A program made the position numbers and the translations under genes. The notes under the pieces are model-generated. The model had not been told where the DNA came from and searched no databases. It worked only from the letters and a program-made list of their open reading frames with translations. From Picochlorum sp. 'celeri' (taxonomy: Eukaryota; Chlorophyta; Trebouxiophyceae), in contig JAACMV010000008.1 in assembly GCA_010909725.1 (NCBI GenBank), positions 434,001-498,000 on the forward strand: a stretch of 64,000 nt of DNA, written 5' to 3'. Numbering within the stretch: the stretch's first letter is position 1; the number at the start of each line of letters is the position of its first letter. Shown one piece after another: positions 1 to 64,000 of this stretch.

Positions 1-1
1 C

Positions 2-406
2 ATGGACAAGGTCATGGTATTGGAACGCGATGGAGATGTGTTGGCATGTGCCATGTATAGTGTTCTTGGCACAGGTCTCGACGAAAAGCTCGTTGTCGAG
101 ATTAATGCTCTCATCGTGAGCGAATCGCATAGGAACAATGGATTTGGAGACTCGATGTTGGATTACATGGAACAAGATTTGCGGAGAAAGAATGTTGGTC
201 TCGTAGTCATAGTCCCAACAACAGGCAGTTGTGATTGGTTTGTTGATCGTGGCTTTGAGTACCAAGGACTTGCAAATCAGAGTTTGTTTTTGCCGGAAGA
301 GAGACGACATGGCTACAAAGAATTCGCCAAACTGTATAGCAAGTCTATTGTGGATATCGATTCTTCTCTGGCAGACCTGCCCGCAGGAAGACGGATTGGG
401 TTTTAG
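2..406 (+). CDS. N-acetylglutamate synthase-like GNAT acetyltransferase (3' part, truncated by window edge)
   Basis: The window opens inside this frame and 134 codons are visible, so the true start lies upstream. The visible part is a GNAT acetyltransferase fold. It has a motif-A-like acetyl-CoA loop at residues 38-50 (VSESHRNNGFGDSMLDYME), then a strand, then the segment DWFVDRGFE near residues 77-85. The order of loop, DWFV.RGF, PEERR and a final Y-S-K resembles the C-terminal domain of plant and bacterial N-acetylglutamate synthase, where DWFxxRGF and a terminal SKYY are characteristic. That enzyme makes N-acetylglutamate from glutamate and acetyl-CoA in arginine synthesis. The amino-acid-kinase-like half would lie outside the window. 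GNAT membership is fairly secure. The NAGS assignment is inference, and another GNAT enzyme is possible. Confidence 0.55.
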   Translation: MDKVMVLERDGDVLACAMYSVLGTGLDEKLVVEINALIVSESHRNNGFGDSMLDYMEQDLRRKNVGLVVIVPTTGSCDWFVDRGFEYQGLANQSLFLPEERRHGYKEFAKLYSKSIVDIDSSLADLPAGRRIGF

Positions 407-1126
407 CACTGAGCAGCAGCATGCTGATTGATATTGAAATACTTGAGTGCACATTTTGGATCATCTGAAATACATATTCTGAAATTCGTCCAGTGTAAAC
501 TATTTATGAATAGATCTTGACCCCTAGGAGGTCCCTTGCTGAAAGAGGCCACAGCAGTTAGAGAGAGTTCCTCGATGAGTCTGCATCCTGTATATTGTTT
601 TGTATGTATTATATTCATTAATCTAAAAATATGAAATTAATTAATGCATGTATGAGGAGGCGACATGCAATTCTTCGCCACATAGATGACCAGACCAGCA
701 TATGACTGATTCCAACAACTAGTTCACAGTACTGCACATGTGCTGTTCAGTACACATTCCTCATCACGAATGCATTGTTGCATGTATCTCATGGTCTAAG
801 AATTCAGATGCAGCAAAACATGTAACAATGCTGGGCATCTAGCATCTCGGTGAATGTGCTGGCGCACATGGTAATTACAACATTGCAACATAATGGCTCA
901 TGGCAATAGCAATAGCGTTCTAATGCGCTTACTAAGCGAATATTCGCTACACGTCACAGAACCGGGAGAAGATTCCTGCCTCCTCGAAGCATCATGTACG
1001 GTGTTATTCATTATCCAAATCAATTATCAAATTCATTCAAAAGTTGTCGATTGGTACAAAGTCATTTCGGTATAACATTCCGAGATGCAGTGACGCATAG
1101 GTTACGTTACCATCAAAGCCTCGACC
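407..1126. other. Intergenic, no gene seen
   Basis: This 720-bp stretch holds the 3' flank of the GNAT gene and the promoter of the acid phosphatase gene. Small open frames on both strands show no recognisable protein and no plausible splice partners. I see no tRNA-like structure or obvious repeat. Confidence 0.5.
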
Positions 1127-3082
1127 ATGTACAGATACGGGGCAGTTTTGCTGTTGGGTTTGCTCACCCTGGTGCAAAGCAAGGATCGAGGACTACAAAT
1201 GATAGAATTCCCCACTCCTGGAGTCCCAATCACTGCCTCCCTGCAGCCAGATGAGAACCTGACATTCACTCAGGGCAACGATATACCTATGGCTGAACTT
1301 GCCCACTCTGGACCTGAATTCTCTCCAGATCAAGTGCATTTGACAATGTGGTCAGAGACCTCGATGCTTGTGTCTTGGGCGACGGGATTGGGAAGAGACG
1401 GTCCTACCAGCCAGGCACCAGAGCCATACGACCCAGATGTTGTTGCATCTTTTGTCCAGTATGGCACCGATGCTGGCAGCCTCGAGCAAACAAAGGGAGG
1501 CAACCTCACAGATGGCGTTACTATAAACCGTGTTGTTTACACGTATGAGTATGGGCCAGGAGATGGGGCTGTCAATGGGGAAGGGACAGTGTATCAGTCA
1601 CCAATCCTGCATCACGTGTTGCTGGATGGCTTGGAGCCAGGAGTCACCTATTATTACAAGGTGGGAAATATGCAGGATGGTTTCTCCAACATTTTCAACT
1701 TTACTATGCCCAAGCAAGGAAATGAATACCCGTTTGTGATTGCGGTGACAGCTGACTTGGGTCAAACATACAATTCAAGTACAACACTGGATCGGATGAT
1801 TGCAGCCAAGCCAGATGTATCGCTTCTCGTAGGAGACTTGTCATATGCGGATTCCTACTGGGCTAATGGATCGTTCTACTTTTGGACAGACAGCCCAAAT
1901 ATGACGTACTTTAAAAGTTATCAGCCAAGATGGGATACATGGGCTAGATTGGTTCAGAAACTTGCTGCTTTTGTGCCAATGAATACCATTGCGGGCAACC
2001 ACGAAATTGAGTCTATTGCATTGCAGAACAACGTCACATATTTGTCATATAATTCTAGATACCCAATGCCTCAGTACACAGACAGAATTAATGCTAATGC
2101 TGACATACCCAGTTACTATTGGGATCAGAAGCTGTTACCCTCAGTAGGCAAATTCTTGGAGCCTGGTATCTCTAATGCAGTCACCTCGAACAACTCTTTC
2201 TATAGCTACAATGCTGGTCCAGCACATATTATTTTCTTAAACAACTATGCCCCATATGGACCAGGGAGTGTGATGTATAACTGGTTGGAGAAGGATCTAC
2301 AATCAGTTGATAGAAATGTGACCCCATGGATTATCATGGGGTGGCATGCGCCTTGGTATTCCACGTATACAGGGGCATACAAACAGATTGCTGAGATGCA
2401 GAGGGATATGGAGGATCTATTGAAAGAGTACAAAGTTGATCTGGTAGTGAATGGCCATGTCCATGCATACGAAAGATCCACACCAGCTTACAGGTACCTT
2501 CCAAATACCTGTGGGCCCAACCATATCACAATTGGAGATGGTGGAAATGCAGAGGGGCTGACATACTACGATGGAGGATATGTTGATAATACCACATCGG
2601 TGGATAATCAAAACCTATGCTTGAACCCTGAGAAGTACTATTCTGTGCCAGGGTATACACCAACCTATTCAGGTAATGGGTACATTGACCCAAATGTTCC
2701 ATTTTGTTACACCTCTCAAGCTCCATATAGTGATTTTCGAGATCCATCATTCGGTCATGGAGAGATAATATTCTTAAATGATACAGCCTTGAGGTGGAGA
2801 TGGAATAGGAACATGGATGGGATCAATGAGTATTTTGATGATGTCATTATCACAAAACCATTCAGTGATGACTGCACTGATCTTGTGCTTGAAGGAGTAC
2901 ATCCATCAGTCCATTCAACAGCCCAAGCATGGGTTAATAGATCCGAGACAGCATCCGGACCTACAAGTTTGGATAGTGACACCAACAAGGTTCCATTCCC
3001 AGCTCCGCCTTCCAGTGCTGATCACAGATGGCTGTGGGGAGTCATGCTGTTAATGGTTGCACCCTTGTGGCCCCATTACTGA
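1127..3082 (+). CDS. Secreted purple acid phosphatase (metallophosphoesterase)
   Basis: This is a single-exon gene of 651 residues. It begins with a clear signal peptide (residues 1-18), so it enters the secretory pathway. Residues about 65-195 form the fibronectin-III-like N-terminal domain of plant-type purple acid phosphatases. The metal-binding motifs appear in order: ADLG (D210), GDLSY (D237, Y240), GNHE (290-293), GWH (405-407) and GHVHAYER (443-450). These are the ligands of the dinuclear iron/metal centre that hydrolyses phosphate monoesters. Several N-x-S/T sites fit glycosylation. The C-terminus ends in a hydrophobic stretch after a Ser/Pro-rich linker, which could be a GPI-anchor signal or a membrane anchor. 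Known family members scavenge extracellular or vacuolar phosphate. The substrate here is not visible in the sequence. The start is the first ATG before the signal peptide. Confidence 0.9.
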   Translation: MYRYGAVLLLGLLTLVQSKDRGLQMIEFPTPGVPITASLQPDENLTFTQGNDIPMAELAHSGPEFSPDQVHLTMWSETSMLVSWATGLGRDGPTSQAPEPYDPDVVASFVQYGTDAGSLEQTKGGNLTDGVTINRVVYTYEYGPGDGAVNGEGTVYQSPILHHVLLDGLEPGVTYYYKVGNMQDGFSNIFNFTMPKQGNEYPFVIAVTADLGQTYNSSTTLDRMIAAKPDVSLLVGDLSYADSYWANGSFYFWTDSPNMTYFKSYQPRWDTWARLVQKLAAFVPMNTIAGNHEIESIALQNNVTYLSYNSRYPMPQYTDRINANADIPSYYWDQKLLPSVGKFLEPGISNAVTSNNSFYSYNAGPAHIIFLNNYAPYGPGSVMYNWLEKDLQSVDRNVTPWIIMGWHAPWYSTYTGAYKQIAEMQRDMEDLLKEYKVDLVVNGHVHAYERSTPAYRYLPNTCGPNHITIGDGGNAEGLTYYDGGYVDNTTSVDNQNLCLNPEKYYSVPGYTPTYSGNGYIDPNVPFCYTSQAPYSDFRDPSFGHGEIIFLNDTALRWRWNRNMDGINEYFDDVIITKPFSDDCTDLVLEGVHPSVHSTAQAWVNRSETASGPTSLDSDTNKVPFPAPPSSADHRWLWGVMLLMVAPLWPHY

Positions 3083-3466
3083 ACTCCTCCAGGTTACCTT
3101 GTTCCTGATTTTTATATTTCCGGAGAATGAGACCTGTTTCAACAAAGTTGGGGAACAAGTTGACTATTCAGTAACGTTGTAACTGTTGAACAGTACTGTT
3201 GCTTGCTCGATTCGTACATTGTTGATTCTAGTTTCATGTCCAACACCCTGAAAAAAAACCATCCAAAAATATATGCAGATGCAGATCTATTCTGTTGCAA
3301 ATCCATGGAGCAGCTGCATACCCATTAAATACATATATACATATAAGAAGATCACATTGATTATTAATTTACTGCGTAGAAGAAGGGCTGTTCATCTCGG
3401 TGTGCTGCATGCTGCATTGCTTCATCGTAGCAAACAAGCCAAAGCAGCATAAAGAAGTGCCAGACG
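3083..3466. other. Intergenic between acid phosphatase and RlmN genes
   Basis: The 3' flank of the phosphatase gene contains TGTAA-type motifs, a polyadenylation signal known in green algae, followed by the RlmN promoter. I see no gene here. Confidence 0.45.
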
Positions 3467-4809
3467 ATGCCTAAGAAGAGGGTTTTATCCCCAAAATCTA
3501 TTTGGGATTATAATCAAGTACAACAAACATTTGTTGAAGCAGGGATTAAAGAATCGCATCTCCAAAGGCTTTACACGTATGTTGCTGGGATTTCTAATCT
3601 GTTTCTAGAGCCCTTATTGGCTCTCAAGCGTATTGTTTGGGAGTGATAGTATTACATAGTCAGATAAGGATGGCTTTCGATTGAAATATGACGGAGATTT
3701 GCGGGTTTTTAATGCAGGGCTTTGGTTCAAGACCCATATGTGGACTTGAGCACTATTCCCATGATGCCAAAGAAGGCCAAATCGATACTTGATGAGAATT
3801 ATGTGCGCTTGACGTCTCGATGTAAGTCTTTCAAACAATCTGCAGATGGTGAGACGACCAAGCTGCTGATTGAATTGCAAGATGGGCTTAAAGTTGAGGC
3901 TGTCATTATGACATATGATACCTCAAAGAGGGATTCGTCTGGTCAGACTGGGGGGAAGCGGCATACGCTTTGCGTATCTTCTGAAGTTGGGTGTCAGATG
4001 GGGTGCACATTCTGTGCCACGGGTGCGTGGACATGTCGATAGATGGGCGTGAGTGCAGTGTATCTGATCTGTGTATTGCTGCTGTTCTTCTTGCAGGGAC
4101 AATGGGCCTGACTGCTGTTTTAACTTCAGGAGAGATTATTGAGCAGCTGGTGCATGCTAGAATGCGTTCTCCGATTCCTCGAAACATTGTTTTTATGGGA
4201 ATGGGGGAGCCAATGAATAATTATGAGCAAGTCAAGACTGCCATCTCACTGATGGTGCACCCAAATGCATTTGCTTTACGGCAGAAGAGTGTTACACTTT
4301 CGACAGTTGGGGTCATTCCTCGAATTATTCAACTAGCGTCTGACCTTCCAGGGATAAGTTTAGCCCTTTCGCTTCATGCACCCAACCAAGAATTACGGCA
4401 GCGGATAGTCCCAAGTGCACGAGCCTATAAACTGGAGAAATTAATTGCAGCGATCGACAAATATCAGGAGATTACAAAAAAGAGAGTTCTTATGGAATAT
4501 GTACTTTTGGGGCCAGATTTTAATTGCAAAGGTGAGCATGCAGAAGAACTTGGACAATTACTCCATGGGAAAGATGTTGTTCTCAATATTATTCCATGGA
4601 ATCCCATCTTATCCCCAGGCTTCTCATATGAGGCCCCTCCGCAGGCAACAATACAGAAGTTTATAGAGATACTCGACAAAAAATATCGAATACCTTGTAC
4701 AACGCGCCAAGAAAAGGGTCAAGATGTTGATGCTGCCTGTGGGCAGCTGGTCCTTAATGATGGAGGCAAGGCCACATGTGCTAGAGATCTTGAAGATCTT
4801 GTGGTATGA
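3467..4809 (+). CDS. rlmN: RlmN-type radical SAM rRNA/tRNA adenine-C2 methyltransferase
   Basis: Three exons (3467-3576, 3718-4022, 4097-4809) join in phase into 375 residues. Introns are 141 and 74 bp with GT..AG ends. Exon 2 carries the radical SAM cluster motif C-x3-C-x2-C in VGCQMGCTFCATG. Exon 3 continues TMGLTAVLTSGEI, exactly where bacterial RlmN continues, which confirms the second junction. Near the C-terminus DVDAACGQL holds the second catalytic cysteine that forms the methyl-transfer intermediate. RlmN methylates C2 of A2503 in 23S rRNA and of A37 in some tRNAs. In algae and plants the enzyme is nuclear-encoded and thought to act in organelles. The N-terminus (MPKKRVLSPKSIWDY) is not an obvious transit peptide, so the compartment is open. 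The gene is convergent with MCM9, 55 bp away. Confidence 0.88.
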
Positions 4810-4864
4810 TGATTGCACTCGTTTATAATAATAATATTCATGTAGAACGCCATTCATTTTTTAT

Positions 4865-7081
4865 TCAATCAGACTGGACATCTAGAGTTTCCAGCACAAT
4901 AGATTTCAGTGTGTCTACTTTGACTTCAGCCGATTCAGTATTCATATAGTATCCCATTTCACCCATTCTCAAATTTGAGGGAATCTGCAATACTCCTCCA
5001 TCTGTTATACCAATTGAAGCATCTGCCAAGCAAATAGCGACAACAGCATCATGGATTCCAACCTCATGTCTGGCCATTAGTTTGGCATGTGCCTGGGATA
5101 GTCGTATCAGCGATTCAAAAAACCTCACTGTAACATGATCTGATCCAAAGGACCTCCTCGCTTGATAATACGAGATTAGAACTCTTTTCGCGTCCTGAGA
5201 CAGCAATGGATAAAACTTCATTTTGCACCATTGAATATAGTTGCGCAGCATCTCAATATCCCACATCTCACCAAGGCTATCATGCGGCTCCTTTCCTTCT
5301 CTGCTCTTGGTATCTAGAACAACATCACCAGCATGCCCCCTCATATTCAGAATATGGTCAACAATCACCGCGTCCGCTGCTGGGTTCATATCATCAAGCA
5401 GCAGTAAGATGATATCAAACCGACTCAGAAGTGGGGATGATAAGGCCAACTGCTCCTCCAAGGTTTTCCTGGGGTCAATCCTCCTATTTCCTTTTGGATT
5501 GCATGTACCAAACACTGAAACCTTGGTCTGTAAAGTTGACACCATGCCTGCTTTAGCCAAAGAACATGTCTGCTGCTCCATCACTTCATGCAATGCAGAA
5601 CTTTCTGACTGCTTCAGTCCATCAATTTCATCAATACAGCAGACACCTCCATTCGCCAGTACAAGAGCACCAGCCTCTAACGTCCATTGTCCATTTTCTT
5701 TCACTGCCGCGGCAGTCAAACCTGCTGATGATGCAGATGATCCACTCGTGATCACAGCCTTTGGACACACATGGGTCACAAACTTTTGAATCTGAGATTT
5801 CCCAGTCCCAGGATCCCCCACCAAAAGCACGTGAATATCCGCCCTAGAAGCTTTTCTTTTTACAGAACCTGCGTCTGTACCGTCAAACTGGCTTCCTTGA
5901 TCTGTAATATCATGCTGTGATACCCCTCCAAGCAGCATGAGCAACACTGATAATTTCACACCAAACATGCCAGAAAGCATCGGACACAGAGAATTTACAA
6001 TGACATCTCGAGCTGTGAATATCGAGCCTTGTACCCTCGCAGATGTCCAAAATTCTTCAAACTTTGCGTACATGGCATCCTTGTTCAATGCTGAGTGTGT
6101 GTCTTGATCATCCTGTACAACTAAGGACACTGCCTTCACAGCAAGTGTGACAACTGCCTTGGCCCCAACCGGTGTCGTTGATCCATGGCGAATCACAATT
6201 CCTGTTATATGAACTTCATCCCCAATCTGACAACAGTCTGCCAAATCGTCTTGCAAAATGACCGTCACAGCTTTTCTGCTGTTACTGCTGGTCCTGTCCC
6301 CACCCTGATGCCCATGGGATGTATACACCTCATCAGAAGAATGAACTTCCTGAACATATATTTCCTGATAATTTGTAAAGGTGTTGTCTGAAGGACACTG
6401 TCTAAATGTGCCGCCCGTGCACACACTACCCACCCCTCCAGTGGAGCTGGATGATGGACACTGCTGAGGCAAAGACACATCATTCGTGAAATCATCAACC
6501 ACCACCGCAAACTTGTATCCACACGAGGCACATTCAAATAATTTACGTGATTCTAGAACCTTCACAACCCCTGTCCGTGCCACAGTCCCAGTCAGCGTCA
6601 CCAAACAATCCACCAACTCTGACCGTGCCACACTCTGCCCGGGCGAGAGTGGTGCCAACCCATTCATCATGCCAGCAGGCCCAAACAACCGCGCATGCAC
6701 ATTTTCCTTCACAGAATATCTATGGCGCTGAGATAATGACACTACTGGCGTCGACACCTTCCCAACATCCTGCTGCTCCCACGCAATGCCCTCTTCCTCA
6801 CCACCCTCCTGTTTGGCCACCAACTCTTGCAGTACAACATTCTGAACCCGTAAAATCCCAGTCTCAATCGCCTCTATCGATTGAATTGGATTATTAAATA
6901 CATATTCAGCAACTTCCAGGTTCCATACACCCAATTCAGTCAAACTCAGGGGCAATCCTTGGTGATCTTCAGGTTGAGCATTGAGCAAGAGACTGACAAT
7001 GTCTTGCCTCTTCCTTTTGTACAGATAGTCGCTAATCTCCCTCTCCAACCATTTCAGGGAGTCTGATTGGCTCATTACCAT
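4865..7081 (-). CDS. MCM9: MCM9 DNA helicase
   Basis: A single exon encodes 738 residues of the MCM AAA+ family. The N-terminal part has an OB fold with a zinc-binding segment near residues 180-230 (ECASCGYKF, then CP..C..C). The ATPase part has Walker A GDPGTGKSQ near residue 420, Walker B CCIDEIDG near 479 and the arginine finger SRFD near 552. The surrounding sequence (SAGLTAAAVKENGQWTLEAG, then MEQQTCSLAKAG) matches MCM9 better than MCM2-7. N-terminal features such as NYQEIYVQE also fit MCM9. MCM9 works with MCM8 in homologous recombination and mismatch repair. Animal MCM9 has a long C-terminal extension that is absent here, as in plants. The start chosen is the first of two nearby ATGs. 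A shadow frame on the other strand was ignored. Confidence 0.85.
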   Translation of the reverse strand: MVMSQSDSLKWLEREISDYLYKRKRQDIVSLLLNAQPEDHQGLPLSLTELGVWNLEVAEYVFNNPIQSIEAIETGILRVQNVVLQELVAKQEGGEEEGIAWEQQDVGKVSTPVVSLSQRHRYSVKENVHARLFGPAGMMNGLAPLSPGQSVARSELVDCLVTLTGTVARTGVVKVLESRKLFECASCGYKFAVVVDDFTNDVSLPQQCPSSSSTGGVGSVCTGGTFRQCPSDNTFTNYQEIYVQEVHSSDEVYTSHGHQGGDRTSSNSRKAVTVILQDDLADCCQIGDEVHITGIVIRHGSTTPVGAKAVVTLAVKAVSLVVQDDQDTHSALNKDAMYAKFEEFWTSARVQGSIFTARDVIVNSLCPMLSGMFGVKLSVLLMLLGGVSQHDITDQGSQFDGTDAGSVKRKASRADIHVLLVGDPGTGKSQIQKFVTHVCPKAVITSGSSASSAGLTAAAVKENGQWTLEAGALVLANGGVCCIDEIDGLKQSESSALHEVMEQQTCSLAKAGMVSTLQTKVSVFGTCNPKGNRRIDPRKTLEEQLALSSPLLSRFDIILLLLDDMNPAADAVIVDHILNMRGHAGDVVLDTKSREGKEPHDSLGEMWDIEMLRNYIQWCKMKFYPLLSQDAKRVLISYYQARRSFGSDHVTVRFFESLIRLSQAHAKLMARHEVGIHDAVVAICLADASIGITDGGVLQIPSNLRMGEMGYYMNTESAEVKVDTLKSIVLETLDVQSD

Positions 7082-7501
7082 TTAATAGAACAACCCTCGG
7101 GTCCTTTCCTGTCTTGTTCGTACATCTCGCTGAAGCGAGAGCCAAGCTTCCCGAAACCTTGTCCATGGAGAACCATCCCGGGATGGGAACAACGTAGGAG
7201 CGAACCCATCGACATATTCGGCATATTTCCAATACCATTTATAATTTATAGACATCTGAGGGTGACTAGTATACCCAATCAAGGTATGTCCAGGAATACT
7301 GTGGATTCACTTCATTCGCTTCTCGTCGGATTCGGGTTAGCATGGCCCGAACACGTGACACACAGACATCAAAATAACTGCTCATATCTATTTTCTGAAA
7401 CATGATTGCTTGCCCCGACGTTCTCAGACCAGGAGGCGATGGTTCTCACAACAGCAAAACCCTGTGCAGATATATATATAAAGTACTGACCTGCTCCTAC
7501 A
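7082..7501. other. Divergent promoter region between MCM9 and COX7a-like gene
   Basis: This 420-bp intergenic region lies between two diverging genes. It has a strong TATA-like run next to the COX7a start. Other open frames here are not supported. Confidence 0.5.
7471..7482 (+). promoter_or_regulatory. TATA-like element just upstream of COX7a-like gene
   Basis: The run TATATATATAAAG ends about 20 bases before the ATG at 7502. If it is a true TATA box, transcription would start at or just before the ATG and leave almost no leader. It could instead be an AT-rich leader, with the real promoter further upstream. Confidence 0.35.
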
Positions 7502-7770
7502 ATGTCTCAGATTGGACAGGCCCAGAAGTTTTTCCAGGCAGCAAAGGGATATGTTCATGTGAAGACGGGGTATGTGTGATTGCTTGATGCGCAAATGGTT
7601 GATTGATTTGGGCACCAGTGGGATGTGTATGATTTACTGCCTGGCGTCTCTGTTGCAGGACTGATAAGATCACGAGTGTCGTGATTCCACTTGGCATGAC
7701 TGCTGTGGCTACATTGGTGTGGGGTCGTGGTATGTGGAACATGTATTGTGGCACTGGCAAGCTTGAGTAG
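7502..7770 (+). CDS. Cytochrome c oxidase subunit VIIa-like small protein
   Basis: This gene is visible only after splicing. Exon 1 is 7502-7569 and exon 2 is 7659-7770, with an 89-bp GT..AG intron. The product has 59 residues. After a soluble start (MSQIGQAQKFF) it reads GTDKITSVVIPLGM, then one membrane-spanning helix, then a short tail ending NMYCGTGKLE. Plant COX7a-like proteins have the same plan: a DKITSVAIP-type motif, one transmembrane helix and a tail of the form YNM.NG.GK. I made this comparison from memory. Such proteins are single-span subunits of mitochondrial complex IV in the inner membrane. Small size and a short presequence are normal for the family. The next gene downstream, LHCB, is on the same strand. 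Confidence 0.75.
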
Positions 7771-8162
7771 GCTGTGTTATGGTGACTTGATTTTTGTCCC
7801 ATCCAATTATTGCTGTTTTGTTTCTGTAAGAGTATCATATGAATCCTCAATGCTGATGTCAAAGTGTTCTGCGTATGCGTGGAGAAAGCGTGTGGTATTA
7901 TCACTGGACTTGGAAACAATGCAAAGAATTTTATATAATCCTAAATAGGGAGAGATTGATAAATAGAAAGTCGGAATATCCTCATTGGATGAGCACCTCC
8001 TATGGACAGTCTCTTTTGATGGGACCCACCTTTGGTCGCCCGTCCCTTGCCATGGGATAAGCAAAGATTGAGATTGATGATAATGGGCATCCCCCAGTCG
8101 TCCAGGGCATACTTTTATCCATATCTCCTGAATATTCTCGAATACAACGTTAATATTTCATA
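7771..8162. other. Intergenic between COX7a-like and LHCB genes
   Basis: This 392-bp stretch holds the COX7a 3' flank and the LHCB promoter. It is rich in A/T near 7920-7980. No coding potential is seen on either strand. Confidence 0.45.
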
Positions 8163-9363
8163 ATGGTTGCTATCGCTGCTATGCGCACCGGTGTCGTGGC
8201 TGGAGCCACTAGAGTACGTTTTGCACTGCTTGTCTCGTTCGGAGTCCTTTCCTAGGACCACATCTGTCGCGTTTTGTTGCAATACTCATATCATGTGTGA
8301 TTATTTGTATTATTTGCAGCGTACTACCACCATGCGTCGTACTGTCAAGGTATGTGTCGAGAGAAATCTACCTGCTCACGGGTTTGCTGCAACGCCCAAG
8401 TACCTCGTGCGTCTCGATGAGATCGCGGGATGCGATGGTGAAACCCTTTTGTAATAATATCTGGGAATGACACGGAATGCGGCCGTGTTCTTCTAGGGTA
8501 TTGAGACTCGCAGGTGAAGCAGTTGGCTGGATACGATTTTGCCTTATCCAGAGCAGATTCGATCTTGATAGCCAAGGCCATCACCAGCAGCTGATGGGCT
8601 CGATTGTGTCCCCTCGACCGTGGTACTGACAATGTGTTTGTTTCTTTGTTTGCAGTCCAAGCCAGCTTCTCGCTCTTCCTCTTCCGAGTCTCAGTGGTAC
8701 GGACCAGAGCGCCCACTTTTCCTCGGCCCATTCTCTGAGGGAGCTGTCCCAAGCTACTTGACCGGAGAATTCCCAGGAGACTACGGATGGGATACCGCTG
8801 GATTCTCTGCTGATCCAGAGACCTTCGCCAAGAACCGTGAGCTCGAGCTCATCCACGCCCGTTGGGCTATGTTGGGTGCTTTGGGATGCGTTGTCCCAGA
8901 GCTCCTCCAGCAGAACGGAGCTGCCGAGTTCGGAGATGCTGCCGTCTGGTTCAAGGCTGGAGCCGCCATCTTCTCCGATGACGGACTCAACTACCTCGGA
9001 AACGCCAACTTGATCCACGCTCAGTCCATTGTTGCCACCGTTGCTTGCCAGGTGATCCTCATGGGACAGGCTGAGGCTTTCCGTAACTCTCCAGCTGGAC
9101 TTGACTGGGCTGAGGGCCTTGACAGACTCCACCCAGGAGGACCATTCGACCCATTGGGATTGGCTGACGACCCAGACACCTTCGCTGAGCTCAAGGTGAA
9201 GGAGATCAAGAACGGACGTCTTGCTATGTTCTCCATGTTCGGATTCTTCGTCCAGGCTATTGTTACTGGAGAGGGACCACTCAAGAACTTGAACGACCAC
9301 TTGGCTGACCCAGGAGCAGTCAACGCCTGGAACTTCGCCACCAAGTTCGTTCCAGGAAACTAA
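8163..9363 (+). CDS. LHCB: Light-harvesting chlorophyll a/b-binding protein of photosystem II
   Basis: Three exons (8163-8213, 8320-8349, 8656-9363) give 262 residues. Introns are 106 and 306 bp. Exons 1 and 2 encode a short Arg/Thr/Ala-rich plastid transit peptide. The mature protein begins near [24 protein letters not shown]-[DE]-R is the LHCII trimerisation region. Chlorophyll-binding helices follow: [13 protein letters not shown] (helix B), the middle helix near [12 protein letters not shown], and [14 protein letters not shown] (helix A). The E..H.R and E..N.R pairs ligate chlorophyll. The sequence is of the major LHCII (LHCBM) type found in core green algae, not the prasinophyte Lhcp type as far as I can judge. 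Codon use is very biased (GGA for Gly, CCA for Pro, CTC or TTG for Leu), as expected of an abundant protein. Confidence 0.95.
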
Positions 9364-9636
9364 GCTGGAGATGATTTTTTGCATGGATGTGCTGGTGGCA
9401 TGCCACTGACACAGTGCATTTAATTAAGAAAAATACGATGTTTTGGTTCACGCACGTGCTTTTTGTGTAACACATGACCACATCATAGTATTCATATTAC
9501 ATCCTCATGCATTATTTGTATGACAAAATTTTGGTGGCCATGATGACCTAGTGTACACGTCTATACAAAAATCCAAGCATGCATCCACTGGAAGCTGTCA
9601 CAGGGCTTCAATGGGTGCTCATATCATACAAGGGTT

Positions 9637-10253
9637 TCATCCAAACGTATTCTCTCCGCTGTACCTCATGTACAAGAAACCATCTTCATCCTTATGGTCG
9701 CTGAACACATCAGATATGAGGGCAGCATTTGGAGGCAGAATATTCCGCACAAATATGAACAATGCCTTCTCAGGATTCACTTGGATCCTCTTCCTGATCA
9801 CATATGTGAACTGGCCAACTGTTAAATCATTAGGAACGAGATATTTCTTCTTATCAATGGTCGGGACATCACTTTTGTCAGCCTTCTCCACAATCACAGG
9901 GATTCTGTCTGGATACTTCTCTCGGATCCTCCGTGCCTCTGCTTGTCGTTTCTCTGCATAGATATGCCATAGGTTTGTTATCATGTGCCCAGATGAGTCG
10001 CAATTCCACAATAACCCTTCCACGGTGTCATCTGTCGGAAACAACGTAGGTGACATTGAAACTCCCAAAAAAAACCAGAAACACGGTGCATTCGCCCTCA
10101 TATCAATTACATTCCATCACAGTATACCAAATTGAGGCAATACATCCAAAAAAATGGACGATTCGGGATGCTGCAAGTTGGACCTTTTCGAGCACTTCCT
10201 CGGAGCAAAAACCAATACAACGTACCTAGAGGGTGGTCGTCTTTGAATGTCAT
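9637..10253 (-). CDS. ATG8: Autophagy ubiquitin-like protein ATG8
   Basis: Two exons on the minus strand (10226-10253 and 9637-9953) give 114 residues. The 272-bp intron falls after MTFKDDHPL. Spliced, the protein reads ...[18 protein letters not shown], then [18 protein letters not shown], and ends YSGENTFG. These are hallmark ATG8 segments. ATG8 is conjugated to phosphatidylethanolamine on the growing autophagosome through its C-terminal glycine. Here the glycine is the last residue before TGA, so no tail needs to be cut by ATG4 before first lipidation. The length equals that of the processed form in other species. The first exon is only nine codons and was found by extending the conserved N-terminus upstream. 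Confidence 0.95.
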
Positions 10254-11291
10254 ATCAATCTCTTTTATAAGAAAATCCAAATGCCTCGAAATGGAACGCA
10301 ATGTCGCACGGTGCTTAGGAAGTTCAGTGTCCAAGGGTTGCAGGTATCTATCCGAACCCGTGGACAATGGAGACGTTTATTGCCGCGTTACTGTCCCAAA
10401 TTCAATTCAAGTTTTGAATATACACAAGTTTGGGGGCTTTTGTGGGTAGTTATGGGATGGGTTGCACGGATTGCATCGGGGCTCTCCGGATGGTCACAGT
10501 CGTGTCAATCGACTCTGCTCTAGGCAGAGTTGACTGCCTCATGTTGAACGGAGATATCGAGGTATCTTCCTACGGGCTGCCACGAATGTTTATTTCTCAG
10601 ATCTATAGATGGGTTCGGTGTTGTTTGAAATCGAGACATACCAGCACTGGTTCAAATTTGTAAGAAAGGTGTACCATGTTTGCTGCGGGAAAGACCAGAG
10701 TCTGAGTAGATACATCATCATTTGGTGTGGTACGTAGACCCACTTGTATGATGTGGTACTACTATTGTGGAAACATTCTCCAACTATGACGATGGTGGTT
10801 GATTCATCGATGTCCTTTTAGGATGGATACATCAAGAGCTGACTGATCTGGATGGCTGTTTCTTGTGTAGGGTAGACATCGTTGCCTAGATACAGGAATA
10901 TATCACCAACACAGCATGGATTGCATCAAACGTGCATTACAGCTTGTTCTTTGTGAAGAGGTGAGGCTGTGTGTCATACTGTCATGGAATGGCATCATGT
11001 TTGTTCTCATGCAGATTGTCACGTCTTTGCATGCAGGTCTCCCTCCACTTTTCTTCTTGTCATAGAGATACACTGGAGCATAGTTTAGAATATTTTTGGG
11101 AGGATATTGAGGAAGCCTGTTTTAATTGTGATGATGAACGTAGTAGGTCAATATCTCCCTGCACTTTTGTGTGGATACCAAAGGTGTGTATGGGTGATTC
11201 TTCTTCGCATCAATGATTCTCCTACCTATAGAAGCATGATTATCTCATATCGTATGTGTAGAGTTTTTTGGGGAGTCCTGTTACGCCAACC
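10254..11291. other. Region between ATG8 and dynein genes, possibly with 5' dynein exons
   Basis: This region of about 1 kb separates ATG8 (minus strand) from the dynein heavy chain start. It contains the divergent promoters. Some pieces look exon-like. An ATG at 10916 opens 15 codons ending at a GTGAGG donor at 10961. An open segment near 11070-11140 encodes an acidic stretch (LEHSLEYFWEDIEEA). A TAG acceptor precedes 11258. I could not join them in phase, so I leave them out of the dynein model. Confidence 0.35.
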
Positions 11292-14200
11292 ATGGCTAGA
11301 GCTTCCTGGGAGCATGTTGATGCCTCTGTGGAGCTTTTGCTGATTCAAATTCTTAGAGTCGATGCTGAAACGATAGAGGAGTATGGTGGGGATGTACATA
11401 CAATGTGTAATGTATTAAGGGATTATATTCGAATGACAACAATATCCTGCTGCGAGTCTCAGAGTTTTGTGAAGGATAGGATTCCACTGGAGCATTCTGA
11501 AGCCATATGGTTTTCAAAGAAATGTGGCAATCCTATTTTCGAGTTGATGAATAAAGTTATGAGATTTATGAAGGACGATAAAGAACATGAGATGAGCTTC
11601 GGAGCATTCCAAGGGGATGTATTGAGTTCAGTTGCATTGTGCATGATGGAGATTGACCAAATGCCTCTGTGTTCTGACAAAGCTGTACACGTGCCAATTA
11701 CAACGCTGTTTCAGAACGTTTTGGAAAGATTTATACATGTATCAGACTGTATTGACGTCTGTAGATGGACTGCTTTGATTGCAAAACAGAGAGAGTTGGA
11801 TGAAATTGATGGGTTCCATCATGGAACTTTTGAGGAAACACAAATTCAGCTTGAGGCGCTATTGGCAAAGACATCTAATCTTCTAAGTCTATTTGGAGGT
11901 TTATGTAAAGCTAGTAAGCACATCTCCACACAGAATGTTGACGAGTGGGGTGCTTCGTGGAGAAAGTGCCTGGAAGATACATCATCCATCATGACACTTT
12001 ATTCACCTTTCGCCTCGGTGGATATCCTTAGATTGGTGCTCTCATCGTTTTCTTATATGATTACCAAACCTCTTCCCCACTTATTGCCAGAGTGCGTGGA
12101 TATGATACGTCAAGGTTTGGGCATGGAGGATTATTTAGGTGAGGCAGCACACGTCATGAGACAATTACAATCCCTCCAGGTAAGCCTCCATGATCAGTGC
12201 GAGACAAATATCCGTGAAATTTAATCCCTCATTTTTTTTCATGTAGGGTACAATGCAATGCTTGTTCATTGGAGGGCAGTGCAAAGAAGAAGACGAAGAG
12301 GGCCTGCTTCAAGGGTCAATGTCAGTTCTCCATCTCATGCAATTCAGGGCACAAGCAATTCGTGAGATTCTCGGATACGAACAAAACCACGCATTCTTTG
12401 AGAACTTTAGAAAATCTGTTGATGGCATGGGAGATACTTTGGATGAATTCGGTGAGATTTTACGACAAGCAAAGAAGCACACTGGTGGTATCTTGGACAA
12501 TGACTGCACTGTGGATGTTGACATGCACTTGCAAGAGGCAATCATGCTGCTCCATAAAGTGACTCTTAAAGCGCTCAACAATATTCAAGATCACATTTTG
12601 TCTCTTTCTAGCAGGAGAAGGGCTGAATTCATTGCGTCTGGTTGCATGCTGGATGAATCAGACTTGAACATTAAGAAGCTGCTCCAGGGCATTCGTGTGG
12701 CAATATCTCGAAAGGCTGAGACTGAATTCGATATTGTGCAATCTGAGTTCGAAAAATGTCATCGGACAATCTTTCAGATCAAGGGATTGTCGAGATATAC
12801 TGGTGCTCTTACTTGGCTAGGATTCCTTCATAAGAAAGTAGCAGACCTTGATTCTTATGCATGCGTGTTGGAGAGAAAAGAAATCCACGAGAACTGTCGA
12901 CATAATATTGCTTCGCAAGTACAGGAACTGTTACAAAGGGGCCTTGAGAAGTTTCAAGATGATTTGAGTTATTTGCAGACACCAGTCCTGCCCATCCAGC
13001 AAGATTCTGTGGCAGTACAATTCCATAAAGGTTTGAGGAGTGGCCTCATCGAGCTATTTTTTCTGCACAAGATGGGTCTTTTGCAATATAATAAATGCTT
13101 GATGGATGTCTCGAAGGTCTATTATGATGCAATGGTCACATTTCATACATTGAAGTATCTTGCGTACCGATCCATGAAAATGGTTGACAACATTCATGCA
13201 TTTTTTCCTCCCATTGCAATGCACGCGAGGTCACAAATATCTGAGTTTACAAATGCTGGATTAAAGTCTGTTTCATGGATTTCTGCCTCTCTTTCGGACT
13301 TCATGCAGCGCTTTGAGTTGCAGGTAGGAGAGCTGAAATCAATCAAAGCAATTCTGCAAGAGAACCACTGGTCTCTGGCCTCACTCAGAAATGATGTAGA
13401 TCAATCGCTTCGATTCGAATATTTGATGAACCAAAATGATGGCTGCACATTGGATGGTGCGATGAAATTAGTAGTCGGCATCATGAAAGAGTCACTGTCC
13501 ACATACTACCCTGCAAGGTTAGACTGTGTCTTCATGGCCTTGGATTTGACGAAATTCATATATTTAATGCTTATCCATATCTAATGCAGTGACAACATTC
13601 TTCAATCGTGTGTGAAGAAGTTGGCTGACGTAGTCCAGAGTTGTAATAGTCAGTTTTGTGAATCAGTCATTGATGCATACCAGCAAGACTTGAGAGCGCA
13701 AGTATCACTGATTTTTCTCGAGAGCTTAGCAAAATGTATCGAAAACTACGCAAAACGTGTTTTAGAAGTTGATCAGGATAGTTTGGTGGATACTGTGACC
13801 AGAGAATGGCGCATTTTTGTGAAAACTGACAGCAGTGAGGGCAGCGGACCGGAGCAAGTCTTTCAGCTTATTGATGCAGCGATGAAGAACATGATCCGAA
13901 ACTCTATGGCGTTATTAGAACCTACAGTGAGTGATCATGAGCTGAACATTACCTGTCAAAAGTTGGAGAATAGTATAAAAGATGAAATGAATCGTGTTCA
14001 ACTGAAGTTTAGGTTGAACAGCCTCAAATCGAGGTACAGCAGCAATTTTTCTCCAGGCATTAGTCATCCCTCTATTCCCGAGTCTTCGGATGATTATAAA
14101 ACCGAAGAAAGATATGGTCCCATTGAAATAGATCACAAGACCTCTTTTGCCGCGATGGGTGAGATTTTTACTCATCCTCAAACGACCCCTTTGGCAGTAG

Positions 14201-17200
14201 ACTCTGAGATAAGCATCGCAGTGACAAAGCGGCTGCACGTGGTACAAAGTATGGCTGCTTCATCAAATCAAGCAGACATCATGGGTAAGTCTCATAAAGA
14301 GCTGCATGGCAGGAAAGGCTTGCTTGAAATGCTCTTGTCGCGTTCCAAAAGCCTATGCAACTGCCTGTCAAAGTCTGTGGAGGAATCGCTTGGCTGCCCA
14401 ATGGAGCACCTTTGTCTCCAAGAAGGTTTTCACCATCTCATCTCAGATCTCCAAGAGCAGTTGTGGATTTTAGAAGCATGGACTGATCACCTCAGACAAG
14501 AGCTCTTGGGAGTAGAAAGGTAATCCTTGTTGAGGATATGAATCCAATATCTCACTGCTCTTGGGTCTAATTCAAATGTCCAAATGATTGCAGGGCTGGG
14601 CTGGATGTTCACCGTCTTTTGTTGGAGTCAAATCTATTGATTGATAAAAGCGAAGCGATATCAAAATCAATTGTTTTGTTGCAAAGCCGTATCATCTCAT
14701 CGGAGGATGAGATTTTGAGAAAGATTGAATCTCTGCGGAGAGAGCTGCATGAGATACAACACGATGTCCGATGGGTTTTTGATGTTCACAGAATGTCAGA
14801 GGCAGAAATATTGAATATAATTGGAAATGGAGATCTGGAAGAAATTAGGATGAAGGTCGCGGAAGGGACAGAGCTCCTGGCAAACCTCAAATGTCTCTCA
14901 CACCTTTTCAGCTTTCCAGATTACAGTGCTGAACCAATAGAAAATGCCCCTGACTTGCTAAATACTTTAATTGAAATAATCAAACCAATGACCCAATGGA
15001 AACAGAAGGTGCTGGAGATTAGATCCTTGCCCTGGTGCCAGTACAAAATGAGGATTTCACGTGATTTGGAAAACATATCAAGTGCTGAACACCATGTCAA
15101 AAATCTGCTCAAGTCGGCGGGGCACTGGACTTTATACCAGGAGTGCAATTCTTTCATGCAGTCAACTAGCGCGACCCTTAATCTATTGTCGTCTATCATG
15201 TCAAATACTCTTGAGAGCCGACACTGGGCTAAGCTTGGTGGTATTCTTGATCGAGAGATTCTGAATGAGCACTCTCTCAAGGTATCGCAAATTTGGACTG
15301 AGCACGTGCTGGACAAAAGGTACGCTACCCATGTGCAATTCGGTTTCGATCCATGGCTGACTATCTGTTTGTTCACAGATCTCAAATTGAAGATTTGATC
15401 TCCCTAGTGTCAAGGGAGAGCACAATGAGGACAAAACTGGATTCAATGAAGGAGCAGTGGCAGGTAGCTGAGCTTCATCTCGTTGAATACAAAAGAAAAG
15501 GATTCATATACCTTCATGTGCGTATTTATTAATTTATGCCCTCTTTTCCTCCTGTGTTGTCCAAGAATCACCATTGGTGAGTGGGATATGCAGCCTTCTG
15601 GGACCTCTGACATGATGGAGAAATTGGAAGACTCCATCATGACCTTGTCGAACATGTACACAAATCGTGCATCCCTTCAGTTTCGGGATGAAATCAAGTC
15701 TTTTAATAAATTGCTTTCAAATATTGAAGAAAGCATGCAGCTGTGGCTCTCTACGCAGTCAGTTTGGGCGTACATGGAGGCTGTCTTTGAAGAGGGAGAT
15801 ATTGCTTGCCAGCTTCCCCACGAAGCTGCTAGATTTTCCAGAATCAACTCAGCATATCTTGAATTGATTCTTAATTCCTCGAATGATCTGTTGATCATGC
15901 ATTTGTTTGAGGGAGATGGGATCAGGGAGCAATTAGTAACCCTGCTAAGCGAACTGGAAGTCTGCCAGAATAGTCTATCGGCCTACCTCGGTATGTCCTC
16001 TAATTCTTTTGAAATATATAGTCTTTTTAAGCTCACTAACAAATATTTGCTTGCAGAAACAAAGAGAAAAGCTTTTCCGAGGTTTTATTTTGTGTCTGAC
16101 TCAACATTGTTGGAAATTTTGTCCAAAGGATCCGATCCAAGAGAAGTTCAAAAGCATTTCCAGTCTGGCATATTTGAAGGAGTTGACCGTGTCAAATTTG
16201 AATCTGATAATAGCAATATCATAACACATCTAGTAAGCAAAGAAGGTGAAGAAGTCAAGCTGACAAGAAATGTTAATGTCGGTGGCCCTGCAGAGGAGTG
16301 GCTGACTGATTTGGTCGATGCCATGAAAGAGACCCTGCGATATGAGGCAAGAAGGGCAGCCAAAGAAGTCAGCAAGCAACCTATTCAGGAGTTTTTGTTC
16401 AATAGACCTGCTCAAATGGCCCTTCTTGGTCTGCAAGTCAAATGGACAGCCGATGTTCAACAGGCATTGATCCAGGCTTCGATGGGTAGGAAGGGAACCT
16501 TGAAGAGGCTTCTCACGACGTATGAATCCATTCTATCAGATCTTGTCAACCTCACCATGTCCGAAGAACTATCTAAAAGGGATCGGACGTCTCTCGAGAC
16601 ATGTATCACTGTTTTCATTCATCAGAAAGACACGATTGAAGAATTGCACAATAAGAGGGTAACTGATCCCAAATCGTTTGATTGGTTGAAACATGGAAGA
16701 TTTAGGTGGAGAGAAGATAAAAATACCCTAATTGTGCATATTTGTGATAATGAATTTGAATATGGATATGAATACTTGGGGGTCAAAGAGAGACTGGTGA
16801 TGACGCCCCTGACAGATGTTTGCTACGTGGCTTTGACCCAGGCCATCGGCTTGAACTTTGGTGGGGCCCCTGCTGGACCAGCTGGCACGGGAAAGACAGA
16901 GACCACGAAAGACCTTGGTGCAACTCTAGGCCGATACGTTGTAGTTTTCAATTGCAGCGACCAGATGGATCATCACATGATGGGCCGAATTTTCAAGGGA
17001 TTGGCTCAAGCAGGATTCTGGGGATGCTTCGATGAATTCAACAGAATTAATTTAGATGTCTTGTCAGTCTGTGCGCAACAACTGAATTGCGTCATGACAG
17101 CCTTAAGGGAGAGGAAACGCACATTCACTTTTACTGATGGAGACACTGTTCCACTAAACCCCGATGTAGGTTATTTCATTACCATGAATCCCGGCTATGC

Positions 17201-20200
17201 AGGAAGGCAGGAACTTCCCGAAAACTTGAAGGCATTGTTCAGAGGAGTTACGATGATGGCCCCAGACCGCCGAACAATTATGAAAGTGAAGCTAGCCGCT
17301 GCAGGTTTCCAAGAAAGCAATACTATATCTACAAAATTCGATATGCTATATAAATTGTGCGAGCAGCAGCTGACGAAACAGCCACACTACGACTTTGGGT
17401 TGCGAAATATTCTTAGTGTTCTGCGATCAGCCGGCTCTGCGAAGAGGGCAAATCCACATATGTACGTGATCAAGACTGTTGTGTTCTGCATTTTTTTTCA
17501 ACTTATATACTTCGGATCACAAACTGCAGGACTGAAACAACATTAATCATGAAGACTTTACATGACATGAACGTCAGCAAATTCGTTCCCGAGGACGTTG
17601 AAACATTCTCTGGACTCCTTCATGATGTTTTCCCTGCGAACGAAGCAAATGCCCATTCTGCTACACTATTTTTAGAAACTCTACAACGTGTATGCAGAGA
17701 AGAAGGCAAAATATCCCATGCCAGCTGGATTGACAAATGTGTCCAGCTGTACGAAACTTCTCTTGTGAGGCATGGAATCATGGTCGTTGGGCCCCCGCGC
17801 ACTGGTAAGTCTTCAGCGATTGATATGGTCGCTAAGACTTTGACAGCATTGGGGTCAAAAACAAGCATTTGGAGGATGAATCCCAAAGCAATTACCTCTC
17901 CACAGATGTTTGGGAAGTTAGACGAAAGCACGGGCGACTGGACTGATGGTATTTTTTCTGCTCTCTGGAAGAAGGCATCGAGCGCATCACATTCGGTTTG
18001 GATTGTCCTAGATGGGCCAATTGATGCAGTCTGGATAGAGAATCTCAATACCGTCTTGGATGACAACAAACTCTTGACTTTGGCCAACGGCGATCGTATT
18101 CGCATGTTGCCTTCCATGAGGCTTATTTTTGAAGTAGAAAATCTGAGAAATGCTTCTCCCGCAACAGTTTCGCGTGCTGGGGTAATATACATGTCTCCAA
18201 CAGTGCTTGGATGGGCGCCAATACTCCAGTCATACGTTCATAATTCTGAGCTTCCACTCGGCAAAGCAAAGTCATTGATTGATAAAGTTATCGATTCAGC
18301 AATCAGACATTTTCAAAGATGCAATGTAAAATCTGATGTGGGGTTGGCTAGGCTGGTAGAGGCTTTCGTAACCTATCTTAGGGGCTATTCTGCCTCGAGC
18401 ACAAAGTTTCAGGAAACAGTGCGACTGTGTGAACAAGAGGAGCTTGGGCAAACTTTGGTCGAAAATGTTATTTTATTCTGCGCTATATGGGGCATTGGGG
18501 GGATTCTCGACGGCGAGAGCAGGATTGTATTCTCTCAGAGTCTGAAATCCGAATGGGACCATCTCAAGTTTCTGCCTCAGGGAGAGCCAATACACGACTA
18601 CTATTACTGTTTGGAGTCCGAGTGCTGGATAAAGTGGCAAGACCAGGTAGATAAACTTGATTTCTTCGCGTTACCTCGATCCAATGACGACAAAATTGAT
18701 ATTTTGAAAGTCACTGTCCCGACAGCACAAGGTCTTAGATGCAAGTTGCTGTTTGACTTGATAGTCTCTGCTGGACGAACTCCACATGTGCGTACATTTG
18801 TTGACTCTAGATTATTAGCAAATTTGTTTGATGATAAAGAAATTCATATTGTGGTGCAGATAATGGGGCCTCGTTCTTGCGGCAAGACAACAGCGATTCA
18901 ACAGTACTGTAAGATAGATGGATGCCACAATACTCCCGCGACCTTTGTGACGTTCTCTGCGCTGACTTCGCCGCAGATTTGTCAAAACGCTCTTGAAAGT
19001 TATTTAGAGAGGCGCCAGGGAAGAACATATGGGCCGATCGGAGGGAAACCTTCCATCTTTGTCTTGGATGACATCTCCATGCCAGACACCAATGAGTGGG
19101 GCGATCAACCTACAAATGAACTTGTGCGGCAATTATTTGAGCTGGGAGGATTTTATAGACTTGAGAAACCCATAGGAGAGTTTAAGATAGTGACAGATGT
19201 GACCTACATCACCTCGAGTTCTGTTGAAGGGGGACTAGAGCTTCCAAACAGGCTTTCAGGCAAATTGTGCTCAATCTACCTCAGCAAGCCAACTCGAGAG
19301 GAATTGATAGCTATGTTGCATTCTCTTGTCGACGTCGCCGTGATGACGGATAAATGGGATCGCTCAACTGAACTTTTGATGAAGAGCCTGGTTGACAAAA
19401 CAGTGTCATTGTGTCATGAAACTACATCCAAACTGAAAAAGTCGTCTGAGAAATTCCACTACACTTTTGGAATGCACGAGGCATGCACAATAATTAGGCA
19501 TGTGCTCTTTTGGGCAATTGGGCGAGAGAAGTTGAATGACCTGGTGGCCTTGTGGAATCATGAATGTCGCAGAGAATTGATGGACAAACTCATGTGTAAA
19601 GAGCACTGGACTATACTGAGTCCAATCCTGCAACGAGTAACTAGCGAGGTATGTTTTGAACTGTAATAAGGTGCGATTGCAACGAATTTGTATTACAGAG
19701 TTTGATCAACTTGTTGCTGTAGTTAAACTGCCCCCAATGTCACAATTCGTTATTTTCGAATCTGCTCTCTAACGAGGACCTATGCCAGCAACAGTACATG
19801 GAAATACCTGGAGGAATAGCAGGGGCAAGGAAAAATATGGAGAAAGTTCTTGCGAAGAGGACGAGAAATGGTCCTTCGCTCGTTCTATTCGATGACGCGG
19901 TCGAGCATGTCGTCAAGATTTCTCGTGTGTTATCGCTCGAAAAGCGATCGACGATGCTTGTTGGCGTGGGAGGGAGTGGCCGAAAAAGCCTCACTGCTAT
20001 CGCAGCTGAAATAGCGGACTGCAAATGCTGTTTTCCCTCGAAAGGGCATGAGAAGTCCTTGACAAAATTCTTGGAGGATCTCAGGACAGTATTCAGAGAC
20101 AGCGGAATCAAAGGCCAAAATATAGCTTTCGTTCTATGTGATACAGACATCAAGAACGAAAATTTTTTGGATTATATTAATCAGCAGCTTGTCACGGGTA

Positions 20201-23200
20201 GAATTGCAGGCTTGTTTGAAAAAGAGGATGCAGATATAATAGTGTCAGACCTTAGGTCAGCTTTCAAAGAAACCATGCCATCTGAACAGGACACACCTGA
20301 GCGGATTCTATCATTCTTTTGGGAGCGGGTTACACGGAATCTACACTTTGTATTCTGCTTCTCCCCAACCGGCGACCAGCTATTAAAGTGGACAAAAAAG
20401 TTCCCTGGCCTCCTTTCTGGCTGTACAGTGAATTGGTTTCATTCTTGGCCCATACAAGCTCTGGAATCCGTCTCCAATAAACTCCTATCGTTGAGAAATG
20501 AATATTGTGATGCTATAGAGATATCTTCTGTCGACATTTCTGTACTGGTTAGTAAAATCCATTTTCTAATGTCTGACTTGTCTGAGACATACCGTACAGA
20601 GACTGGGCGCGTCGTCCATATCACTCCCAAATCATATCTCTCGTTCATTGAGTCTGTGAATGATCTCTTTCACAAAAAATATAAAGTTCTGAAAGATTCA
20701 TACGGTGCTTTATGTTTAGGCCTCGAGAAGATGAACTCCGCAAAGGAGCAGGTAGACAAAATGAAAGATGAATTAAAAGTGAAGCAGGCCAATATAGCCG
20801 AATCGCAGAAGCAGATGACAGCATTGATCAGCGAAATCGATAGCAGCACTAAAGATGCTACAAAAGAAAGAGAAAAAGTCCAAAACATCGTATCCAGTGT
20901 TACCAAGCAGGCTGAGGAGATCTATGAGACCAAGATGGAGGCTGAAAAAGACTTGGAAGCCGCTAAGCCAGCTCTAGATGCTGCATTACAAGCCCTGAAC
21001 TCAATCACTCCTAAGGACATGAATGCACTGAAAGCTTTGAGGAAGCCACCTGACGTTATCAAAAGGGTCATGGACTGTGTTCTGCTCTTTAGGCATTTGC
21101 CCATTTCGCGCCCAAGCTGGCATGAGGTTAAAAACGTCATGGTGCTTGAAGCAACCTATGAGGAGTCTCTGAAAATGATGAGCGACATGGGCTTCTTACA
21201 AACCCTTCTCAGTTTTCCAAAAGATGAAATGAATGATGAGACTGTGGAGCTTCTGCAGCCATATTTCAGGTCTCCTGATTTCAATTATTCCTCAGCGAAG
21301 AAGGCCAGTGGTAACGTCGCCGGCCTCTGCAATTGGGCAGAGTCGATGTGCAAGTACCATATTGTAGCTAGGGAAGTGGAGCCGAAAATTATAAGGCTGA
21401 AAGAATCTCAGAAAGAATTGAACTTTGCCAAGAAGGAAGAGGAGCGGGCAACTGCGGATTTAAAAATTGTCGAATCGGCATTGAATTCTCTCCAACAGAA
21501 GTTCCAAGATGCTCAACGGAAGATGAACGATTTGAAAGAAGATGCCGAGAAGACAACAATGAAGATGACTAACGCGATGACTCTGATAGAATCCTTGGGG
21601 AGTGAGGAAACAAGATGGCGCATTTTGCATAAGGAAAAGCAGGTGCAAATGCAATACCTGCTCGGCGACTGCCTTCTCGCTTGTTCATTCACCTCGTATC
21701 TAGCACCAATAGGAGTTTCACATAGAAATACTTTCGTGCAAAGGGTGAAGGAACTCTGCGAAGGGATGGGGGCTGAGTCAGATCCTGACTTTTGCCCGGT
21801 TGACTTTCTGAACGAGTCTGGTTGGGTACTCGAGTGGATTGAAGAGGGTCTCCCATCTGACGATTTCTCCATACAGAACGGAACTCTTTTCACTTTAAGC
21901 CATAGAGTACCGTACATTATCGACCCGCAAGGTCAGGCGCTACGTTGGCTGCAGCGAAAGTACAAAAATGCTGTCTGTATCCCACTATCAAGCAGCGCCT
22001 TTCCCAAGAGCTTAGAGGATTGCATAACCCAGGGGAGGCCATTAGTTATTCAAAATGTCGATAGCCACTTTGGATCGTCCCTTGACGACGTGCTGGAGCC
22101 CTCATCAAATGGATATGTAAGATTGGCCGACAAAGAAGTTCAAGTGACTGAAGGCTTTCGAGTAATCCTGATAACCAGTCTCCCCAACCCAACCATATAT
22201 CCTGAAATTTTTGCCAAATGCACAGTAATTAATTTTACTGTCAGTTTTAATGGTCTAGAAGATCAATTTTTGGGTTTCCTCATATCTAGAGATGAGGCAT
22301 CCTTGGAAAACAAAAGGCAAAACTTGGACGAGGATGTGCGTAAATGCAAGTCGAAAATGCAGCAGCTCGAGTCAGAACTCCTCAGCCGATTATCTTCATA
22401 TCAGGGAGATATTTTAGAGGACTCTGATTTGATTGGTGTGCTTAGAGACACAAAGGAGACAACAAACCGTGTCTCTGTTAGACTGGAGGAGGCCTCTCGA
22501 ACGAAGGCACAGATTAGTGAAACATGTGACATGTACAAACCCTGTGCAAAAAGAGCGACACTTTTATACTTCACTTTGTGTGACTTTTCGGTTCTCAATC
22601 ATATGTACAACACATCCCTCGAGCAATTCAAAGTATGGCTCGACGAGGCCATCAAATCTGCACCTGCATCTAATGAAACAGAGCTTAGAGTTCAAAGTGT
22701 CACAGATGAGCTCACTCGAATAATCTATGAAAAGGTTCAGTATGGAATTTTTGAACATGATAAGGATCCCTTCAGATTTTTGATGGCTACTAGAGTTTGT
22801 GAGAGTGAGAATCGGATGGAAGAGACAGCGCTTCAATTGAACTCGCTTCTTTCCATGGGGAAAGCCACAGCATCCAGTAAACGAAAGCCAAAGGAATGGT
22901 TATCAAACGCTCAATGGAGAAATGCTGTACATCTCCAGCGGACTTTACCTGCAATATTTGGAGACTTAGCAGCATGTTTACAGACAAATGATGCGAAGTG
23001 GAAGGCTTGGCTTAACTCGGACGCCCCTGAGAAGAGTCCTAGCCCATTTGCTGCCAAAAGGAAACTTGATGATATGTCGCAAATGTGCATGACGAGAGCT
23101 TTCCGACCCGATAGGGCGGGTAAAATGGTATCTATTTTTGTTGAAAATGTATTAGGCGAACATTTCTTATCATCTAGATCAGCCGACTTGCATGTCGTAG

Positions 23201-25084
23201 CCTCTACAACGGCGTGGAACTGTCCTATAATTTGTGTCATCTCTCCAGGGGTGGATCCTACTTCAAAAATAAATGAAATCTCAAGAAAACTGAAGACTCT
23301 GTGCCATAACGTTTCCATGGGCCAGGGTCAGGAGCCAATTGCCAGGGAATGCATTAAAATCGCGAAGCAAAGGGGCGAATGGGTCTGCATCCAAAATGCT
23401 CATTTAGCAGAATCGTATCTGAAAGAACTAGAGGAGGAATTGTATTCCCTCAAACATGCGGACCCTAATTTTCGTTTGTGGATCACAGCCGAGCCTTCAA
23501 CGTCATTTCCTATCGGTCTTTTGCACATGGGACTTCGGATCACATGTGAACCTCCTTCGGGTTTGCGCGATGGCCTGACTTCTCTTCTCAGTGGCCTAGA
23601 CGCCGACATATTGGATGAGGTCAAAATGCCGCAGTGGAGGTGCTTACTTGTTTCTCTCAATATAATGCATGTGGTCGCTCAGGAAAGGAAAAAGTTTGGC
23701 CCTTTTGGATGGAACGTGCCTTACGAATTCAGCCATGCAGATTTGGTGTCGAGCATGAATGTTATCGCCAACCATTTGCAAGAATTGAGGGGCAAAAGAT
23801 CGGCTAGCATTAACTGGGATTCTTTACACTATTTGATTGGGATCATTCAATATGGTGGGCGTATCATTGATGAAAGGGATCAGAAACTGATGCTGAGCTA
23901 TTGCAAAAGATTCATTTCAGATGAAGTCCTGTCCGGGTCCATCATGCTTCTCAATGCAAAGAGATTCCCCAAGTTAGCGCCCACATATCGCTTTGATGGT
24001 GCGTTTCACTATTTGAATAGTCTCAAATATAGTTGTTGATTTCATTGGAGTTTGTGCAACTGCAGTGTCTGAGGATTCAACCTTGGAAAAGCTCATCGAA
24101 GCTGCTAGACAGATTCCACCCTATGATATTCCGCAGATATTCGGCCTGGACATGTCGGCAGAAGTGCGTTCGAAAGTTTTGAAGGCTACTTCTATGTTTC
24201 ATTCAATAAATCTAGCAGCTAATCCACCAGCCGTTGCGTCAAAGACGTCGAGCGACGATACTTCTCTCATAGAAACCATTTCCAGTATCATGCTCAAGAT
24301 ACAACCCACTTCTCCTGATATATTGAACACTAGTGAGAATACATGCAAGCTTTCAGCTCCTTTGAAAACATTTTTCAAAATTGAAATCATGTTCCTCAAT
24401 TCCGTGTGGGAGCGGACAACCCGAGATCTCCATCGCCTCCAAAGTATCATTGAAGGCAGTACTACCGCCTCTACTGACGATGTTGCGCTCCTTGAGAGGA
24501 TCAAAATGAAGGAAGCAAATACGGCATGGTCACCTGAGTATTGGTGGCGATGCGATTCTCTAGACGCCTGGGTACAAAGTTACACCCTGTGCAGAGAACA
24601 CATCTGCTCTCTAGATCAGAAATGCAAGGGCAGATGCATTTGGTTACCAGGTCTGTGCAATCCAAACGCACTATTGAATGCAATACTGCAAGAGGAGGCA
24701 CGGTCGTCGAAAGGGAAAGGTACCACAATTGATACTCTCCAGATATCATATACAATCACAAAGTATTCTGATCCCAAATCAATACGAGACGCCCCCAAAG
24801 AGGGCATATACATTTACGGCTGTGTCTTGGAGGGAGCCTCTTGGGACAGTCAGTCATCAAAATTGGTCCACAAGGAAGATTCGGTGCCTCAAACCTTTCC
24901 TGTGATACATGTCACAGCTATACCACGAACATCAGCAGTCAGCAAGAGAAAAGTACTCCTGGCACCGCTGTATACTACGGAGAGAAGGACAGCCAAGGCT
25001 TTTGTTGATTACATTCCCCTGCCCATCGATGGCAGTGAGCTGGAGTGGGCTCAAGGGGGAGTCGCTCTCATATGCAATGAATAG
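11292..25084 (+). CDS. Axonemal outer-arm dynein heavy chain, gamma (DNAH5/DNAH8) class
   Basis: Ten exons join in phase: 11292-12179, 12247-13517, 13590-14519, 14594-15319, 15379-15517, 15594-15990, 16057-17461, 17530-19648, 19723-23998 and 24066-25084. Introns are 59-76 bp. The product is about 4,389 residues. The tail fills the first 1,300 or so residues and the linker follows. AAA1 has GPAGTGKTETTKD near 1,723, AAA2 GPPRTGKS near 2,005, AAA3 GPRSCGKT near 2,363 and AAA4 GVGGSGRKS near 2,706. Coiled-coil stalk arms around the microtubule-binding tip lie near 2,950-3,240. The segment YVVVFNCSDQMD, then GYAGRQELPENLK and NILSVLRSAGSAKRANP, matches the DNAH5/8 and Chlamydomonas gamma class best. 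This motor drives ciliary beating in the outer dynein arm. The junction at 15593/15594 was set by alignment to the family's linker. The first exon may be incomplete. Confidence 0.9.
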
Positions 25085-25117
25085 ATTCCTTTATTTTACA
25101 CTGTGATACAAATATAT

Positions 25118-26882
25118 TCAGCGGCGGCGGCCGCGAACTTTTCCTTGTTTTATCTCCAAGAAATCCGACAGCCGCACAGGTTGAACAAACTTGACTTCAC
25201 CTTCATCTGCTGCAACTCGTCTTGGGTCCGACTCCTCCAACCTACCATCAGCATACTGATGTCGGTACATACATGATGTACCGAAAGGACATGTTCCTTG
25301 GCCATAATTAAAGTTTCTACAGGGAATAGATGCCAGCTTGGCCTTGTACCCAGCAATGATTTCCTCCTTCTCCTCTTGAGTTTGAGGCCAGGTGACTGAG
25401 GGTGTAATGTAATGCGTTGTTATCCGACACACGGGGCACGTCCGTAAAGCCTGTGTACCAAACGTAAAACATGTGACAAAATATCCATCACCAGATCAAA
25501 CAAAGAACACGTACAGAATCCACATCAGCTCCCCCCATGACATTACTTCTCCAGTTTCTAATGCAACTTAAGCAGAATGGATGATCACAATTCAACAGTC
25601 CGAATTTATGATCACCGCCAACTTTTTCAAGGACTTTTTCAAGACAAATGCAGCACTCCACGTGTGCACTCTGGATCCTTTTGAGCAACCTGTCATGACG
25701 AGCTTTACATTCAACCACATGCTTTTGTGCTTCACTCTCATCGCTCGGATGCAGAGCATAATTCTCGCAAATCTACACACATAATACCACGGTGAGTACG
25801 TAAATATTCTCCGCATGGGTAATACACAAATCTCCACGAACCTCACACCACAACCCATGTGCAAGCCTGCAATGCCCGTTGGAACAAGAACCGGTCTGGT
25901 AATACTCATAACACAGAGATACCCCGCCCGACCATGCCTGCACACCCTGATCCATATCTTCCCACGCCCCGTCCCCATCCAAGCCCCACGCATTAAAATG
26001 AGGAGATGTGCTCAGACTGCTATGAGGATTCCCATCCGATGAGCAACCACCAGCCGTATTAGCATTGCTCCCTGCATACCCCCCTTGAAAAGAATTCGCA
26101 GCACACATTCCTTCAAGTTTATGGCCACTAGACTCATCATATGCATCATCAGCCCCCTCATACACTCCACTATCCAACACTGTGACTGTTGTTTTACACT
26201 CATCAGATCCAAATGGATCAGCTGGCAGCGTGACAACAGGCACCGTGTCCTCCTCTGCAGATTCATTTCCTACGCCCTGATCAACCTCCCGATGCCGAGA
26301 TATACGCAGCTTTGAGATTGGCAGAACATCCTCCAACCTATCAGTGTCTGGCCTTGGTACCCCGAGAGGAGCCTCATATCCCTGCGATGCTACCCCATTG
26401 CCCCTCGCAGGCGCCCATTCAGGCCTAACATGGTCATATCTACATTTATCTCCAAACGCACAGTGCCCTCGTAACCAATGCGTGCAGACCTGCGCCATTG
26501 AAAAACAGTCAGTCAGTCTGTTCCCACTCAAAGGAATTCAACCTTGTCTCAACCAAATGTGCCACGCATAGCAATCCAGTGTCAATGTAAACACAAGAAA
26601 ACACGATAGCGCTGCTGTATCCTCCAATGGATGAAGAAAACCTACCGTATTGGGTGCAATTGCAAGGTCGTGAGAAAAAGAGCACGCTTCTCCTCGAGAA
26701 CAGGCCCCATTCATGTAATATTTACATAGAATAGATGATTTACCCCTGCATTATCGTAGTAAAGTGTCAATTGAGCCCTAACGGAGTCGTGTTGTACCCA
26801 TCCCTGAACGCCCAGTGAAGTGGACAGTGACCACGTACGCTGTTCCTTCTTCTTGACGACCATGACCGGCGATAGTCGCCAT
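25118..26882 (-). CDS. MKRN: Makorin-type CCCH and RING finger E3 ubiquitin ligase
   Basis: Five exons on the minus strand (26839-26882, 26646-26745, 25842-26489, 25515-25772, 25118-25450) join in phase into 460 residues. Introns are 93, 156, 69 and 64 bp. Domains run in makorin order. Two N-terminal C3H fingers come first (CKYYMNGACSRGEACSFSH and CTHWLRGHCAFGDKCRYDH), then a long low-complexity linker and a third C3H finger (CYEYYQTGSCSNGHCRLAH). The Cys/His makorin motif follows (CEICENYALHP), then a C3HC4 RING (CCICLEKV to CPVCR) and a last C3H finger (CRNFNYGQGTCPFGTSCMYRH). The first two exons are too short to stand out as open frames and were found from the conserved fingers. The donor GTTCGT at 25841 is unusual but gives the expected HGxxCExC sequence. 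Makorins are RNA-binding ubiquitin ligases. The CoaE stop codon lies only 53 bp upstream. Confidence 0.85.
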
Positions 26883-26935
26883 TGTATACTCGTAAATATC
26901 TTATCTTACAAATTAAATAATGGCGACAGGCATTG

Positions 26936-27858
26936 TCAATCGTTTTTGGCATTGTCCCTGATGATGCCACCTCTCCTTCCTTTGATCCCATTGATTATGC
27001 TCATCACATGATTCTTCGTTTCTTCCATTCGTACATCAGTCCTGACGATGAAATCTGCTCTCTTTATTCTCTCTTCCTCGTCCATCTGTCTCTGAACGAT
27101 GAGTGCAAATCTGTCTTCGGTCATCCCAGGCCTAGAGAGCACTCTGGATTTTTGAACAGAGGCAGGGGCAGATACAACCATGACTGCGTCGCACATGTCT
27201 TCGCTCTTGGTCTCAAACAATAATGGGATGTCTAGGACTACTATAGACTCTCCTCGCTGAGCTGCGGCATCGATCTGGCGCAATTTCTCTTGTTTCACCA
27301 GAGGGTGTACAATGGCTTCAAGGATGGCAAATTTCTCTGGACTTTCGGACAGATAGGCGCTCAGAGCCCTTCTATCTACTGATTTTGTTTGTTTGTTCGA
27401 CGAATCAGCAGGTGGGCTATCGCTTCCGAGCTTAATAGCATTCGGAAACTCCTTCTCAATCTCACCAACAGCTGCACCTCCTGGTGCATACAGTGTGTGG
27501 ACAATCTACAGGGGCAGGTTTGACAGTATGGTCATGATTTGATGAATACATGAGTTTGTCCCCCATATATGGAGGACATTATATAATGAGGCACAGTATT
27601 ACTGACCACACGGAATGAAATAGAGCATACCTGGTCACTGTCAATAACGGTCACTCCTATACTGCTCAGCATGTCGCTAACGGTTGATTTTCCCATGCCA
27701 ATACCCCCTGTGAGGCCTGTATAGTGTATTAGTATTTGACAAATACCTGAGAGATGGGTGAAATAGACGGGATCGTACCTAGAATGAAGGGCTGTTGGCC
27801 CATGCCAATGCTCGCGTTGAATACCCAAGGGAGCCAATGGGAATCGTTCAAAACCCAT
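26936..27858 (-). CDS. coaE: Dephospho-CoA kinase
   Basis: The last two exons are clear: 27631-27716 and 26936-27505, with a 125-bp intron between them. They encode the P-loop GLTGGIGMGKST, then VIDSDQ, the segment SVDRRALSAYL, EAIVHPLV and a lid region, all typical of dephospho-CoA kinase. The enzyme phosphorylates dephospho-CoA with ATP in the last step of coenzyme A synthesis. The start is less certain. The ATG at 27858 reads openly into the P-loop without splicing, which would add about 45 unusual residues. An acceptor (TACAG) sits exactly at the P-loop, in the phase the downstream exon requires. Possible donors are near 27824 (MGFERFPLAPL joined to GLTGG) and at a site only 30 bp upstream. 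The gene diverges from MSH3. Confidence 0.82.
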
Positions 27859-28087
27859 TAATAATATGCTTTGAAGGATTCATTCGACTGCTCTGCATTC
27901 GGTATTCGTGGTAGATCACGCATCGATCTCGCATTCATGACGATTGGACTGATAGATACATGTTTTACGGTCAAATATTTCTTTCATAGGATAGCGCTGT
28001 GTCCGTCGTTTTGAATTTGAAAATACCACCCAAGTGGATGCCAAAATCAGCGTCAACGGTATTCGAAATACAAGGTAACATGAAATC

Positions 28088-31000
28088 ATGGGGAAGCAGA
28101 AGAGTATAACGAGCTTTTTTGGGCGTGGGGCGAAGAAAGAGGTGGTTGAGGCCACGACGGATGGGGACGTTGTTCACATCATCGATAGCGCTGATGATGA
28201 CGAAATTGTGGTCGTTTCGGATCAGATTAATGGATCTAGACAACCATCCAAGACTGCAAAGATGACGGAGGAGGAGCGGAGGGCTTTGCACATTCGTTGG
28301 CAAGAGAAGGTTTTGGGGGAAGAGGGTGCTGGCTTTACGAAGAGATGGATCAAGACGCAAGAAGAGGTGAGCCAAAATCTGTCTCATAGCCAAGGGAGGC
28401 CGAAGAAGCAAAATTACACGCCACTGGAGAAGCAGGTGCTTGATCTTCAGAAGCAGTATCCTGATTGTGTGTTGGCCATTGAATGTGGATACAAATACAG
28501 ATTCTTTGGCAAGGATGCTGAGATAGCTTCAAAAGTTCTCAAGATATTTAGTTATCCGGACAGAAATTTCCTGACGGCATCTGTTCCGACTGGGAGGATT
28601 GATTTTCATGTGCGGAGGTTAGTGTCTACGGGATACAGAGTTGGCATTGTCTCACAGGTTGAGACCGCGGCTATAAAAGCACATGATGCGTCTTCAAAGT
28701 ATCAGCCCTTTAAGAGAGAATTGACGAGGTTATTCACTCCTGCAACTATTGATGCGATACAGCCAGCTGGGAATATGGAAGAAGGGGGTGGACATGATGT
28801 GAGCAAATCATCATACTTGGTGTGCGTTGTCGAAGGCGACGAGACACTTCGACGGCATGAAAAAATTCCCATCGGTGTCGTTGCCGTTGAATGCAGTACT
28901 GGACAGATATTGCAGGCTGTATTTGATGATAATGACATGAGAATGGAATTGGAGAGCAAGATTTTGCTTGCAAGGCCTTCTGATCTAATATATATGGATA
29001 CTGTTTCATTAAACACCCGTAGACTTTTGGATAGTTATTGTGATGGAAGGAAAGGGGTGCGTATGACGCAGGTTGATGGACAAAAATTTGGTAGGGGGGG
29101 TGCTGCATCTTCCATCAAGAAGTATTTGGGGGAAGGAGTCAAGAATGGCGATTCACAATTTTTCATTGATTGGATACTGGACTTGGATGACTTGGTATTG
29201 CAAGCCATAGCTCATATTCTAGACTATCTTGAACCGTTTGGTCTGCATACAAATTTGTTTCAGTGCAAAGGCCAGTTGACAGAATTTTCACGCATTGACG
29301 AGATCTCATTGTCCCCAAATGCCATACAGCAGCTCGAAGTATTGAGAAATTCGAACGATGGAACTGAGTTTGGATCATTGGTGTGGCTGTTGGATCAAAC
29401 AAAGACTATGTTTGGAGCCCGGCTCCTAAGAAAGTATGCAACATCCCCATTGAGGCGATCTGAAAGTATTCGACAAAGGCAGAGTGCTGTAGGAGATATC
29501 ATTAAACTCATGGATTCGTCATCAGAGACAATGGCGAAAGTTTTGGAGATATTATCAGGGCTAGGTGACCTTGAAAGGTCACTAGGAAGGATAGTTCATG
29601 GAACAATCTCCCAAGCAGAGCTCTTGTCATTTTTGAACGCTTTCAAAGATTTGGGATTACGAATGGGCCTTGAGACAGATGTACAGCATGAGATAAAAGA
29701 CAAGCTGAACATTGAGTCGGACTGGTTGAGCACCTTGTTGAGTGAGGCCGCAGACCATCAATGTGCAAAGCAGGCACAAGATCTGTTGCATACATTGAAC
29801 CCAAACGCATGCGAGAAAAATGATCTGCTCCATGTCTTCAAGGATGATGACACCTACCATGAGGTGGCATTGAAGAGAAAGATTGTGCAGCAGCACCTTG
29901 ATGCTTTGGAGAATCTCAGGCCCAATCTAGCAGCAGAATTAGGTGTTGCCTCGGTTGACTATGTCACAAAACAGAATCAGGGAGAATATTTGATAGAAAT
30001 TCCAGTGAAAAAGGAAAAAACAGTGCCTTCTGATTGGATCAGAGTTAGCTCCACAAAGACTGTGCTTCGGTTCTTGGCCCCCAGGGTGAAAGAGCAGCTT
30101 GATCAGTTGGGATTAGCCAGAGAATACCTTGAACTTGCAGCAAAGTCTGCATGGAAGACGCTATTGAAAAAATTCAGTCTACATTTCTCCATGTATAGAA
30201 GAGCAGTTCATTCCTTGGCAGCCCTGGACTGCCTCATCAGCTTTGCATCGCTCTCAGTGAGGCAAGGGTACGTGAAGCCAGTAATATTGGACGATGATGG
30301 GTCATACGGATTCTACGAGGTGAAAGATGGGAGGCACCCCATATTGGAAGCCATCAGTCAGGATGTATTTGTCCCAAATCACATCAGCCTGCAGCCTGAG
30401 ACTGAAACATGCAGGGTGATTACAGGCCCGAATATGGGTGGAAAGAGCGTGTATATAAAACAAGCAGCTCTGATTGCCTATTTGGCTCAAATTGGATGCT
30501 TTGTGCCTGCATCATCCTGTGTACTGCGACCGTTTGATGCAATATTCACTCGCATGGGAGCAGCTGACTCTATTGCCCTTGGTAGATCCACCTTTTTGGA
30601 AGAGCTATCTGAAGCATCAGAGATTCTTGAAAAGGCCTCACCTCGCTCTCTGGCCATCGTAGACGAACTTGGACGTGGAACATCCACAGTGGATGGCCAG
30701 GCCATTGCCATGGCAGCCCTCAATTACCTTGTGGACGAGGTAGAATGCTCCACTCTCTTCGTGACACATTACCCAGAGATTGCGTTGGAGACCTCTTCCC
30801 CTGAGAGGACCAAGACCTCTCCCCACTACATGGGATATATTGCCGACCCAGAGGACTCTGTTGTCCACTTTACATACAAACTGGAAACAGGCGTCGCGCA
30901 GTCATCATACGGGCTAAATGTGGCAAATATGGCTGGTATACCATCTCAAACCATCACCAAAGCGTCTCAGATAGCAAAGAGAGTAAAGAAGCAATTCGAA

Positions 31001-31150
31001 AGGCACAACATGTTGCAGTATTTTGATCAGGCAAACAGGATTGCACAGCATCTCAAATCCCATGAGAGCGATGCTACGACCTCAGAAAACGATTCTTACA
31101 AAACATCTATATCGAGTTTACAACAGAGAATCAAGTCGTGCGTGACATGA
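28088..31150 (+). CDS. MSH3: DNA mismatch repair protein MSH3
   Basis: One exon encodes 1,020 residues of the MutS family. The N-terminus carries a PCNA-binding PIP box (QKSITSFF, residues 4-11), as in eukaryotic MSH3 and MSH6. The mismatch-binding domain begins YTPLEKQVLDLQ and continues GYKYRFFGKDAEIASKVL and VETAAIKAH. This wording is characteristic of MSH3 and not of MSH6, which has a Phe-x-Glu motif in another context. The ATPase domain has Walker A GPNMGGKSVYIKQ near residue 780, Walker B VDELGRGTS near 856 and the dimer-interface helix-turn-helix at the end. MSH3 pairs with MSH2 to recognise insertion-deletion loops. A gene this long without introns fits the low intron density here. 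Confidence 0.9.
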   Translation: MGKQKSITSFFGRGAKKEVVEATTDGDVVHIIDSADDDEIVVVSDQINGSRQPSKTAKMTEEERRALHIRWQEKVLGEEGAGFTKRWIKTQEEVSQNLSHSQGRPKKQNYTPLEKQVLDLQKQYPDCVLAIECGYKYRFFGKDAEIASKVLKIFSYPDRNFLTASVPTGRIDFHVRRLVSTGYRVGIVSQVETAAIKAHDASSKYQPFKRELTRLFTPATIDAIQPAGNMEEGGGHDVSKSSYLVCVVEGDETLRRHEKIPIGVVAVECSTGQILQAVFDDNDMRMELESKILLARPSDLIYMDTVSLNTRRLLDSYCDGRKGVRMTQVDGQKFGRGGAASSIKKYLGEGVKNGDSQFFIDWILDLDDLVLQAIAHILDYLEPFGLHTNLFQCKGQLTEFSRIDEISLSPNAIQQLEVLRNSNDGTEFGSLVWLLDQTKTMFGARLLRKYATSPLRRSESIRQRQSAVGDIIKLMDSSSETMAKVLEILSGLGDLERSLGRIVHGTISQAELLSFLNAFKDLGLRMGLETDVQHEIKDKLNIESDWLSTLLSEAADHQCAKQAQDLLHTLNPNACEKNDLLHVFKDDDTYHEVALKRKIVQQHLDALENLRPNLAAELGVASVDYVTKQNQGEYLIEIPVKKEKTVPSDWIRVSSTKTVLRFLAPRVKEQLDQLGLAREYLELAAKSAWKTLLKKFSLHFSMYRRAVHSLAALDCLISFASLSVRQGYVKPVILDDDGSYGFYEVKDGRHPILEAISQDVFVPNHISLQPETETCRVITGPNMGGKSVYIKQAALIAYLAQIGCFVPASSCVLRPFDAIFTRMGAADSIALGRSTFLEELSEASEILEKASPRSLAIVDELGRGTSTVDGQAIAMAALNYLVDEVECSTLFVTHYPEIALETSSPERTKTSPHYMGYIADPEDSVVHFTYKLETGVAQSSYGLNVANMAGIPSQTITKASQIAKRVKKQFERHNMLQYFDQANRIAQHLKSHESDATTSENDSYKTSISSLQQRIKSCVT

Positions 31151-31575
31151 GTGGACAACACAGGCATGGACACTCCAACAGAATCAGCGACAGATGTGAA
31201 GATTTTGAATTTGTCACATGAATTGTCCCCGGACATTGATGAAGGTCATTGCTGCTCCACGACGCTCATGAGACAAGGCCACCACAAAACCTGGAAGAAC
31301 TATTAAAATCATTCATAAAACCTTTGGTATTTTACTGTACGTTTTATATTTATTCATTATGGACGTTATACGACCATGAGGGAATGTTTAGAGCCCCCAG
31401 CGCTTGGGTCGAGAATCCATCGAATCGCGTTTTCCGATTCGTTCCGGTAGTTCTCTCCCTCTGGGTCGTATGTAGCCTTGGCATGTGCCGAAATGTCTTG
31501 ATATATTTATAATAATAACAAAGCATTGATTCTCCGTCCCTTGCACCGCAGGAAACAGCACAAACAACAGTCACA
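31151..31575. other. Intergenic, H2A.Z promoter
   Basis: This 425-bp stretch contains the MSH3 3' flank and the histone promoter. Small frames here are not supported. A TATA-like run is annotated separately. Confidence 0.45.
31501..31517 (+). promoter_or_regulatory. TATA-like element of the H2A.Z gene
   Basis: The AT-rich run ATATATTTATAATAATA lies about 60-75 bases before the histone ATG. That distance fits a TATA box with a short leader. The call rests on position and composition only. Confidence 0.3.
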
Positions 31576-32202
31576 ATGTCTGGAAAAGGAGCAAAGGGTC
31601 TTTCCGGAAAGGGAGCCAAGGGAACCATTGGCATGAAGGGAGCTGGAGATAAGAAGAAGCCAATCTCTAGATCTGCTCGTGCAGGACTTCAGTTCCCAGT
31701 CGGACGTATCCACCGTCTTTTGAAGCAGCGCTCAACTGCCAATGGTCGTGTGGGAGCAACCGCCGCTGTGTACTCTGCCGCCATCCTCGAGTATCTTACT
31801 GCTGGTACGTATTTCTAGTTTATATGTTAAGAATATGGGGGTTTTGAATGCCTGAGACGCCCGTGGTGAGCCCGTCCGAGGCGGACGGTTGTTGGTTGTT
31901 GTTACTGGCACGGGTGGCGCCCTGACTGTGAATGCGACCGACGTGCCTTGTGGCGACGTGACAAGCGACTGAATCATTCATATTATTTGTTTGCAGAGGT
32001 TCTTGAGTTGGCTGGTAACGCCTCCAAGGATTTGAAGGTGAAGAGAATTACACCAAGGCATTTGCAGCTTGCCATCAGAGGAGATGAGGAGTTGGATACA
32101 TTGATCAAGGCTACAATTGCTGGAGGAGGTGTTATTCCACACATTCACAAGAGTTTGATCAACAAGGCTGGAAAGAAGGAAGGAATGCACCCAATGATGT
32201 AA
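31576..32202 (+). CDS. H2AZ: Histone H2A.Z variant
   Basis: Two exons (31576-31804 and 31997-32202) with a 192-bp intron give 144 residues. The histone fold reads [16 protein letters not shown], then [40 protein letters not shown], and [19 protein letters not shown], followed by [12 protein letters not shown]. The [12 protein letters not shown] segment and the [14 protein letters not shown] region identify H2A.Z and not canonical H2A. H2A.Z replaces H2A near promoters and affects transcription start and genome stability. The N-terminal tail is longer than usual and contains repeated GKGAKG-like units. It would be rich in acetylatable lysines. The presence of an intron and likely polyadenylation also fit a replication-independent variant. 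The C-terminus ends MHPMM. Confidence 0.95.
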
Positions 32203-32402
32203 GCAATTGTTGTCGCACTCACCCCTGAGACATGGGAACTGGATCCAAGTATTGCAATCATCTTGCAATCTTCTCGTTTGTTTGCATCGATCCAAACAAC
32301 CCTCTGGCCATGTATATGACATATTTCGCCAGGGTGGATTGATTGAACAATCGCACATGACTTTTCTTTAATGACAAAACAGTGTAATAAACTCACAACA
32401 AA

Positions 32403-32972
32403 TCATGACTCTGTAGTTGTCTTTGGCACCAGCACAAAGCCCTCATCGGACATGCAGTCATCCGGAACCTGCTTGAGCATGTCCTGCGTGTGTTCATACT
32501 GCGATGGCTGGTCACTGCGAAGACTGCTGACTCCATCCCGCCCCTGCTGCTCTGACTCCACAGTGGCCTTGAGGGCAGGGTCGACGCCAGAGACATCAAT
32601 CTCCTGCAATGCTCCAAACCAATCGACAATACGCTCGATTTGACCCCCAATCTCTTGCTCTTCTTCCTTTGTCAGTGCAATCTGAGCAAGTTTGCTCAGT
32701 TTGTCGACGTCAGGCTTTTCTAGACTAGCGGCGTGAACCCTTCTTTCTCTACATGAAATTCTTCTACATGATATACATCGACTATCTATGAATGACGCAG
32801 CCCGTGCAACGACTGTGCGCTCAACGCTTGGAGAACAAAGGGCAGTCATGCCTGTCAGTCGACCCAGTTCTCTTTTATGGCGGGTAATCAAGCGTAACCC
32901 TTGCATACAGGCACACAATGTAATTCTATAGGGATCCAGGGTGCACTGCCTGGCATAAAGAGTTCCTGTCAT
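32403..32972 (-). CDS. GATC: Glu-tRNA(Gln) amidotransferase subunit C (organellar)
   Basis: A single exon encodes 189 residues. The C-terminal 110 residues match GatC: DVDKLSKLAQIALTKEEEQEI, then IERIVDWFGALQEIDVSGVDP, a loop with LRSD, and a tail ending GFVLVPK. The first 80 residues are Arg/Ser/Cys-rich with few acidic residues and fit an organelle-targeting presequence. GatC is the small subunit of the GatCAB complex that converts Glu-tRNA(Gln) to Gln-tRNA(Gln) in plastids and mitochondria, wrapping around GatA. GatC proteins are usually about 95-150 residues, so the extra length is the presequence. An internal start near the second Met is possible. The gene is divergent from the RecQ helicase, 215 bp away. 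Confidence 0.83.
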   Translation of the reverse strand: MTGTLYARQCTLDPYRITLCACMQGLRLITRHKRELGRLTGMTALCSPSVERTVVARAASFIDSRCISCRRISCRERRVHAASLEKPDVDKLSKLAQIALTKEEEQEIGGQIERIVDWFGALQEIDVSGVDPALKATVESEQQGRDGVSSLRSDQPSQYEHTQDMLKQVPDDCMSDEGFVLVPKTTTES

Positions 32973-33187
32973 CGAGGAGGGTCGAGGTACTCTGTATTTA
33001 GACTTTTAAAACCAAATTTGGTCGCGATGCCCCTGTGCAGTTGTTAACCGACTGTATCGTTGACCACAGCCACAACAGTATGTATTCCAAATGAATACTG
33101 ATCTGGTAGGAAGTTTTATGATTCTTGAGTTTGTTGGATACGGCGAGAACTGCTACCTGGGGTAGCACAGGTGACAAACTTTAAAAC

Positions 33188-36100
33188 ATGGACAGTACCG
33201 TGGACGGGATATTTTTCGGATTGAACCCTCCTCCGACGGAACGGTTCTCCAAAGGACTGAACGTACATTCTGATGAGAGCATGAAGCGCGCTGTTGAAGT
33301 GCTTCGAGGGTACAGGGAGGCAGCGTACACTGGAAGGCAGCCTCTCAAGGAGAGGGGAGGCAATGGTGTGTCAGGGCAATCTATGGGGCCTTCTGTAGCC
33401 ATTGAGCCAAAGAAAACAACGCATGATATGCCCCAGAACACTTTTACTGTAGAGAATACTAATGGCGACAGTCGTCATCATGAGAAGAGTACTGTCGGGG
33501 AAAAGCCTGTCCCATCTTCTGTTGGGTTTGGGACACATGTGTATGCATCGCATGGTTCTCATGCTCGGAAATATGCGTCACCTGTGATTCAAGAAGTCGA
33601 AAAGGCAAGCTCTAGTTCCCGGATACCGCATCACGTATGCTGTCATCAAGTTCCGTATGATTTGTGCTTGCATAGGAAGACGCACCTCCATGGTATATCT
33701 GCTGAACTGGATGCCATCTGTGAGGTGATGGTTGAATCGAATGGCTCAGAATTGAGAGAGCTGCAGAAAGAATGCAAAAGGCTGTTAGAGATTAAGAATG
33801 CCCTCAAGGAAACGTGCGCTTTATCTCAGCAGAAGTTATCAGTCACTCCCCAGCAGGTGGAGGCAGAAAGGCATGCTCAAGCATGGCAAACGCCTCATGA
33901 CCAGTATCAGCAGCAGCATCCACCAAGGGAGGACATGTATGCAGTGAGCAATGCTCAGCCAGAACATGTGTGCACACATTACGGGTCGGTGGATGTGAGA
34001 GAAGAGGCCCCTGTGCAGGAGCCTTTGCAGATTGATCGACAGGCGTTGCACAAGGTAGAGGCTGATCGAATTGATGCCAGTGATGACCCGTCGTGGAAGC
34101 AGAGTAATTTTCCATGGAGTGAGAGCATGCAGCGAGAAAACGTCGAACTGTTCGGTAATACATCATTCAGGCTGCACCAGCATGCTGTTATTAATGCAAC
34201 AATGGCTGGCAGGGATGTCTTTGTTCTGATGCCAACAGGAGGTGGCAAGAGTCTGTGCTACCAGTTACCAGCAGTGCTATCCCAGGGGGTAACAATCGTC
34301 ATTACGCCACTAGTATCACTCATTCAAGACCAAGTGTTTCACCTGACAAACCTGGGAATCTCTGCAAAGCTTTTGGCTTCGTATGAGAGAGGCCATGATG
34401 CTGGTGATACCATGCGCGAGGTTCTTCGTGGGGCTGTCAAGGTGTTATTTTTGACACCAGAAAAGCTCGAACAATCGGCTGGAACACGTTCCATGCTCGA
34501 AAAGCTCCATAGTGAACAGCGTCTGGCTCGAGTGGTTGTTGATGAGGCGCATTGTGTTTCACAGTGGGGACACGGTATGTTTTCAAACATGTATTTTTCT
34601 ACAGTAGTGCTCTTAAGCTGACTTGGCATATATGTTTCTCATGCAGACTTTAGACCAAGCTATACCAAGCTTTCATATTTTAAAACCAACTTTCCAAATG
34701 TTCCCATCCTTGCTCTTACTGCAACAGCAACAGCTCGGGTGCAGCATGATGTGGTCGCTCAGCTTGGCCTTCGTTCGTGTCTTCTCTTCCGTTCATCATT
34801 CAATAGATCTAATTTGAGATATGAAGTTCGGAAAAAACCAAAAGGTGTCAAAACTGTCGAGGAAATGGGAGACATGCTCTTGTCTAAATTCTCCACAAAG
34901 CTGGGTACCAAGAGAAAGCTGCAGTGTGGAATTATTTATTGTGCCACCATTAAAAAATGCGAGGATGTAGCAGAACAACTGGAAAATTTTCTTCAAAGTA
35001 GGCTCGGCAGAGGTGATGGCAGGAAAAGAGTGAAGCACTATCATGGAAAATTGTCATCAGAGGAGCGCGAGCAGGTACAGAGTGAATGGACTAATGGTGA
35101 CGTGCCAGTGATTGTTGCGACTCTAGCGTTTGGAATGGGTATTAACAAAGCTGATGTTAGGTTTGTGATTCATTTCTGTGTTCCTAAATCCCTCGAGGGC
35201 TACCTTCAGGAGAGTGGCAGAGCTGGTAGAGATGGATTGACAGCTCATTGCATTGTTTACTATTCAAGGGCTGATGTGCTCACGCACAAGTTCATGATTG
35301 ATAAGAGTAGAGAAGAGGCAAAGTCTAATTTTGGTGGGAGCTCGTCGTATGAGACGCAATATATGAATAACATCGAGTCCCTCAATGCCATGTCTGCATA
35401 TTGTGAGGAGATGTGCACCTGTCGCAGAAGCATGTTACTGCAACATTTCGGTGAGGATTTTGATGTGAAAGAATGCAGAGGTTCATGTGACAATTGCAGG
35501 ATGAATCAAAAAAGTCAAGTTGTCCAGCAGGATGTCACGAAGGCAGCTCTCTTGCTGATTGAGGTGGTGAGATCAAGCAGCAACTCTCTGTCAATGTCAC
35601 TACTGACAGCAGTGTTCAGGGGTGCCTCAACAGCGGCCGTAAAAAGCAGAGGACTTCATCAGAATCCGAACTTCGGTGTCGGCAAATCATTGAAAATTCC
35701 CATTGCGAAGGTAGAGTCAATAGTGAGGAAGCTGATCAACATGGTATGTGACATAGTTTTGAGCATTGAGTTAGTTTTGATTCCATCACATACTTACGAT
35801 TCACTTGATTTTCCAGGGAATTTTATTTGAAAAAACTATTAAACCAGCGGATTATATGGCAATTACTGCTGTTTTGACGGTGAATGAAACTAAAGCTGCA
35901 TCACTGCGGTCTGGTGCTGCCAAGGTTCATCTCTCTGAGAGGCTGACACATAAATCCAGTGCTACAGGCGAACCGAAGCAACTCCATAATCAAATCAAAG
36001 ATACAGAAGATTTAAATGCTGAGAGTTCTAGGCCCAAGAAGAGAAAAATTGAAAACAAGCAAGCAGCTCAGAAGAAACATGCTGGATGCGTCAACCTTGT

Positions 36101-36647
36101 CAGCGATGACGAGATTGAGGATCCAAAGATGCAAGTGGATGAAGACGATGGTGAGCCTGGTCCACGTGAGCAATTGATGCTCATTATGCTACCACAATTA
36201 AATAACGCGATCCGTGAAAGGCTGGATGCCAAAAGGGCAGTTTTCAATACATTGGTGCAGAGCAAATTGTCCAAACAGGCCCCCAGTTCTATGGAGGAAC
36301 TTGAAAAACTCAGAGTGTCAGGTGTAAGCGCGCATATGAAACAAAAGTATGGCAAGTATTTAGTGGAGGCGGTCCTTCAAGTTGACGCATATCTGAGCAA
36401 GATTGACCAGGACGTTTGCCCTCTGGACTCCTTCAAGCTGGATATTGATGCACTATTTGGGCCTCGGATCATGACTGCCAATCAAATCCCACTAACACAA
36501 TCGACTCCGGCTCAAATGAATGAATTAGACTGGGGCGACAGCGACGATGATTGGGAGATAATGCCTTCAGAGAATCAGGATGTGCCGGAGCAAGGCCAAG
36601 ACTTAGCTGAGCATAGTGACTATGGGTGGAGGCACGTTGTTAGATAA
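33188..36647 (+). CDS. RecQ family DNA helicase, BLM/SGS1-like
   Basis: Three exons (33188-34574, 34647-35743, 35817-36647) encode 1,104 residues. Introns are 72 and 73 bp. The first 300 or so residues are low-complexity. The helicase core has motif 0 FRLHQHAVINATMAGRDV, Walker A MPTGGGKSLCYQLPA near 347, DEAH box VVDEAHCVSQWGHDFRP near 451 (its last residues formed across the first junction), LALTATAT, and motif VI YLQESGRAGRDG near 648. The RecQ C-terminal zinc motif follows at about 717-747 (CTCRRSMLLQHFGE to CRGSCDNC), with a winged-helix region after it. An HRDC-like segment lies near 950-1,010 (PSSMEELEKLRVSGVSAHMKQKYG). This plan fits BLM, Sgs1 and plant RECQ4, which unwind recombination intermediates with topoisomerase III. 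The N-terminal topoisomerase-binding motif was not identified. Confidence 0.88.
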
Positions 36648-36732
36648 TTTTCGTTATCCGAAGCGTTACAATGTGTATATAAATTATTTAAGATTATGTT
36701 GATCATTTCTGAGCGCTCGATGAACGCATATA

Positions 36733-39700
36733 TTATCGGTTTCTCCTTTTGACTTTGACCCTTCTTCTGCCCTCTGATTGAGAATTTCCAGATGATCCCA
36801 CACTGAATCCCCCAGCAGTAGGAGCGCTGCCCCCAAAAGGATTGTCGCCGTTTGGAATCATTTGACTTGGTCCGGATGGTGGAGCAAATGGCCTTGGTGC
36901 AGTAAAGCCCTCACCGAATCCTGTGGCCTGTTGTGGGGCTCCAAATTGGGCTGCACCCTGCCCAAAAGCACCAAAAGCACCTGCTCCGGGTCCTGCATTC
37001 GATTGCTGAGCAGCAGGAGCGCCAAATGCTGCTGCTGAGCTATTTGCACCAAATGGAGCATTGCTAGCTTGTGGAGCACCAAAGCCCCCGGAGTTGCCAA
37101 AACCTCCAGTGTTGCCAAAACCTCCAGAGCTGCCGAAACCTCCAGTGTTGCCAAAACCTCCAGAGCTGCCAAAGCCCCCTGTGTTGCCGAAGCCCCCTGT
37201 GTTGCCGAAGCCCCCAGAGCTGCCAAACCCTCCTGCGTTACCAAATCCACCGCTTGTTTGCTGCGAGCTGTCCATGGTCATTGCAGCTCCAGTGGAGCCT
37301 CCAAATGCTGTGCCAGTACTGGGCTGGTTGGGATTTGTTGGTCCTCCAAAAGAGAATCCAGTCGTAGCTGCTTCAGATTGAGGGTTTTGTCCCTTGGCTA
37401 CAGAGGCGTCTGCAGCCTGAGAAGCTGCTGACCCAAACATAGCTTGGCCAGATGAGGGTTGGGTGACAGTTGCTCCGAAAGCAAATGGAGCTGCTGAGGG
37501 AGCACTGTTAGCAGATCCAAAGGTGAATTTACTTGGCGAGGAGAAGCCTTGGCCTCCAGTAGGTGCTTCCTCCGGTTTCTTGTCATTTGATGCTCCAAAG
37601 GCAAACTTGTTGGTCTCACCTGCTGATTTGCCAAATTGAAAGGTGGGTGCAGGAACAACCCCTGTATCGACCGGTTCCCCTTGTTTAAGCGAAGGGGCGC
37701 CACTTGGGGCTACACCAACAACATCACCAGAAGGCTTTGCTTCCTCCACTTTAGGGGCACCAAACGTGAAGGCAGGCGTAGGAGGCTTTGCAGCCTGCTC
37801 TCCGTCTGCTTTCTTGGTCTCTTCTTCTACAGCAGCAGTCACCTTGGCTGCAGTTGCAGCATTCTTCTGCAAAAAGTCAGAGCCCCAGCCACTCGCTGGT
37901 GCCGTGGTCCCTGCAGTGCCGGCATCACCAGAAGGCTTTGCTTCCTCCACTTTAGGGGCACCAAACGAGAAGGCAGGCGTAGGAGGCTTTGCAGCCTGCT
38001 CTCCGTCTGCTTTCTTGGTCTCTTCTTCTACAGCAGCAGTCACCTTGGCTGCAGTTGCAGCATTCTTCTGCAAAAAGTCAGAGCCCCAACCACTCGCTGG
38101 TGCCGTGGTCCCTGCAGTGCCGGCATCACCAGAAGGCTTTGCTTCCTCCACTTTAGGGGCACCAAACGAGAAGGCAGGGGTAGGTGGCTTTGCAGCCTGC
38201 TCTCCGTCTGCTTTCTTGGTCTCTTCTTCTACAGCAGCAGTCACCTTGGCTGCAGTTGCAGCATTCTTCTGCAAAAAGTCAGAGCCCCAACCACTCGCTG
38301 GTGCCGTGGTCCCTGCAGTGCCGGCATCACCAGAAGGCTTTGCTTCCTCCACTTTAGGGGCACCAAACGAGAAGGCAGGGGTAGGTGGCTTTGCAGCCTG
38401 CTCTCCGTCTGCTTTCTTGGTCTCTTCTTCTACAGCAGCAGTCACCTTGGCTGCAGTTGCAGCATTCTTCTGCAAAAAGTCAGAGCCCCAGCCACTCGCT
38501 GGTGCCGTGGTCCCTGCAGTACTGGCATCACCAGAAGGCTTTGCTTCCTCCACTTTAGGGGCACCAAACGTGAAGGCAGGGGTAGGTGGCTTTGCAGCCT
38601 GTACTCCATCTGCTTTCTTGGTCTCTTCTTCTACAGCAGCAGTCACCTTGGCTGCAGTTGCAGCATTCTTCTGCAGAAAGTCAGAGCCCCAGCCACTCGC
38701 TGGTGCCGTGGTCCCTGCAGTACCGGCATCACCAGAAGGCTTTGCTTCCTCCACTTTAGGAGTACCAAACGTGAAGACAGGAGTGGATGGCTTCCCTACA
38801 TCTGGAGTCTGTGTTTTAGTGAACGAAGATCCAAACGCACCAGGCTTCACGGAAGGGGCGCTAGCCTCAGTGCCTGGTGTAGGCGCACTGAAATCAAACA
38901 AGGGTTTCGGCTCTGGTTTAAGAGAGGCCTTTTCCGATCCGTCGCCACCTTTTGCCTGCAAAAGCGCGTCACATCGATAGTGAGTAGATTCAGTAATAAA
39001 GTAAATTGTGAAAGGCTGTTCACAGAAACATACCTTGACTCTGTCCTGTCCAAATTTGAATTGCGATCTATCAGTTGAGGATGGCAGTACATCCTTGACT
39101 ACCTCTGATACCTTCTCCCTCAATACACTTTTTTGCTTGCCAAACGTATATACGTCTGATGCACCTTCATCTACCTTGGATGATGCATTGAATAATGGAT
39201 TATTTGATGTTGTGTTGATGTTTGCTTGGCCAAAACCATATGATGCAACAGGTACCTCCTTCACAGGAGCCTTCTCCATTGAAGGCACAGTCGAGCCTTC
39301 TCCTCCAAATGTGACCTTACCTATATCCCCTACTTTCCGCTTCACTTTCTTCCTCTGTACCTCTTCCTTGCCAGATGGTGGACTCGATCTTCCCAATGGA
39401 GACTGTTTGACCTCCGGAGTTTTCTTTGCCTGTTGCCCAAAATCTGCAGGCTTTGATGTGTCCTTTTCAATCGTCGAAGGCTTCTCTGCGTCTAGTTGAG
39501 GCATCAATCCACCGAGGGATGAACCAGGAGGTGGAGATGGTGCAACACCCATTGTATATTTCTGGGCATCAACAGGTGACACAGATTCCCTCGATTTACG
39601 TATAGTTTCTTCCATAGAATCAAGTGTTTCTAAAATTCTCCTAGCAGTTTCTGAGGTGGGTTTTGGTGATTCACTATCTGACACTCTCTTTGCTGGAACA

Positions 39701-41013
39701 CCTGGCGTCAGTGCTGACGGAGTTGTTTGACTATCCACACGCCTCTTGTAATGTGACATATGCTGGTATGGAGTCCTCCCTGCCCTCCAGCTTCTTTTTC
39801 CAGCAGTAGAAGGGTCTTCATTTGGTTTAAACCTCCGCCGCCGTTGCACATCCAGCACACTCACACTTCCATCATCATAACTAGGTGTCATTCCATGGAC
39901 ATCGTCAGCCCTTCGCTTCCGCGACTCTGGTGCAAACCGTGTGCTACTTCCAACCTGAAACCGCCTTGCTGCTGAATTCGGTATGACTGGAGTAGACCTG
40001 AGCGGGGTCCATGCCAATGGCGACTCCTTTGCCACAGAGGATTCCTTCACCATGGAACCTCGCATGGCACCGAATACCATTGGTTTCTGACGCTCATTTT
40101 TTTCTGCAGGCGTACTCTTTTGCAACTGACTCTGGGTAGCATGAAATGTAAATTCCTTCTTCACTTGACTAGGAGGCAATGGCGGGATCCCATTGCCAAA
40201 CAACTGTTTCCCTTGCCCACGCCCAGCCAAGCGGCTTACTCCCGGTGTTCCATTCATATCAACTAATCCCTTCTTCTGCGTAAGACGGCTACTCATAGGA
40301 GTTGAAGACGTGTCGCCTTTCATTGCCTTTTGCCTAGATTTTGGCGATGGAAATCTCAGCGGAGTACCCCCTCTCGCAAGAGGCCCTTCCTTCAACATAC
40401 CCAGCACGCCATCGTACGGAGTATTCCCAACATGAGGACTACTATTCTTCCCATCCTCCCTATCTAGCTGTTGAACCACAGGTGTTTTCGCATCCTCACC
40501 CATCTCTCCTTGTGCCCCTGGCGTTTTCTTCTCCTCCTCCTCCTCCTCCAACACCACCACCGCAGCAGCTTCCTCTTCTTCATGCTCTTCGTTATCATAA
40601 ACATTCATAGCATCGTCTTCATCATCCCCAGCGCCCTGATCCACCGCCTGCTGTGAATCATGGCTCTGCCCCAACTTCCCGCCAACAATGCTCCACGCAG
40701 CCCGCAGAGGCGTCGTCGCAACAGCCAGCATACTCCCCAAAAATCCACTCGATTCACTCATTCGTCTACCCACACCTGCTCCGTCCCGCGTCGTCTGACC
40801 TGCCATGTTCCTTTGCACCCCATCCATTCCCCGCCGACGCCCACCGTACGGGGCTCCCTCCGCCCGTGCTTTAATTGCATCCAATTTATTCCGCCTCTCC
40901 TCATCCATGCCGACCACGCGAGGCGCCTTCCCGTCCTCCATGGTATTCAAGTGTCTCCTTTCTTCCCCAGGCAGTCCTTCCTCCTCTTCCTGCTCACGCA
41001 CAGATATTCTCAT
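36733..41013 (-). CDS. FG-repeat nucleoporin, probably nuclear-basket type (Nup1/Nup136/Nup153-like)
   Basis: The minus-strand frame encodes about 1,400 residues with one 78-bp intron at 38956-39033. From the N-terminus the protein has a charged region with Arg and acidic runs, and a Ser/Pro-rich middle with F-G and K-F-G motifs. Next come five nearly identical 67-residue repeats, each with a single FGAPKVEEAKP segment. After these come FG-rich segments, a GGFGxx hexapeptide block and a basic tail ending KVKRRNR. FG repeats form the permeability barrier of the nuclear pore. The N-terminal region with an amphipathic stretch and the basic tail resemble basket nucleoporins, but FG proteins diverge fast, so the exact orthologue is unsure. 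The first in-frame ATG is at 41013. Another at 40941 is a good alternative. The splice sites are plausible, and the intron has no stop. Confidence 0.75.
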   Translation of the reverse strand: MRISVREQEEEEGLPGEERRHLNTMEDGKAPRVVGMDEERRNKLDAIKARAEGAPYGGRRRGMDGVQRNMAGQTTRDGAGVGRRMSESSGFLGSMLAVATTPLRAAWSIVGGKLGQSHDSQQAVDQGAGDDEDDAMNVYDNEEHEEEEAAAVVVLEEEEEEKKTPGAQGEMGEDAKTPVVQQLDREDGKNSSPHVGNTPYDGVLGMLKEGPLARGGTPLRFPSPKSRQKAMKGDTSSTPMSSRLTQKKGLVDMNGTPGVSRLAGRGQGKQLFGNGIPPLPPSQVKKEFTFHATQSQLQKSTPAEKNERQKPMVFGAMRGSMVKESSVAKESPLAWTPLRSTPVIPNSAARRFQVGSSTRFAPESRKRRADDVHGMTPSYDDGSVSVLDVQRRRRFKPNEDPSTAGKRSWRAGRTPYQHMSHYKRRVDSQTTPSALTPGVPAKRVSDSESPKPTSETARRILETLDSMEETIRKSRESVSPVDAQKYTMGVAPSPPPGSSLGGLMPQLDAEKPSTIEKDTSKPADFGQQAKKTPEVKQSPLGRSSPPSGKEEVQRKKVKRKVGDIGKVTFGGEGSTVPSMEKAPVKEVPVASYGFGQANINTTSNNPLFNASSKVDEGASDVYTFGKQKSVLREKVSEVVKDVLPSSTDRSQFKFGQDRVKVCFCEQPFTIYFITESTHYRCDALLQAKGGDGSEKASLKPEPKPLFDFSAPTPGTEASAPSVKPGAFGSSFTKTQTPDVGKPSTPVFTFGTPKVEEAKPSGDAGTAGTTAPASGWGSDFLQKNAATAAKVTAAVEEETKKADGVQAAKPPTPAFTFGAPKVEEAKPSGDASTAGTTAPASGWGSDFLQKNAATAAKVTAAVEEETKKADGEQAAKPPTPAFSFGAPKVEEAKPSGDAGTAGTTAPASGWGSDFLQKNAATAAKVTAAVEEETKKADGEQAAKPPTPAFSFGAPKVEEAKPSGDAGTAGTTAPASGWGSDFLQKNAATAAKVTAAVEEETKKADGEQAAKPPTPAFSFGAPKVEEAKPSGDAGTAGTTAPASGWGSDFLQKNAATAAKVTAAVEEETKKADGEQAAKPPTPAFTFGAPKVEEAKPSGDVVGVAPSGAPSLKQGEPVDTGVVPAPTFQFGKSAGETNKFAFGASNDKKPEEAPTGGQGFSSPSKFTFGSANSAPSAAPFAFGATVTQPSSGQAMFGSAASQAADASVAKGQNPQSEAATTGFSFGGPTNPNQPSTGTAFGGSTGAAMTMDSSQQTSGGFGNAGGFGSSGGFGNTGGFGNTGGFGSSGGFGNTGGFGSSGGFGNTGGFGNSGGFGAPQASNAPFGANSSAAAFGAPAAQQSNAGPGAGAFGAFGQGAAQFGAPQQATGFGEGFTAPRPFAPPSGPSQMIPNGDNPFGGSAPTAGGFSVGSSGNSQSEGRRRVKVKRRNR
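37085..37240 (-). repeat. 18-bp tandem repeat encoding GGFGxx hexapeptides
   Basis: About nine units of an 18-bp repeat encode Gly-Gly-Phe-Gly-[Asn/Ser]-[Thr/Ser/Ala] inside the nucleoporin gene. Units differ at a few bases. This is a dense GFG cohesive block typical of FG nucleoporins. Confidence 0.85.
37723..38727 (-). repeat. Five tandem copies of a 201-bp repeat within the nucleoporin gene
   Basis: The motif ATCACCAGAAGGCTTTGC recurs at 37723, 37924, 38125, 38326, 38527 and 38728, a constant spacing of 201 bp (67 codons). Internal copies differ by only a few bases, while the outer ones are slightly more diverged. That pattern points to recent expansion by unequal crossing-over. Because 201 is a multiple of three, all six frames stay open or closed together, which creates long false antisense frames. 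Confidence 0.93.
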
Positions 41014-41352
41014 CCTCTGAGCGTATAGTATACATATGAAATACACGGCTCAACAGCCGTTGTGAGACACTCTACCCATCACGGACGCAGTCGACAGTGC
41101 TGAAACAGACATGGGCATTCCCACACAAGCACCCATTCGATGGGAGAATGACGACTGTCCCATCCAAGCCTGCCTACAATGGGACCAAAGAACTCCACAG
41201 CCAACGCAAGATAGCGGATAAAGACGATATATAAACATCCACCCACGCCAACAGATTCACGAGTAATTCTCACTTTTCATTGATAAAGTGAATAGTACAT
41301 ACAAAACAAGAACGAAGTACAACTGCATTGTACACGTTGCTAGACGATTGCA
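41014..41352. other. Divergent promoter region between nucleoporin and ClpC genes
   Basis: About 340 bp lie between the two starts. No coding potential is seen. Small frames here do not resemble known proteins. Confidence 0.45.
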
Positions 41353-44312
41353 ATGCACGGCGTGCGAACAGTGGTCGTCGGAGGCCAGGCTTGGTCTCAA
41401 CAGCAGAGGCAAACAAAGGCCACAAGGTCTTCCTCTTCAAACAGTAAACAATATGTGCTGACAACGTATGCTGGTTTTGTGTCTCGTGGGGGTCAGGCTC
41501 TGATGGCTCTCGGGAAGCAGCAGCAGAGGGCATCAGCAGTGCTTTCTGGCCGCAGAGGTAGTAGAAGGGCAGGAGCAAGCAACGGAAGACGTGTCATGGG
41601 AACCAAGATGATGTTTGAGAGGTTTACTGAGAAGGCTATCAAGGTAGTGATGCTTGCCCAGGAAGAGGCCAGAAGACTGGGTCATAACTTTGTGGGCACG
41701 GAACAGATTCTTCTCGGACTTATTGGGGAGTCTACAGGTATGTTGAGTTAAGGAATTCGTGGTGGGAGTGCGGATTCTGCCGAGACTGTGTTTGACCTAT
41801 TCTTGTTGGAGGATTCGTCTTGGACATATGCGTGGTGGGAATGCGTAGTAGACATGTTCCCATTGGTTGTGGGTGTTGACCGGGGATGGTGGCCTGGAAG
41901 AGACTGATGCGTTGTATGTGGTGTGCAGGTATTGCTGCCAAGGTGTTGAAGTCCATGGGGGTGACTCTGAAGGATGCGCGTGTGGAAGTAGAGAAGGTGA
42001 TTGGAAGAGGAAGCGGATTTGTTGCCGTGGAGATTCCTTTTACACCTCGTGCCAAGCGTGTGTTGGAGCTGTCGTTGGAGGAGGCCCGTCAGTTGGGACA
42101 CAACTACATTGGTACCGAGCATATTCTGTTGGGATTGCTCCGTGAGGGTGAGGGAGTGGCGAGTAGAGTGTTGGAGACGCTCGGGGCCGACCCACAGAAG
42201 ATTAGGACTCAGGTGATTCGCATGGTTGGAGAGTCTCAGGACCCAGTTGGTGCTGCTGCTGGAGGAGGAACTTCTGGATCGAACAAGACACCTACATTGG
42301 AGGAGTATGGAACAAACCTTACCAAGAGAGCCGAGGAGGGAAGCTTGGATCCAGTGGTGGGGCGAGCAGAGCAGATTGAGCGTGTGACTCAGATTCTTGG
42401 CCGTCGTACCAAGAACAACCCATGCTTGATCGGTGAGCCTGGAGTCGGAAAAACTGCTGTTGCCGAAGGACTTGCTCAGCGCATCGCAAGTGGGGATGTG
42501 CCAGAGACTATCGAAGGCAAGCAGGTGGTCACATTGGATATGGGTCTGCTTGTAGCAGGAACCAAGTACAGAGGAGAGTTTGAGGAAAGATTGAAGAAAT
42601 TGATGGATGAGATCAAGCAGAATGATGATATTATTCTTATGATTGATGAGGTTCACACTCTCATTGGAGCGGGAGCGGCTGAAGGAGCTATTGATGCCGC
42701 CAATATTCTCAAGCCAGCTCTGGCCAGAGGTGAGCTGCAGTGCATTGGAGCCACCACATTGGATGAGTATCGCAAGCATATTGAGAAGGATCCTGCTCTT
42801 GAGCGTCGTTTCCAGCCAGTTGTTGTTCCAGAACCAACAGTGGATGAGACCTTCCAGATTATGTTGGGACTCAGAGAGCGCTATGAGACCCACCACAAGC
42901 TCCGTTACACTGATGAAGCCCTCATGGCTGCAGCCAAGTACTCCTCTCAGTACATCTCTGACCGTTTCTTGCCAGATAAGGCTATTGATTTGATGGATGA
43001 GGCTGGATCGAGGGTTAGACTCAGACATGCTCAGCTCCCAGAGGAAGCCAGAGAGTTGGACAAGGAGCTCAGAGCGTTGCTCAAGGAGAAGGACTCTGCT
43101 GTTCGTGCCCAGGACTTTGAAAAGGCTGGATCTCTTCGCGACAGGGAGATGGAATTGAAGGCCCAGATTCAAGCTATCATGTCCTCTGCCAAGGACTCTG
43201 CCAAGGCTGAACTCGAGAGCGGAGAGGCTGGAGGACCTGTGGTCGATGAGGCAGATATTGCAAACATTGTTGCCCAATGGACTGGTATTCCAATCGAGAA
43301 GGTCTCTTCTGATGAGACTGAGCGTTTAGTGAAGATGGAAGAGGTGCTCCATGGCCGTGTTATTGGACAGGAAGAAGCTGTCACAGCCATCTCTAGAGCC
43401 ATTCGTAGAGCACGTGTTGGTTTGAAGAATCCAAACCGTCCAATCGCATCCTTCATCTTCTCTGGACCAACAGGAGTTGGAAAGTCCGAATTGGCCAAGA
43501 CATTAGCATCATACTACTTCGGATCCGAGGAAGCCATGGTTCGCCTCGATATGTCTGAATTCATGGAGCGCCACACTGTGTCCAAGTTGATTGGTTCCCC
43601 ACCAGGATATGTTGGATACAACGAAGGAGGACAGCTCACAGAAGCTGTTCGCAGACGTCCATACACAGTTGTCTTGTTTGATGAGATCGAGAAGGCTCAT
43701 CCGGATGTCTTCAACATGATGCTTCAAATTCTTGAGGATGGAAGATTGACAGACTCCAAGGGCCGCGTGGTTGACTTTAAAAACACCCTCATCATCCTGA
43801 CCTCTAATGTCGGTTCCTCCGTCATTGAAAAGGGAGGAGGAGGCATTGGTTTCCAGCTCGACGCCAACGAGGAGGACTCTTCCTACAACAGGATCAAGTC
43901 GCTGGTGAATGAAGAGCTCAAGCAGTACTTCAGACCAGAATTCCTCAATCGTCTTGATGAGATTATTGTCTTCCGCCAGCTCACCAAGCAAGAAGTCAAG
44001 GAGATTGCCGATATTATGCTCAAGGGCGTCTTTGAGCGTGCCGAAGAGAAGGGTATCCGCATCGAAGTCACCGAAAGATTCAAGGACCGCCTTGTAGACG
44101 AGGGTTACAACCCAGCCTATGGTGCCAGACCATTGCGCAGAGCAATCATGAGGTTGATGGAGGATAGCATGGCCGAGGGAATGTTGGCCGGCGACATTAA
44201 GGAAGGAGACTCCGTGATCATGGATGTCGACGCTGATGGACAAATCTCCGTCTTGAACGGAGACAAGAAGATCACCACTGCCATTGACACCATGCCAGCA
44301 GGAATCTCATAA
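41353..44312 (+). CDS. CLPC: Plastid stromal Hsp100 chaperone ClpC
   Basis: Two exons (41353-41737 and 41929-44312) with a 191-bp intron give 922 residues, the normal ClpC length. The first 80 or so residues are Ser/Gln/Arg-rich and act as a plastid transit peptide. Two Clp N-terminal repeats follow ([27 protein letters not shown] and its copy near [17 protein letters not shown]). The first ATPase domain has GEPGVGKT near residue 297. The UVR-like middle domain contains [12 protein letters not shown]. The second ATPase domain has GPTGVGKS near 640 and the ClpP-docking segment GGIGFQL. ClpC unfolds stromal proteins for the ClpP protease and serves as an import motor at the inner envelope. The junction restores G-IAAKVL in phase. 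Codon use is biased, as in LHCB, which suggests high expression. Confidence 0.95.
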
Positions 44313-44667
44313 ACGCCATGGCAGCCACTGCTCATTTCATGAATACATGTACAAACGTTTGTAGAGATAGATGCTGCTATGTATTATAGTTTCTGAGCTC
44401 TCTACAACATTTTTTTCATTACATACACCAACTGATGTAACACCCAAACCAAAGACACACGTTTTCTTCAAAATGCCGAATCAAGGAATCGTGTCGCGTG
44501 TATTCCTTGACCCAACCATTACTCCGGATAGGGTATATCCATTTTATTCTTGTTAAGATATAAACCAAGTATTATTATTCTTATTGCGAGTATAGTCAGA
44601 GCATTGAAGAAGATTGCCGGATAGCATTTGAAGAATCTCGAGACGACTACGGACACGTGCCCGAACC
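44313..44667. other. Intergenic between ClpC and DnaJ-type zinc-finger genes
   Basis: This 355-bp stretch holds the ClpC 3' flank, with a TGTAA motif near 44436, and the next promoter. No gene is seen. Confidence 0.45.
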
Positions 44668-45318
44668 ATGACTGGGTTTGGCCACAGTCAATGCACGCAG
44701 TTGGCAAAAACACAACCATATTATTACCATGGTCAATCTAGGATATCTTTACGGACCCGTCCGAGACAGAACAACGCCATTGTTGTTCCGAGAAGAAGGC
44801 GTCACGTTCACGTGACCCGAGCTGTTATTCAGTCCACAGCAGTCGCTGCTCGATTAGCACATAGATTTGCCATTCAGTATGCTTTGCCAGGGAGGTTACT
44901 CCTGACCTCGGCATCGAGGATGGCGGGACTGCGAGTTGCTGTCTTGGGCTTGTCTGTGTATGGGGCTTTGTTGACAACCTGGGCGATACTAGGCAACAAA
45001 TTCGGTTGGACAGACCGTGTCTCCCGTGCCATGGAAGATAGAAATAAAATAGAGGAGAAGATTCATGATTTGGAGTCTGGACAAGAGAAGGAGAGGATGC
45101 TCCGCTTGGTCTTGGCACATACAAAACAGGCACTGAGCAGCATTGACGATGACGATAGTGACATGTCGAGTGATGTGGGACAGGTTCTTGTATCAACAGA
45201 TGATACCAGAAAACCGTGCCCAATATGCGGAGGGACAGGGAAGATCAGTTACGAAGCAAAGTTTGTCCACAAGGATGATCCCTGCCCTCGATGTCTCGGC
45301 AGGGGTACTTTGGAATGA
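44668..45318 (+). CDS. DnaJ-type cysteine-rich zinc-finger protein, probably organellar
   Basis: A single exon encodes 216 residues from the first ATG. An inner ATG at 44917 would give 133. The first 80 residues are Arg/Gln-rich with almost no acidic residues, as in plastid or mitochondrial presequences. A single hydrophobic segment follows near residues 86-106, then an acidic helical stretch and a DDDDS cluster. The C-terminus has two C-x2-C-x-G-x-G units (CPICGGTG and CPRCLGRG), half of the four-unit DnaJ zinc domain. Plants have similar short proteins such as BSD2 and PSA2, which assist Rubisco or photosystem assembly. These have DnaJ zinc domains without a J domain. The transmembrane segment suggests thylakoid or envelope attachment. 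The precise orthologue is not recognised. Confidence 0.65.
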   Translation: MTGFGHSQCTQLAKTQPYYYHGQSRISLRTRPRQNNAIVVPRRRRHVHVTRAVIQSTAVAARLAHRFAIQYALPGRLLLTSASRMAGLRVAVLGLSVYGALLTTWAILGNKFGWTDRVSRAMEDRNKIEEKIHDLESGQEKERMLRLVLAHTKQALSSIDDDDSDMSSDVGQVLVSTDDTRKPCPICGGTGKISYEAKFVHKDDPCPRCLGRGTLE

Positions 45319-45399
45319 GGTGGGACCAGCATTGTTGTATTATTTATCGTATCATTCTTTCATGTAAGATTTGTTTCATTTCTGGAACAGCAGTAATCA

Positions 45400-47753
45400 A
45401 TGATCAGTACGAGAGTTGCAACAAGACGCGTATTTCGCCTCTGCTCGTACAAGTCCAGTGCTCAACTCTATACGTTTGCTACAAAGACACGTCCGTCGGT
45501 CCCAGGGGTACTTTGTAAAAGAATATTTGATTCACCCAAGAGTAGTCGTGTGGTAATATCCAGAGCTGCGAGTAGTAGTGTTCGATCTGAGGTCAATATG
45601 GACGCAAGCACAAATCCTTTGCTGACGGTACGATGTGTGCTCATTCTGGTTTCCTTTTGGATCAATAGTAACTATAGTAATACATGGTTGTGTAGACATC
45701 TCCATTTCCACTCTGGGATCAGGTGAAAGCGGAACATGTGGTTCCAGCCATTCGTCAACTCTTGGAGGAAACGAACAGCGCCATCGATTCTCTGGAGGAG
45801 AATGTTGAGCCAACATGGGCTGGTTTGGTGGAGCCTCTTGAGAAGATTGTGGATCGTATTGGGCGCGCGTGGGGTACTGTGAGTCACCTCAAGGCAGTCA
45901 AGGATACTGAGGCCCTGCGCAAAGCTGTGGAGGAGGTTCAGCCTGAAAAGGTCAAGGTGATGTTGCGATTGTCGCAGTCAAAGCCGATTTATGAGGCGTT
46001 CAAGTCTATCAAGGAGGGTGATCTCTGGAACAGTTTGACAGAGGCGCAGAAGAGGATTGTCGATGGGGAGTTGAGGGATTTTGTCTTGGGAGGTGTGGCC
46101 CTGGAAGGGGAGGCCAAGGAGAGGTTCAATGAGATCCAACAAGAGCTTAGTAAACTGAGCACTGATTTCAGTAATAATCTTCTTGATGCAACGAAAGCAT
46201 ATAAGAAATTGTTGACGGAGAAGAGCGAGGTGGAGGGCTTGCCGGATAGTGCGCTTGCATTGGCTGCTCAGCAGGCAAAGGGAGAAGGGCATGAGGATGC
46301 CACGCCAGAGAATGGACCATGGTTGTTCACCCTTGATTTCCCATCATTCTTCCCAGTGATGACTCATGCAGCGAATAGATCTCTTCGGGAAGAGATGTAC
46401 AAAGCAAACATCACAAGGGCTTCGTCAGGAGAGTCTGACAACACTCCCATCATCAACAAGATTCTGACCCTTCGTCAAGAGAAGGCCAAGATTCTTGGTT
46501 TCGATAATTTTGCCGAGGTATCCATGGCCTCCAAGATGGCTGATCTAGCATCGGCAGAGGAATTGCTGGAGAAACTCCGTGTGGCATCCTATGATGCAGC
46601 AGTCAAAGACTTGGATGATGTCAAGAAATTTGCTGCTGAACAGGGTTTCTCGGAGGAACTCGCCCTTTGGGATGTGACATATTGGGCAGAGAGACTGAAA
46701 GAGGCCAAGTATGCTATCAGTGATGAGGAGCTGCGCCCCTACTTTGCCCTTCCAAATGTCTTGGATGGTCTGTTCAAGCTTGCCAAGCACCTCTATGATG
46801 TGGACATTGTACCAGCAGATGGCAAGGTGCCAGTATGGGATAAGGACGTTCGATTCTTCGAGGTTCAGAAGAATGGAAAGGCAAAAGCATATTTCTACTT
46901 GGATCCATACTCACGACCAGCAGAGAAGAGGGGAGGCGCCTGGATGGATGAGGTCTGCAGTCAGTCAAAGCTCTTTGCAGAGGGAGAAGATGCTGTTCGT
47001 CTTCCAGTAGCTCACATGGTCTGCAATCAGACACCTCCTGTTGGTGATGATCCATCTCTCATGACATTTAGGGAAGTAGAAACCCTTTTCCATGAGTTTG
47101 GACACGCATCTCAGCACATGTTGACTGAGCAAGGTGAGGGACTGGTGGCAGGCATCCGTGGTGTCGAATGGGACGCTGTAGAGCTTCCTTCTCAATTCAT
47201 GGAAAACTTCTGCTATGATAGAGCAACATTGGACGGATTCGCCAAGCACTACCAAACAGGGGAGCCTCTCCCAGAAGATCTTTTCCAAAAGCTGCTCGCT
47301 GCCAGAACCTACAGATCTGGATCCATGACACTGCGACAGATCCACTTTGCCTGCACTGACTTGGAGCTGCATGCCCGTTTCACCGCAGGAGGAGACGAGA
47401 CCATCTTTGACAGAGAGAGAAAGGTGGCTGAGAGGACCACAGTCATGAAACCTCTCCCAGAGGATCGATTCCTCTGTGGCTTTGCCCACATCTTTGCAGG
47501 CGGATACAGTGCCGGCTATTACAGTTACAAATGGGCAGAGGTACTCTCCGCTGATGCATTTTCGGCCTTTGAAGAAGTGGGTCTCGAGAATGAGGACAAA
47601 GTGGCAGAGACTGGCCGCCGATTCAGGGATACTGTCCTTGCGCTTGGAGGTGGAAAAGCCCCTGGAGATGTCTTTAGAGAATTCAGAGGCAGAGACCCTT
47701 CAACAGAGCCACTCTTGAGACACAACAACCTGTTGCCAGCTGCTGCATCATAA
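45400..47753 (+). CDS. Oligopeptidase A-like M3 metallopeptidase (organellar)
   Basis: Two exons (45400-45627 and 45696-47753) with a 68-bp intron give 761 residues. The first exon encodes a targeting presequence rich in Arg, Ser and Thr, followed by NPLL. Exon 2 continues TSPFPLWDQVKAEHVVPAI, matching the E. coli oligopeptidase A start (NPLLTPFELPPF..PEHVVPA). This supports the junction. The zinc site is HEFGH near residue 542, with the downstream Glu expected in the M3 family (FMENFCYD region). The C-terminal part FAHIFAGGYSAGYYSYKWAEVLSADAF is also characteristic. In plants the corresponding enzyme degrades cleaved transit and presequences to small peptides in plastids and mitochondria. 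It starts 81 bp after the DnaJ-type gene. Confidence 0.92.
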
Positions 47754-48067
47754 ACATGTATTATTTGACAATGTAAAGGCATAATAGTTATTATGAAGAA
47801 GACAGAAAGGTGTGTACAATACCAAGGCCACGACCATCCATGCAGAGAGTATTCGAGCTGGTGATGAAGGCGAATACTGATTAGAACTAGAAGCGCACCT
47901 AGGATTCTGCATGCAGAATCCTCACCCATTATAAAAAAAAAAGCCTACATGCCTGTATTAAAAATGGGCAATGCTCAACCATCCGATGCATCGATGCCAA
48001 AGCCTTTTGGTATGCAAAATTGCATAATAAATAAATAAATACAGTGTATTAAAAAGTAGAAGATGCC
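47754..48067. other. Intergenic between oligopeptidase and SF3B5 genes
   Basis: This stretch of about 314 bp is A/T-rich, with a short inverted repeat near 47900-47930 (GGATTCTGCATGCAGAATCC). No gene is seen. The inverted repeat could form a 10-bp stem near the transcript end. Confidence 0.45.
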
Positions 48068-48391
48068 ATGGCGACCACACAGCAGGATAGATTCAATGTC
48101 AACACGCAGAGCGACCATGTCGCAGCAAAATACGTAGGAACTGGCCATGCCGATACCAATAGATTCGAATGGGCACTAAATATCAAAAGAGATACCTATG
48201 CATCAATTGTAGCCAACCATTCACTCGCAGCCCACCAAGCAATAGGAGAACATGAAAGCATTGGAAGAATCAAGTATCAGATGAAACAGTCCATGCTCTT
48301 GCCCTGTGGGACTGCTCCTAGGGCTCTTCATGGGGAAGAAGAAGAGGAGGAGGAGGAGGGAGAGCAAGAAGAAGAGCGTGCGAATGGGTAA
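48068..48391 (+). CDS. SF3B5: Splicing factor 3B subunit 5 (SF3b10)
   Basis: A single exon of 107 residues starts at a good ATG context (GCCATGG). Residues 7-86 follow SF3b10 closely: DRFNVNTQSDHVAAKYVGTGHADTNRFEW, then RDTYASIV, AIGEHESIGRIKYQM and MLLPCG. Human SF3B5 has 86 residues and the same plan, as I recall it. The protein is a small core part of the U2 snRNP SF3b complex that recognises the branch point and sits between SF3B1 and SF3B3. The extra C-terminal 20 residues are a run of Glu with Gly and Arg and are not part of the known core. The gene is convergent with the YEATS gene, 127 bp apart. Confidence 0.9.
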   Translation: MATTQQDRFNVNTQSDHVAAKYVGTGHADTNRFEWALNIKRDTYASIVANHSLAAHQAIGEHESIGRIKYQMKQSMLLPCGTAPRALHGEEEEEEEEGEQEEERANG

Positions 48392-48518
48392 GTGACTGAA
48401 TGCAATATTGCAGTTGAAATATTGGGATTATTATTATTATTGGGTCAACAACACATGATGAATACACACTGCGTCTACTGTAATATATAGATATGTATAA
48501 CAAAGATGATTGTTGATC

Positions 48519-49249
48519 CTATAGAGGTGCTGGCACCTCCTCTTCTGCCTCAAGGGTTGCCAGCTTTGCCTTGAGCATGGCAAAATGCTTTGCTAATCGC
48601 TTCCTTCCTGCCTGCACCAGCTGATAGTCTGCCTCTGGATCAAACGTACCAAAATACTGCTCTACCGATGACTCTGGAGCCCTACCGAGACCGCCCTGCA
48701 GGGCATTGTGCAGGGCTACAGTGGGCTCCCAAAACACAACCTCCTCGTATTTTTCATACGTGTGTGGGCGTCGCTGCGGGTTCCCATGGATATCCAACCC
48801 TAACCGAAGACTATGAAGCAGTTCCAAAGGAGGCTCGTTGGCGTCGTCTCGAAAGTGGATTTCGATGAGGATGTCAAACTCTCCCCACCCAGTCTCTCTG
48901 AGTTCAAAAGGGGGCAGTGTCACCTCTCTATTTGGATTTTCGAAACTATCATGCAATTTAAAGACAACCTTTTTGATAATAGATCCCAGATTCTCGTTGG
49001 TGGGGGATCGCACGAACACAGTCCAGCTATGTGTGGCGTAGTCTGTCGCCTTTTTTCCCAGACTGATCGCAACAGTCCCCGTAACGATGGGCACGGATAA
49101 TTCCACCCCTTTGAGCCTCTTCTCCCCGTTCTGGATGACATATATAGTAGTTAGAGAGTGGGATGGTGTGATTCATCGCGGCAATTCAACTCATGTCGTA
49201 AATTACATTGACGTACTGGCCCTGTGGTGTACTTGTCTGATGCCACCAT
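48519..49249 (-). CDS. YEATS-domain protein, GAS41/Yaf9-like
   Basis: Two exons (49217-49249 and 48519-49130) join across an 86-bp intron into 214 residues. The first exon has only 11 codons (MVASDKYTTGP) and was found by extending the YEATS start upstream. Exon 2 continues NGEKRLKGVELSVPIVTGTVA. The YEATS fold follows at about residues 13-140 with W-T-V-F-V, FKLHDSF, and the ligand pocket segment ETGWGEF. A C-terminal helix near 175-205 is coiled-coil-like (KRLAKHFAMLKAKLATLEAEEE). GAS41/Yaf9 proteins read acetylated or crotonylated lysine in histone H3 and are shared subunits of the SWR1/SRCAP and NuA4 complexes. SWR1 deposits H2A.Z, which is encoded 16 kb away in this window. Confidence 0.85.
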
Positions 49250-49505
49250 GCTCCTGTGTATTCTTCTTAATTGTTTAATCCTATATAGAGCATCGACAGG
49301 GGCGAATAGGGATGATGATGCTTTTTTTTATTCTTCTTTTTTATGTCATAGTGCTATGCAATTGCTTTCCTATCCAAGGGTGGCGTTGATGGGAGGCATG
49401 TCGATCGATGTGCGCTCTCGAATTCCACCATAAAAAAAAGCAAGATTCTTGAATGAATGGAAGAGTTCGAGACAGGAGAGGGTATATAGTTTATGATACA
49501 GTGTC

Positions 49506-50582
49506 ATGGTGGTGGTTAGAGCACCGTCATCTTCTGCACAGTTGTCTAGAGACGTGTGTGTGTTGTTGGGTTGTCCTAGGAAGAAGAAGAAGAGGAAGGA
49601 CAAGGCAAAGAGGTTGGTTGCTATGAATGCACACACGACACGGGTATGTCGCGGATTAGAGGAGATTTTTGATGGGGATGGTGGCTGGAAGACCATCATG
49701 GACCACGACATGAAGAGGAAAAAGGCTGTGCTGTTGGATCAGTTTGGGGTGCTTCATGATGGGGTGGATGCCTATCCTGGGGCTGTTGAGGCGGTTCGGT
49801 ACCTGCGGGAGGATTGTGGGTTGCGTATATTGATTCTTTCGAATTCATCGAGGCGATCTGATGGTGCTTTGAAGAATTTGGAGAAGAAGGGATTTGATAT
49901 AGGCTGTTTTGATGGGGTAGTGACATCTGGAGAGGTGACACATCAAAGATTGAAGGAGAGGCCTGATGGGTTTTGGAAGAGTCGAAAGGCGTGCGTTCAT
50001 TTTACGTGGGGGGAGCGAGGGGCCATTTCTCTTGATGATCTGCGCGTGGATGTTGTTGGCAGGCGGATGGAGGAGGCTGATTTTCTCTTGGCACATGGAA
50101 CACAAGGTATAGGGAAGCCGGGCGGGGTTGGCGTTGAAGAATGCAGTGTTGATGATATGGTGGGGATGCTGGATGAATGTATTCATGTTGATGGATCTTC
50201 CAAGCCAATGGTGGTGGCGAATCCTGATATCGTGACAGTGCATGGTGGAGATTTGATCAAAATGCCTGGGTACATAGCAAAGGAATATGAGGAGCGGGGC
50301 GGGAAGGTTTGTAGAATGGGAAAGCCTGCTCGTGTTATTTATGAAGAGGCTCTCCGTATGCTCGGTGTCGGGGTAGAAGAAGTGATCGCTATAGGCGATT
50401 CTCTAGAGCATGATATCAAAGGTGCTGAATCCATGGGCATTGACTCTATTTTTGTGGGCGGTGGAATTCACAAGGACAGTGTAATGACACAAGGGGACCG
50501 TATCGATGAGGACTCTTTGGATCGGATATGCCACGAGTATTCGTGTGCCCCGACATTTGTAATACCATATTTTTGTATGTAA
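49506..50582 (+). CDS. HAD-superfamily class IIA hydrolase-like protein
   Basis: A single exon gives up to 358 residues. An alternative start near 49624 would remove about 39. Residue D78 in DQFGVLHDG is the expected nucleophile of motif I. Motif II is LSNSSRR (residues ~113-120). The lysine and motif IV lie in GKPARVIYEEAL and AIGDSLEHDIKGAE. The large cap lies between them, as in class IIA. The residue two after the nucleophile is Phe and not the usual Asp acid. I recall this change in the plant and bacterial subfamily with a D-x-[W/F]-G-V motif. So phosphatase activity is uncertain. The N-terminal Lys/Arg-rich extension (RKKKKRKDKAKR) may be a nuclear signal or an artefact of choosing the first ATG. 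The gene is convergent with the phosphorylase, 33 bp apart. Confidence 0.8.
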   Translation: MVVVRAPSSSAQLSRDVCVLLGCPRKKKKRKDKAKRLVAMNAHTTRVCRGLEEIFDGDGGWKTIMDHDMKRKKAVLLDQFGVLHDGVDAYPGAVEAVRYLREDCGLRILILSNSSRRSDGALKNLEKKGFDIGCFDGVVTSGEVTHQRLKERPDGFWKSRKACVHFTWGERGAISLDDLRVDVVGRRMEEADFLLAHGTQGIGKPGGVGVEECSVDDMVGMLDECIHVDGSSKPMVVANPDIVTVHGGDLIKMPGYIAKEYEERGGKVCRMGKPARVIYEEALRMLGVGVEEVIAIGDSLEHDIKGAESMGIDSIFVGGGIHKDSVMTQGDRIDEDSLDRICHEYSCAPTFVIPYFCM

Positions 50583-50615
50583 CATGTAGTAATTGTAAGG
50601 AATGCATTCGTCCAT

Positions 50616-53600
50616 CTACTCTTCTACTGGGCATGGCTCCACATCCCAGATGTCCTTGGCGTATTCTCGAATAGTGCGATCGCTGGAGAAGAATCCGGAT
50701 CCCGCAGTTGATAGAATGCTTGATCTTGTCCAAGCAGCTTTGTCTTTGTACTTTTGATCAACAGCATCCTGGGCTCTGAGATAGTCTGGGAAATCATTTG
50801 CTAGCAAATAATAGTCAGAGTATGTGATAGCATCAACAAGTGGCCCAAAGTAATCCTCCCATCCAAATACTCCTGTGCGAATCATGTTGACGACATGGTT
50901 GAAGCGAGGGTCCGGTTGGTAGGTACTCCTGTTAGCACGCAAATCAGCAACCGCATCAGCTCTAGCTCCAAAGATGAACATATTCTCCTCACCAATTTCC
51001 TGGGCGATTTCAATATTTGCGCCATCCATGGTTCCAATAATGAGAGCACCATTCATTGCGAATTTCATGTTTCCTGTTCCGGATGCTTCTGTTCCGGCTG
51101 TGGAGATTTGTTGAGACAGCTCGGTTCCAGGTATGATGACCTCCGCAACAGACACATTGTAATCCGGAACAAATGCCACTTTGAGAAGGTCTCCTACGGC
51201 AGGATCGTTATTCACCTTTTCTGCCACTGCAGATACAAGCTTGATGATTCGTTTAGCCATTTCATACCCTGGAGCTGCCTTTCCTCCCACAACCACAACC
51301 CTTGGGACAATATCATCTGCTTTTCCTTCCTTCTTCAGCTTCAGAATGGTGTCATATCTGTGGATGACGGAAAGAATATTCAAAAGTTGGCGCTTGTACT
51401 CGTGGATTCTTTTCACCTGAACATCAACGAGAGCCGCCTTGTTTGGAAGGGACACTCCAGACACCTTCTCAATCAGCTCTGCATGTGGACATATCAAACA
51501 GTTTAGCAAGTCCAAATAGACTTTCCATATAAAGACTTATTCAAACATACCTAATGCAGCTTGTTTGTTCATTGCTTTCACTTCTTGCCATTTTTTCTGG
51601 AATTCCGGATCATCAGCATAGTCTCGTAATTTGGTCAAGTCATCAAGATGACTGATCCAGTTGTCAGACCCAAGCGTCTCCGTGATCAATTCACGCAATG
51701 GCGGATTGCAAAAGGCAAGCCATCGTCGCGGAGTGACACCATTTGTCTTGTTCTGGAATTTCTCTGGGAAAATTTCATAGAATGCATTGAAGACATCGTG
51801 CTTGAGGATGTCAGAGTGGATTGCTGCAACACCATTGATATTCTTTGAGGCCACGACTGCCAAATATGCCATTCTCACGAATTTTTGACCATCATCAGTC
51901 TCTTCGATGATTGACAACTTGCTAATTCTTTCCCAATCATCGCCAAACTTAGTTCTGATTTGCTGCAAGAACCTCCAGTTGATGTCATATATGATCTGTG
52001 TGTGCCTTGGAAGGAGCTTTTCAAGCATGACAATGGGCCACTTCTCCAAAGCTTCTGGAAGGACTGTGTGGTTTGTAAAATTACAGGTTTTTGTAACCAG
52101 CTCCCAAGCTTTAGTCCACCCCAATCCTTCGAGGTCCATGAGGACACGCATGAGTTCAGGAACTGCATGGCAATCAATAATACGTTGATTAACTATGTAA
52201 CAACAACAGGCGATGTTTTGCTCTTATACTCGTACCTAAAAGGGTTGGATGGGTGTCATTCATTTGGAATGAGACTTTGTCAGGGAATTCGTCCCATCCA
52301 TCGTGGCGCTCTTTGTATCGTCTCACCACATCTTGAACAGTTGATGACACGAAGAAATGCTGTTGCTTGAGTCTCAGTTCTTTCCCTTCATATGTTCTAT
52401 CATCAGGATACAACACCGAAGAAAGAGTCTCGGCTCTCTGTTTTGACAGAATCGCTTGGACATAATCACCAGTGTTGAATGCCTGGAGATCAAACTCCCT
52501 GTCTGGCTTGGCGGCCCACAATCTCAGGTTGATCGTGTTCTTTGTCTTGAATCCTGGAATAGGAGTATCATAGGCCACCGAAGTGACCGTTTCTCCAGGA
52601 TTCCATCTGAACATCTGTTTACCACCCTCATCATGAACAGACACGTGTCCATAGAATGAAATTGGGTATGCCACAGAGGCTGACCTCTCAAGCTCCCATG
52701 GATTCCCGAAATTCAACCAGTAATCTGGCTGTTCGTGTTGGAACCCATCGACCAGCACTTGTCTAAACATACCGTACTGATAACGGATACCATATCCCCA
52801 TGCTGGCAGATTCAGTGAAGCCATGGAATCCAAGAAACATGCAGCAAGCCTTCCAAGACCACCATTCCCAAGCGCTGCGTCTCTCTCCTTCTCTACTAAA
52901 GTTTCCAAATTATAGCCCAATTCATCCAGTGCCTCCCTGTATCTGTCTTTAATATCAAGGTTGTACAAAGCATTTAACAAGGACCTGCCCATCAGAAACT
53001 CCATGGACATGTAATACACCCTCTTTGGATCTTTCTCCCTGAAAAATGTCTGTGTATCATTCCAAGACTCGATCAGTCTATCTCTCACAGAGTATGATGT
53101 TGCCATATACGCCTCCAGGTCGTCAAACTTGTATCTGGATCTTGCAAGAGTGTACTCGACGTGATTGATAATCGACTGTTCAATAGAGAGCACGGAATCC
53201 GTGCTATAGGTATCCATAAGTTCGTGCAATAACTCTGCTCTGTTCCCTTCAGGAGCACCCCGAACCCTCAGCTTTGGCCTCACACGCTTTGACAAGGACC
53301 CTTGGTTTGCACAAGCCACAATCGAGGCCAAGGCACTCTTCACAGCTGGAAGATCGCCATCCTCGATCCTATTCCCGTCTGCCTTGACCACCCAGAAAAC
53401 ATCATGCATGAAGCCCTCTTTCTCTTTGATATCTGCCTTGCGAACGTCCAGGCCGAGAGAACTGAATGTCGATGTCAGAGTTGCCAACAGCCCAGGCTGA
53501 CTTGGACCCTGAAAAACAATCTCAGTCATACCATCATCCCTCGCATTATCCACATCAAACGTCATCAAAGAATTTCCCTCTTCTGCAGCAACAGACGCAG

Positions 53601-53790
53601 AGGATGAAGACGAAGCCGGACGCCCCACGGCAAGTGACCTAGTGCTCCTGCTTGCTCCTCCTGAAATCCACCCTCCACCTCCACGAGCCATGCTACCTGG
53701 GCATCTCAATACAGCACCATGTGATTTTTTAATGGAATATCTCGCCCCTTGTTTCGCTAAAACCCCTCGTTGAGCGACAACCAAACCCAT
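50616..53790 (-). CDS. Alpha-glucan phosphorylase with N-terminal ACT domain, plastid-targeted
   Basis: Three exons on the minus strand (52236-53790, 51551-52162, 50616-51478) join in phase into 1,009 residues. Introns are 73 and 72 bp. Residues 1-75 resemble a plastid transit peptide. Residues about 88-155 form an ACT domain (TEIVFQGPSQPGLLATLTSTFSSLGLDV), normally a small-molecule-binding regulatory fold. The phosphorylase part follows: YYMSMEFLMGRSL, ALGNGGLGRLAACFLDS, GYGIRYQYGMFRQ, NDTHPTL and NGVTPRRWL. The pyridoxal phosphate motif is EASGTGNMKF, with K at about 861. The enzyme releases glucose-1-phosphate from starch-like glucans. The ACT fusion suggests allosteric control by an amino acid or other ligand, which is inference. 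The 78-residue insertion of plant plastid phosphorylases is absent. Confidence 0.92.
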
Positions 53791-54406
53791 TGTAGTTCAG
53801 ATGCAGATGCAGATCAACCGGTTGGTCTTTCCTTGGCAGTCTTTGAGAGTATCAGTTGCTCAAATGACTATTTTCACGAGTGAATTGACGATTTATCGGT
53901 CGCTATCGCTCGATTGAACAAAGGAGCAATGAGGGCGATCGATCAGCCTACAAGGGTCACTCACCCAAACCAAAACAAGAATTTTTCAATGCTACCGTAA
54001 CCCAAGTTTACTTTACATGAATATCTCCTGCAGAGTTCCCGTTGGATGAAATCCCCTTGGATTGTCTTTAATTCCGTACCCCCTCACTAAAGTACTAGAT
54101 TCGCCATGGCTAAACCTGAGGCCCCTGATGTAATAAAAACATAGAAAAAAGGGAGTGATAGTATGTAGTGTGTATATACTTGTTGCACATGATATTGCAA
54201 CAGTGTATGTTTGAATACATTTTAAATCGTTTGGCTGACAATGCCAGGAGAGTTTGAATAGTGTTCAAACGCACGTGCGATTGTCCTTGTTTCTCAAGCA
54301 TATTGCGCTTTTGTGTGCAAGTCGCGCAATACTGCCGCTTTAAATATATATAGTATCAAAGTTGGAGGGATTTTGAGCCACAAAGAGGCGAAAAACAAGG
54401 GATTTC
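53791..54406. other. Intergenic, between phosphorylase promoter and transposon-associated ORF
   Basis: This 616-bp stretch holds the phosphorylase promoter and perhaps the left edge of the mobile element. A short inverted repeat (GTTTGAA-TAGTG-TTCAAAC) lies near 54253. No terminal inverted repeat matching 58.8-59.3 kb was found by eye. No gene is seen. Confidence 0.4.
54339..54352 (+). promoter_or_regulatory. TATA-like element before the companion ORF
   Basis: TTTAAATATATATA lies about 55-68 bases before the ATG at 54407. Position and composition suggest a TATA box for the unknown ORF. There is no other support. Confidence 0.3.
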
Positions 54407-55675
54407 ATGCCAACTTTTGCCCCGAATGCGAGTGCGGACGATGTGCCTGCGCGTGAGATCGGCGGCACCGATCGCGCGTATTCGGATCATACCCAAGAAA
54501 TCGATGTAGATATAGTGAATAATGATACATGTCGCGCAAACAAGGCGGCACCGCCGAGAAAATTTTTCAAACCTCGGGAAGAGGAGCCTCCCAGGAAGTA
54601 CCCAAGACTGGAAAATGGCCACATTTTGGCCAAAAATAGCCTTCCTGAAGGGTTTCCGGAACTCATCACTGCCCTGTATAGTGACGTCAAGGTGTGGTAT
54701 GAGAAGAGCAGAAAGATGGAGGGAATGCACGAAGAAGAGAGGTCAAGGTGTGCCTCCCTGCAGGCTCAAGTAGCACAGCTAGAGGGTGAGTTGTCCAGGA
54801 ACAGGGCCCATGCCCAAAAGGTGGTCGAGCTGGCTTCGCCCTTGGTCATCACATCGCAACATGCAATCGATGCATGGCAAGAGAAGACCCGGTACCTGCA
54901 ACAGTGCATCCTTGGGCTTGGATCCTTTGTTGCAGAGGAGGCAGAAGCGGTTGACCACACCCCTGCAGTTGGAGTGGATGAGCCAGCCATGGACGAAGCA
55001 TCGGGGGGCTTGCACGACCACATTGAGATATGCAGTTTCTACGGGACGACAGTAGTGGGGACAGAGCAAGCTCATGCTGTCAGCACGAAAGGGTTAGAGT
55101 TCATGTTGCAGCAACGTGATGGGGACAGGGCCACAGTGGACCAAACCATCCATCTCTTCAACATCAAGGTGGGCGAACACGCAGTGATGGACAAATATGG
55201 ACGTCGAATCTCGAATGGATTCTGTGTACTGCAATACGACCTGCAAAGGTGTCTGAGGAAAGCGTTTGGTGACCCTGCTGTGAAGAATTTTGGGAACCAT
55301 ACACAGAAGACAAACAAGTTTGTGTTGCCAAAGGCAGTACTGGTATCAAAACTCACAGATGTGGCCGTCGATGAACTTACATCAAAAAAAATAATCATGA
55401 GGAATAAGCCGAACCAGGAATTCTGTTTCATTCCGTATGCAGATGTTGAGCATGTCCTTACCAAGTTTGCCCAGCACAACTGCAGGCAGCAGCAGACCAC
55501 AGCAAGGCTCCTCCTCCTGCAGTCGATGCTTGACAAGTTCTATCGACGCTATTGCTGTGGTGAGGAGGTTGTTGAAGGCCAGGGCGAGGCCGTGTCAGGG
55601 GATGGAGGCCAAGAGTGGTCTGTTGAGAGAACTGATGCTGTGTCCTGCCTGCCAGAACCTTCACATGGCACCTGA
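54407..55675 (+). CDS. Unknown protein, companion ORF of the KDZ-like transposase
   Basis: This intact frame of 422 residues is not recognised. Residues 45-70 are Pro/Lys/Arg-rich (PPRKFFKPREEEPPRKYPR) and could be a nuclear localisation signal. Residues about 95-140 are predicted helical, with heptad-like Leu/Ala spacing (SLQAQVAQLEGELSRNRAHAQ). The C-terminal half is compact, with a segment near 280-365 that looks folded (LQYDLQRCLRKAFGD to FIPYADVEHVLTKFAQH). The tail is low-complexity. The gene ends 15 bases inside the 3' end of the transposase gene on the other strand. Such overlap is common for two genes carried by one element. It may be a DNA-binding or accessory protein of the transposon, or a host gene. 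The sequence does not decide. Confidence 0.6.
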   Translation: MPTFAPNASADDVPAREIGGTDRAYSDHTQEIDVDIVNNDTCRANKAAPPRKFFKPREEEPPRKYPRLENGHILAKNSLPEGFPELITALYSDVKVWYEKSRKMEGMHEEERSRCASLQAQVAQLEGELSRNRAHAQKVVELASPLVITSQHAIDAWQEKTRYLQQCILGLGSFVAEEAEAVDHTPAVGVDEPAMDEASGGLHDHIEICSFYGTTVVGTEQAHAVSTKGLEFMLQQRDGDRATVDQTIHLFNIKVGEHAVMDKYGRRISNGFCVLQYDLQRCLRKAFGDPAVKNFGNHTQKTNKFVLPKAVLVSKLTDVAVDELTSKKIIMRNKPNQEFCFIPYADVEHVLTKFAQHNCRQQQTTARLLLLQSMLDKFYRRYCCGEEVVEGQGEAVSGDGGQEWSVERTDAVSCLPEPSHGT

Positions 55676-58600
55676 GGACGGCCAACCGTTCCTCCTCTGC
55701 TTTCGTTTCTGCTCGATATTCATTCTTTTTAGCTTGTGGTAATTCCAATGACACATGAATGACTTCAGGAGCGTCATGAACGATTTCTGTGACATTCTGC
55801 TCATCATGGCCTTCAGGTTCTTCAAGGATGAGTTGTTCTGCTCTGCAACTTGCGTGTTTAACGCCTGTAACCACTTGTCTTCGTACCCTTTAATCATATA
55901 TCCAAGACTGCATGCTTTGTGGTTCCTCCAATGGAAGCCATCCACGAAGAATTTGGTGTGCATGAAGAACAATGGTGCCCTGCTCAAGCAATAGTCCTGC
56001 AAGTTGCATGCATTGTCGTAAATGACGTATTCCGGGGCTTTTCTGAGATACTGTGTCATGAATGCAAATGGTTCTTTCCTCCCTTCTGCTTCTTTGATGA
56101 TGAAGGATGCATACACAAAACCATGCTCACACAGGATGGTGAACACCCCTCCTGTCCTGTCTCCAGGCTTGCAGAACGCGTGCTCACACGCATCTTTCCT
56201 CCCGTCAACGCTCTCTTCCTCTTTCATCGAGTCTGCCTGATATTGGGGCTTGGATCGGACGCGCTGCAGGCCCGTCAGGATGCCAGAATGTAGGTATGAC
56301 CCATCCAGAATTGATGGTCCCTGAGGTGGGACACCACTCCCAAGCTCGCTTTCCAGCGTGTATCTATCATGGAAAGCATTTGTACTCTCGATTCGGGTCA
56401 CTAATTCATTCAGAAGATTGCCCCATTCCGCCGGAATGTGTACGCAAGAGTCCCCAGGCCGCTTGATGGTCAACAGCAGTTTGAACAGGGGTGGGGCCTC
56501 CTTGCTCAGCTGCGACAGCACACCACTCGGGACCGTGCGGCTCTCCAAACATTCTTTGAGTAGAATACAACATCTCAACGTGATGTAGGATACAGCGGGG
56601 GACTCGGAGGCGAGGCAAAAGATGAAGTCTGCCAGGCTGGTAAGCCTCTCTGAGGAGTCCCAGGCTTTGGCTTTAGCAAACGCCCATTGCACGAAGGAAT
56701 CCACATTCCAAAGGGTTCCAAGTTGTCTTAAATGTCGTCCTTTATCCCTCCAAAATTCCTCCAGACCCGCAGCGTCGCGAGCCTTCCTGATCCGCTTCTG
56801 GAACTGCAGCAACAGCCTAGCAAGGGAAAGCCTAGCTTTCCTTGTTCTTCTGGCCTTGTCTACATTGAGGAACGACCTATCCCTTTTGCCCCGAAGCTTT
56901 GGAACACTCTTGCCGTTCTCATCGGTGGCCGTGATGCTGTCGGCGAAGCAAGCTCTGGATCTGATGCTCATGCTTGTCCCATCCATGATCAGCACCTTTG
57001 GGGAGTCTTTGCAGCAAGGGCACATCATCTGGTTCTCTAGCTCCACCAGTTTATCCCCATCGTCGTATTTCATTGCCCACGATGTGCATTTACCGAACTG
57101 GATTGCAGCATTACGAAAGAGCGTGGCATCCATAAAGGGCTTTTCCAGTGGGGCCCCAGGTACCCCATCCTCACCAAACAACTGCTTCCCACTGTATCTG
57201 CTGCATAAATCCGCGCACTGGCTTTCCAAAGACTGACCACCCTTTAGAACAGATGCATTATAGGCATCTTGCATCATTTGAAGCTCTATAATCATCGTGT
57301 TCGAAGCTCTCCACAGGCCATCCTGAACCCCCATGTATGGCACTTCACACTCTGCCCTTCTGTTGGGGCATACCCACTTGTATACGGATCTCTTGTGCAC
57401 TGCATCATATCGCGTGGGATTCAGGAATACTAAGGCGTCTTGGCAGTCCAGTACGAGCCCGCTGGCGTCCTCATAGTCCTGCTGGCAGCAGCATTGCCTA
57501 GATGGCTTTGGAGGCTTCAGTTCTGCAAGCCCTTCAAAGTATCGTTCGCCGCTAGGATGCTCCCAGGCGCTCAAACCTGCGTGATATATCCTCTGAATAC
57601 TTTCAAGCACACTGCCATGCATCGGCATATCTATTCGTGCCTCTTCTGGGTGGTTCTCCACATACCACTCTACTGAGCCAGGCCTGCTGTCTATCACATA
57701 CACCTCCTGACTGCCATTGCCTCGTGCATTCTGCGCCACGGCACCTTCTTGATTCATAGAACATATTTTCTGAACATGACGACAGCTGCGATTGTCTCGA
57801 GAACACAAGGAGCACCGCCAACCAGCCTGGTCCACTTTGAGAAAGCCCCCATCATAGTAGTATGCCACAAAGGTCCCATCCCTCCTAGTTACCTGTACCA
57901 CGTCATGCGCCGCCCCAAATGTGCCAGACTTTAAGGTATCATAGTGCTTTTCCAAGTACTGAACGTGCACACAGTCGCCCTCCTCGTCGTAGCCAGAAGT
58001 GTAAGTATCACAGTTGCATTCAAATTTTCTCTCTTTGGCATCTGGGCAGTCAACCCTCACTAACATCATATGATTCAGAGATTCGCCCACATGCCCGTGT
58101 TTCCTCGAGTCTATACACGCCCATGATAAGGATTCTCGATGCCCCATGTGCTCCTGTCTGCAGAGTGGCTGCACAGGTGGGTATTTGACCTGTCTCAGCA
58201 TGTCCTCATACCACTCTAGAGAACCAGGCCTTAAGAGCGGCTCTCCATCCCAGGTCTTCGTTCTTTTCCTGGAATAGTTCGTCATCATCCTACTTTCGGA
58301 CAATTTCCGCCGTTTCATGCCCTTGGGCTGCTGCGCAAGTGCAATATCCAAAGGAGGAAACCTCTTGCCCATGTTGTGAAAATGAAACACCTCATCTAGG
58401 ACTGATAATTCGCGCAGATCGGCGGCATTCTTCAGCAACACCCCCTTATATCCAGATATAGAAATGTACACGGGAAGATTCGTCAAGGATTGCACCTTCT
58501 CGAATGCATTTTGAATGCATCTGGTCTTGTTGTGCCAGCCTTGCTGGACAACACGACTGTTGGGATTACTCCCCTGAAACAGGCATATCTCCACAGGAAT

Positions 58601-58816
58601 CCTGGGCAAGGCTATGTCCTTAATACCTTTGGACTTTTGAAGCAAATTCATGAAGGTTTGGTGCACAGATGCCCAGATTTCGGGGGCATCTGAGTAGCCA
58701 ATGTTGCCTGTTCTGGAGACATAGATGCTCCTCTGAGGCCCCAACCACGCCACCAAAGCGCAGGTTGCCCCATAGTCGCACACCATATCACGCATATGGT
58801 CTGATATTTTCATCAT
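55661..58816 (-). CDS. KDZ (Kyakuja-Dileera-Zisupton)-like transposase with SWIM-type zinc fingers
   Basis: This single intact frame encodes 1,051 residues. The N-terminal third has SWIM-like zinc motifs: C-x-C-x(n)-C-x-H in ECNCDTY...GDCVHVQYL near residues 264-287, and a C-x2-C...C-x-H near 333-347 (CSLCSRDNRSCRHV). The C-terminal half resembles the KDZ catalytic core. VLIMDGTSMSIRS holds a candidate first Asp (D612), VIYDNACNLQDY a second (D934), and AEQNNSSLKNLK the Glu (E992). Between them lies FVDGFHWRNHKACSLGY, matching the D-x-FHW-x-[NG]H-x-x-C-S pattern of this family. No stop or frameshift is visible, so the copy may be active or recent. The family and catalytic residues are assigned from remembered motif patterns, without a database search. 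Confidence 0.75.
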   Translation of the reverse strand: MMKISDHMRDMVCDYGATCALVAWLGPQRSIYVSRTGNIGYSDAPEIWASVHQTFMNLLQKSKGIKDIALPRIPVEICLFQGSNPNSRVVQQGWHNKTRCIQNAFEKVQSLTNLPVYISISGYKGVLLKNAADLRELSVLDEVFHFHNMGKRFPPLDIALAQQPKGMKRRKLSESRMMTNYSRKRTKTWDGEPLLRPGSLEWYEDMLRQVKYPPVQPLCRQEHMGHRESLSWACIDSRKHGHVGESLNHMMLVRVDCPDAKERKFECNCDTYTSGYDEEGDCVHVQYLEKHYDTLKSGTFGAAHDVVQVTRRDGTFVAYYYDGGFLKVDQAGWRCSLCSRDNRSCRHVQKICSMNQEGAVAQNARGNGSQEVYVIDSRPGSVEWYVENHPEEARIDMPMHGSVLESIQRIYHAGLSAWEHPSGERYFEGLAELKPPKPSRQCCCQQDYEDASGLVLDCQDALVFLNPTRYDAVHKRSVYKWVCPNRRAECEVPYMGVQDGLWRASNTMIIELQMMQDAYNASVLKGGQSLESQCADLCSRYSGKQLFGEDGVPGAPLEKPFMDATLFRNAAIQFGKCTSWAMKYDDGDKLVELENQMMCPCCKDSPKVLIMDGTSMSIRSRACFADSITATDENGKSVPKLRGKRDRSFLNVDKARRTRKARLSLARLLLQFQKRIRKARDAAGLEEFWRDKGRHLRQLGTLWNVDSFVQWAFAKAKAWDSSERLTSLADFIFCLASESPAVSYITLRCCILLKECLESRTVPSGVLSQLSKEAPPLFKLLLTIKRPGDSCVHIPAEWGNLLNELVTRIESTNAFHDRYTLESELGSGVPPQGPSILDGSYLHSGILTGLQRVRSKPQYQADSMKEEESVDGRKDACEHAFCKPGDRTGGVFTILCEHGFVYASFIIKEAEGRKEPFAFMTQYLRKAPEYVIYDNACNLQDYCLSRAPLFFMHTKFFVDGFHWRNHKACSLGYMIKGYEDKWLQALNTQVAEQNNSSLKNLKAMMSRMSQKSFMTLLKSFMCHWNYHKLKRMNIEQKRKQRRNGWPSSGAM

Positions 58817-59343
58817 GTACCCATGGATGGCCTCGGCCTCACTGCAGAATGGGTAGAAAGGCTAGGTAAAACTGGTTCAAAACACCAGGTTTGAGAATTG
58901 GGGCACTCGTTCCGCCTGATGCCGCCATCTCACCGACCATATAGCGGCTCAAAATACTCCATAAGAGTTTTAAGTTCGATACCAACGGGCGAAACGCCCC
59001 GAAACGCACCTCTCGCACTGTCTCAGACGTCTTTTGAACAGGGCATCTTTCTGACAAGGTCCCCGCACACCCCCATGTCGGGTGGACACAACCATTATGG
59101 CCTCCAAAACCTTCAATTACATCATTATAAATAATATGAATGCCCCCAGTGGGGTTGCGGTGAGCATATTTTTTCAGGGGACTTGGGATGATTTACAACG
59201 GGAAGGGGCTCACTGCGACCGGCAGTTATGACATCCGGCCTGTGCTAAACCTATAAGCGAAGAAGATTGATTTGGACAGAGGTGCATCCAAAAGACTTTA
59301 TTTTATTCCTTGAAATACTGTACACTATTCGAACAGTGGTGAC
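58817..59343. other. Intergenic between transposase and PFK genes
   Basis: This 527-bp stretch probably contains the right edge of the mobile element and the PFK promoter. It is richer in G/C than neighbouring promoters up to about 59250. No gene, tRNA or clear repeat was seen. Confidence 0.4.
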
Positions 59344-60981
59344 ATGGCAATGTATCGGAGAAACCTAAGCATTTCCAGAATCACACTGGCTCCTGTCGCT
59401 CCACAGCATTGTTATCAGCACAGATCCCTATATGCGGGTGGTTTTTCGCTCAAAAGTTCTTCTGCAGCAGTATCGAGGACGAGGGGAATCAGGTACAGCT
59501 CCAGGGTTCGTGCGAGTTCGTCCTCAGGGCCTGAGAATACCAAATTCTCGGTGGATTTGACAGATGCAGAGGATCCAGATGATGTCTTGGATGTTCCCAA
59601 TCTGAGGGATAAGCTCAAGCCTCGCCCTTCTCCTTTTATCACGAACAACCATTTTGGTGGAGGCTTTGTCTCGAATGACGACAGAGTGGCTCTGAGCGCT
59701 TTGAGGTATGCTTCTGCAGAGAGTATGGGGGCAGAATGTTTGTCAGGGCATGATGATCCGGATGCAAATTGCGTCTTGTTGCCAAATTTCGCGATTCGCG
59801 CTGGAGCGCGAGAGACTATTTTCATGAACCCTAATGAGACCAAGGTTGCCATTGTGACCTGTGGAGGACTCTGCCCTGGGTTGAATGATGTAGTACAGGG
59901 CCTGGTGTACAAATGTGCAGATTACGGCGTACCAGATGGCAATATTATTGGGATACAGTATGGTTTCCGGGGATTCTATGACAAGAAGAAAAGGCCTGTG
60001 GTGCTGACACGGCAGAATGTTGAAGGGATTCATCTGGAGGGAGGAACTATTCTTGGTACTTCTCGAGGGGGGGCTGACCTGGGTAAAATTGTGAGGCAGA
60101 TCGACATTATGGGGATTGATGTCGTGTTTGTTGTGGGTGGGAATGGAGGCAATGCTGGAGCAGCAGCAATCCAGAAGGCCTGTGAAGAGAATAATGTGCT
60201 CTGCTCTATTGTGGGGGTGCCAAAATCTATTGATAATGATATTCTTTTGATTGATAAGTGTTTTGGGTTTGATACAGCTGTAGAAGAAGCTCAAAGGGCT
60301 ATTATTTGTGCTAAAACGGAAGCATCGAGTGCTTATAATGGGATTGGGATGGTCAAGGTGATGGGAAGACAATCTGGTTTTATTGCTTTGGATGCGTCCA
60401 TGTCGTCTGGTGTCGTTGATATTTGCTTGATTCCAGAAGTCCCTTTTAAACTTCAAGGGAGAAGAGGGTTGTTCTGCTATATAGAGAAGGTTTTGGCCAA
60501 AAAGGGGCACTGTGTCATCTGTGTCGCTGAGGGGGCTGGGCAAGATATCCTTGCTACCAGAGAGAATGAGACAGATGCCAGCGGTAATCCAATTTTGAAA
60601 GATGCTGGCAAATGGTTACGAAGTGAAATAAAGAAGAACATTCACGACGTAGACATGAAATACATCGACCCAAGTACGCCTTGAATTTGCCCTTATAGAT
60701 GCTAATTGGTATTGGCTGACCTGGGATGTGAATGCTTTGCAGGCTATATCATCAGGTCCATCCCGACCTCATCCGTGGATAGAATCTACTGCAAAATATT
60801 GGCCCATAACGCAGTGCACGCAGCTTTCGCTGGGTTTACAGGAGTTGTTGTTGGATTGGTCAACACTCATTATGTGTACCTTCCAATCCCGACGGTTATC
60901 CAAGCACCAAGAAAAGTTGATCCGAAAGGAAAAAAGTGGAATCAATTATTGGCATCGATTGGACAACCTAATTTCGTGTAA
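59344..60981 (+). CDS. PFK: ATP-dependent 6-phosphofructokinase, plastid (PFK4/5-like) type
   Basis: Two exons (59344-60673 and 60743-60981) with a 69-bp intron give 522 residues. Residues 1-60 are Ser/Arg-rich with no acidic residues, as in plastid transit peptides. The core has CGGLCPGLNDVVQ, YGFRGFYD, the nucleotide-loop variant VVGGNGGNAGA, catalytic GVPKSIDNDI, AMGRQSGF-like VMGRQSGFIAL and VAEGAGQD. Exon 2 continues YIIRSIPTSSVDRIYC and ends LPIPTVIQ...GQPNFV, the usual plant PFK end. The enzyme phosphorylates fructose-6-phosphate in glycolysis. The loop is GGNG where cytosolic PFKs have GGDGT. As I recall, plastid PFK4/5 proteins also have Asn there, so this supports the plastid assignment. 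The wrong-frame continuation after 60673 is the intron. Confidence 0.93.
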
Positions 60982-61099
60982 ACTTGTCAATGACTATTTT
61001 GCCTGAGCTATATCTTTGTGTACTTTTTTACATGTTACAAGCAAGATGAAAGAATAAAGATGAATCACGATGTGCTGCTCAGCCCACATGAAGTCATGT

Positions 61100-61408
61100 T
61101 TAGTTCTTTCCAAAGCTGTGTTCCATCTTGTTGGCCTGGATCTCATTACGGATGCCCTTCATCTCATCGGCCATCTGCTGCATGGTGGAAGCAATGTGCT
61201 CAAGCCCACGCATCAACAATTTTGGGTGAGACTTTCCAGACACTCCAGAAACTCCTGACACGCCAGACACTCCAGAAACACCAGACACGCCAGAGACCGC
61301 TGGGGCATCCATGCTCTTATGGCCTCCCAGTCCAGCGGCAGAAGCAAACTTGAATGATCCTGCAAACAGCATGATAGCAAGGAGAAGGAGAGAAGTGAAG
61401 CTCTTCAT
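61100..61408 (-). CDS. Small secreted GVS-repeat protein, copy 1
   Basis: The gene encodes 102 residues without introns. The open frame extends upstream, but the ATG at 61408 begins a clear signal peptide (MKSFTSLLLLAIMLFAG, cut near ASA), so it was chosen. After a short linker comes a run of six Gly-Val-Ser tripeptides, then a conserved C-terminal module: HPKLLMRGLEHIASTMQQM followed by an Ala/Asp/Glu/Lys-rich helix and IRNEIQAN. I recognise no known family. The GVS run may be an extended or beta-type repeat and the C-terminal part an amphipathic helix. A second copy lies 871 bp downstream and a diverged third member after it, all on the same strand. A secreted structural or coat protein is possible but is inference. 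Confidence 0.75.
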   Translation of the reverse strand: MKSFTSLLLLAIMLFAGSFKFASAAGLGGHKSMDAPAVSGVSGVSGVSGVSGVSGVSGKSHPKLLMRGLEHIASTMQQMADEMKGIRNEIQANKMEHSFGKN

Positions 61409-61508
61409 TGTGCTTTGGCTTTGTTTGTTTGTTGTTGTGTGCCTGGAAAACGACGGAGAATAATTTGAATACTGATTTGATTCTGCTAGAGTCGGAGATG
61501 ATCCGTTG

Positions 61509-61516
61509 CATAAATA
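61509..61516 (-). promoter_or_regulatory. TATA-like element of GVS copy 1
   Basis: On the minus strand this reads TATTTATG, about 100 nt before the ATG. The same element lies at the same distance in copy 2 (62380-62387). A CTATAAA element lies about 100 nt before the third member's ATG (63279-63285). The shared spacing supports a real promoter element. Confidence 0.45.
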
Positions 61517-61582
61517 CATTTTTGGCATGGGCCCGCCATGGGACCACGGATCAGGTTTTCCCAGGGACCTGGGACCATGGGT

Positions 61583-61970
61583 GTGGCGCTCCCATGTCCT
61601 GGGACAACGGCTGCCATGGGGCCCCAGACGTACTGATTCCCCGACACACGGCTCCAACTGATGTGTTGCTTCAAATCGAACACCCAGAACCACTCTGAAT
61701 GGGCTGCACGGTCCCACGAGTTGAGCCCAAGCTGAGTTTGCAGTGCGAATGCCCCATTGACAATCATAATAGGAGTCAGCGCACGGCATTCCACGGTGAG
61801 ATATCTCCTCGGGCTACTTTTGCTCTCTGTGAAAGCAACTATTGGGCTAGAATGTGTTGAAAATATTTTAAGTGACATCGAAGGGTCTTGATTTACACAC
61901 TGTTCTCTTGGCAACAGAAGTCACGGGAGGTTATCATATATTATCAGAATTCATAACAGGTTTGATTTTC
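61583..61970. other. Unique spacer between the two GVS duplication blocks
   Basis: About 390 bp hold the distal promoter of copy 1 and the 3' flank of copy 2. Near 61590-61630 and 61708 there are several more copies of a GTCCCA/TGGGAC motif that also occurs inside the duplication. Open frames here are extensions of the GVS frame and are not supported as genes. Confidence 0.5.
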
Positions 61971-62279
61971 TTAGTTCTTTCCAAAGCTGTGTTCCATCTT
62001 GTTGGCCTGGATCTCATTACGGATGCTCTTCATCTCATCGGCCATCTTCTGCATGGTGGAGGCAATGTGCTCAAGCCCACGCATCAACAATTTTGGGTGA
62101 GACTTTCCAGACACTCCAGAAACTCCTGACACGCCAGACACTCCAGAAACACCAGACACGCCAGAGACCGCTGGGGCATCCATGCTCTTATGGCCTCCCA
62201 GTCCAGCGGCAGAAGCAAACTTGAATGATCCTGCAAACAGCATGATAGCAAGGAGAAGGAGAGAAGTGAAGCTCTTCAT
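61971..62279 (-). CDS. Small secreted GVS-repeat protein, copy 2
   Basis: This 102-residue product is nearly identical to copy 1. The signal peptide, the linker and the GVS run are the same base for base. In the C-terminal module Gln becomes Lys (MQQM to MQKM) and Gly becomes Ser (EMKGIRN to EMKSIRN), and one change is silent. Both copies are intact. The identical leader and promoter imply very recent duplication or ongoing gene conversion. The same uncertainty on function applies as for copy 1. Confidence 0.75.
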   Translation of the reverse strand: MKSFTSLLLLAIMLFAGSFKFASAAGLGGHKSMDAPAVSGVSGVSGVSGVSGVSGVSGKSHPKLLMRGLEHIASTMQKMADEMKSIRNEIQANKMEHSFGKN

Positions 62280-62453
62280 TGTGCTTTGGCTTTGTTTGTT
62301 TGTTGTTGTGTGCCTGGAAAACGACGGAGAATAATTTGAATACTGATTTGATTCTGCTAGAGTCGGAGATGATCCGTTGCATAAATACATTTTTGGCATG
62401 GGCCCGCCATGGGACCACGGATCAGGTTTTCCCAGGGACCTGGGACCATGGGT
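61971..62453. repeat. Segmental duplication, copy 2 (483 bp)
   Basis: Partner of 61100-61582 at an offset of 871 bp. The two blocks are in direct orientation. Sequence beyond 62453 and before 61971 is unrelated between copies. Confidence 0.93.
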
Positions 62454-62724
62454 CACACTTCCCAGGTGATCCCATTGGATATCACACAATGACTAACCTC
62501 TCTAGAAACCATGCAGATCGCGCCACAAAAAGATTTTGGGAACACAAAAACCTTTTTCAGCGCCAGTTTCAGTATGTTGCATAGAATACATTCTGTGCTT
62601 GAGCTGCTCGAGAGCTTGGAGGGTTGGGGTATCCTAGGTCATGGCTTGGTTACATTCAGTCTGATGGTTGATATATAAATCAGAAGACAGAGCAGGCATA
62701 CAAAGAACCAGAAATATGCTCAAA

Positions 62725-63177
62725 TTACATATCACCGTGTTTGGTAGCAATGTTAGCATTCATTTGGTCTCTAATTGATTGCATCTCCTCTGACAATCTT
62801 TGCATTTTAGCAGCAAGATGTTCAAGACCCCTCATGAAATACTTTGGATGCTTCTTGGCAACCTTCACAGCCTCGGCAGCTGGAGCCTCAGATGCCACTG
62901 CAGAGACCCCAGAGACGGCGGCAGACACTGCAGACACGCCTGAGACGGCGGCAGAGACTGCAGAGACCCCAGACACGCCAGAAACATCTGCTCCAGAGAC
63001 TGCGCCGGACACAGCACCAGACACATCAGCACAATACGCTGCAGCAGCAGTTCAATTTGTTCAATTTGTTATGTAAGATGTACAGAACGCAACATTCCCA
63101 AACAATCGCCTACCAGGGTTGAACGCTACGGCCAAAAGCATGGCAAGGACAGCCAAAGATTTCACAAACACCTGCAT
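62725..63177 (-). CDS. Small secreted GVS/AVS-repeat protein, diverged third paralogue
   Basis: Two exons on the minus strand (63114-63177 and 62725-63038) join across a 75-bp GT..AG intron, giving 125 residues. Exon 1 encodes a signal peptide (MQVFVKSLAVLAMLLAVAF) that continues into exon 2 and ends near YCA. The mature part begins DVSGAVSGAVSGADVSGVSG, then runs of GVSAVSAAVSG, followed by an Ala/Glu/Lys linker. The C-terminal module is HPKYFMRGLEHLAAKMQRL, then EEMQSIRDQMNAN. Compared with copies 1 and 2, the motif HPK..MRGLEH.A..MQ....EM..IR....AN is shared. The family thus varies in its repeat and keeps its end module. The intron is absent in the two short copies. The first exon is too short to be seen as an open frame alone. 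Confidence 0.78.
62873..63038 (-). repeat. Short tandem repeat encoding Val-Ser-Gly/Ala units
   Basis: Imperfect 9-bp and 24-bp units encode GVS, AVS and GAVS tripeptides in the third paralogue. The 9-bp unit also forms the GVS runs of the other two copies. Confidence 0.8.
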
Positions 63178-63729
63178 GATTCAAAAGGCGAATCTCTCGA
63201 CTTGAGGGAAGCGAAACGAGTTACTCGAAGAAAGAATGTATGTTTTCTAAGTGAGCACGTCTTTGCGAATGCTTCGAGTTTATAGATATGATGTTGGTGA
63301 TTCTAGAAGGTGTTTCCACCATCCAAGAACACAGTATTCATGCAACCTTCTTGGATGGTAAAGAAGCTTGAGAAGGTGTTCTTCGACCGTGCATAGAATC
63401 CCTTGAAAAGCGATAAGCGATCATACTTTATCCACCTGGCAGCGGACCGTCCAAGAAAATGTCCGATAAGATGTCGTCCCACCAAAAACTTGGAATGTGA
63501 ATTTGCTGAAACCAAATACAAAGGCACATGCTGTTGAGCAAAACCTAGACCTCTTCCATGTATCATTATCGAAGTTGTATGATACTGAAATTATAGAATT
63601 ATCGTAAAAAGTGAGAATCTTTGTTGGATGAGTGGCGTAATAGAAGAACCTGGCAGAGGTGACCGCAACTACTGATTCAGTCCCACAGGGAAATATTGGT
63701 TCGCGAACCCTTCATCGTCAAATGTGAGC
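63178..63729. other. Intergenic, promoter of the third GVS gene and unknown upstream region
   Basis: The first 110 bp contain the leader and a CTATAAA element of the minus-strand gene, flanked by an inverted pair ACTCGAAG/CTTCGAGT. The rest includes an unsupported minus-strand frame of 87 codons at 63303-63566. Nothing else is recognised. Confidence 0.4.
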
Positions 63730-64000
63730 ATGGTTGAAACACATATTTCTAATATAATGTTTGGTTGTGCACCCACATCTCTGAAACGGTGTTTCATGGG
63801 TGCCATTTTGGTGCTGCTGACGGTTCAGACTGTTCTAGGAAACAACGCCTTAACGGACCTCCGGCGAAGCTTGCAAGAGGAGGCTACAATAATCAATGTT
63901 TGTGTACCATTTGAAGTAGACAATGCGTTCGACAAGTGTGACAAGGCACTCGATGCTCTGGATAGCCCGGCTGGGAACCTAACGTTTCGATGTGTGGCAG
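63730..64000 (+). CDS. Predicted secreted protein, 5' part, truncated by the window end
   Basis: A frame opens at ATG 63730 (or at 63757, nine codons on) and is still open at the window edge, giving about 90 residues. The hydrophobic stretch FMGAILVLLTVQTVLG ends near GNN and looks like a signal peptide. From 63757 the signal peptide would have a normal short n-region. The mature part reads NNALTDLRRSLQEEATIINVCVPF and contains spaced cysteines (VCVP, KCDK, RCVA) that may form disulfides. I recognise no family. The product may be an extracellular protein and could extend well beyond this window or contain introns. Confidence 0.5.
   Translation, partial: MVETHISNIMFGCAPTSLKRCFMGAILVLLTVQTVLGNNALTDLRRSLQEEATIINVCVPFEVDNAFDKCDKALDALDSPAGNLTFRCVA

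Follow-up and report, generated by a model that had tools for sequence, protein, structure and literature searches.

A Tandem Family of Small, Putatively Secreted Val-Ser-Gly Repeat Proteins with a Four-Heptad End Module in Picochlorum celeri

Overview

Three adjacent genes of the tiny, salt-tolerant green alga Picochlorum celeri encode small proteins that combine a signal-peptide-like start, a run of Val-Ser-Gly or Val-Ser-Ala triplets, and a conserved end module, and the family appears undescribed as far as our searches covered. The end module has the residue pattern of a four-heptad coiled coil, and we give an even chance to the reading that these are small secreted proteins, assembling by the helix and holding repeat arms in the cell wall or periplasm, with a structural or spacer role. 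Secreted proteins that pair repeats with oligomerising helices are already known.

The window, that is, the whole 64,000-nucleotide stretch of DNA that was analyzed (46.6% G+C), lies on contig C8 of a genome of 27,412,692 bases in 30 contigs. In the available part of its report, the published phased diploid assembly is given as 27.43 Mbp, with two sets of 15 scaffolds and 46% G+C (PMC7225527).

Gene Structures and Haplotypes

All three genes are read from the minus strand. Gene 1 (61408-61103, stop codon at 61102-61100) encodes 102 amino acids, made of a signal-peptide-like start, seven VSG units, and the putative coiled-coil end module. Gene 2 (62279-61974, followed by its stop codon; 61971..62279 in all), also of 102 amino acids, is a recent duplicate of gene 1. 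The 125-residue product of gene 3 relies on an inferred splice: exon 1 (63177-63114), which carries the signal-peptide-like start, would be joined across a 75 bp GT-AG intron (63113-63039) to exon 2 (63038-62725, including the stop), which carries twelve VSG/VSA triplets, a K-containing linker, and the end module. The first-pass annotation had described three adjacent same-strand genes. The place and strand of all three hold, but genes 1 and 2 arose by recent duplication and are almost identical, and the three genes therefore yield two distinct proteins.

The duplicated unit comprises the coding region and 174 bp upstream, and its two copies (copy A, 61100..61582; copy B, 61971..62453) are identical at 480 of 483 bp (99.4%). 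The three base differences between genes 1 and 2 all fall in the end module, one being silent and two replacing (two amino-acid differences). By eye, a stretch rich in CCATGGG/TGGGACC marks the upstream end of the unit (61530-61620 and 62400-62453), and this region is possibly tied to the duplication or the regulation of the unit. A TATA-like word, counted without a chance control, stands 107-108 bp 5' of the ATG in each gene (TATTTA in genes 1 and 2, where it is common by duplication, and TATAAA in gene 3). The word TGTAA, which we take to be the green-algal poly(A) signal, is found in each of the three genes 64-77 bp beyond the first base of the stop codon, also without a chance control.

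A region of contig C17 shares 99.8% identity with the C8 window across two long stretches (4,623 and 2,576 bp) and looks like the allelic counterpart of the locus. All three genes are present on this haplotype as well, and an additional copy of the gene 1/2 unit, truncated and with a broken frame, lies between genes 1 and 2 (C17:491616-492071, or 2617-3072 of the extracted locus L008). Because only long reads were used to polish the assembly, according to the available part of its report (PMC7225527), this extra copy may be a real copy-number difference or a long-read assembly artefact.

Within the genome, matches to a DNA pattern of the repeat are confined to this cluster on its two haplotypes. 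This pattern, written for three successive VS(G/A) units, with one mismatch permitted and serine codons taken as TCN only, gave 26 matches in 27.4 Mb, 13 per haplotype, all within the three genes, and the reversed control gave 0. Among the best candidates scored, the gene 1 query found seven places at E ≤0.001, namely the three genes on two haplotypes plus the C17 fragment, and the gene 3 exon 2 query found six places at E ≤1, the three genes on two haplotypes.

Coding Constraint on the Repeat and the End Module

Against the consensus of its seven VSG units, gene 1 has seven deviating bases, and since all seven are at third codon positions, this repeat has been kept as protein. In gene 3, the twelve triplets (seven VSG and five VSA) deviate at 15 third and 5 second positions, the latter being Gly-to-Ala changes. 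Repeat tracts of GVS or AVS had been proposed for the whole cluster; repeats are indeed found in all three genes, but AVS/VSA units occur in gene 3 only, gene 1 having no VSA. It was also rightly noted that the repeat varies in length while the module is kept, with seven VSG units in genes 1 and 2 vs. twelve VSG/VSA triplets in gene 3.

Between the modules of genes 1 and 3, there are 12, 4, and 23 base differences at first, second, and third codon positions, respectively; 18 of 33 residues are kept, and dN is 0.32. Their residue identity is 17/32 in the gene frame, vs. 5 to 13/32 in the other five frames. Taken as codon statistics, these figures support the reading of the three loci as real genes.

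Heptads and Predicted Helix of the End Module

The end module, HPKxxMRGLEHxAxxMQxxxxEMxxIRxxxxAN, matches in all three genes, as first described. With the H of HPK as position 1, its positions 5, 9, 12, 16, 19, 23, 26, and 30 follow, over four heptads, the 4-3-4-3 spacing that is typical of coiled coils. The core of genes 1 and 2 is LLIMMMII, that of gene 3 is FLLMLMIM, and those of the relatives P0001 and P0002 are MLIMLMVI and FMIMLMMM, respectively. Across nine family proteins (genes 1 and 2, near-identical, are both counted, and the partial P0008 is left out), a single ungapped register places a hydrophobic residue at 8/8 a/d positions in 9/9 proteins, with just 1-2 hydrophobic residues among the other 20 positions (Ala not counted). 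The chance of such a pattern is about 1e-4 per protein after allowing for seven registers, a value that must not be multiplied over proteins, because the proteins are related to one another and the choice of register was made by eye.

The AlphaFold monomer of gene 1 has a predicted helix at residues 62-100 (block-mean pLDDT 64-85), and that of P0007, a more distant protein, has one at residues 49-76 (block pLDDT up to 77). The repeat is without structure in both, and whole-model confidence is low (pTM 0.27 and 0.23, respectively). Two module residues that do not vary among the four aligned members, Glu 22 and Arg 27, occupy g and e' positions and could form an inter-helix salt bridge; the first site, Glu 22, is Lys in the four distant-group modules used. 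The proposal of a repetitive scaffold bearing a putative assembly head fits the heptad pattern, the predicted helix, and the variable length of the repeat beside a kept module; actual assembly or binding would be a further step.

Relatives in Public Data

Gene 1 was searched against a collection of 5.8 billion proteins, in which scoring covered the 7,986 candidates with the most words in common. The matches were P0001 (E 6.4e-27), P0002 (E 1.2e-13), and then four weaker proteins (E 0.076 to 0.69), including P0004, whose plan is alike by eye. With most of the repeat removed from the profile, P0001 and P0002 were the only proteins retrieved up to E 10 among 709 candidates. These two unnamed proteins (from the sources 'ena' and 'lgn') resemble gene 1 in their signal-peptide-like start, their VSG/VSA/ISG repeat, and their HPK end module, with identities of 58% and 49%, respectively. 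They differ from it in repeat length and linker, and P0001 is about 50 residues longer at its predicted start.

With P0004 as the query, the protein itself and four others were retrieved, constituting a second group (P0004, P0007, P0008, P0009, and P0010). P0008 is recorded as 'MAG: hypothetical protein ABGY24_16315, partial [bacterium]', and its sequence stops inside the helix. Like the celeri genes, this group has VSG/VSA/TSG repeats, a signal-peptide-like start visible in P0004, P0007, and P0008 and, in four of its five members, a heptad helix of the form GL(E/D)...(I/M)R that keeps to the same register. Unlike them, it has GxHL in place of HPK, a helix ending in LPEYE or LPEYT and, in four of five, VSG/TSG repeats flanking the helix, with a basic tail after the second repeat.

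Compared as whole profiles (A2 vs. all five), the two groups match with 93.7% probability. With the repeats excluded, the module-only comparison (four of five) covers 28 ungapped columns at 72% probability, and its score of 22.8 exceeds those of 150/150 shuffles keeping the hydrophobic pattern (best 18.3) and of 150/150 free shuffles (best 14.7). A simpler ungapped column score is weaker, being reached by 4/5,000 pattern-keeping and 1/5,000 free shuffles. For single sequences, 3 to 44/5,000 pattern-keeping and 0 to 7/5,000 free shuffles reach it, and the P0004 values are 41/5,000 and 6/5,000, with 4/3,000 on whole-protein shuffling. Used against the P. celeri genome, the P0007 query returned four places up to E 10, the two haplotypes' copies of genes 1 and 2, at E about 0.011 with the repeat counted in; gene 3 was not among them. 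Homology of the two groups is likely, not proven, the alternative being convergence on a coiled coil.

These searches also bear on whether the cluster is simply a low-complexity gene that has expanded recently and has hardly any specific function. Its spread is narrow, with two close relatives among the scored candidates (7,986 and 709) of the 5.8-billion-protein collection, and a partial copy is present on one haplotype only, as this explanation would have it. The third-position bias in both the repeats and the module argues against it, as do the heptad core common to nine proteins and the existence of a second group of similar plan, and we rate it as very improbable.

Family Classification

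None of the sequences scanned with Pfam, which were gene 1, exon 2 of gene 3, and six relatives (but not gene 2 or P0008), had a match at cut-off, and solved structures gave no significant match, with a best E of 0.11, in line with the initial statement that no named family has this plan. That best match is a weak profile match to bacterial Lpp (Braun lipoprotein; 1eq7, 9rld, and 9rlc), which is at best an analogy. Lpp is small and abundant at the cell surface and forms a short parallel coiled coil, but it is lipidated, bacterial, and devoid of repeat, whereas the celeri proteins carry one. A text search of the literature did not find the strings VSGVSGVSG and GVSGVSGVS, which speaks only to those printed letters, and the literature listings searched held no paper on a family of this plan. 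The available part of one paper describes a small green-algal secreted protein without known domains (PMC12213679), to which the celeri proteins are alike in size, green-algal source, and lack of domains, no sequence link being claimed.

Several known classes were considered and rejected. Collagen-like proteins have a Pro-rich Gly-X-Y repeat without breaks. The Pfam Collagen model scores 11.5 bits for gene 1 vs. a cut-off of 27.2 and is not listed for gene 3 exon 2; moreover, the VSG run contains no Pro, and gene 3 has Ala for Gly as well as interrupting residues. Hydroxyproline-rich wall glycoproteins are defined by Pro-rich repeats such as SP or XPn, and the mature chains of genes 1 and 3 each contain only 2 Pro, none of them in the repeat units. 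Plant-type glycine-rich proteins have very high Gly contents in (GGX)n or (GX)n, and here Gly makes up 13/78 and 9/100 residues of the mature chains, in a repeat that is VSG or VSA. The sub-cut-off matches to FAM199X (E 0.0048, gene 3) and to the TcdA/TcdB pore (E 0.0009, P0009) were taken as low-complexity noise, as were the other weak Pfam matches, including VSP on the transferrin-like neighbor. Viral contigs scanned with A2, P0007, and A3 gave no confirmed relative, leaving a viral origin unsupported, and prokaryotic genomes scanned with A2 and P0007 gave none either.

Signal Peptide and Possible Processing

Signal peptides were judged by hydropathy and the -3/-1 rule, rather than with a trained predictor. 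A hydrophobic N-terminal core is present in 6/6 starts examined, and an ASA, VSA, VAA, or ANA site precedes the repeat in 5/6. For gene 3, the filter gave only AVA, after residue 18, ahead of the repeat, and the cleavage site placed by eye, after AYCA, has an unfavourable Tyr at -3. On these features, the three gene products are putatively secreted.

A secreted protein of this layout might also be a precursor, cut at the basic linker (K, KK, or KTAK) so that the freed helix acts as a signalling or interaction peptide on other cells or on bacteria. The small size, the signal-peptide-like start, and the basic residues directly ahead of the module are compatible with this, and both amino-acid changes between genes 1 and 2 fall in the module. 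Nevertheless, the helix is mixed-charge by eye, unlike the strongly positive antimicrobial helices, and the repeat is constrained as protein, which a discarded pro-part would not need. Such a peptide role is therefore held to be distinctly unlikely.

Genomic Neighborhood

To the left of the cluster lies a phosphofructokinase gene. On the right, gene 3 stands head-to-head with a transferrin-like gene on the plus strand (63730..64000 from the first in-frame ATG, continuing to C8:499406; PF00405, E 1.2e-17 for the full ORF), its ATG being 552 bp away from the first in-frame ATG of that gene; the two genes adjoin on both haplotypes. The predicted protein has 536-558 residues, depending on which of three possible ATGs is used, with a transferrin lobe and, by eye, a signal-like start and a C-terminal membrane segment. 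Six matches to the transferrin family were found in the genome, at four places (C3, C23, C8, and C17), read as two loci per haplotype. Beyond this gene, a polysaccharide deacetylase match scores 18.4 bits, below the threshold of 23.1.

This arrangement raises the question of whether the repeat proteins act in the periplasm or wall as partners of the transferrin-like membrane protein, sharing a promoter region and serving in iron capture or transfer or in salt adaptation. In addition to the head-to-head placement on both haplotypes and the four genomic places of the transferrin family, Dunaliella offers a precedent, as its transferrin-like P150 is salt-induced and takes part in iron uptake, according to the available part of the source (PMC6952985). 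However, the adjacency was recognised only in hindsight and carries little weight in a genome this compact, and mature gene 1 has no Cys and just 4 His. Furthermore, the 300 bp upstream of gene 1 and the 539 bp gene 3-transferrin spacer show no excess of shared words: they have 4 8-mers in common, whereas 500 pieces drawn at random from the window have a mean of 6.6, with 399 of the 500 reaching 4. A partnership of this kind is considered unlikely. Slimmer still is the chance of the wider picture, in which a new self-assembling surface family of small algae would display Val-Ser-Gly arms on a four-heptad, Met-rich coiled coil and be co-regulated with the membrane transferrin via a divergent promoter common to both, the coat being part of an iron (or salt) surface response.

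Other features were observed elsewhere in the window. A dynein heavy chain is seemingly split across adjacent open frames (11268-25084), three of which are supported by Pfam (15483-24036); its D6 domain is found at two genome places, one on C8 and one on C17, and we know of no swimming in this alga. A 1051-aa open frame (55661-58816) with a KDZ transposase match (PF18758, E 1.2e-8) is a transposon relic or a gene. An FG-rich, nucleoporin-like open frame recognized by eye (36733-41046), with no Pfam match at 1e-4, contains a 201 bp unit repeated 5.3 times (37722-38793, 97% matches). A green-type light-harvesting gene was also recognized by eye.

Proposed Function and Perspectives

In the structural reading that we prefer, the signal peptide would direct the protein to the secretory path, yielding a mature chain of 78-100 residues in which a flexible Val-Ser-Gly/Val-Ser-Ala tract is followed by a short lysine-containing linker and a four-heptad amphipathic helix. 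The helix would associate into a short coiled-coil bundle, so that several repeat arms would extend from each core. Located in or over a thin cell wall or periplasmic space, these arms would act as a structural or spacer component, the repeat being free to vary in length while the helix is kept. The gene structures (with a putative intron), the codon-level constraint, the heptads, and the family members are read from the sequences, and secretion, oligomerisation, location, and structural role are all steps that we infer. The two genes on the right, transferrin-like and polysaccharide-deacetylase-like, are also surface-protein-like and were counted in favour of this reading; the low Pro, relative to many known algal wall proteins, and the moderate Gly were counted against it. 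Picochlorum is a small coccoid alga without scales, and a role as a scale protein is, therefore, unlikely.

Among the papers found by a literature search on Picochlorum secreted or wall proteins, no title concerns its wall or coat proteins, and a text term search of the P. SENEW3 genome paper found the terms 'secreted' and 'signal peptide' absent. According to the available parts of the sources, Cas9 editing is in print for P. celeri, and the native ARS1 signal peptide brings GFP to the cell periphery (PMC8172913). A duplicated, compact family with a signal-peptide-like start and a putative assembly module offers a concrete entry point, as tagging and deletion of its genes are feasible in P. 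celeri. If the repeat-plus-helix design does assemble, it would also constitute a simple scaffold of natural origin, with arms of adjustable length.
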